From Bacteroidetes bacterium ADurb.Bin012 (GTDB lineage: Bacteria; Bacteroidota; Bacteroidia; Bacteroidales; TTA-H9): a stretch of DNA of 34,030 bases. Each line of letters begins with the position of its first letter. Within the stretch, counting starts at the first letter, position 1. The notes beneath the pieces are model-generated. The model was not told the DNA's origin. It was given only the letters and a program-made list of their open reading frames with translations, and searched no databases. This document shows, in pieces, positions 1-34,030 of the stretch. A program made the position numbers and the translations under genes. Location: the NCBI GenBank assembly GCA_002071415.1, contig MWFC01000022.1:1-34030 (forward strand), in the 5' to 3' direction.

Positions 1-657
1 TAAAACAAACTGGGGCTGAAAATCCATTCTGGAATTATACCCTTCTTCAGACAATGAAATATGATTGGATTGAAGCACAATATCGGTAGCGTCAATCAAT
101 ATGGTTTTGGTTTGCTTGTCTTTTGGCTGCATGAACCTGTGAATGGATTGATCTCTGCAACCCAGCTCAAAGAGAAGATCGCTTATCTTTTGGTCATTAA
201 CTTTTTCGTTCCAACCAAGTAGATTTAGCAAATCAGACTCTTGAAGATGAAAGGGAATGTTTTTCAAAGGACTTTGGTAGGCAACCCGGCAATAGATCAT
301 CGAGACAATAAATTGCCATAAATCGGGGAAGAGTCTTTTTAAATCCTCTAAAATACCTTCTTTCTCCAACGTATCTATCAACCACTTGGAGAAGCCATAT
401 TCAAGGGAATAAACCTGTTTGTTGTAGTAGGATTTACTGCTTTTAATTTTCAATTGCTGCTTCTCTGAGGGTATAAACCCCTTCTCTTTGGTAATGCTTC
501 CCACAATGCCAAGCGATATCTTTCGCGCCCGCTTAAGTTTTTTGTCGTAAACCGATTTTACGCCATAAAGATAATATTTTCCATTGATACATTTAAGTTC
601 CGTGCCTGGTTTTTTATGTGCCAGCGCCCAATCGGGGTGTTTTTGTTTTGCTTCCAT
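1..657 (-). CDS. IS1634-like (IS4 superfamily) transposase, N-terminal part
   Basis: The frame is open from an ATG at 657 leftward through the window edge (219 codons, no stop). The product starts MEAKQKHPDWALAHKKPG, followed by a GKYYLYGVKSVYDKKLKRAR stretch and LGIVGSITKEKG. This resembles the N-terminal domain of IS1634-type transposases, which have a YLY..s.wD..kkR.kk...G.i motif near residues 20-50. Near residue 195 the stretch TILIDATDIV fits the first catalytic Asp of the DDE/RNase H-like fold. The remaining catalytic residues lie outside the window, so activity cannot be judged. The part that is visible carries no nonsense or frameshift mutation, unlike the neighbouring IS3-type element, so this element looks younger. 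Confidence 0.75.
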   Translation of the reverse strand, partial: MEAKQKHPDWALAHKKPGTELKCINGKYYLYGVKSVYDKKLKRARKISLGIVGSITKEKGFIPSEKQQLKIKSSKSYYNKQVYSLEYGFSKWLIDTLEKEGILEDLKRLFPDLWQFIVSMIYCRVAYQSPLKNIPFHLQESDLLNLLGWNEKVNDQKISDLLFELGCRDQSIHRFMQPKDKQTKTILIDATDIVLQSNHISLSEEGYNSRMDFQPQFVL

Positions 658-765
658 ATATTACTTATATAGGTAATACAAAGAAACAACAAAAAAATCG
701 AATAAACAAACTATTTACCCGATTATTTTATCTTTTTTGAAATTATATTACCTAATTTTGGAGGG
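1..765 (-). mobile_element. IS1634-like insertion sequence, truncated by window edge
   Basis: The segment holds the 5' part of a minus-strand transposase gene plus about 100 bases of leader. Its inner boundary is inferred from the adjacent dehydrogenase gene, whose reading frame loses family similarity at about 757-775. No target-site duplication can be checked because the other end lies outside the window. A 9-bp inverted pair, TAGGTAATA (670-678) and TATTACCTA (746-754), sits in the leader and may be a subterminal transposase-binding or regulatory site. The exact end of the element is uncertain by 10-20 bases. Confidence 0.6.
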
Positions 766-1166
766 TTTAGGTTTAATATGTGCGAGCCCGACCGCATCAG
801 GGGTATTAAGGTTCGAATGCCAAAGAAAAAAGCCCTTACATTGACCGAAAACATACGATCAAAATCATCCGCCGTCATTTGAGTGAAAGGTTTATTAATC
901 AATATTCCAGCGTTATTGATTAGCGCATGGATAGTATCAATGCTATTCTGAATGATTTCATAAATCCGCTGCCATTCAACTTCCTGAGTGATATCGGCCG
1001 TAATTCCAATAAAACCGGCATTGCCGAATTGGAGAGAAAGACTTTCGAGTTCATTAAAAACTTTTCCCGATCTAGAAATTCCAATCACGCTATGACCTCT
1101 TTGCAGCAAAGATTTAGTCAAAGCCAGTCCCAATCCCCTGCTTATTCCCGTGATAACAATCTGCAT
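723..1166 (-). pseudogene. short-chain dehydrogenase/reductase, truncated by insertion
   Basis: The 147-residue frame begins MQIVITGISRGLGLALTKSL, with the Rossmann cofactor motif TGISRGLG at residues 6-13. It continues through the family's NNAG motif (residues 86-89) and FDRMFSVNVRAFFFG. Similarity ends just after GSHILN (about residue 132). Intact members continue there with a Ser, then the Tyr-xxx-Lys catalytic pair and about 100 further residues. The last codons (LNPPKLGNIISKKIK) have no family resemblance and appear to be read from the end of the adjoining IS. The protein therefore lacks all catalytic residues and should be inactive. A TAnnTTTG -7 element lies upstream (1209-1202), so the fragment may still be transcribed. 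Substrate is unknown. Confidence 0.8.
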
Positions 1167-1201
1167 GTTTTGAAAAATTTAATGAATGAATAAAGTTAGA
1201 C

Positions 1202-1209
1202 CAAAGTTA
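1202..1209 (-). promoter_or_regulatory. -7 element of the truncated dehydrogenase gene
   Basis: Read on the minus strand this is TAACTTTG, a match to the Bacteroidota -7 consensus TAnnTTTG, about 35 bases before the ATG at 1166. No clear TTTG is found at the -33 position. Confidence 0.4.
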
Positions 1210-1271
1210 CTGTGATATGGTTATTTGGTGAATCTCTGAAAGAATGTTAGTTGATTTGTATGTTGTCTTGT

Positions 1272-1306
1272 CTTAGCCCTTTAAATCTTTGGACTCGATT
1301 AGTGAT
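1272..1306 (+). repeat. left terminal inverted repeat of the IS3-like element
   Basis: The 35-base stretch pairs with 2702-2669 in inverted orientation. From the inner end the nine bases of ATTAGTGAT are identical. Scattered substitutions and one single-base gap follow, then a shared CTTA at the outer end. A short hairpin, TTAGTG/CACTAA, overlaps its inner edge (1299-1318). Confidence 0.6.
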
Positions 1307-1327
1307 TAAAAACACTAATTTTAGAAT

Positions 1328-1588
1328 ATGAAAAGAACATGGAATTTAGAAGAAAAAGTTTCGATTCTTAAGGAAGCTGAAACTAATGGTGTTGTGGAAA
1401 CTTTTCGAAAGCACGGCATATATGCCACAACCTATTATGAATGGAAAAGGAAATACAACGAAGGCGGAGAGTCTGCACTTTTGCTGGGTTACGCTAAGCG
1501 GGGAAGAAAAGACATCAAAAAACTTGAAAAGGAGAACGAGTGGTTAAAAAAGCTACTTGTAGACAAGGAACTTGAATTAGAAATGTAG
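1328..1588 (+). CDS. IS3-family transposase OrfA
   Basis: The 86-residue product begins MKRTWNLEEKVSILKEAE. It has a helix-turn-helix of the HTH_Tnp_1 type (residues about 5-45: EEKVSILKEA, FRKHGIYATTYYEWKRKY). A leucine-zipper-like heptad stretch follows (LEKENEWLKKLLVDKELELEM), the DNA-binding and oligomerisation layout of IS3 OrfA. The codons just after the TAG stop (TEILKK...) still read like the usual continuation of OrfA, so the amber codon may be a nonsense mutation that shortened the protein. The frame is otherwise intact but should be functionless without OrfB. Confidence 0.7.
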   Translation: MKRTWNLEEKVSILKEAETNGVVETFRKHGIYATTYYEWKRKYNEGGESALLLGYAKRGRKDIKKLEKENEWLKKLLVDKELELEM

Positions 1589-1616
1589 ACGGAAATTTTA
1601 AAAAAAAGATGGAACA

Positions 1617-2681
1617 ATGGAAGAACGTGAAGCGATAATCAGGAAATTTATAGCAAGAGGTATGAAAGCAGATAAAGCATCAGCAATAGCAGGTATGAGT
1701 AAAAGCACCTATTACTAGCGACCCCGTGGGGGTAAAGGGGGGTAGGACAGCTTCTACACATTGTTTAAAAGATGGTATGTGGTTGATTTCAAATGAAGAA
1801 GTAATAGAAGATATTCGCACTACACTGAGTGGAAAATTTATGGAAAATGGCTATTTTAAGGTTTCCTACTTAAAGATAGGGGCTATGCCATTGGTAAAAA
1901 CAAAACATACCGTTTGATGAAAGAAAATCATCTATTGCTTCCTTCACCTCAAAAGGCTAAACAGCAATATGTACAATTTACTCAGCCCTTGCCTTCAGAA
2001 CCATTTGAAAAAATTAAAATGGACATCAAATTTATTTACATACGTGGACAACGTAAAAATGCTCTTCTACTTACCTTCTTGGATACTTTTACCCGTTTAC
2101 CTCTTGCATGGGATTTTCAATATTCCATTCGGCATCAAAATGTGGCTATGCTTTTTGACAGGATAATTGAAGATTGGCTTCAACCTTATCGACCTTGTAT
2201 TGATGGAAAGGTAAGAGTATGCCTGCGTAGCGACAATGATTCAAGATTTGTTGCAAAGGATCTTCAAGATTATCTAAAGAGTAACTTCGTGGATCAGGAA
2301 TTCATTTTGCCTGCAACCCCTCAACAGAATGCCCATATCGAAAGTTTTAACCATGTAGTAGAAGAACTGGTATGCAAAAAATATGAATTTGATGACATCT
2401 CACAAGGAAGGCAGGTACTGAATAGATTCTTTTACACCTATATTTTCGCAGGACTATCAGTTCAATATTATACTTGCCGCCGGCAGTGTTTTTTAATGAA
2501 TGGCTGAAAAGGAAATATCGGGGTAATAAACAAAAAGAAAGGGAACAGAACAAAACAAACATTTTTCTTCAGAGGACAGAGGCCAAAATGGCTCTCTGCC
2601 CTGTCTGAAGAATTTTATGAAGAGCTTAATAACAAAATTACTAAAAAAGATGATAAATTTGTTAAAACATCACTAATTTAG
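1617..2681 (+). pseudogene. IS3-family transposase OrfB, multiply frameshifted
   Basis: Homology-like blocks can be followed through four shifts of frame. 1617-1715 reads MEERE...MSKSTYY and hits an amber at 1716. 1726 to about 1870 reads EEVIEDIRTTLSGKFMENGY. About 1871-2436 reads GYAIGKNKTYRLMKENH, then the catalytic core. About 2437-2570 reads LPPAVFFNEWLKRKY. About 2571-2681 reads RPKWLSALSEEFYEEL to a TAG at 2679. Catalytic landmarks of the rve/DDE domain are visible: MDIKFIY (first Asp), LRSDNDSRF (second Asp, where the usual Gly after SDN is Asp) and PATPQQNAHIESF (catalytic Glu). With at least one nonsense codon and four frameshifts this is an old pseudogene. Confidence 0.8.
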
Positions 2682-2702
2682 TTCTAACAATAGGGGGTTA
2701 AG
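2669..2702 (-). repeat. right terminal inverted repeat of the IS3-like element
   Basis: Partner of 1272-1306. The reconstructed stop codon of orfB (TAG at 2679-2681) falls inside it, an arrangement common in compact insertion sequences. Confidence 0.6.
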
Positions 2703-3090
2703 CCACAACCAACAACTTACAATTAACAACATACAACTTACGACTATAAATTACAAATTCGAAATCCCAAATTCCAGTCTCTCTGTCTCCTCGTCCCCCT
2801 TTCTCCACTTTTAACTTTATAAATTTTAACTTACCAATCACCATCACCAATCCACCTCGTCTCTCAGTCTCCTAGTCCCCACGTCTCCCTTCCTCCCTTC
2901 CTCCCTTCCTCCCTTCCTCCCTTCCTCCCTTCCTCCCTTCCTCCCTTTCTCCCTTCTTTCGTTTTTACCTTTATAAACTTTCAACTTTTAACTCACTAAT
3001 CGCCATTCACCATTCACCATCCTCTCATCCCCTCGTCTCCATCCCTCCATTCCTTCATTCCCTATTTTCAGTCCCACTGTCCCCATTCTG
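2703..3090 (-). repeat. modular C-poor/G-rich intergenic repeat, left copy (two cores)
   Basis: The minus strand carries a mosaic of short G-rich, C-poor words. Runs built on GGAGACGAGG-type and GGAAGGGA octamers alternate with an AT-rich core of about 45-60 bp. The core has the order GGATGGTGAATGG, CGATTGGTAAGTTAAAA, then TTTATAAAG. Two cores are present, one around 2962-3022 and one around 2809-2853. The outer part (2703-2780) uses other words (GTAAGTTGT-like and GGAATTTGGGATTT-like). No open frame of interest is present. The same module recurs at 33225-33437 in inverted orientation. No function is known to me. Confidence 0.85.
2884..2960 (+). repeat. 77-nt uninterrupted polypyrimidine tract with 8-bp tandem array
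   Basis: Every base from 2884 to 2960 is C or T on the plus strand. Seven perfect copies of TCCCTTCC occupy 2886-2941, followed by degenerate units. The tract lies between the two core units of the left modular repeat. Polypurine-polypyrimidine mirror tracts of this length can adopt triplex (H-DNA) structure and are prone to slippage; that is general knowledge and is not shown for this locus. Confidence 0.9.
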
Positions 3091-3192
3091 ACATCTCTGG
3101 CAAATTTTTTGCATATTTGACACGAAATTAGAAGGTTCTTTTTATTACTTGAAGTGCATTATTTCAAATCCATAAAACAAAAGGATAGTGCT

Positions 3193-4017
3193 ATGAAAAG
3201 TCTATCGAAATTGGTTATGATATTGCTTGGAGGGATGACACTTGCAGGGTGCAGTCCCTACCGGGAGTTGGCTCAACAATACGTGGATCAATCGTCGAAA
3301 CGCGCTGTTGTTTATTTAATCCCTACAGGATACGTCGATAAAGTAAATCTGAAACGATATCCGACTCTCGATTTATCGGCATATACACAGTACCAGCGTG
3401 ATAGCATTAGATTCGAAAAGAGTATTTTCTTGAAGAATTTATCCGATTCGATTTTTCTGACTCGATTTGTAAATTCTTACATGGAAGAGCTTAGAGCTTT
3501 AGGCGTACGAGTCTGCCTCGATGGTCCCGATTCACTCACTTGCCTTCCAGCAGAAGATTCATGGATAGTAATTATGGATCATCTCGAGTTACGAGAGTTT
3601 AATATCCCCATAACGGACGAACAATACATTTATCCTGCTTTATATCAGAAAGATATCGATCTGGGGGCGGTCTCCTTGCATGCCTTGTTTTCGATTAACC
3701 GTTTGAATGAAGACAAAAAGGAGCAACAGTTATATGCCGAGAATTACGTAAGCGATGAGATCACCGAGAGTGGCTTTGGGTTCGAAAAAGATAAGGATAA
3801 AGTAGTTCATTATCGCAAAGTACAACCCTTGACTCTCGAAATGATCTACAACATGGCCGAGGCTCTGGGTCGTAAATACGCTTCTTATACCTATGATTAC
3901 CTGTTGAATGAATATATCTTCAAAAGCAGCAAATCAGTGCCTTCCACTTATTATCATTATAACAGGTTCAAGAATAAACTCGAAGAAGCGGGCGATGATC
4001 GCTTCATTGCAAAATAA
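3193..4017 (+). CDS. orphan lipoprotein of unknown function
   Basis: The 274-residue product starts with a type II signal peptide: MKSLSK, a hydrophobic stretch, then the lipobox LAGC with Cys20 as the lipidation site. The rest is soluble, without obvious transmembrane segments, and is rich in charged and aromatic residues. I recognise no domain. An upstream ATG at 3154 would place 13 extra residues before the signal peptide, so 3193 is the better start. The gene stands alone: the left modular repeat lies 100 bases upstream and 355 bases of non-coding DNA follow. A small lipoprotein of an outer-membrane complex is plausible but unsupported. Confidence 0.75.
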   Translation: MKSLSKLVMILLGGMTLAGCSPYRELAQQYVDQSSKRAVVYLIPTGYVDKVNLKRYPTLDLSAYTQYQRDSIRFEKSIFLKNLSDSIFLTRFVNSYMEELRALGVRVCLDGPDSLTCLPAEDSWIVIMDHLELREFNIPITDEQYIYPALYQKDIDLGAVSLHALFSINRLNEDKKEQQLYAENYVSDEITESGFGFEKDKDKVVHYRKVQPLTLEMIYNMAEALGRKYASYTYDYLLNEYIFKSSKSVPSTYYHYNRFKNKLEEAGDDRFIAK

Positions 4018-4372
4018 ACCTCTGCCTCTCGACACCTGAACATTGAAGAAGAAGAAAGAGCGCTATTCGCCCATTTTACTGCTGTTTCTCGTTGAAAAGA
4101 AGGTTGATTTTTCCCCGAAGTATGGATGTGCACTTTTACGCAGACTAAGAATACACTTATAACATGACACTGCAAATTTGCCATATTCTCGAGTAACAAG
4201 GGACAGAAGGGCAATTACTCCGATATCGATGAAAACAGAGAGTAAATATGAACCATCATAAAATCGAAGGATAAATTTCGTAATATTGCAATGGTTTACA
4301 TTCTTTTTTCGGCAAGAAGAATATTATGCAATATTATCACGACTGATGTGATCATGAAAAGATTTTGTTTCA
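4018..4372. other. intergenic region before trkH
   Basis: No gene is supported in these 355 bases. The only reading frame is a short antisense one without family features. The distal half contains a near-consensus -7 element (TAATATTG, 4281-4288) and a 10-bp inverted repeat listed separately. Confidence 0.5.
4281..4336 (+). promoter_or_regulatory. possible operator/promoter region of the potassium-uptake operon
   Basis: TAATATTGCA (4281-4290) and its exact reverse complement TGCAATATTA (4327-4336) lie 36 bases apart, upstream of the trkH start. The left arm overlaps a near-consensus -7 element (TAATATTG against TAnnTTTG). The pair could bind a dimeric or looping regulator, or be chance in AT-rich DNA. 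Confidence 0.3.
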
Positions 4373-6157
4373 GTGAATAATTCTTTCATTTTTCGAAAAA
4401 ACAAAAAATTTTCAAGTTTCGAGAAACTCCTGCGCATACCATTTTGGCTGAGTTCGATATCAATTCTTGTATTTATTTATGATTTCGGATTTCAGCGACA
4501 ACCCAATGAACTCGAATATTTATTCCTGGTTTATATTGTTACTATCATAGCAGGATGCTTTTCTTTGATTGGAAGATATATTCTAAAGGCAACTCGTCCA
4601 AGGTTAAAATCCCTGCCTTTCGACCTAATTTTACTGGTTCTGCTTTTATGCATGATTATACAGTATTGTGGAATTACATCCATAGAGTTGCCCATATTTT
4701 TACAAAATTCATTTTGGTTATATTTTGCCACCGCAGCGGTATTCCTGAGGGAATTTTCGGCATTGAATCTCAGTTTTAAACGAACAATCGTAAATCCCGT
4801 ACAATTATTCATTTTTAGTTTTCTTTTCATTATCGTTATAGGGACATTTTTATTAATGTTGCCCAATGCCACTTACTCACGAATAAGTTTCTTAGATGCC
4901 CTGTTTACGTCAACCAGTGCAGTTTGTGTAACAGGACTTACTGTTCAGGATACGGCTACTTATTTTACCGAATTCGGACAAATCATCATCATTTTCTTGA
5001 TTCAGATTGGTGGATTAGGGATTATGACATTTGCCAGTTATTTTAGTTATTTTTTCAGAGGATCTTCCACATACGAGAATCAGATCATGCTGCATGAAAT
5101 GACCGATACTGAAAAAATGGCCGAAGTTTTCGGCACTTTAAAAAGAATTATTTTAATTACGTTTATTGTTGAAGCCACAGGGGCTTTAATTATTTATGAG
5201 TGCGTCGGTAAATCTCTTATTATGTTCCAATCCGACCGTATATTCTTTTCCATATTTCATGCAATTTCTGCGTTTTGCAATGCAGGGTTTTCTACATTGA
5301 CCAACAATCTTTACGATCCGGCGCTGCGATATAATTATTCCATGCAGATGACCATTGCTTTATTGGTTATTTTAGGTGGAATTGGGTTCCCTATTCTTTT
5401 CAATTTATTGAGATTTATTGCATTGAAATTGAAATTTTGGTTTCTAAAAATCATCGGCAAAAAGCCAGCCAAAACCGCTCCCTGGATCATTAACTTAAAC
5501 ACCAGAATTGTATTGAATACTACCTTGTTGTTGCTATTAGTAGGCACTATTTTATTTTTTGTTTTAGAATATCACAATACCTTGTATGAACACAGTTTTG
5601 GAGGAAAATTGGCAATCTCATTCTTTAGCGCTGTAACTCCCAGAACTGCTGGATTCAATGTAGTGAATGTATCAGCTTTACATATTTCTACTCTCCTCAT
5701 TACCATTTTGTTGATGTGGATAGGAGCTTCGCCAGCTTCGACAGGCGGTGGAATTAAAACGAGTTCTATTGCCGTGGCATGGTTGAATATTTTAAGTATT
5801 ATTCGAGGGAAACAACGAGTGGAGGCTTTTAAACGTGAAATTTCTCCTGTTTCGATCCATCGAGCCTTCGCCGTCATTTTCTTATCCATTTTTGTTATTT
5901 TCCTATCCATATTCTTTGTATCAATATTCGAGACCGATAAAGGCATCCTGAATATTGCCGTCGAATGCATATCGGCCTTTGGCACTGTTGGCCTCAGTAC
6001 CGGAATTACGCTTCATTTGTGCGGAGCTAGCAAAATTGTATTAATTTTAACCATGTTTGTTGGTAGAATAAATATGCTTACTATTTTGATCGCATTCTTC
6101 AAAAAATCATCTACATGGGTTGGACGTTACCCTTCTGAAAGTATCTTAATCAACTAA
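4373..6157 (+). CDS. trkH: TrkH/KtrB-type potassium uptake channel subunit
   Basis: The 594-residue integral membrane protein belongs to the Trk/Ktr/HKT superfamily and forms the ion-conducting subunit for K+ uptake. All four pore-loop filter segments are visible with their central Gly: VCVTGL (residues 184-189), CNAGF (302-306), RTAGF (424-428) and GTVGL (537-541). About four additional N-terminal membrane segments precede the core, giving a length above that of minimal KtrB. The start is GTG at 4373; an upstream ATG at 4354 is out of frame. The gene lies 13 bases before the RCK-domain subunit, so the two form a standard gated uptake system. Whether transport is coupled to Na+ or H+ cannot be told from the sequence. 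Confidence 0.93.
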   Translation: MNNSFIFRKNKKFSSFEKLLRIPFWLSSISILVFIYDFGFQRQPNELEYLFLVYIVTIIAGCFSLIGRYILKATRPRLKSLPFDLILLVLLLCMIIQYCGITSIELPIFLQNSFWLYFATAAVFLREFSALNLSFKRTIVNPVQLFIFSFLFIIVIGTFLLMLPNATYSRISFLDALFTSTSAVCVTGLTVQDTATYFTEFGQIIIIFLIQIGGLGIMTFASYFSYFFRGSSTYENQIMLHEMTDTEKMAEVFGTLKRIILITFIVEATGALIIYECVGKSLIMFQSDRIFFSIFHAISAFCNAGFSTLTNNLYDPALRYNYSMQMTIALLVILGGIGFPILFNLLRFIALKLKFWFLKIIGKKPAKTAPWIINLNTRIVLNTTLLLLLVGTILFFVLEYHNTLYEHSFGGKLAISFFSAVTPRTAGFNVVNVSALHISTLLITILLMWIGASPASTGGGIKTSSIAVAWLNILSIIRGKQRVEAFKREISPVSIHRAFAVIFLSIFVIFLSIFFVSIFETDKGILNIAVECISAFGTVGLSTGITLHLCGASKIVLILTMFVGRINMLTILIAFFKKSSTWVGRYPSESILIN

Positions 6158-6170
6158 ATGCGTTTAAATT

Positions 6171-6866
6171 ATGAAATTTATCATCATTGGATTGGGAAAT
6201 TTTGGAACTTCTCTGGCTATAAAACTTACTGATATGGGTCATGAAGTAATTGGTGTGGATAAGCAAATGGAAAAAGTAGACGAAATCAAGGATAAAATTA
6301 CCATGGCTTTTTGTTTGGATTGTAAATACCAGGAAGCCATAGCCAGCCTACCTCTTAAAAATACAGATGTGGCGATTGTTGGCATTGGAGAAGATGAAGG
6401 GGCCAATTTGCTTACAACCGCTCTATTAAAAAAAGCAGGAGTTGCACGTTTGATCAGCCGGGCTGTATCTCCTATACATGCAACTATTCTGGAGGCAATG
6501 GAAATATCAGAAATTGTCAGACCAGAAGAAGAAACTGCCGAACGCTGGGCTAAAAAACTTTCCACCAGCGGTATAGTCGACTCATTCGAATTAACAGATA
6601 AGTACAGTATCATCGAAGTAAAAGCTCCTAAAAGCTTCTGGGGAAAAACGATAGAACAAATTGGTTTTAGCAAGAATTATAACGTTATTGTCCTTACCAT
6701 TATGAAAAATGTGAAAGAAAAAAACATTCTGGGTATTTTCAGACGTGTCACCAAGCCTCAGATTCAAGGGATTGCTAAAGCCGATTCGGTAATTTTGGAA
6801 GGCGATATTCTTGTTCTTTATGGACATAATGATGATATTCACAACCTGCTAAAAATCAGTCGATAA
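6171..6866 (+). CDS. trkA: TrkA/KtrA-type RCK regulatory subunit
   Basis: The 231-residue cytoplasmic protein gates the adjacent TrkH channel in response to nucleotide binding. The N-terminal RCK_N Rossmann fold begins MKFIIIGLGNFGTSLA, with the GxGxxG motif at residues 7-12 and the acidic residue at the end of the second strand (VIGVD, Asp31). RCK_C follows from about residue 135 (IVDSFELTDKYSIIEVKAP, ending GDILVLYGHNDDIHNL). It is a single-RCK protein like KtrA rather than the double-length E. coli TrkA. It is the second gene of the operon and is followed by a hairpin that probably ends transcription. Confidence 0.93.
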   Translation: MKFIIIGLGNFGTSLAIKLTDMGHEVIGVDKQMEKVDEIKDKITMAFCLDCKYQEAIASLPLKNTDVAIVGIGEDEGANLLTTALLKKAGVARLISRAVSPIHATILEAMEISEIVRPEEETAERWAKKLSTSGIVDSFELTDKYSIIEVKAPKSFWGKTIEQIGFSKNYNVIVLTIMKNVKEKNILGIFRRVTKPQIQGIAKADSVILEGDILVLYGHNDDIHNLLKISR

Positions 6867-6874
6867 ACAAATCA

Positions 6875-6912
6875 AAAGGCGATCCCCTCCGTGCATCGCC
6901 CTTTAATCCTTT
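6875..6912 (+). terminator. probable terminator of trkH-trkA
   Basis: AAAGGCGAT (6875-6883) pairs with ATCGCCCTTT (6895-6904), allowing one bulged base. The loop is 11 bases and a T-rich stretch follows. Confidence 0.55.
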
Positions 6913-6972
6913 CTTTATTTCCGATGTCAAACTTCCCAGAAGTTTTGTAAGAGGAAAAAATCGAACAAAAAA

Positions 6973-8325
6973 ATGACGATGAAGCATTCGAAGTTTTCGA
7001 TGGAGTCAAATATTAACACGGGAGTTTTGAAGAATATTTTCCGATCGCTCCACTATAGAAATTTTCGTTTGTTTTTCATAGGACAGAGCATCTCCTTGAT
7101 TGGAACATGGATTCAGCGAATTGCCCTGCCCTGGCTGGTTTATGATCTGACCAAATCGGCTTTCCTATTGGGATTAGTTGGTTTTGCCGGACAGATTCCT
7201 ATGTTTTTTATCGCTCCGTTTGCTGGCGTAATCACCGATCGTTTGAACCGTTACCATCTATTGGTTGCTACTCAGGTCTTCGCAATGCTTCAAGCCTTTA
7301 TTTTAGCCTTTCTCATTTTATTCGGAGTGATCAATATATGGCTCATCCTTGTTTTGAACATCTTGCTGGGATGTATCAACGCATTCGACACTCCTGTCCG
7401 TCAATCGTTTTTCGTCGAGATTATCGACAATAAAGACGACTTGCCCAATGCTATCGCTTTGAATTCTTCTATGGTGAATGCGGCTCGATTATTGGGACCT
7501 TCGATTGCTGGCGTGTTAATTGCGTTTACAGGCGAGGGGATGTGTTTCCTCATCAATGCACTAAGTTACATTCCTGTAGTTACTTCCTTACTAATGATGC
7601 GAATTCCTCTAAAAACGCATGAAAAGAATTCATCTCATGTTCTAATAGAGTTAAAGGAAGGATTCTTCTATACTTTTGGACATAAAGTATTGAAACATAT
7701 TATTTTATTATTAGCTCTGGTAAGCCTAATGGGAATGCCTTACACAGTATTGATGCCAGTATTTGCAAAAGAAATTCTTCATGGAGGATCTTATACCTTT
7801 GGATTCTTGATGGGGGCTTCGGGTTTGGGGGCATTAGCCGGTGCACTTTACCTGGCTTCAAAGAAGAACGTGTTGGGATTAGGCCGTTTGATAGCCTATT
7901 CAGCTGCATTATTTGGGACAAGTCTTCTCATATTCTCGTTTTCGCGTATATTCGAACTTTCGCTTTTACTGATGGCCTTTATTGGACTGGGAATGATGAT
8001 GCAAATGGCCTCGAGCAATACATTGTTACAAACATTATCTGATGATGACAAACGAGGGAGGGTAATGAGCTTTTATACTATGGCCTATATGGGAACCGCC
8101 CCATTTGGAAGCTTGCTGGCCGGCGGCCTGGCCGATTTAATTGGAGTTACCTTCACCATAGCAGTGGGCGGAATATGCTGCATGATAGGTGCGGCACTTT
8201 TTTGGCAAAAATTGCCTCAACTTCGCCAAATACTCCATCCTATTTATGTCGATATGGGCATCATTCCGGAAGTATCCTCCGGGCTTCAAACGGCTTCCGA
8301 TCCCCACCTGCCCCCTGAAGAATGA
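6973..8325 (+). CDS. MFS transporter (EntS-like / MFS_3 type)
   Basis: The 450-residue polytopic protein has about 12 hydrophobic helices. Its N-terminal region reads LHYRNFRLFFIGQSISLIGTW, followed by RIALPWLVYDLT, typical of the MFS_3 branch that includes enterobactin-exporter-like proteins. The cytoplasmic loop 2-3 motif is GVITDRLNRY. A conserved acidic/aromatic stretch NAFDTPVRQSF and an LNSSMVNAARLLGPSIAG segment follow, also family hallmarks. The substrate is unknown. ATG at 6973 is used here; in-frame ATGs at 6979 and 7003 are also possible, since the family core begins at about residue 17. It is transcribed alone, between the trk terminator and 312 bases of AT-rich DNA. Confidence 0.88.
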   Translation: MTMKHSKFSMESNINTGVLKNIFRSLHYRNFRLFFIGQSISLIGTWIQRIALPWLVYDLTKSAFLLGLVGFAGQIPMFFIAPFAGVITDRLNRYHLLVATQVFAMLQAFILAFLILFGVINIWLILVLNILLGCINAFDTPVRQSFFVEIIDNKDDLPNAIALNSSMVNAARLLGPSIAGVLIAFTGEGMCFLINALSYIPVVTSLLMMRIPLKTHEKNSSHVLIELKEGFFYTFGHKVLKHIILLLALVSLMGMPYTVLMPVFAKEILHGGSYTFGFLMGASGLGALAGALYLASKKNVLGLGRLIAYSAALFGTSLLIFSFSRIFELSLLLMAFIGLGMMMQMASSNTLLQTLSDDDKRGRVMSFYTMAYMGTAPFGSLLAGGLADLIGVTFTIAVGGICCMIGAALFWQKLPQLRQILHPIYVDMGIIPEVSSGLQTASDPHLPPEE

Positions 8326-8637
8326 TTCCATTTGCCTTGGAAAAATTTTCTTGAAATCCATCCTAATTTTATTGTATTTAAAAAATAATTTTTTTATCTT
8401 TCCAAAATCTAAATGGCATATTTAGAGGAATTATTATTTATTGTATTTCAATGTTTTATATTAAATGACCACAAATATTTCAATCCACATTATTTTTTAT
8501 TTGAGAAATTTAAATATTCTCAGGAAAGACTATTTTACGAATATTTTTTATAAAATTGAATTTTGTAAATTATTAAGGAATTCTTAATTGTAAAAGACTT
8601 AAAACATCTAATTTTGCATTTACGAAATAATATTTAG
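8326..8637. other. AT-rich intergenic region before the helicase gene
   Basis: These 312 bases are strongly AT-rich with no supported gene. The distal end holds the promoter of the helicase gene. An A/T hairpin-like run (around 8376-8398) just after the transporter gene could contribute to termination, but it has no GC stem. Confidence 0.5.
8587..8616 (+). promoter_or_regulatory. promoter of the helicase gene
   Basis: ATTG (8587-8590), an 18-base spacer, then TAATTTTG (8609-8616), an exact match to the Bacteroidota -7 consensus. The GTG start follows 21 bases after the -7 box, which supports that start. Confidence 0.65.
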
Positions 8638-10929
8638 GTGGAGAAGGATATTTTATCACATCTCAATGAAGCCCAGCGAGAAGCGGTTCGATGCATCGAA
8701 GGGCCTGTGATGGTAATTGCAGGGGCAGGTTCAGGCAAAACCCGTGTACTTACTTATCGTATAGCGTATATGATTCAACAGGGCATCGACCCCTTTCATA
8801 TCTTGGCACTTACTTTCACCAATAAGGCAGCCCGTGAAATGAAGGAACGTATGCTGCAGTTGGTGGGTAAGAGCGAAGCTGTGAATGTATGGATGGGCAC
8901 ATTTCATTCCATATTTGCCCGTATTCTTCGAGTAGAAGGCCATCTCATCGGATATCCGGCGGCTTTTGCTATTTATGATGCCGAAGATTCGAAACGCCTA
9001 ATGAAATCCATTATCGACGAGATGCACCTCGACCTCAAGATCTATTCCCCTTCATGGGTTCTCACACGAATCTCTGCAGCTAAATCCAGATTGATTTCTG
9101 TGCAGGAATATCTCGATTCTACCGAGATTCAAACCGCCGACCGTGAAGCTAATCGCCCTGAAACCGGAATACTCTATAAAATATATCAGGACAGGCTTTT
9201 CCGTTCTCAAGCCATGGATTTTGATGACCTGCTGTTCAATATGAACCGTATCCTACAAACTTTTCCAGAAATTCTATTCAAATACCAGAACCGCTTCAGG
9301 AATATTCTTGTAGATGAATATCAGGATACCAATTTCTCGCAATATATCATCATCAAACAACTGGCAGCTCGCTTCGAGAATATTTGTGTTGTGGGAGATG
9401 ATGCCCAAAGCATTTATTCATTCAGAGGAGCCAATATCCAGAATATATTCAATTTCAAGAACGATTATCCTGATTACAAGGTCTTCAAACTCGAACAAAA
9501 TTATCGTTCCACGAAGATTATTGTAGAAGCCGCAAATAAAGTGATTGCCAACAACAGAGAGCAGATATATAAAAAAGTTTGGACAGATAATGAAGCAGGC
9601 GAAAAGATAAAGATAATCAGGGCAAGTAGTGATAATGAAGAAGGCCAGCTTATAGCCGACACTATTTTTGAATTGAAAATGAACCGCCAGCTCGAAAGTG
9701 ATGCCTTTGCCGTGTTGTATCGAACTAATGCACAGTCGCGCGCCATCGAAGAAGCCTTGCGGCGCTTGAATATCCCATACAGAATCTATGGTGGACTATC
9801 ATTTTATAAAAGAAAGGAAATCAAAGACCTTTTGGCTTATTTCCGTTTGGTGGTCAATCCGAATGACGAAGATGCCCTTCGCAGAGTGATCAATTATCCG
9901 GCTCGAGGAATTGGCGAAGGCACTATGGATAAGGCGATGGTTTGCAGTATCGAAAGAAATGTCCCGCTTTGGGAAGTAATTTCCAATCCACTCGAGTATG
10001 GCTTGCAATTGAGGAGCAATATAGTAGAGAAAATGAGCAACTTCGTGGCTATGATAAAAAAATTTCATTATCAGATAAAAACCCACAATGCTTATGAACT
10101 GGCCCGTCAAATTGCGCATGCTTCAGGAATTTTAAAGGAACTCGATGACGACAAATCCCCCGAAGGAGTTGCCCGGCTCGATAATATCGAAGAACTGCTC
10201 AGCGCAATCAACGATTTTTCTCAAAACGACGAGGTTATCCCGAATATCGATCAGGAGGATCAAACCGGTATCCGCTCACTCGACCTGTTTTTGCAACAGA
10301 TTGCCCTTCTGACGGATGCCGACGAAAAAGACGATGGCGTTCCCAAGGTTTCATTCATGACTATCCATTCAGCAAAAGGCCTGGAATTTCCTTATGTGTT
10401 TGTGGCTGGCCTTGAAGAAAACCTCTTCCCTAACATCCAAGCCTTGGGTACTCGCATCGAACTGGAAGAGGAACGCCGCTTATTTTACGTAGCCATTACA
10501 CGGGCACAAAAAAAACTCTTCCTCAGCCATGCTCAAACACGCTATCATCATGGCAGCCTCAATTATTGCGAACCAAGCCGCTTTCTCGATGAAATCGAGG
10601 AAGAATTCATCGAATCGGGTGCAAAAAAAGTTTCATGGAATCCACCTTTTGCATCCGTAAAATCACCAAAAACCATCCCTACTAAACAACCCGATTTTTC
10701 GAAGCTTAAAAAAATTTCTCATGAGGATGTGAACTCACCCTTGAACCCCGATACTGAAGAATTGATCCGTTGCCTCCAAACCGGCATGCAGGTTCGACAC
10801 GAACGCTTTGGACAAGGAAAGGTAATTAGCCTCGAAGGAGAAGGTGCCAATAAAAAGGCAACAGTCTTCTTCCCCGGAATTGGTCAAAAACAACTTTTAC
10901 TTAAATTTGCAAAACTGAAAATCATCTGA
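8638..10929 (+). CDS. pcrA: ATP-dependent DNA helicase, UvrD/PcrA family
   Basis: This 763-residue superfamily 1A 3'-5' helicase unwinds DNA in repair and replication-conflict removal. Motifs in order: Q-motif LNEAQREAV (residues 9-17); Walker A AGAGSGKTR (28-36, Lys34); motif II DEYQDT (226-231); motif III GDDAQSIYSFRGA; motif IV-like LEQNYRST; motif V IHSAKGLEF (576-584); motif VI VAITRAQKKL (from 618). The C-terminus (MQVRHERFGQGKVISLEGEG...) is the Tudor-like domain that contacts RNA polymerase in PcrA/UvrD. Length is normal for the family. The GTG start is set by the promoter and by LSHLNEAQ at the usual N-terminal position. PcrA and UvrD cannot be separated with confidence here. Confidence 0.95.
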   Translation: MEKDILSHLNEAQREAVRCIEGPVMVIAGAGSGKTRVLTYRIAYMIQQGIDPFHILALTFTNKAAREMKERMLQLVGKSEAVNVWMGTFHSIFARILRVEGHLIGYPAAFAIYDAEDSKRLMKSIIDEMHLDLKIYSPSWVLTRISAAKSRLISVQEYLDSTEIQTADREANRPETGILYKIYQDRLFRSQAMDFDDLLFNMNRILQTFPEILFKYQNRFRNILVDEYQDTNFSQYIIIKQLAARFENICVVGDDAQSIYSFRGANIQNIFNFKNDYPDYKVFKLEQNYRSTKIIVEAANKVIANNREQIYKKVWTDNEAGEKIKIIRASSDNEEGQLIADTIFELKMNRQLESDAFAVLYRTNAQSRAIEEALRRLNIPYRIYGGLSFYKRKEIKDLLAYFRLVVNPNDEDALRRVINYPARGIGEGTMDKAMVCSIERNVPLWEVISNPLEYGLQLRSNIVEKMSNFVAMIKKFHYQIKTHNAYELARQIAHASGILKELDDDKSPEGVARLDNIEELLSAINDFSQNDEVIPNIDQEDQTGIRSLDLFLQQIALLTDADEKDDGVPKVSFMTIHSAKGLEFPYVFVAGLEENLFPNIQALGTRIELEEERRLFYVAITRAQKKLFLSHAQTRYHHGSLNYCEPSRFLDEIEEEFIESGAKKVSWNPPFASVKSPKTIPTKQPDFSKLKKISHEDVNSPLNPDTEELIRCLQTGMQVRHERFGQGKVISLEGEGANKKATVFFPGIGQKQLLLKFAKLKII

Positions 10930-11066
10930 TTATATTATATTTCTCTCACTATCTTCCGAACAATAAGAAAGACATTATTCGTTCCCTTTATTAAGAACAA
11001 CTCAAATTTTTTACATCTATTAGCCTCATTTGAATCAATTTTTTTCGTTTCACTGAATAAAACAAC

Positions 11067-11690
11067 ATGGAATACAATACTACTCGAGGTCCGCTCAAAA
11101 TGGCCGAATATGGCCGCAACATCCAGAAGATGGTCGAATATATCATACAGATTCCCGACAGGGAAGAACGCACGCGGGCAGCCCAGGCTCTGGTAAAATG
11201 CATGGAACAAATTACTCCTGAACAAAAAGATTATACCGACTACAAGCGGAAACTCTGGGATCATTTGCATATCATTTCCGATTTCCGCCTCGATGTGGAT
11301 GCTCCTTATCCTTTGCCTTCGAAAGAACAAGTTGAGCTAAAACCACAACCTATTCCCTATTCAGATAACAAGATCAAATACAGGCATTATGGTCGTAATG
11401 TGCAGAAAATGATCGACTATGTGAGCACCCTTGATACCGACCATCCCGACCGTAAAGCGATGATACGTGTGATTGGAAACAGTATGAAAATGGCTTACTT
11501 AACATGGAATAGGGACAATGTGGCCGATGATGTGATTCTTGAACAAATGAAAGAACTATCGGATGGAAAAATTGACACCGAAGGCATTAAATTGGCACCT
11601 ACCAATGAATTACTACAAATAATCAGGCAGCAGCAAAAATTACAACCTGTTGCCAAACCAGGAAATAAGAAAAAGAGAAAACACAAATAG
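11067..11690 (+). CDS. DUF4290 protein
   Basis: The 207-residue soluble protein matches the DUF4290 family as I remember it from Bacteroidota, where it commonly sits next to murA as here (4-base gap). No biochemical role is known to me. The sequence contains an internal duplication: YGRNIQKMVEY (residues 15-25) and YGRNVQKMIDY (108-118). Each copy is followed by an Asp-rich turn, an Arg/Lys-Ala-containing helix and a hydrophobic helix, so the protein is probably two helical half-repeats. The C-terminus is very basic (KPGNKKKRKHK), suggesting nucleic-acid or anionic-surface contact. Co-transcription with murA is likely. Confidence 0.8.
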   Translation: MEYNTTRGPLKMAEYGRNIQKMVEYIIQIPDREERTRAAQALVKCMEQITPEQKDYTDYKRKLWDHLHIISDFRLDVDAPYPLPSKEQVELKPQPIPYSDNKIKYRHYGRNVQKMIDYVSTLDTDHPDRKAMIRVIGNSMKMAYLTWNRDNVADDVILEQMKELSDGKIDTEGIKLAPTNELLQIIRQQQKLQPVAKPGNKKKRKHK

Positions 11691-11694
11691 AACA

Positions 11695-13020
11695 ATGGAC
11701 TATAATAATAAAAACCGACAAGTTTATAGAATAAAAGGCAATAAAACACTCTCAGGAGAAATAACACCCCAAGGAGCCAAGAATGAGGCTCTTCAGGTGA
11801 TCTGTGCTACCCTGCTTACTCCCGAAGAAGTGATCATCCATAATGTCCCGCATATTCTCGATGTGCTGAGGCTTATCGAACTGCTCGAAGGACTCGGGAT
11901 GAAAGCGAAAAGAATTGGAGAACATTCATGGAGTTTTCAAGCCGACGATATACATCCTGAGTACATGCAAAGCCGAGAGTATCATCAAAAAGCCAGGGCC
12001 TTGAGAGGTTCGATGATGGTGGTTGGGCCTGTACTCGCACGATTTGGCAAGGCTTATTCTCCCAGGCCTGGTGGCGATAAGATAGGACGTCGTAGAGTGG
12101 ATACACATTTTAATGGACTTCAAAAACTCGGAGCAAAGATTGGAGAAAATGCCGCCACTCATATCCCTTTCCTCGAAGCCAGTAAACTAAAGGGAACTTA
12201 TATTCTGCTCGACGAGGCCTCGGTAACCGGAACCGCCAATATCGTCATGGCAGCTACACTGGCTGAGGGTACTACCACACTTTTCAATGCAGCTTGCGAA
12301 CCTTACGTAGTTCAGCTTTGCAAAATGCTCAATCGCATGGGTGCACGCATCAGTGGCATAGGATCCAACTTACTGACTATCGAGGGAGTTGAACATCTTG
12401 GCAGTACCACCCATACCCTGATGCCCGACATGATCGAAGTGGGAAGCTTTATTGGCCTTGCTGCCATGACCCAATCCCAATTGATCATTAAAAATACCAA
12501 TTATCGATCATTAGGAATCATTCCCGAGATTTTTCGACGTTTGGGAGTCGAAACCTTCCCCGATAATAACGACATCATCGTACCTACTAAGGAACATTAC
12601 GAAATCGAATCTTTCTGTGATGGATCCATCATGAGTATTTCGGATGCACCCTGGCCTGGATTTACACCCGATTTGATCAGCATTGCTCTGGTCGTTTCCA
12701 CTCAAGCCAAAGGAAGTGTGTTGATTCATCAGAAAATGTTCGAGAGTCGTTTATTCTTCGTGGATAGTCTTATCGAAATGGGTGCACGCATTATTCTTTG
12801 CGACCCCCACCGAGCTACGGTGATAGGACTCGACTGGAAATACCGCCTCCGCGGAATCTGCATGAGCTCACCCGACATTCGCGCAGGAGTCGCCCTCCTT
12901 ATAGCTGCCCTTTCTGCCAAAGGTGAAAGCATTATCGAAAATATAGAGCAAATTGACAGAGGTTACGAAAATTTGGATGCCCGCCTGCAAGTCCTCGGAG
13001 CTGACATTGAACGCATTTAG
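11695..13020 (+). CDS. murA: UDP-N-acetylglucosamine 1-carboxyvinyltransferase (MurA)
   Basis: MurA transfers enolpyruvate from PEP to UDP-GlcNAc, the first committed step of peptidoglycan synthesis, in the cytoplasm. The 441-residue protein shows the family features: KNEALQV in the first domain (Lys29-Asn30), RGSMMVVGPVLARFG, PGGDKIGRRRVDTHF, SVTGTANIVMAA, and PDMIEVGSFIG. The catalytic-loop residue that is Cys115 in E. coli is Asp128 here (PGGDKIG), a natural variant that in other bacteria is active and insensitive to fosfomycin. An in-frame codon at 11650 would overlap the upstream gene by 40 bases; ATG at 11695 fits the family N-terminus (YRIKGNKTLSGEITPQGAKN). Confidence 0.95.
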   Translation: MDYNNKNRQVYRIKGNKTLSGEITPQGAKNEALQVICATLLTPEEVIIHNVPHILDVLRLIELLEGLGMKAKRIGEHSWSFQADDIHPEYMQSREYHQKARALRGSMMVVGPVLARFGKAYSPRPGGDKIGRRRVDTHFNGLQKLGAKIGENAATHIPFLEASKLKGTYILLDEASVTGTANIVMAATLAEGTTTLFNAACEPYVVQLCKMLNRMGARISGIGSNLLTIEGVEHLGSTTHTLMPDMIEVGSFIGLAAMTQSQLIIKNTNYRSLGIIPEIFRRLGVETFPDNNDIIVPTKEHYEIESFCDGSIMSISDAPWPGFTPDLISIALVVSTQAKGSVLIHQKMFESRLFFVDSLIEMGARIILCDPHRATVIGLDWKYRLRGICMSSPDIRAGVALLIAALSAKGESIIENIEQIDRGYENLDARLQVLGADIERI

Positions 13021-13039
13021 ATCCGCTTCGTTCTGCCAT

Positions 13040-13072
13040 TTTGACCTTTACTCTCCAAAGGCATTATTTTTG
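13040..13072 (+). promoter_or_regulatory. promoter of the grpE-dnaJ operon
   Basis: TTTG (13040-13043), a 21-base spacer and TATTTTTG (13065-13072) match the primary-sigma consensus of Bacteroidota. No CIRCE element (HrcA site) is seen, so heat control by that route is not supported. Confidence 0.7.
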
Positions 13073-13083
13073 CAAACAACCTG

Positions 13084-13103
13084 TGGTTATCAAAGATAAA
13101 CCA
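13084..13103 (+). promoter_or_regulatory. imperfect dyad at the grpE transcript start
   Basis: TGGTTATC (13084-13091) and GATAAACCA (13095-13103) pair with one bulged A around a 3-base loop. The dyad sits just after the -7 box, where it could be an operator or form a hairpin at the 5' end of the mRNA. Its role is unknown. Confidence 0.3.
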
Positions 13104-13151
13104 GTGAAATTACTTTGAATAAAGAGTCAAATTAATGTTGAAAAGCAGATA

Positions 13152-13853
13152 ATGTGTATGATCAATCCAGATAATATGCAACCACAAGATCTAAAGAAAC
13201 CCGAAGAAAAAAATTCTATGAATAATGACCATCTCGACGAAAATGAGGAGCAAACGAACAATGACCTCCATGAGGATCGGTCGATGCAGGAATTAAATGA
13301 TAAAGTAACACGGGGTAAACGGAGGAATAAACATGGCAAGACTTCAACCAATGAATCCGAAGTAATAGAATTGGAGGCTAAAATGAAAGAATTGGAACAA
13401 GCAAATGAAAAATCGGAAGAAGAGATTGCCGAATGGAAAGATAAGTTCTTAAGATTATTTTCCGAGTTTGATAATTTCAAGAAGCGTAATGCACGTGAGC
13501 GATTGGAACTCATTAAAAGCGCTAATAGCAGCCTTATAGTCAAATTATTGCCGGTGCTGGATGATTTCGAACGTGCTCTCGATTCTTTGAATCAAAACGA
13601 TGATGAGGTTTTGAAGCCCTATCACGATGGTATAGAATTAATCTATAATAAATTCTATCAAATATTGGAGAAGGAAGGATTGAAACCTATCGGCAACGTG
13701 GGTGAAACCTTCGATACAGATTATCATGAAGCCCTGACGATGATACCTGCGCCCAATGAAGAAATGAAGGGAAAGGTGGTCGAAGTAATCGAAAAAGGCT
13801 ATATGCTTCATGACAAAGTAATACGCTTTGCCAAGGTGATAGTTGGCAGTTAA
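13152..13853 (+). CDS. grpE: nucleotide exchange factor GrpE
   Basis: The 233-residue cytoplasmic co-chaperone releases ADP from DnaK. The N-terminal 70 residues are acidic and low in complexity. A long coiled coil follows (about 75-115: LEAKMKELEQANEKSEEE), then the conserved RLFSEFDNFKKRNARER segment, LPVLDDFERAL, and the C-terminal beta domain (GETFDTDYHEALTMIP, ending VIEKGYMLHDKVIRFAKV). The length is normal with a slightly long N-terminal tail; ATG at 13158 is an alternative start. It is the first gene of a probable operon with dnaJ (30 bases to the chosen dnaJ start). dnaK is not in the window. Confidence 0.95.
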   Translation: MCMINPDNMQPQDLKKPEEKNSMNNDHLDENEEQTNNDLHEDRSMQELNDKVTRGKRRNKHGKTSTNESEVIELEAKMKELEQANEKSEEEIAEWKDKFLRLFSEFDNFKKRNARERLELIKSANSSLIVKLLPVLDDFERALDSLNQNDDEVLKPYHDGIELIYNKFYQILEKEGLKPIGNVGETFDTDYHEALTMIPAPNEEMKGKVVEVIEKGYMLHDKVIRFAKVIVGS

Positions 13854-13883
13854 AGAATGGAAGGAAAGGAAGGTAGATTATAT

Positions 13884-15050
13884 ATGGCCAAAAGAGATTA
13901 TTATGAAGTTTTAGAAGTTTCGCGCAATGCTACGGGGGAGGAAATCAAGAAAGCCTACAGGCAGAAAGCCATGAAGTTTCATCCTGATCGCAACCCAGGT
14001 GATAAGGATGCGGAAGAGAAATTCAAGGAAGCAGCAGAAGCTTATGAGGTTTTAAGCGATCCCGAAAAAAGAAGTAGATACGATCAGTTTGGGCATGAAG
14101 GGGTTGGCGGAGCTGCTGGCGGAGGTTTCAGCGGCCATGGTATGACGATGGAGGATATTTTTTCAAACTTTGGTGATATTTTTGAATCGTTCGGTGGTTT
14201 TGGCGGTTTTGGGGGATTCGGAGGAAGCTCGCGTACACGTAGCCGTAAAACTGCCAGTCATGGAACCAATTTGCGGGTAAAGGTTTCTCTTACTTTGGAA
14301 GAAATCGCCAAAGGGGCTCATAAGAAACTGAAAGTCAATAAGTACATTAAATGTAAGGCTTGCAACGGCACAGGAGCGAGAGCCGGAAGCTCGCCCCATG
14401 TTTGTCCTACCTGCCGAGGTACAGGGCAAATCATTCAAACTACCAATACTTTTCTTGGCCGTATGCAAACCACTTCTACATGTCCCCAGTGTGGCGGAGA
14501 AGGCCGAATTATTACCGACAAATGCCCCGAATGCTATGGCGATGGCATCGTAAAAGGAGAAGAAATTGTAGAAGTGGATATTCCAGCTGGCGTAACCGAT
14601 GGAATGACTTTGAGCCTCAGCGGCAAAGGCAATGCAGGTCCTAAAGGAGGCCTGTCAGGCGACCTGCTGATCGTGATAGAAGAACTCCCTCACCCCGATT
14701 TTCAACGCCAAGGGAATCACCTGCTTTACGAATTATATATCAGCATACCCGATGCAATTCTCGGTACAACCGTCGAAGTGCCTACTCTCGAAGGGAAAGC
14801 CCGTATAAAGATCGAACCAGGAACCCAAGCAGGAAAAATCCTCCGGCTCAAAGGAAAAGGATTGCCTGAAGTAAACTCCTATAAAAAAGGCGATTTGCTG
14901 GTAACTCTAAACATCTGGATACCAAAGAATCTTACTTCATCCGAACGCGAAATGATCGAAAAACTTCGGCTTTCTGAAAACTTCAAACCTCATCCCGATA
15001 AAAAGGAAAAAACCTTCTTTGCTCGTATGCGCGAATTTTTCAACTCTTAA
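13884..15050 (+). CDS. dnaJ: chaperone DnaJ
   Basis: The 388-residue type I Hsp40 delivers substrates to DnaK and stimulates its ATPase. The J domain carries HPD at residues 33-35. A Gly/Phe-rich linker follows (about 72-115, with [10 protein letters not shown]). The zinc domain has all four CxxCxGxG-type motifs: CKACNGTG (157), CPTCRGTG (174), CPQCGGEG (200) and CPECYGDG (214). C-terminal substrate-binding domains complete it. An in-frame ATG at 13857 would add nine residues before the normal [10 protein letters not shown] start, so 13884 is preferred. The ABC-exporter genes follow after 14 bases. Confidence 0.96.
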
Positions 15051-15064
15051 GTCATCTCCTCGAA

Positions 15065-16003
15065 ATGGATTTAATACGTACGGAGGAAGTTACTAAACGA
15101 TATGGCAACTATGTGGCACTCGATAATATCAATATTTCAGTCCCCAAAGGTAGCATTTTCGGCTTGTTGGGGCCCAATGGAGCCGGTAAAACCACTCTAA
15201 TCCGGATTATCAATCAGATTATTGCCCCCGATAAGGGGAAAGTGTTTTTCAATGGCCAGGTACTGCAACCTAATCATACCGATAAAATCGGTTATCTCCC
15301 CGAAGAAAGAGGATTGTATAAGAAGATGAAAGCTAGCGAACAAGCTATTTATCTGGCTCGCCTCAAGGGAGTTTCACAACATGAAGCCGTATCCCGTCTA
15401 AAATACTGGTTCAGGAAATTCGAAATCCTGAGCTGGTGGGATAGAAAAGTAGAAGAACTTTCCAAGGGTATGCAGCAAAAAATCCAATTCATCGTAACTA
15501 TACTTCATCAACCTGAATTATTGATCTTCGATGAGCCCTTTAGCGGATTCGATCCTATCAATGTGGATTTGATAAAGAACGAAATTTTGAAATTAAGAGA
15601 TGAAGGAGCAAGTATCATTTTTTCGACTCACAGTATGGAATCGGTCGAACAACTATGCGACAATATTGCATTGATTCATCAGTCGAAAGTGGTGCTTAGC
15701 GGTGCAGTAAACGAAATTAAAAGTCGCTTCAGCCAGAATCTGTTCGAAGTAGAATCTTACAAAGCTGACCTAAGCACTATAACACCGAATTTGCCGCAAG
15801 GAATTCATTATCAAAAAACCGAACCCAATTCCAGCTTATACAAGCATTATTTCAAATTGGATGCTTCTTTAGCTCCAAATGATCTTTTGGCTTCTCTTTT
15901 GCCTTATATGCAGATTACCGGATTCCGCGAACTCCTTCCTTCTATGCACGATATCTTTGTTTCTACCATTCAAAATGGCTCTTTACCGGCAAACCCATCC
16001 TAA
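15065..16003 (+). CDS. ABC-2 type exporter, ATP-binding subunit (NatA-like)
   Basis: The 312-residue nucleotide-binding subunit powers the adjacent permease. Walker A is GPNGAGKTT (residues 36-44, Lys42), the signature is LSKGMQQK (132-139), Walker B is LLIFDEP (152-158), and the switch His is in STHS (His189). The C-terminal 80 residues after LIHQSKVVLSG fit the DUF4162-type accessory domain of NatA-like ATPases. The substrate is unknown: Na+ export is described for one member (NatAB), but homology does not fix that here. It lies 14 bases after dnaJ and 9 bases before the permease, so it is probably co-transcribed with the chaperones. Confidence 0.88.
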   Translation: MDLIRTEEVTKRYGNYVALDNINISVPKGSIFGLLGPNGAGKTTLIRIINQIIAPDKGKVFFNGQVLQPNHTDKIGYLPEERGLYKKMKASEQAIYLARLKGVSQHEAVSRLKYWFRKFEILSWWDRKVEELSKGMQQKIQFIVTILHQPELLIFDEPFSGFDPINVDLIKNEILKLRDEGASIIFSTHSMESVEQLCDNIALIHQSKVVLSGAVNEIKSRFSQNLFEVESYKADLSTITPNLPQGIHYQKTEPNSSLYKHYFKLDASLAPNDLLASLLPYMQITGFRELLPSMHDIFVSTIQNGSLPANPS

Positions 16004-16012
16004 TTTTCGAGT

Positions 16013-17350
16013 ATGAGTAAAATATCCCTGATCATCGAACGAGAATACATTACCAGAGTCAAAAAAAAGACGTTTATCATCATGACGATTCTGGGACCTA
16101 TTTTAATAGCTGCACTCTGGATAGTTCCTATTTATGTAACCACTTTGAGCCAGGGCAAAAAAACCGTCGAGATTCTTGATGAAACGGGATTGTTTTTCGA
16201 TCAATTTCAATCCGACGAGCATTTTCGATTTGTTCCTATCTTCACCGATCTGGAAACCGCTAAAAAAGGATTGATAGCTTCGGGCGACGATGCATTGGTT
16301 TATATCCCTCGTACAGAGCTGAATGTACCCGTAACGGCTATTTTATATTCTACCTCCCAAACCGGTATAGACATCAAAACCGTGGTAAAGGAAAATCTGC
16401 GTAAACAGGTCGAAGCTTTAAAACTGAAGGCCAAAAATATCGACCCTGAAGTATTGACTTCTATCAAGACGAGCATCATCATTAACTCGATAAAGATTGG
16501 CAAAGACGGTTCAGAGGTCAAATCGTCGGAGGAAATCAGCATTGCGTTGGGACTACTTTCAGGAATCATCATCTATATGTTGATTTTTATGTTTAGTTCG
16601 CAAGTGATGCGTGGTGTGATCGAAGAAAAAGCCAATCGTATTGTCGAAGTCATCGTTACTTCGGTTAAGCCTTTTCAATTGATGATGGGTAAGATCATTG
16701 GCGTAGGGCTGGTGGGCATTACTCAATTCGTTCTATGGATAGTGTTTACGGGGGTTATCATTTTTGGATTTCAGATAACTCATCCTGCTATCCAACAAAA
16801 TGTTTCACAAATAGAAAATTTTTCCAGCACAAGTATAGTGTCTTCTGGTCAATCGGTTGATTTGAATGAAGATATGGTGCTGGAATCGAATATTATCACC
16901 CAAGCACTCGAAGGGATTCGAGCAATTAATATTCCCTTGCTACTATTTGCCTTCATTCTATTCTTTCTGGGAGGTTATCTTCTTTATTCGGCCATGTTTG
17001 CCGCTATTGCAGCAGCTGTAGATAACGAAGCAGATACTCAGCAGTTTGTGCTTCCTATAACCATTCCGTTGTTAATTACCATTATTCTATCGGGGTTTAT
17101 CATCAATAATCCTCAAAGCCAGCTGGCAGTATGGCTCTCTATTATCCCTTTTACCTCACCCGTTAGTATGATGATGAGAATTCCATTTGGAGTTCCAGTC
17201 TGGCAATTGATTCTGTCTATTCTTTTACTTGTGGCTACTTTTATCATTGCCACCTGGATTGCCGGGAAAATCTATCATACCGGAATATTGCTCTATGGAA
17301 AGAAAATAACCTGGGCCGATCTGATCAAATGGATTTCTATGAAACTATAA
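16013..17350 (+). CDS. ABC-2 type exporter, permease subunit (NatB-like)
   Basis: The 445-residue membrane protein starts MSKISLIIEREYITRVKKK, a cytoplasmic amphipathic start typical of NatB/ABC-2 permeases. One membrane helix (about 22-45) follows, then a large extracytoplasmic domain (about 46-180) and five or so C-terminal helices. The conserved loop VIEEKANRIVEVIVTSVKPF (from about residue 202) is the usual coupling region of this family. The pair with the upstream ATPase forms a half-size exporter. No terminator is obvious after it; 115 bases separate it from secDF, which has its own promoter. Confidence 0.87.
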   Translation: MSKISLIIEREYITRVKKKTFIIMTILGPILIAALWIVPIYVTTLSQGKKTVEILDETGLFFDQFQSDEHFRFVPIFTDLETAKKGLIASGDDALVYIPRTELNVPVTAILYSTSQTGIDIKTVVKENLRKQVEALKLKAKNIDPEVLTSIKTSIIINSIKIGKDGSEVKSSEEISIALGLLSGIIIYMLIFMFSSQVMRGVIEEKANRIVEVIVTSVKPFQLMMGKIIGVGLVGITQFVLWIVFTGVIIFGFQITHPAIQQNVSQIENFSSTSIVSSGQSVDLNEDMVLESNIITQALEGIRAINIPLLLFAFILFFLGGYLLYSAMFAAIAAAVDNEADTQQFVLPITIPLLITIILSGFIINNPQSQLAVWLSIIPFTSPVSMMMRIPFGVPVWQLILSILLLVATFIIATWIAGKIYHTGILLYGKKITWADLIKWISMKL

Positions 17351-17393
17351 AACACAATTCAACTCTATACATCATCTTTTTGAATAATTTAAA

Positions 17394-17425
17394 ATTGGGA
17401 GGAATGAAATAATCTTCTAATTTTG
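17394..17425 (+). promoter_or_regulatory. promoter of secDF
   Basis: ATTG (17394-17397), a 20-base spacer and TAATTTTG (17418-17425) match the Bacteroidota consensus; the ATG lies 40 bases further on. Confidence 0.6.
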
Positions 17426-17465
17426 CCCCTTCGAAAAAAACATTAACTATAAATCTACTCAAAGA

Positions 17466-20400
17466 ATGCAGAATAAAGGCATCGTTAAGTTTTTCGCAAT
17501 TCTTTTTGTGCTGGTTTGCTTATTTCAACTTTCGTTTACTTTTGTTTCGAAACATATAGAATCCAAGGGAAAGAGCTATGCCACCAGCCCAAAAGCCCAG
17601 GCACTTGCCAAACAAATAGCTAAAGGCGATAAATTTCGTGAACTTCTTGTATATGACTCGCTTGTAAAGGCAAGAGAAAAATTTTTCTTCGATTCTATTG
17701 CCGATCAGGTAGTTTACAACATCGGAGTTAGAAAATACACCTATAAGGAAGTAAAGGAACGCGAACTCAACCTTGGCCTCGACCTCAAAGGCGGCATGAA
17801 CGTTACCATGGAAGTTTCTGTACCCGACATCTTGAAAGCCCTGTCGAATTACAGCACAGATACGACTTTTAACGAAGCCTTGCGCTTAGCTCGTGAAAAA
17901 CAAAAAAACAGCAATGCCGATTTTGTTGACTTATTCTACGAATCATTTAAGGAATTAGACCCTAATGGAAGCCTTGCAGCCATATTCGCTACGGTTGAGT
18001 TGAAAGACAAGGTGAAGTTCAATTCCAGCAACGAAGAAGTTCTTCAGGTTTTGCGCGAGGAAACGAAAGCTGCCGTCGACCGTACTTTCAATATTCTTCG
18101 CACTCGTATCGACCGCTTTGGGGTTGCTCAACCCAATATCCAAAAATTACAAACTACAGGGCGTATCCTTATCGAATTGCCTGGCATCAAAGACCCCGAT
18201 CGTGTGAGAAAATTACTTCAGGGAAGTGCCCGGCTCGAATTCTGGCCAACCTACAATTTCGATGAAGTCTATCAATTCTTCGACGAAGCCGATAAACGAC
18301 TGATGGCAATTTATAAGGAAGAAGGTCTGATTACACCGGAAGATACAATCGCTTCGGCTAAAAACAAAGAAGGCGGAATCACTGATTCCCTGCAAACCAC
18401 GGAAGCCGATACGGGCTTGCTTGCCAAACTAGCCGACAGTGCCAGACTCCAAAAATCAAAACAGACTTCTTTTGAAGAATACGCTAAAGAACATCCTTTA
18501 TATGCCTATTTAATCCCTTCTTATTATCCTGACGAGAACAATCAGTTCCATCCTGCGAAGACTGCCCGCGTGGGAAGTGCTGCAATAAAAGACACTGCAC
18601 GCGTAAATGCTATGCTAAAAAGAGTTAAGGATGTTTTTCCTTCGAACATGCGACTTCACTGGACGGTGAAACCCGATCCTCAGCGCCCTGGCATACTCGA
18701 TTTAGTAGCCATAAAGGTAACGAGACCTGATGGTCAGGCTCCTCTGGGAGGCGAAGTCGTTATAGATGCACGACAAGACGTAAATCCTACCACCGGAGGT
18801 GTGGAAGTAAGCATGACCATGAATCGCGAGGGAGCCGCTGAATGGAAAAGAATTACAGCCGAAAATATAGGTCGGCAAGTGGCTATCGTGCTGGATGGAT
18901 ATGTTTATTCCTATCCCGTTGTTCAGACGGAAATCTCAGGAGGCAGATCAGCCATTTCGGGCGGCGGAATGACCGTAGAAGAAGCCAAAGACCTGGCCAA
19001 TATCCTGCAGTCGGGACGTTTGCCAGCACCTGCACGCATCGTACAGGAAGAAGTAGTGGGGCCCTCATTGGGGAAAGAAGCTATCAACGCCGGAATGAAA
19101 TCCTTCGCTGCAGCATTTTTTATCGTTCTGGTTTATATGTTCCTCTACTACAACCGAGGCGGATTAATTGCCGATCTTGCCCTGTGTCTCAACCTTTTCT
19201 TCATCTTTGGAGTACTTGCCTCATTTGGTGCCGTGCTTACATTGCCTGGCATCGCTGGTATCGTTCTTACAATGGGTATGGCTGTTGACGCCAACGTTAT
19301 CATCTACGAACGAATACTCGAAGAAGTCAGGGCTGGGAAGGGATTACGAGTGGCCATAGCAGATGGATATAAGAATTCCTACTCCGCAATCATCGACGGA
19401 AACGTAACTACCTTGCTAACGGGTATCATTCTTTTCATCTTTGGCTCAGGTCCTATTCAGGGATTCGCTACCACCCTCATCATCGGTATCATATCCTCTC
19501 TCTTTACGGCCATTTTAGTGTCGAGAGTCATTATGGAATGGTGGGCCGATAAGGGCTACAAGCTTCAATTCGACAATAAATTTACTCGTGGTTTCCTTAC
19601 CAAGGCTAATTTCGATTTCATTGGAATAAGAAAATATGCCTATATTTTCTCCATTGCCCTTTTCCTTTTAGCCATTGGCTCGTTTATCTTCAAGGGTTTG
19701 AACTATGGTGTAGATTTTACCGGAGGTCGTACTTATGTAGTCCGTTTCGACCGTGATGTAAATGTGCCCGAAATAAGAGAACTGCTTGCGAATGAATTTG
19801 GCGAGGCACCTGAAGTAAAAACCTATGGACCCAGCAACCAGGTGAAGATTACTACCAAGTATTTAATCGATGAAGAAGGACGCGAGGTGGATTCATTGAT
19901 CGATCGTAAAATTTATAATGCTCTTAGGGGTTTGTATGCCAATGAGATCAACTTTTCTCATTTTGCCTCCGACCTTAATCAGAGCGGTAAACTCATTGGA
20001 ATACTTACTTCACAAAAAGTGGGGCCAACTATAGCTTACGATATCAAACGAAATGCCATCATGGCGGTAATTTTTGCCTTACTGGGCATATTCATCTATA
20101 TCGCTGCCCGCTTCAATAAATGGCAATTCGGTCTGGGAGGTGTAATCAGTCTTTTTCACGATACCATCATCATCATCGGACTATTCTCGCTCTTCCATGG
20201 TATCTTGCCTTTCAATCTGGAAGTAGACCAATCGTTCATAGCGGCCATTCTTACTATAATCGGATATTCCATTAATGATACAGTGGTCATCTTCGATCGA
20301 ATACGAGAGTATAACAAGCTCTATCCAAAACGCGATTTGAAGATAAACATGAATGCCGCCATCAATTCTACTCTTGCCCGAACCATGAATACTTCGTGTA

Positions 20401-20564
20401 CTACATTGGTAACTCTGCTTATGATGTTTATCTTTGGAGGTGAAACACTGAGAGGTTTCCTGTTTGCCCTAATTCTTGGAATCGTTTTCGGAACCTATTC
20501 TTCAGTGTTCAATGCCAGTGCCATTGCTTACGATACCATGAAAAACAAATGGAAGAAAAAATAA
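17466..20564 (+). CDS. secDF: fused protein translocase subunit SecDF
   Basis: The 1032-residue RND-type membrane protein uses the proton gradient to pull Sec substrates across the inner membrane. The SecD half has an N-terminal membrane helix, LGLDLKGGMN (residues 103-112) and a long periplasmic region with an insert around 270-350. Its helix-4 motif is MAVDANVIIYERI (from 605, Asp608 in the proton path). The SecF half begins with another helix and YGVDFTGG (747-754), and has IGYSINDTVVIFDRI (932-946, Asp938). In E. coli these are two proteins; the fusion and the length above 1000 residues are typical of Bacteroidota. It is a single-gene unit bounded by its own promoter and a strong terminator. 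Confidence 0.96.
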   Translation: MQNKGIVKFFAILFVLVCLFQLSFTFVSKHIESKGKSYATSPKAQALAKQIAKGDKFRELLVYDSLVKAREKFFFDSIADQVVYNIGVRKYTYKEVKERELNLGLDLKGGMNVTMEVSVPDILKALSNYSTDTTFNEALRLAREKQKNSNADFVDLFYESFKELDPNGSLAAIFATVELKDKVKFNSSNEEVLQVLREETKAAVDRTFNILRTRIDRFGVAQPNIQKLQTTGRILIELPGIKDPDRVRKLLQGSARLEFWPTYNFDEVYQFFDEADKRLMAIYKEEGLITPEDTIASAKNKEGGITDSLQTTEADTGLLAKLADSARLQKSKQTSFEEYAKEHPLYAYLIPSYYPDENNQFHPAKTARVGSAAIKDTARVNAMLKRVKDVFPSNMRLHWTVKPDPQRPGILDLVAIKVTRPDGQAPLGGEVVIDARQDVNPTTGGVEVSMTMNREGAAEWKRITAENIGRQVAIVLDGYVYSYPVVQTEISGGRSAISGGGMTVEEAKDLANILQSGRLPAPARIVQEEVVGPSLGKEAINAGMKSFAAAFFIVLVYMFLYYNRGGLIADLALCLNLFFIFGVLASFGAVLTLPGIAGIVLTMGMAVDANVIIYERILEEVRAGKGLRVAIADGYKNSYSAIIDGNVTTLLTGIILFIFGSGPIQGFATTLIIGIISSLFTAILVSRVIMEWWADKGYKLQFDNKFTRGFLTKANFDFIGIRKYAYIFSIALFLLAIGSFIFKGLNYGVDFTGGRTYVVRFDRDVNVPEIRELLANEFGEAPEVKTYGPSNQVKITTKYLIDEEGREVDSLIDRKIYNALRGLYANEINFSHFASDLNQSGKLIGILTSQKVGPTIAYDIKRNAIMAVIFALLGIFIYIAARFNKWQFGLGGVISLFHDTIIIIGLFSLFHGILPFNLEVDQSFIAAILTIIGYSINDTVVIFDRIREYNKLYPKRDLKINMNAAINSTLARTMNTSCTTLVTLLMMFIFGGETLRGFLFALILGIVFGTYSSVFNASAIAYDTMKNKWKKK

Positions 20565-20583
20565 CTATTAATTCATATCTTGG

Positions 20584-20625
20584 AAAATACCCGCTGGCTG
20601 ATGTCATCGGGTATTTTGCTTTTTA
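20584..20625 (+). terminator. intrinsic terminator of secDF
   Basis: AAAATACCCG (20584-20593) pairs perfectly with CGGGTATTTT (20608-20617). The loop is 14 bases and GCTTTTTAT follows. Confidence 0.8.
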
Positions 20626-20668
20626 TCGACCAGAATGCTCGACGAATCAAATATAAATCTTCCATTTA

Positions 20669-20700
20669 TTTGAGGTATGTTGTAGCTTTGTAATTTATTT
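20669..20700 (+). promoter_or_regulatory. promoter of tatA and downstream genes
   Basis: TTTG (20669-20672), a 20-base spacer and TAGCTTTG (20693-20700) match the consensus exactly. The upstream tatA ATG (20712) would leave a leader of only a few bases, which slightly favours the in-frame ATG at 20724. Confidence 0.7.
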
Positions 20701-20711
20701 TCGATTCTTTA

Positions 20712-21032
20712 ATGAAAATACTTATGCAAGTCCCTTTTCTGATTTTCGATATTAGTTCGGGAGAGCTTATTCTTATTTTACTGGTTGCCCTTATATTGTT
20801 CGGGCCTAAGCAAATCCCCGCTATTGCCCGTTCGATCGGAAAAGGAATCAACGAGTTGCGTAAAGCCTCCGACCAAATAAAAAATGAGGTGATGCAGGAA
20901 TCAGAAAAAATAAATTCGCAAATTACTTCCGACGTCATTATCGAAAATAATCGCGGAAATAAAGAGTTAATAAACAAAACCGAAGAAGAATCAATAAAAC
21001 CGCCGGAAAATCCATTACCTCCAGCGGGATGA
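20712..21032 (+). CDS. tatA: twin-arginine translocase subunit TatA/TatE
   Basis: The 106-residue product has one N-terminal membrane helix (about residues 14-28, SSGELILILLVALILFG). The hinge FGPKQIPAIARSIGKGINEL follows, then an amphipathic helix and a charged, disordered tail: the TatA/B fold. The FGP hinge followed by RSIGKGINELRKAS is closer to TatA/E than to TatB. The start may be ATG 20724 (MQVPFLIFDISSGE), which suits the promoter and the family N-terminus better. TatC is not in the window. It lies 27 bases before the OmpA/PD40 gene and is probably co-transcribed with it. Confidence 0.88.
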   Translation: MKILMQVPFLIFDISSGELILILLVALILFGPKQIPAIARSIGKGINELRKASDQIKNEVMQESEKINSQITSDVIIENNRGNKELINKTEEESIKPPENPLPPAG

Positions 21033-21059
21033 TTATTTAAAAAAGAATTGTTCAGAGCT

Positions 21060-23537
21060 ATGAAGAAAATAACCCTTTTGATTTTGTTGTCAATATTTGT
21101 TTTGGGATTGATTCTGCCTGTTAGGGCACAGAAGAACAAGCAAGTGGAGGCTGCCGATCAGGCCTTTGCCAATATGATGTACACCACTGCCCTGAAAAAT
21201 TACCGTAAGGCTTATTCGAAAATAAAAGACAAGGATGAACGCAACCGGATCTTATATCAAACGGCTGAGTGTTATCGCATCATGAACAATTATCGTATGG
21301 CCGAACCTACTTATCGCAGGCTGCTCACACAGAAATACGAAGAAAAACAACCATTACTATTGCTTCATTTAGCCGATATTCTGCGTTTCAATAGAAAATA
21401 CGAGCAAGCTATCCCGTTCTATCAAAGTTTTTCTGAACTGCAACCCGACGATCCACGCGGCCCTCTTGGCTTGCAATCCTGTCAGCTTAATGAAACTCTA
21501 AGCAAAACTCCTACCCGGCATCGAATAACAAACGAAAAGGAACTCAATTCACGCTATGATGAATTTTCGGCTACTTATGCAAATACGGGATATAATGAGA
21601 TTCTTTTTACCTCCAACCGTAATGGATCAACCGGAAAGGGAAAAGATGAATGGACTCAAAAATACTTCTCCGATCTGTATTATGTAAAAAAGGATGCAAA
21701 AGGCAAATGGACAAAAGTTACTAAAGCCGATGAAGAAGGGATAATCAACACTGCTGGCAATGAAGGTACGCCATTTTTCAACAGCCGGTTCAACGTGATG
21801 TATTTTACCCGCTGTGCTACCGAGCCTAAAAAGACGAATACCTGCCGAATCTATTCATCGAAACGAACCGGGAAAAATTTCTCAGAACCTGTACCAGTGG
21901 ATATTGCCATTGATAGCATTTATTCTATTGGCCAACCCACTCTTTCAACAGATGAGCTAATGATTATATTTTCCTCCGACATGCCTAATGGCAAAGGCGG
22001 CCGTGATTTATGGATGGCAACTCGCCAGCGTAAGACCGATGGTTTTGGCCGGCCAAAAAATCTTGGAGATTCCATAAATACTCTGGGTGACGAATTATTC
22101 CCTTTCTTACGTTATGATACTGTACTTTACTTCTCCTCTACTGGCCATCCCGGCTTAGGAGGGCTCGATATTTTCAAGGCTTACTTCCGCACCGATAAAG
22201 AAGGCCGCAAATATTTCACCAGGCCTATCCACATGGGCGTTCCTCTGAATTCAAACTTCGACGACTTCGGTATCGTGTTTCACCCCGAAGCCGAAGAAGA
22301 AGGGTTCTTTGCATCGAATCGACAGGGTGGTAGGGGTAGTGATGATATCTACAGTTTCGTTGTCGAGCCTGTTGTTTTTACCCTCGAAGGCCTCGTAAAA
22401 GATGAAAGTACACTTCAACCCATAGCCGGAGCACTGGTCGAAATGAAAGTATCCGACGGCAGCCAGCACAAGAGTAATACCAGCGAACGTGGCCGCTATT
22501 TCTTCAATCAGAACCAGGTGAAACCCAACCGTAATTTCGATCTAAGCGTAAGCAAAGAAGGATATTTTACCAAAACAGGCAGCATTTCTACCATAGGTCT
22601 CGAAAGCAGTAAAGACCTAGTACTCGACTTCGTTCTTCAGCCTATACCTCGAAAACCGATCGTTCTTCCCGAAATCCTCTACGATTTGGGTAAATGGGAC
22701 TTGAAACCTCAATATCAGGATTCTCTTCAAGGGCTCATCACTATTCTCGAAAAAAATCCCAATCTCGAAATTGAACTGGCAGCCCATACCGATGCCCGAG
22801 ACACCGAAGAACATAACGATATCTTGTCGCAAAAACGAGCCCAGTCGGTAGTCGATTATCTGGTTCAACGAGGGATCGATCCCGATAGACTAACGGCAAA
22901 GGGATACGGAGAACGTGTTCCTCGCGTGCTTACAAGGGACATTAAAAAAGCAGGATACACTTTCAAGGCAGGAACAAGACTTACCGAATCGTTTATCGAC
23001 AGCTTACCCAACCGTGAAGTGAAGGAAGCTGCCCACCAGCTCAACAGAAGAACCGAATTTTCTATCACCGGAACGAATTTTAAATCTAAACCAAAACCTC
23101 AAGGTCAACAGTTTGCACCTAAAATCGAAATCGTAACCACCCCACCAAAAAATAGCGTAACTTACATCCTCTCGGCCAAGAAAAACCGTATGCTTATTCC
23201 CGCTTCAATCGATACCTATTCGCTCGAATTCCTATACGAACCCAATACAAAATACGTAAGCATTTCGATGGATGCAGCCTTAGATCTTTTGAAACAAAAC
23301 ATCATCACCAAAGACGATTTTCAGGGCAATCCCGAAGAAATTATTTCGGAAGGACAGATCAAGCGTGGCTCAGTGCTGACCCTACCCTCCCTGCGAATCG
23401 GCAGAAAGATGATTTATGATGTTGATGTGATTGTCGAACCAAAACAAGATGAAAAACTCATTCTGAATAATGAAATATTATCTCGTTTTGGAGCTTTCAC
23501 CATCAATGAAGATACCCGAGAAATTATTTTCGAATAA
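21060..23537 (+). CDS. PorE-like TPR/PD40/OmpA envelope protein with C-terminal retropepsin-like domain
   Basis: The 825-residue product starts with a Sec signal peptide (MKKITLLILL..., cleavage near VRAQ at 21-24); ATG 21060 is preferred over an upstream TTG. Domains in order: TPR-like helices (about 30-140); a PD40/WD40-like beta-propeller (about 170-438, with repeated FTSNRNG and FSSDMPNGKGGRDLW blocks); a carboxypeptidase-regulatory-like beta domain (440-525); an OmpA peptidoglycan-binding domain (536-672, LAAHTDARDTEEHNDILSQK); and a 129-residue tail (697-825). The first four match the layout of PorE (PG1058) of the type IX secretion system, though there is no lipobox here. The tail resembles Bacteroidota retropepsins but has EPNT in place of DTGA at 727-730. 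It probably links outer-membrane machinery to peptidoglycan. It sits between tatA and purM. Confidence 0.85.
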   Translation: MKKITLLILLSIFVLGLILPVRAQKNKQVEAADQAFANMMYTTALKNYRKAYSKIKDKDERNRILYQTAECYRIMNNYRMAEPTYRRLLTQKYEEKQPLLLLHLADILRFNRKYEQAIPFYQSFSELQPDDPRGPLGLQSCQLNETLSKTPTRHRITNEKELNSRYDEFSATYANTGYNEILFTSNRNGSTGKGKDEWTQKYFSDLYYVKKDAKGKWTKVTKADEEGIINTAGNEGTPFFNSRFNVMYFTRCATEPKKTNTCRIYSSKRTGKNFSEPVPVDIAIDSIYSIGQPTLSTDELMIIFSSDMPNGKGGRDLWMATRQRKTDGFGRPKNLGDSINTLGDELFPFLRYDTVLYFSSTGHPGLGGLDIFKAYFRTDKEGRKYFTRPIHMGVPLNSNFDDFGIVFHPEAEEEGFFASNRQGGRGSDDIYSFVVEPVVFTLEGLVKDESTLQPIAGALVEMKVSDGSQHKSNTSERGRYFFNQNQVKPNRNFDLSVSKEGYFTKTGSISTIGLESSKDLVLDFVLQPIPRKPIVLPEILYDLGKWDLKPQYQDSLQGLITILEKNPNLEIELAAHTDARDTEEHNDILSQKRAQSVVDYLVQRGIDPDRLTAKGYGERVPRVLTRDIKKAGYTFKAGTRLTESFIDSLPNREVKEAAHQLNRRTEFSITGTNFKSKPKPQGQQFAPKIEIVTTPPKNSVTYILSAKKNRMLIPASIDTYSLEFLYEPNTKYVSISMDAALDLLKQNIITKDDFQGNPEEIISEGQIKRGSVLTLPSLRIGRKMIYDVDVIVEPKQDEKLILNNEILSRFGAFTINEDTREIIFE

Positions 23538-23541
23538 ATTT

Positions 23542-24714
23542 ATGACAGAACCCGGCCGGTATCAACAAAGAGGCGTATCTTCGAACAAAGAAGATGTGCA
23601 TGCAGCCATAGCTGCCATAGACAAAGGCATAGAGCCTAAAGCCTTTTGCAAGATAATTCCTGATGTTTTGGGAGGCAACCCCGAATATTGCAACATCATG
23701 CATGCCGACGGAGCCGGAACTAAAAGCAGCCTAGCCTACATTTACTGGAAAGAAACTGGCGATCTGACAGTTTGGAAAGGTGTGGCTCAAGATGCTATTG
23801 TGATGAATACGGATGATTTGTTGTGTGTAGGATTATTCGATAATCTCCTCATTTCGTCCACGATTGGCCGCAATGCGCATTTTATTCCCGGTGAAGTAAT
23901 TCATGCGATCATACAAGGAACAGAAGAGGTGTTGCAATGGCTGAGGAGGATGGGAATTACGATCTATTCGACCGGAGGAGAAACTGCCGATGTGGGAGAT
24001 CTGGTACGCACAATTATCGTTGATTCGACAATTATCGCCCGTGCAAGACGATCAGACATCATCACCAATGCAAATATCCGCCCGGGCGATGTCATAGTAG
24101 GTTTGGCTTCCTTTGGACAGGCTAATTACGAATCTTCATACAACAGTGGCATTGGCAGCAATGGACTGACCTCGGCCAGGCATGATGTTCTGCATAAGAT
24201 TTACAGACGAAAATATCCCGAAAGCTTCGATCCTAACCTTCCCGAAAGCCTGGCTTATTGCGGAAAAAGGTTTCTACTCGAAGCTAGCCCTGTGGAAGGA
24301 ATCAATATTGGAAAACTGCTCCTTTCCCCTACCCGTACTTATGCGCCAGTGGTAAAAGAAATCATTGCAAACTGCAAGCCAGCTATTCATGGAATGATAC
24401 ACTGCACAGGCGGAGGTCAGGCTAAAATACTCCACTTTATCGAGAATTGCCGAATAGTAAAAGACAATCTTTTCGAGATTCCACTCGTTTTTCGTTTGAT
24501 TCAGGAAGAATCGGGTACTATGTGGTCAGAAATGTACAAGGTATTCAATATGGGGCATCGCCTTGAGATTTATGTGCCCTTCGAAATTGCCGCCGAAATC
24601 ATTAGCCTAGCTCAAAAGTATGATATTCAGGCTCAGGTGGTTGGAAGAGTAGAAAAATCCAGTGAAAATTCCCTCATCATCTCTACGGCTCAGGGAGTAT
24701 TCGAATACAAATGA
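23542..24714 (+). CDS. purM: phosphoribosylformylglycinamidine cyclo-ligase (AIR synthase), Bacteroidota type
   Basis: The enzyme closes the imidazole ring of FGAM with ATP to give AIR in purine synthesis. The 390-residue protein shows the PurM fold features: NIMHADGAGTKSSLAYIYWK (substrate/ATP loop), AQDAIVMNTDDLLCVG, IYSTGGETADVGDLVRT (Gly-rich Mg-ATP site), and LIQEESGTMWSEMYKVFNMG, a block conserved in AIR synthases. The N-terminal YQQRGVSSNKEDVHAAIAAI block is typical of the divergent Bacteroidota form. ATG 23542 follows the upstream stop by 4 bases; the longer frame from 23470 would run inside the preceding gene. No other pur gene is present. Confidence 0.9.
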   Translation: MTEPGRYQQRGVSSNKEDVHAAIAAIDKGIEPKAFCKIIPDVLGGNPEYCNIMHADGAGTKSSLAYIYWKETGDLTVWKGVAQDAIVMNTDDLLCVGLFDNLLISSTIGRNAHFIPGEVIHAIIQGTEEVLQWLRRMGITIYSTGGETADVGDLVRTIIVDSTIIARARRSDIITNANIRPGDVIVGLASFGQANYESSYNSGIGSNGLTSARHDVLHKIYRRKYPESFDPNLPESLAYCGKRFLLEASPVEGINIGKLLLSPTRTYAPVVKEIIANCKPAIHGMIHCTGGGQAKILHFIENCRIVKDNLFEIPLVFRLIQEESGTMWSEMYKVFNMGHRLEIYVPFEIAAEIISLAQKYDIQAQVVGRVEKSSENSLIISTAQGVFEYK

Positions 24715-24723
24715 ATACCTCGG

Positions 24724-25221
24724 TTATTCCCTTTGCTTTGTTTGGCTTTCCTTTAGTTTTTGCAGTTTTTCCTGATGCCGGAACAGGCTTTCGCCAAACG
24801 ATACCAAAGGAATTACCGTTACCTGGGCAGTCTCAGTAAGCGGATTGTCTTTCAAAAATTTCTGGAGTTCCAGATTATCATTGGCTTGAATAATGAAGGC
24901 ACAACCCTGTTTTAAAGCCATTACTCCTCCAAATACAGGGATTCCTCTACGTCTGAGGCTGTCAATATGTTGATAACCCGGAATCGCCCTTTCTTCGAGA
25001 AACCCGATTTCCTGACCCAGTGTCAAAGCAGGCTTGGGAGCAGGATAATCCATGATGACCAGATAAAGATTCTTCCCAATATAAAAAGGCATTGAATCGG
25101 CAATCATCATCATCGAATCCGATTGAAGGGTAATTCGACGTGGACCAGCTTTCCTGTCACTGTTGCACGACATAGCCAGCAACATTCCACCAATAAGCAA
25201 TAATCCTATAACATTTTTCAT
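24724..25221 (-). CDS. YCII-like domain lipoprotein, function unknown
   Basis: The 165-residue product has a type II signal peptide ending LLAMSC (Cys19). After a short linker, the remaining sequence resembles a YCII/muconolactone-isomerase-like ferredoxin fold. A strand (LYLVIMDYP) is followed by a helix with a central His (HIDSLRRRGI), FGGVMALKQGCAFIIQA, NLELQKFLKDNPL, and a final strand VTVIPLVSFGESL. This layout (short strand, G.l..GG, DNP/DP, v.pl..f) is that of YCII proteins, which are normally cytoplasmic; an exported, lipidated copy is unusual. It is convergent with purM (9 bases between stops) and has its own consensus promoter. No enzymatic activity can be assigned. Confidence 0.7.
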   Translation of the reverse strand: MKNVIGLLLIGGMLLAMSCNSDRKAGPRRITLQSDSMMMIADSMPFYIGKNLYLVIMDYPAPKPALTLGQEIGFLEERAIPGYQHIDSLRRRGIPVFGGVMALKQGCAFIIQANDNLELQKFLKDNPLTETAQVTVIPLVSFGESLFRHQEKLQKLKESQTKQRE

Positions 25222-25263
25222 GATGAGTCTTTATAATGAACTCGATTGTATGATCTTTAAGAG

Positions 25264-25296
25264 CAAAGGTAAATGAATTCAAACATATTCTTCAAA
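25264..25296 (-). promoter_or_regulatory. promoter of the YCII-like lipoprotein gene
   Basis: On the minus strand: TTTG (25296-25293), a 21-base spacer and TACCTTTG (25271-25264), an exact consensus match 43 bases before the ATG. Confidence 0.65.
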
Positions 25297-25327
25297 CGAC
25301 CAAGAAGTTTATGGAAAAATAAGAATG

Positions 25328-25840
25328 TTAGAGGATAGAATCCGAACCGGCTTGCCATTCGGGATCATATTCCTTTCGCAATAGCCCGAAACGAAGAATG
25401 TCATGATATTTCCCATTCAGAAATTTTGCTTCACGAAGCCTCCCCTCCTCAACAAAACCTGCTTTCAGAAAAAGTGCCAGTGAAGCCTCATTACCTTCGA
25501 TGATTTCCGCTTCCAAACGGTGAAAATTTAAAGTTTCGAAAGCAAAACGAATGACTAATTTCAAAGTTATGCTTCCATAACCCTTTCTGTAATATGCGGG
25601 TGAAAGAGCCAAACTTAATTCGCCTTTACGATTCAACCATTTGATGTTGGTCAAGCTAACTTCGCCAATCAAATTAGCCCCGGCTTCAATTCTGAAGATG
25701 TATTCCGATGGCATGGAAGATGGATAAATTCGCTTTTCCGACATGTACCGTATATCGTGGTAATTCTCTAAAAGACGCTTCAATTCCACATCCTCGGAAC
25801 AGGTGGTTTTCAAAATAATCCCTTCACTCGAAATAATCAT
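25328..25840 (-). CDS. GNAT-family N-acetyltransferase (RimJ/RimL-like)
   Basis: The 170-residue protein has the GNAT fold of the Acetyltransf_3 type, which transfers acetyl from acetyl-CoA to an amine or protein N-terminus. Strand 4 reads KGELSLALSPAYYRKG and the acetyl-CoA pyrophosphate loop is RKGYGS (residues 85-90). The distal half has the family marks FHRLEAEIIEGNEASLALF and AGFVEEGRLRE, typical of RimJ/RimL and spermidine-acetyltransferase-like members. The substrate is not predictable. It has its own promoter and lies 103 bases upstream of the lipoprotein gene on the same strand. Confidence 0.88.
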   Translation of the reverse strand: MIISSEGIILKTTCSEDVELKRLLENYHDIRYMSEKRIYPSSMPSEYIFRIEAGANLIGEVSLTNIKWLNRKGELSLALSPAYYRKGYGSITLKLVIRFAFETLNFHRLEAEIIEGNEASLALFLKAGFVEEGRLREAKFLNGKYHDILRFGLLRKEYDPEWQAGSDSIL

Positions 25841-25864
25841 GATTATATTTATTTATTTGAATGA

Positions 25865-25896
25865 CAAAGATAAACAAATTGTATTTTCTCGCCAAA
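25865..25896 (-). promoter_or_regulatory. promoter of the GNAT gene
   Basis: On the minus strand: TTTG (25896-25893), a 20-base spacer and TATCTTTG (25872-25865), an exact consensus match. It lies in the divergent region shared with the CarH-like regulator. TAAACA occurs three times on the plus strand of that region (25871, 25903, 25959) and could be half-sites of a regulator. Confidence 0.65.
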
Positions 25897-26035
25897 ATCG
25901 AATAAACAGGCCAATATGTTATTTCATCGAACATTTTCAACCCTTCGAAATTTCTTATTAAACATATAATCATTCCAATTGTTAAAATAACGATAGACTG
26001 TTGCTCGACAGCTTTCTTATTTCAAAAGTTTAACC

Positions 26036-26938
26036 ATGTCAAAATATTTGATTAAAGATATTGAAAGATTTACGGGAATTAAAGCTCACACCCTCAGAGT
26101 CTGGGAAAAGCGTTATCACGTCCTGAAACCCTGCCGTACTTCGACCAATATTCGTACTTACGACGACGACGATTTAAAACGTATTCTCAATATCTCTATC
26201 CTTAACCGGCATGGCTATAGAATATCTGAAATCATCAAACTTTCTGAAGAAGAAATTTGCGAAAAGGTAATGCAGCTCGGTCAGCGATGTGCCGATACGC
26301 ATAGCCAGATCGAAAAACTCATCATGGCAATGGTCCAAATGGATGAGGAAATTTTTCAAGAGGTTTTCGATCAATCGGTTAAAAAAAGTGGTTTCGAAGA
26401 TACCTTTTACTACCTCATATTCCCCTTTTTAGAGCGAACCGGCCTCCTCTGGCAATCGGGAAGCATACTGCCTGCTCATGAACATTTCATCAGTAACCTG
26501 ATTAGGCAAAAATTAATCGTAGCCATCGATTCTATCCTCTCCCCGCGAAAACCTAATGCCTTGCATTCATTGCTTTTTCTTCCCGAAGGGGAATGGCATG
26601 AAATAGGATTGTTGTTTACTTATTATCTGATAAAAAAATGGGGACATTATACACTTTATCTCGGGCCTCATCTTCCCATCGAAAATATCGAATCAACCTT
26701 ACTCAAACACTCTTTCGACTTCTTGGTCACCCAATTTATCAATGGAATTTCTGGCAACGATTTAAACCTTCAGATTCAGAAAATAGTCAAAATATGCAAG
26801 GGCAAAAAAGTTCTTCTAAGCGGCGGTCGACTTATCGAAACGCCTTTCGACCTTCCTCCCGATTTTTTTATTTACGAAAACACCCAACAATTGAAGGAAA
26901 TCATTGATAATCAGTATATACTGAAAATAAAGAGCTAA
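26036..26938 (+). CDS. MerR-family B12-binding regulator, CarH-like
   Basis: The 300-residue regulator has a MerR DNA-binding domain at residues 2-72 (KDIERFTGIKAHTLRVWEKR, NIRTYDDDDLKRI). A helical cap domain follows (about 85-165), then a cobalamin-binding Rossmann domain (about 175-298). The cap contains W139-x9-E149-H150 (LLWQSG...AHEHF), the adenosylcobalamin signature of the light sensor CarH. The B12 domain has EWHEIG (186-191, His188 as lower axial ligand) and LLSGGR near 261-265. In Thermus CarH the residue after the Trp is the His that ligates cobalt after illumination; here it is Gln140. The protein probably represses target promoters in a B12- and perhaps light-dependent way. The sigma-factor gene follows 240 bases downstream with a dyad over its promoter. 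Confidence 0.85.
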   Translation: MSKYLIKDIERFTGIKAHTLRVWEKRYHVLKPCRTSTNIRTYDDDDLKRILNISILNRHGYRISEIIKLSEEEICEKVMQLGQRCADTHSQIEKLIMAMVQMDEEIFQEVFDQSVKKSGFEDTFYYLIFPFLERTGLLWQSGSILPAHEHFISNLIRQKLIVAIDSILSPRKPNALHSLLFLPEGEWHEIGLLFTYYLIKKWGHYTLYLGPHLPIENIESTLLKHSFDFLVTQFINGISGNDLNLQIQKIVKICKGKKVLLSGGRLIETPFDLPPDFFIYENTQQLKEIIDNQYILKIKS

Positions 26939-27112
26939 TCCTTCCTCTTCCTTCTCCATTGATAAATTACATTGGCTTTTCTTTTTTAAGCAAGAAAAGT
27001 TAATAAATGTTAAATTATACAACCAATTTATATTGTAAATCAATGTAATGGCATTTTTTGAATAAATATTTAAAAATTTATATAGGAAAGTGTTAACATA
27101 TTTTAGAAATAT

Positions 27113-27142
27113 TGTTTAAATTTGTGCCATAAAATTTAAACA
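27113..27142 (+). promoter_or_regulatory. perfect 11-8-11 dyad over the sigma-factor promoter
   Basis: TGTTTAAATTT (27113-27123) and AAATTTAAACA (27132-27142) are exact reverse complements around the 8 bases GTGCCATA. The left arm contains most of the -7 element TAAATTTG (27117-27124), and the right arm covers the probable transcription start. A second pair, AAAGTGTTAA (27087-27096) and TTAAACACTTT (27136-27146), brackets it with one extra base. This is the layout expected of a repressor operator; the CarH-like protein encoded just upstream is the obvious candidate. No -33 TTTG is seen at the expected spacing. Confidence 0.55.
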
Positions 27143-27178
27143 CTTTAGAAATTTTCTAATTAGTAAAAATTCCACATT

Positions 27179-27685
27179 ATGAGCGAAATAGAGTTTAATT
27201 ATCAATTGTTAAGTTTACAAAACAGCCTGAATAGTTTTGCTTTATCATTGACTAAGAATGTTGATGAGGCAAGCGATCTGGTACAGGATACCTATTTGAA
27301 GGCGATAATCTACCGCGACAAGTTTGATGCAGGGACAAATCTCAAAGCTTGGACTTACACCATCATGAAAAACACCTTCATTAACAATTACCGTCGGGAG
27401 GTTCGCTTGAATGCCTTTATCGATAGCACTGATGATATTTATCATTTGAATGCAAAGAGCACCATGGAAGCCGAAAGGCCAGATTCGAGCCTACACGCAA
27501 AGGAGATACAGAAAAGTATTCAAAGCCTCGGCGAAGAACATCGCATCCCATTCTTGATGCATACGCGTGGATATAAGTATAAGGAAATTGCCGATCAAAT
27601 GAACCTTTCGATAGGTACTGTAAAGAGTAGAATTTTTTTCGGCAGAAAGAAACTGATGGAAATTCTACGCGATTATCAAAATTAA
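27179..27685 (+). CDS. RNA polymerase sigma-70 family (ECF-type) sigma factor
   Basis: The 168-residue protein has only regions 2 and 4. Sigma-2 spans about 14-75 (LSLTKNVDEASDLVQDTYLKAIIY, then the DNA-melting and -10 recognition segment LKAWTYTIMKNTFINNYRRE). Sigma-4 spans about 115-165 (EEHRIPFLMHTRGYKYKEIA, then the helix-turn-helix DQMNLSIGTVKSRIFFGRKKL). The pattern NLKAWTYTIMKNTFINNYRR is what I recall from Bacteroidota sigma factors found next to MerR/CarH-like regulators and carotenoid genes. No anti-sigma gene is adjacent, which suggests control by transcription through the upstream regulator. It is single and followed by a strong terminator. Confidence 0.9.
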   Translation: MSEIEFNYQLLSLQNSLNSFALSLTKNVDEASDLVQDTYLKAIIYRDKFDAGTNLKAWTYTIMKNTFINNYRREVRLNAFIDSTDDIYHLNAKSTMEAERPDSSLHAKEIQKSIQSLGEEHRIPFLMHTRGYKYKEIADQMNLSIGTVKSRIFFGRKKLMEILRDYQN

Positions 27686-27705
27686 ATTTTCCAACGAGTT
27701 AGAAT

Positions 27706-27722
27706 ATATATGGCGCATATAT
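27706..27722 (+). repeat. 17-bp inverted repeat before the sigma-factor terminator
   Basis: ATATATG, a GCG loop and CATATAT form a perfect 7-bp stem 20 bases after the sigma-factor stop and directly before the main terminator hairpin. It may help stabilise the mRNA 3' end. Confidence 0.35.
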
Positions 27723-27723
27723 G

Positions 27724-27752
27724 AAATGACCTCTATGGAGGTCATTTTTTAT
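27724..27752 (+). terminator. intrinsic terminator of the sigma-factor gene
   Basis: AAATGACCTC (27724-27733) pairs perfectly with GAGGTCATTT (27738-27747) around the tetraloop TATG and runs into TTTAT. Confidence 0.85.
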
Positions 27753-27933
27753 CAATTCCAAACACTTTTAACAAATAAGGGTTAAAAGATTTTGATTGGT
27801 ATTCGATTCTTTAGTTATGGAAAAAAATGTAATTTCGTGGCCTAACTTATTGCGATGACTACAGAATGCGGTTTGAAGGGGGGATTCAAATGCCTGATAT
27901 TTTGAAAAATAGCCATTAAAAACTTAATAATCA

Positions 27934-30324
27934 ATGAAAATCCACAAAATTTTTTCTTTATTAATTTTCGGTTTAAGTTACTTTCCTTTAATTTCTTTTG
28001 GCCAAGCCCGGTTACAGTTTATTCATAATTCACCCGATGTGAGTTTAGATTCGATTGATATTTATGTAAATAAAACTCTGATGCTCGATAATGTGAAATT
28101 CAGGGAGGCTTCGGAGTTTATTCAGGGGCCGTCGGGAATTCCGCTTTTAATCGAAATTTGTCCGGGAAATTCGATTAATTCCGAAAGTGCATTTTATAGC
28201 ACTGCTGTCATGTTCTCTCAAGGGAAAACTTATATAGCCATTGCGCAAGGCATTATCGATGGGAATGGCTATCATCCGTGGCAACCGTTCGAGTTACAGA
28301 TCATCGATTATGGGCGTGAAACTTCGAATACACCTGGCCAAACCGATGTATTGTTTTTCGGTGGCTCAACCGACGCTCCTGCCTTCGACATTATAGAAAC
28401 AACTTCTTTAGGACTTCTGAGTGACGATCTAACTTATGGGCAATTCGATGGTTACAAGGAGTTAACCCCAGCCAACTATGTGCTCGAAATAAAGGATTCA
28501 ACCAGTGGAACACGATATTTTCGTTTACAGTTCGATTTGACAACCTATTCGGGTCAAGCCTTCGTTCTAATGGCTTCGGGATTTCTGGTCCCCGGCTTAA
28601 ACAACAATGGAGAAAATCTGGGTTTCTATATCGTTTCGGCGAATGGAGGTATGGGTGTGTCCTTGCCTCAAATACCCGACCCAATGGCATCAATCCAGAT
28701 CGTTCATCTTTGTGCCGATCGAGCGCTCGATAGCATGGATGTTTGGATTGGAAATAAAAAATTCGGTGCAGATTTACCTTTCGGAAATTCTTTGCCTTTT
28801 ATCGAGATTCTTGCAGAAAAGAATCAAGTGATTGCGATTCAACCCGCTGGGAGCACTTCCCCCGATAATCCTCTCGTTTCCCTCTCCTATACTTTTCACG
28901 ATCGACAAAAGTATATACTTATGCTTACCGGGATTACAAGTGAAACAGGATATACACCGGCCCCTGCCCTACAGATTTATCCTTTCGATAGTGCCCGAAT
29001 TGAAGCTAACTCGCCAAATGCTACCGATATGTTGGTATTTCATGGTTCGACCGACGCTCCAACTATCGAACTTTACGAAACAGGAATAGGTCTGGGTTTA
29101 TTAATGGAGAATTTAGAATATGGGAATTTTGCATCTGAGGGCTATTTATCTCTTACCACTGCCGACTATGTCATCGAAGTTAGAAATAAACCGGGTAATG
29201 AAGTCTTATATACTTATTCTTTGCCACTTTCAGCACTCGGTTTACAAGGTGAAGCCTTGTCGCTTTGTGTCGCTGGTTTTGTAAATCCCACAAATAATAG
29301 CAATGGTCCTGCTTTTGGTTTGTATCTCTCCGGAAAGAATGGAGGAGCCTTGTTCGAACTGCCAATTTATATTCCTCCCACTACCTCATTTGTACAGTTC
29401 ATACATAATATTGCCGATACCTCGGCTCAAAGCCTCGATATCTGGATGAATAATCAGATGCTCCTCGATAACCATCTGTTTCAGAAAGCTTCTCCCTATC
29501 TCGAAGTTCCGGCAAACCAAAATCTGACATTTAGCGTTTTACCCCAAACTTCCATTTCACCGGATAATCCTCTAACAAGCCTGAATCTGACACTTGAATC
29601 GGGAAAACATTATATAATCCTTCTTGATGGTATAGCTAGTTCAAGCGGATATAGTCCCTTAACACCTGTTTCTATGGAAATCTTCGCTAATGCTCGTACA
29701 ATTGCCTTGAACAATACAAAGATCGATGTGCTGTTTCATCATGGGAGTATCGATGCCCCAGAATATTCGGTATTCGATTTTTCGATGAACAGCATATTCG
29801 AAGGACTTTCGTATACCATGTACAGTTCTTATACAGAAGTCAATTCCACTGATCAAGGTTGGCATCTCATCTCGGGAAATGGAATTCTAAAGAGTTACCA
29901 GGTTCCATTAAATACTTTACAGCATACTGGTAAAGCAGTTTTAGCCATTGTTTCTGGATTTTATCATCCCGAAAACAACAGCAATGGGCAGGCTCTCGGT
30001 TTATATTTGATTCCAGCCGAAGGCGGAGCTTATATTCCATTGCTGGATGTTACAGGAACCAGCGAAATACAAAATGATGACAACATTAAGATTTATCCCA
30101 ATCCGGCTTATGATTTTATCGAAGTAAGTGTCAACAATCTTGCTGGACCAATGATTTTGGAGTTATACTCCCTCGAAGGTAAAAAAATATGGAGCAAGAA
30201 TTGGCACATAGCGTTTGCTGCAAAAGAGAAGTTCGATGTTTCGGAATTGCCTTGGGGTATGTATTTCGTAAGAATAATTACCGATAATTCGGTAACAATA
30301 AAAAAATTGCAAATAACCAAATAA
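27934..30324 (+). CDS. secreted three-repeat DUF4397 protein with T9SS sorting domain
   Basis: The 796-residue protein has a Sec signal peptide (cleavage near SFGQ, residue 24) and three tandem units of about 230 residues (about 25-251, 252-485, 486-700). Each unit opens with a DUF4397-type strand pair (ARLQFIHNSPD, ASIQIVHLCAD, SFVQFIHNIAD). Each continues with a GGSTDAP/HGSTDAP/HGSIDAP block and closes with an NNNG or NSNG block (LNNNGENLGFYI, TNNSNGPAFGLYL, ENNSNGQALGLYL). The C-terminus (about 718-796: IKIYPNPAYDFIEVSV... LYSLEGKKIW... GMYFVRI) is a type A sorting domain that directs export by the type IX secretion system and cell-surface attachment or release. The function of the repeats is unknown; adhesion is possible. 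It is a single gene with a weak promoter region and a strong hairpin behind it. Confidence 0.87.
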   Translation: MKIHKIFSLLIFGLSYFPLISFGQARLQFIHNSPDVSLDSIDIYVNKTLMLDNVKFREASEFIQGPSGIPLLIEICPGNSINSESAFYSTAVMFSQGKTYIAIAQGIIDGNGYHPWQPFELQIIDYGRETSNTPGQTDVLFFGGSTDAPAFDIIETTSLGLLSDDLTYGQFDGYKELTPANYVLEIKDSTSGTRYFRLQFDLTTYSGQAFVLMASGFLVPGLNNNGENLGFYIVSANGGMGVSLPQIPDPMASIQIVHLCADRALDSMDVWIGNKKFGADLPFGNSLPFIEILAEKNQVIAIQPAGSTSPDNPLVSLSYTFHDRQKYILMLTGITSETGYTPAPALQIYPFDSARIEANSPNATDMLVFHGSTDAPTIELYETGIGLGLLMENLEYGNFASEGYLSLTTADYVIEVRNKPGNEVLYTYSLPLSALGLQGEALSLCVAGFVNPTNNSNGPAFGLYLSGKNGGALFELPIYIPPTTSFVQFIHNIADTSAQSLDIWMNNQMLLDNHLFQKASPYLEVPANQNLTFSVLPQTSISPDNPLTSLNLTLESGKHYIILLDGIASSSGYSPLTPVSMEIFANARTIALNNTKIDVLFHHGSIDAPEYSVFDFSMNSIFEGLSYTMYSSYTEVNSTDQGWHLISGNGILKSYQVPLNTLQHTGKAVLAIVSGFYHPENNSNGQALGLYLIPAEGGAYIPLLDVTGTSEIQNDDNIKIYPNPAYDFIEVSVNNLAGPMILELYSLEGKKIWSKNWHIAFAAKEKFDVSELPWGMYFVRIITDNSVTIKKLQITK

Positions 30325-30335
30325 TCGAGCTTGTG

Positions 30336-30374
30336 ATGATTGAGCCCCGCCACTTCGTGGCGGGGCTCAATCAT
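30336..30374. terminator. 18-bp perfect hairpin between convergent genes
   Basis: ATGATTGAGCCCCGCCAC (30336-30353) pairs without mismatch to 30357-30374 around the loop TTC. The stem is GC-rich in its upper half, lies 12 bases after the DUF4397 stop, and has no downstream T-tract on either strand. A terminator is the likeliest role; a stand-alone mRNA-stabilising hairpin is the alternative. Confidence 0.65.
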
Positions 30375-30765
30375 ATCGCACATAGCCTTTCCCGAAACCT
30401 TTTCCCCCGAACTCTCAGAGTTAAAACTCCCAATTCTTATGAACAAAACTAAGGTTTATGCCAAGCTACCATAAAGCCAATCCGGAAATGTACCAGTAAA
30501 AATGTCTTCATTACACAATCATTGCAAGATGATAAGCATTCTGATACTCAATTGGTCGAGCTTATCCATTCGGATTCTGTTCGAGTAAAACACCATCATC
30601 AATGGCTAAGAAAATTCGAGATTTTACAAAATATGGAGTGCGTTGATAATGATCCCAACTCTGATAATTCTACCCGCTTCTTTTACCGATTTAAATTATC
30701 ACACTAAAGTCTATGGTAGATATCAGTGGTATGGTCATCAAATCCTGTGATATAAAAATCTATCC
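30375..30765. other. intergenic region between convergent genes
   Basis: About 390 bases follow the hairpin without a supported gene. A 61-codon plus-strand frame (30522-30707) has no recognisable domain and no promoter. The stretch may be a decayed gene, but I could not identify it. Confidence 0.4.
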
Positions 30766-31371
30766 TCAGGCTAAAAGGAACTGAGCTTCGGCATGTAGGT
30801 GGCTGATGACTTTATGAGTCTGAGGTGCCTGGCCGGAATTTTCCATCTCCATAAGCAGCGAAATCAAAACCGAAGCCGATGAATCGGCAGGTATTGTCGA
30901 AGCCGAAGTATTGATCAATTGAATACTTTCTTCTACCGTTTTTTTGATCCATTCCCACGATGTTTCCGAAATATAAATCTGTTGCGAAAGGTTATGCTCA
31001 AATTCATTTCTAATGTTCAGAATAAGGGAATGTTGAAGCTGTTGGGCAGTCAATGCAGGTTCTGCAACTCTCAGTAGCAAGCGTGATAACGTAATACGTT
31101 CGAGCAAGAGCACAAAACGCTCGTAAGCCTGTAATCGTAAAGGAAGTGTAATACGCTGATTTTCTTTTTTGATGGACAAAAGCTGTAATTTCTCTTCTCT
31201 CTCGATGAATGATTTCAACAATCTTTCCGTTCGGTCATCCTTTAAGAGAGGTACTGTGTCTTTCCACCTTTTCAGAAATTGTTCGTTAGAAGCATGGAAA
31301 AAGTAAACCGCTACGGCCAACACCAGTAATGAAGGGATAGTGCTTTGTAATAAAACTATGAATGTATTCAT
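30766..31371 (-). CDS. DUF7935-like single-pass membrane protein
   Basis: The 201-residue product has one N-terminal membrane helix (about 8-25, LLQSTIPSLLVLAVAVYFF). A charged, mostly helical cytoplasmic or periplasmic body follows (KDDRTERLLKSFIEREEKLQLL; LPLRLQAYERFVLLLERI). The LRLQAYERFVLLLERI segment is what I associate with a Bacteroidota family of unknown function (DUF7935). Its ATG shares one base with the tktC stop (TAATG), so translation is coupled. It is the third gene of the transketolase operon. The link to carbon metabolism is positional only. Confidence 0.75.
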   Translation of the reverse strand: MNTFIVLLQSTIPSLLVLAVAVYFFHASNEQFLKRWKDTVPLLKDDRTERLLKSFIEREEKLQLLSIKKENQRITLPLRLQAYERFVLLLERITLSRLLLRVAEPALTAQQLQHSLILNIRNEFEHNLSQQIYISETSWEWIKKTVEESIQLINTSASTIPADSSASVLISLLMEMENSGQAPQTHKVISHLHAEAQFLLA

Positions 31372-32342
31372 TATGAGTTTGTTATTTTCTTTCTTTTCAA
31401 TAATTGAGTCGTTTTTTGAGCAATATTTTCCGCAGTCAGGCCGAATTTTTTCATCAGTTCATCGGGTTGTCCCGATTCTCCGAAAGTATCATTAATTCCG
31501 ATCATTTCCATAGGTACGACATGATCTCTCACGATCACTTCAGCCACAGCACTACCCATTCCTCCATGTATCTGATGCTCTTCGGCAGTGAGTATGCACC
31601 CCGTTTCTGCGGCCGCCCTGATGATGGTTTCTTCATCGATCGGTTTAATAGTATGCAGATTGATGACTCTGGCTGAAATCCCCTGTTTAGCAAGCAATTC
31701 TGAAGCTTCGATTGACGGCCATACCAAATGGCCAGTAGCAATGATGGTAACATCCTTTCCCGGACGAAAAACCTGAGCCTTCCCTGGGATAAATTCCAGA
31801 TCGTAAGTTGTAAAATCGGGTACATTTTCCCTTCCAAATCGTATATAAACAGGCCCCGCTATCTCCAATAAAGCCGATAGAGTTGCCTTGAAAGCCTGGC
31901 TAGCATCACAGGGACTCAGAACCGTTATATTCGGCAAAGCGCGAACATAAGCAAGGTCTTCGAGCGCTTGATGTGTAGCTCCATCGGGTCCCACAGATAT
32001 CCCGGCATGTGCCCCACCTATTATTACATGTAAATTATTGTAACAAACCGAAATTCTGAGCTGATCAGCTGCCCTAAAAGCAGAAAATACAGCATAAGTC
32101 GAAAATACCGGAATCTTCCCTTCGAGGGCCAATCCTGCAGCTACTCCCATGCCATTTTGTTCGGCAATACCCATAGAAAAAAAACGATCGGGAAATTCCC
32201 GCGCAAAACCATCCAAACCAACCGACGAAGTGATATCCGCTCCAATCACCACTACATCGTTATTCCTTCGACCGGCTTCGACAACCCCTTCACCAAAACC
32301 CGCGCGCGTAGCCTTCAACCCTTTCAATTGGAAACTATTCAT
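31371..32342 (-). CDS. transketolase, C-terminal subunit
   Basis: The 323-residue protein carries the pyrimidine-binding domain and C-terminal domain of a split transketolase, which moves two-carbon ketol units in the pentose phosphate pathway. The catalytic Glu that activates thiamine diphosphate is Glu61 in MGIAEQNGMG. FSTYAVFSAFRAADQLRISV follows, then the HAGISVGPDGATHQALEDLA block. The C-terminal domain ends GINDTFGESGQPDELMKKFG. It overlaps the N-subunit gene by 4 bases (ATGA), indicating coupled translation and equal stoichiometry. DXP synthase is excluded because the two halves are separate and the family blocks are of transketolase type. Confidence 0.93.
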   Translation of the reverse strand: MNSFQLKGLKATRAGFGEGVVEAGRRNNDVVVIGADITSSVGLDGFAREFPDRFFSMGIAEQNGMGVAAGLALEGKIPVFSTYAVFSAFRAADQLRISVCYNNLHVIIGGAHAGISVGPDGATHQALEDLAYVRALPNITVLSPCDASQAFKATLSALLEIAGPVYIRFGRENVPDFTTYDLEFIPGKAQVFRPGKDVTIIATGHLVWPSIEASELLAKQGISARVINLHTIKPIDEETIIRAAAETGCILTAEEHQIHGGMGSAVAEVIVRDHVVPMEMIGINDTFGESGQPDELMKKFGLTAENIAQKTTQLLKRKKITNS

Positions 32343-33166
32343 TTGCTGAGGATTTCATTAATAAATTCTTCGGTTTGAGCTTGACTTGGCGCTTTTCCAT
32401 GCCAGTGATAATCACCTTCGATGGCCGATACACCTTTACCCATAATGGTCCTTGCAATCAAAACCTTCGGCTTCGATGATTCCTGACCAATCTTTTCAAA
32501 GGCCAGAGATAATTCCTCCAAATTGTTACCATCACATTCGGTAACTTCCCATCCAAAGGCTTCCCATTTCTGACGTAAAGGTTCTAAACGCATCACCTTT
32601 TCTGTGGGGCCATCTATTTGGACTCCATTTCTATCCACAATAGCCACCAAATGATCCAAGTGATAATGACCAGCAGCCATCGCCGCTTCCCAAACAGAAC
32701 CTTCCTGTAACTCACCATCACCTAATAAACAATAAACCTTGTTATCAAGTTTATCGAGCTTAAAACCCAGCGATAAACCTACGCTTACGCTTAACCCCTG
32801 TCCCAGCGAACCCGCCGAAAGTTCCAGCCCCGGCAAACCATATTCCTTACCTGGATGACCTTGCAACCGACTTCCTAATTTCCTCAGCGTCAAAAGTTCT
32901 TCCAAAGGAAAATAACCTGCATGAGCAAGAGTAGAATATAATACCGGGGCAACATGGCCAATAGAAAGAATAAATCGGTCACGACAAGACCAGAAGGGAT
33001 TCTTAGGATCGTGTCTCAATACTTTGAAATAAAGCATGGTAAGCACATCGGCCATGCCCAGAGACCCACCCAAATGACCCGACCCAGCCGCCGCCAGACT
33101 CTTCACCACCCATATTCGGATAGATTTTGCCGTAAGGCGAAGTTGTTCGATAGAGGTATTCATCAT
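32339..33166 (-). CDS. transketolase, N-terminal subunit
   Basis: The 275-residue protein is the thiamine-diphosphate-binding half. Visible features: SGHLGGSLGMADVLTMLYF (His31), the GDG-x28-N cofactor/Mg motif (GDG at 149-151, Asn180 in DRNGVQ), SAGSLGQGLSVSVGLSLG, and GHPGKEYGLPGLE. The ATG at 33166 (or 33163) is used; a TTG one codon upstream is unlikely. The promoter's -7 box ends only 14 bases before the ATG, so the leader is very short. With tktC it forms the active enzyme. Confidence 0.93.
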   Translation of the reverse strand: MMNTSIEQLRLTAKSIRIWVVKSLAAAGSGHLGGSLGMADVLTMLYFKVLRHDPKNPFWSCRDRFILSIGHVAPVLYSTLAHAGYFPLEELLTLRKLGSRLQGHPGKEYGLPGLELSAGSLGQGLSVSVGLSLGFKLDKLDNKVYCLLGDGELQEGSVWEAAMAAGHYHLDHLVAIVDRNGVQIDGPTEKVMRLEPLRQKWEAFGWEVTECDGNNLEELSLAFEKIGQESSKPKVLIARTIMGKGVSAIEGDYHWHGKAPSQAQTEEFINEILSK

Positions 33167-33179
33167 CAAATTGCTTAGC

Positions 33180-33212
33180 CAAAATTAGAAAAATTTCGAA
33201 AAATAATACAAG
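33180..33212 (-). promoter_or_regulatory. promoter of the transketolase operon
   Basis: On the minus strand: CTTG (33212-33209), a 21-base spacer and TAATTTTG (33187-33180), a consensus -7. The modular repeat starts about 13 bases upstream of the -33 box. Confidence 0.65.
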
Positions 33213-33224
33213 ACGAGAGAAAAT

Positions 33225-33437
33225 ATGAAGAAGGGAGGAAGGGAGACGAGGAGACGAGGAGACGAGGAGACGGGGTGACGAGGCGATGAGGGGACGGGAG
33301 GATGGTGAATGGCGATTGGTAAGTTAAAAGTTTATAAAGTTTAAAATGGAAGAAGGGAGCAAAGGAGACAGGGAGACTGGGAGACGAGGAGACTGGTGGA
33401 TAGTGGGTAGTGGATAGTGGATAGTGGATGGTGATTA
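33225..33437 (+). repeat. modular C-poor/G-rich intergenic repeat, right copy
   Basis: The plus strand holds three blocks. An octamer-phased array occupies 33242-33305: GGAGACGA three times, then GGAGACGG, GGTGACGA, GGCGATGA, GGGGACGG, GAGGATGG. A core at 33299-33346 reads GGATGGTGAATGG, CGATTGGTAAGTTAAAA, GTTTATAAAG. A second purine-rich block (33347-33395) is followed by a heptamer array at 33396-33437 (GTGGATA, GTGGGTA, GTGGATA twice, GTGGATG, GTGATTA). The core matches both left-end cores in inverted orientation. The last bases run straight into the truncated HARE-like frame. Confidence 0.88.
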
Positions 33438-33766
33438 GTGTGTGTGTTGATGTTTCAAATTGGGCTACTAAAACACCTCTTGCTTCAATAAGAAAAATTG
33501 TTCAAGATGATAGATATTTTTTCAAAATCAAACCGGGACTTTGGGCTCTGAATGAATATAAATCTGAAGTTTTAAAGAAATTTAATTTAGAAAAATCTGT
33601 TGAGAATAATGTTGATTTTAACCATTCCTATTATCAAGGCTTATTATTGGAAATTGGTAATTTAAAAAAAGATTTTAAAACTTACATACCATTGCAGGAC
33701 AAGAATAAGTTGTTTTTAAATACCCCTCTTGGTAAAATCGCAACTCTAAATAGAGTCTGTCTATAA
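33428..33766 (+). pseudogene. HARE-HTH-like gene fragment, truncated at both ends
   Basis: The 112-codon frame begins inside the repeat and becomes protein-like from about VDVSNWATKTPLASIRKIVQ. The stretch KTPLASIRKIVQDDRYFFKI and PGLWALNEYKSEVLKKF resemble the second half of a HARE-HTH (winged-helix) domain, and HSYYQGLLLEIGNLKK resembles the start of a linked restriction-endonuclease-like domain. The first part of the winged helix is missing, replaced by repeat DNA. The last residues (about LNRVCL) seem to be read from the end of an insertion element. It may be a relic of a restriction or DNA-modification-linked gene; the family call is tentative. Confidence 0.55.
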
Positions 33767-34030
33767 ACTCAAATTGTTAATAACTTTTTGATAACTAATT
33801 AATTAAAACCCTTATTGGTATTATTTTATATTGTAAATTTATTAAAAATTATTAAATAAATAATGCCATGCGTTTATTTGAAGATTTTAAGATTTTATTC
33901 GAATAACTTGATTGGTCCTATGATCCTCAATTATGTTTTATTGATACAGTATTAGAGATGAAACCTTATTTGTTAAAGATTTTTGAAAATGATATTACTA
34001 AAAATCGTAAGAAAAGTCGTTTTGGAAGAA
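33750..34030 (+). mobile_element. insertion sequence at the right edge, start only
   Basis: From about 33750 (AGTCTGTCTATAAACTC...) the DNA becomes very AT-rich with a transposase-like frame starting at 33868. The left boundary is inferred from where the HARE-like frame loses similarity. The rest lies outside the window. Confidence 0.45.
33868..34030 (+). pseudogene. transposase N-terminus, probable, with in-frame stop
   Basis: The frame MRLFEDFKILFE is interrupted by TAA at 33904-33906 and continues LDWSYDPQLCFIDTVLEMKP, then KIFENDITKNRKKSRFGR to the window edge. The pattern (a short acidic start, FIDT.LE..P, then KsRfGR) is what I recall from N-termini of ISNCY/IS1182-like transposases. 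The stop may mark decay, or the real start may lie downstream. The assignment rests on a short stretch. Confidence 0.45.

Follow-up and report, generated by a model that had tools for sequence, protein, structure and literature searches.

The 34,030-nt stretch of DNA analysed here (the window) carries a G-rich, C-poor intergenic repeat near each of its ends, and the question that this locus raises is whether these repeats are copies of one element built around a constant core or belong to a different kind of family, and what could have spread them. The window is contig C22 of the G000 genome (2.64 Mb, 154 contigs), and its proteins appear Bacteroidota-like: they include, for instance, a fused SecDF and a C-terminal sorting-like domain.

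Anatomy of the two arrays

The sequence-only reading had placed three cores in the window, at 2809-2853 and 2962-3022 on the minus strand and at 33299-33346 on the plus strand, and all three were found at these positions. The core words that it quoted are complete in the right-hand copy only; the two left-hand copies are clear variants, one with an extra GTTGAAA unit and one missing a GTT. Allowing up to 3 mismatches, the 26-mer GGTGAATGGCGATTGGTAAGTTAAAA matched the window at 2 places and none of 100 shuffles. The limits proposed for the left feature (2703-3090) agree almost exactly with those of a word model (2704-3089), and a scan based on composition only gave 2703-3098. We sorted the words into six classes: H (GTGGATR, GTGATTAG), K (GTTAAAAG, AGTTYATAAAG), M (GGAAGGGAGG), E (GGAGACNR), F (AATTTGK) and L (TTGTTAG, TTGTAAG). 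With these classes, the two arrays are organised as follows.

2704..3089, minus strand: left array, module order E-H-K-M-E-H-K-M-F-L (word-model scan)
2962..3022, minus strand: core 1, H words GGATGGTGAATGGTGAATGGCGATTAG then K words TGAGTTAAAAGTTGAAAGTTTATAAAGGTAAAAA; full sequence GGATGGTGAATGGTGAATGGCGATTAGTGAGTTAAAAGTTGAAAGTTTATAAAGGTAAAAA
2885..2956, minus strand: M module, nine GGAAGGGA-type octamers, 96% matching (TRF)
2855..2888, minus strand: E module of the left array, GGAGACGTGGGGACTAGGAGACTGAGAGACGAGG octamers
2809..2853, minus strand: core 2, H then K, GGATTGGTGATGGTGATTGG TAAGTTAAAATTTATAAAGTTAAAA; full sequence GGATTGGTGATGGTGATTGGTAAGTTAAAATTTATAAAGTTAAAA
2704..2773, minus strand: F-L tail of the left array, AATTTGGGATTTCGAATTTGTAATTTATAG, then GTAAGTTGTATGTTGTTAATTGTAAGTTGTTGG heptamers
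33228..33447, plus strand: right array, module order M-E-H-K-M-E-H (word-model scan)
33242..33300, plus strand: E module of the right array, 7.5 copies of the GGAGACGA octamer (TRF)
33299..33346, plus strand: core 3, GGATGGTGAATGGCGATTGG TAAGTTAAAAGTTTATAAAGTTTAAAA, H then K; full sequence AGGATGGTGAATGGCGATTGGTAAGTTAAAAGTTTATAAAGTTTAAAA
33396..33440, plus strand: H module of the right array, GTGGATA heptamers (TRF)

Transposase remnants adjoin the left array (1328-2507), namely an HTH_Tnp_1 domain of 86 aa and an apparently broken rve integrase-core ORF of 197 aa, with several related fragments in the sister species G001. Further left, a short-chain dehydrogenase ORF (723-1166, minus strand, 147 aa) appears truncated and has its G001 match on a different contig (C12:111419-111844). 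On the other side, within 33428-34030, a 112-aa ORF starts inside the right array and has no Pfam match; past it, at the contig end, lies what may be the start of a transposase-like ORF.

The words follow one directional order

All the words lie on one strand, on which G reaches 37.7% and C only 4.6%, and the autocorrelation of the arrays peaks at 7, 14, 21 and 8 nt. Their order is GTGGATR > GTTAAAAGTTYATAAAGTT > GGAAGGGAGG > GGAGACNR > GTGGATR > AATTTGKA > TTGTTAG, that is, from 5' to 3' on the G strand, H, K, M, E, H, then F and L, sometimes cycling, and this fixed order links at least three word families in most arrays. Transitions in the forward direction far outnumbered the opposite ones for H>K (16 v 1), K>M (21 v 0), M>E (19 v 0) and E>H (21 v 5). 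The asymmetry statistic was 121; it averaged 36 and never exceeded 93 in 5000 trials with arrays reversed at random, and averaged 34 and never exceeded 81 in 3000 trials with words shuffled within arrays. Since the words obey one directional grammar, what had been described as a conserved core with differing purine-rich flanks corresponds to the H-K section of this grammar, which extends further: the cores do recur, but the supposed flanks are modules of the same ordered vocabulary. A single element with a constant core and drifting flanks is thus not what these loci contain; they are tandem arrays of 7- and 8-mer words, whose vocabulary differs between sister species.

The module scan detected no class word on the opposite strand of any array, and no inverted repeats were found in the arrays. 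Neither strand had a stable fold (z-scores from -1.0 to 0.5; about 0 kcal/mol for the C-strand), and no Rfam match to a structured RNA was obtained within the window. Quadruplexes were ruled out as a general property of the arrays, with G3+ motifs in only 5/40 of them. Polarity set by the replication strand was also rejected, the array strand agreeing with the local GC skew in 22/40 cases.

A dispersed intergenic family in the genome

A 6-mer word model trained on seeds and applied to 1.56 Mb of the 2.64-Mb G000 genome called 40 array segments, ranging from 38 to 507 nt, at 35 sites, and a model of base composition only, blind to words, recovered nearly the same set of places. Allowing up to 2 mismatches, the pattern of three GGNGACNR octamers had 98 matches in the genome versus 0 for the reversed pattern, the core recurred as well, and a BLAST search with the whole right array as query returned 66 matches. 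The dispersed family proposed for this locus, which a lack of further copies would have contradicted, is therefore real. Its description as modular, intergenic, non-coding and lacking terminal repeats also held in the genome-wide word-model scan, the inverted-repeat search and the comparison of shared blocks: the arrays lie almost all between ORFs, the few overlaps concerning spurious-looking ORFs or the last bases of a gene. Tandem runs of 7- and 8-nt units were detected by TRF, as in long simple-sequence repeats. Several contigs of both genomes end in word arrays (L183, L212 and L216; G001 contig ends C20, C53 and C45), and because arrays stand at the very ends of contigs, the copy numbers are probably underestimates.

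Two other repeats neighbour the arrays. One is dispersed, not C-poor, composed of ATCAGCGTAAATCAGCGAGAAA and CTCGCAGATATCGCAGAAAAA words and often located directly after arrays, as at L174:13637-13740 (C11:53637-53740) and L082:4825-4978 (C4:44825-44978); it is also present in G001, at about 77-87% identity. The other is a repeat-like stretch, AACCACAGAGAGCACGGAG ... TCTCGGTGTACTCTGTGGTTAAAAA, at L174:5030-5180 (C11:45030-45180), which abuts a word array at a breakpoint.

Blocks shared between loci and species-specific dialects

Distant loci have blocks of 50-260 nt in common, with variable and never constant ends. Examples are a block of 262 nt (90% identity) at C16:5181 and C32:1704, which runs beyond the array into another repeat, one of 137 nt (97.8%) at C2:143035 and C38:6385, and one of 73 nt (98.6%) at C2:152652 and C8:14323. 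In the window, 35 nt of the H module at 33396..33440 are found again, without a mismatch, at C32:1829. Near-perfect local runs also occur within arrays, such as the nine octamers at 2885-2956, and are what slippage or unequal exchange would give; this M module is, judging from its sequence, a recent local expansion.

Coding flanks are mostly about 77-86% identical between G000 and G001, and the arrays of G001 have their own dialect (GGGTGATGG, GTAGAAAGTTTGAAAGTTCATAAAGTT, TCAGTTATCAG, GTGGAAA). Upstream of ispF, both species carry an array, oriented alike in the two; next to the flank GGGACTGAAAGGGCGAAGCTGT, which they share, it is made of GTAGTTG heptamers in G000 and of GTGGAAA/GTAGAAA heptamers in G001. 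The mean 6-mer similarity of arrays was 0.29 within G000 and 0.25 within G001, versus 0.13 between the two species. The few candidate orthologous pairs of arrays scored 0.07-0.35, whereas the best match of each G000 array in its own genome scored 0.25-0.67, above nearly all the orthologous pairs. Such a pattern of similarity, seen in few orthologous pairs, is the one that concerted evolution would leave.

Gene order tends to break at the arrays

For the breakpoint test, 0.72 Mb of G001 was compared by BLASTN with 1.56 Mb of G000 and the aligned blocks were chained. An array was present in one or both species at 9/18 block junctions, one of the nine being doubtful (a single 10-nt word match), in a small sample whose G001 stretches were partly chosen because of array hits. 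Among intergenic G000 gaps of at least 150 bp with both sides aligned, 5/7 gaps with an array were junctions versus 7/89 without (Fisher p=2.4e-4), and the excess was found at other gap lengths (p=7e-5 for at least 100 bp, p=1.3e-3 for at least 300 bp). At one of the two array gaps counted as collinear, G001 has a 4.4-kb gene insertion. The control for length lowers but does not remove the worry that arrays and rearrangements may favour the same permissive intergenic gaps. Within the compared sequence, intergenic gaps that hold an array coincide with breaks in gene order more often than those that do not.

The G001 counterpart of the window, contig C19, lay outside this test and gave the following alignment, checked at 3288-8326 and 23000-33200.

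3288..33200, plus strand: collinear block, equivalent to G001 C19:8002-37882

The segments 3288-8326 (C19:8002-13038) and 23000-33200 (C19:27689-37882) follow in the same order with matching spacing, and both window arrays sit immediately outside the two ends of this collinear 30-kb block. The sequence left of the left array matches other G001 contigs, and at the left boundary G001 retains a short remnant of H words, CCACCAAACACTAGCCACCATCC, immediately ahead of TTGGCAAATTTTTTGCATATTT, which both species have. At the right end of the block, G001 runs on into an elongation-factor-G-like gene, with no array. When the left window array was added to the test, the counts became 6/8 versus 7/89 (p=4e-5). 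The five G000 junction arrays of the test have at most 25 nt of exact match with any other place in the sequence examined, so misassembly driven by repeats is unlikely there. At several junctions an array was observed in only one of the two partners; a crossover from array to array is therefore not directly shown.

Occurrence in other genomes and viruses

Array matches of the E octamer (triple-octamer GGAGAC pattern) were obtained in 14/394 genomes of the phylum versus 13 for the reversed control. Counts of at least 20 were reached in three genomes only, this one (64), G187 (102) and G239 (25), the highest count of the reversed control in any of the 394 genomes being 11. In viral stretches, the GGAGAC triple-octamer was present in 33 and the reversed control in at least 80, the E pattern thus being rarer than its control. 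Start codons within 20 nt of phage arrays were located 12 times on the 5' side and 3 times on the 3' side. A vocabulary common to phyla and phages was rejected, given that the E word, the only one tested, failed the reversed-pattern control. The 26-mer K core was found exactly in Bacteroidetes MAGs and in three candidate-phyla MAGs, in a search with no control scan alongside, and sharing of the core across phyla is unproven. In genome G024 (L091, L097), a different multicopy repeat, CGCAAGTTAAAAGTTAATAAAGTTTACTTGAAAGTTA, resembles K words and occurs in more than 10 places within a constant context; it is perhaps an insertion-sequence end.

Origin and possible role of the arrays

With a dialect that differs between sister species and a location at gene-order breaks, the arrays look like a fast-evolving repeat family tied to reshuffling. 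We lean, if only slightly, towards a polar, dispersed, non-coding and non-autonomous family of word arrays that would expand by slippage, spread by recombination and mark or promote rearrangement; with the same slight leaning, and as part of this reading, we take it for a composite kind of bacterial long simple-sequence repeat, its units being 7 and 8 nt long. Units would multiply within an array by slippage or unequal exchange, and segments would be copied between arrays by homologous or homeologous recombination. Slippage alone does not predict the strict module order, so that repeated copying of blocks is needed. This copying between loci could homogenise the vocabulary within a genome, and the same exchanges might occasionally join arrays from different places, producing inversions or translocations. 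Arrays would be tolerated at the edges of transcription units because they are hairpin-free and disturb no gene. Loss of mismatch repair as the driver of expansion was rejected, MutS being intact in both species.

The arrays could instead be scars that mark old breakpoints, short copied words laid down by error-prone repair synthesis or template switching at intergenic breaks. We hold this to be unlikely, even if it agrees with breakpoint arrays that are short (40-152 bp), have at most 25 nt of exact sharing with other arrays and often occupy one partner site only. A genome-wide shared vocabulary in strict order would be unexpected of independent filler events, and the array upstream of ispF has a conserved context, in DNA that is collinear between the two species. 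Neither G000 nor G001 has a Ku gene, which makes canonical end joining unlikely as the source of filler, and a Ku-dependent filler was rejected. Selection as regulatory DNA seems to us more doubtful again: the arrays would be polar transcription boundaries, or pyrimidine-rich leaders recruiting ribosomal protein S1. In the boundary version, which we find equally doubtful, a C-rich, G-poor unstructured RNA, transcribed from the C-rich strand and similar to Rho-loading sites, would stop transcripts from entering the neighbouring unit. The composition of the C-strand (37.7% C, 4.6% G) and its folding energy of about 0 kcal/mol are suited to such a role, and the left array stops just upstream of a short sequence that is conserved in G001 and precedes the next gene. 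The 5' end of the G-strand also tends to be closer to a gene (median 72 vs 156 nt, Wilcoxon p=0.03), an orientation trend shared with GGGNATC repeats (Rehm et al., PMC4692102). However, a simple count of orientations was not significant (18/30, p=0.36), the two orientations were equal in tandem gene pairs (10 v 11), the words at a given site change from one species to the other, and many genes are without an array.

That the family is dispersed and multicopy, with blocks copied between loci and transposase gene fragments adjoining the left array, would fit a non-autonomous mobile element (MITE, REP/BIME or retro-element), but inverted repeats, constant ends and a stable fold are all lacking and this origin is very improbable. 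The terminal inverted repeats and constant ends of a MITE or transposon were not found, nor was the palindromic hairpin unit of a REP/BIME with RAYT; RAYT activity is not supported, Y1 transposase (Y1_Tnp) being present only as short fragments in G000, with none in G001. Reverse transcriptase (PF00078), as a retro-element (retron, DGR or group II) would need, is absent from both genomes, and reverse transcription is not supported either. Since the sister sites are rearranged, no clean empty site was found for a comparison of target-site duplications. Plasmid carriage was dismissed as well, with weak, chance-level matches only. An assembly or contamination artefact, or chance low-complexity DNA, is hardly credible: several arrays do lie close to contig ends, but the counts were 0 in shuffles and 0 for the reversed pattern, the two species, assembled independently of each other, both have arrays, some of them at matching sites, and the breakpoint arrays contain no long exact repeats.

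Going further than the word-array family that we favour, the arrays may be dedicated recombination substrates, ordered, polar, hairpin-free, kept similar by conversion between loci and renewed in each species, a proposal that we consider a long way short of probable. Were it true, exchanges in intergenic DNA would reshuffle gene order without damage to genes, and the arrays would be neither insertion sequences nor REPs but a new class of genome-plasticity element. Intergenic repeats of the heptamer type have been noted since the STRRs without an accepted cause. These two sister species allow the position and orientation of arrays, the order of their words, the turnover of dialects and the association with breakpoints to be measured jointly, and with such measurements the question of whether arrays cause or mark rearrangement becomes testable.

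Comparison with known repeats

The view that no named element has this structure stands in part. Heptamer and octamer intergenic repeats (STRR, LSSR, TAACTGA, GGGNATC) are of the same general kind (PMC4679880, PMC4692102), whereas the ordered multi-word structure and the breakpoint association were not found described in the open-licence literature. For a fixed multi-word order, species dialects and a measured breakpoint excess, no description was found in that literature, and subscription papers could hold one. Overall, the arrays share the general kind of the heptamer-type repeats but lack the word or structure by which each named set is defined.

Long simple-sequence repeats have units of 5-11 nt, according to the account of Mrazek et al. 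(2007) given in PMC4679880, and the heptameric STRRs of cyanobacteria are named in PMC4748335 and PMC2670836. As far as these accounts extend, such repeats are mostly intergenic, dispersed tandem 7-8-mers like those described here, patchy among bacteria, dominated by heptamers and attributed to slippage; unlike them, the present arrays combine several word families in one fixed directional order with block copying and synteny breakpoints. One or few unit types per array, as in LSSR and STRR, is not what the G000 arrays contain. TAACTGA direct repeats are known from Beggiatoaceae, cyanobacteria and five Bacteroidetes (MacGregor 2015, PMC4679880); in some Bacteroidetes, heptamers of this type lie inside longer assemblages of mixed heptamers, and a role in gene rearrangement was suggested for Gramella (PMC4679880). 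They too are intergenic heptamers (PMC4679880), but the main words differ here: a search of 1.56 Mb of G000 and 0.72 Mb of G001 found no exact TAACTGA pair and a single near pair, located in G001.

The quadruplex-forming GGGNATC and GGGGAYT repeats of Xanthomonas and Nostoc (Rehm et al. 2015, PMC4692102) resemble the arrays in having a G-rich strand, in lying between genes and in varying widely in length and sequence among close relatives, and both show a trend in orientation relative to neighbouring genes (PMC4692102). In the sequence examined, we counted 0 GGGNATC pairs and 2 GGGGAYT pairs. GGGNATC loci were associated with increased genome stability (PMC4692102), whereas the present arrays are associated with breakpoints. 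Finally, the tandem repeat regions of archaeal Borgs have the same strand-biased composition, rapid evolution and intergenic copies (PMC9879509); Borg repeats arise independently at each site (PMC9879509), whereas here one vocabulary is common to many loci.
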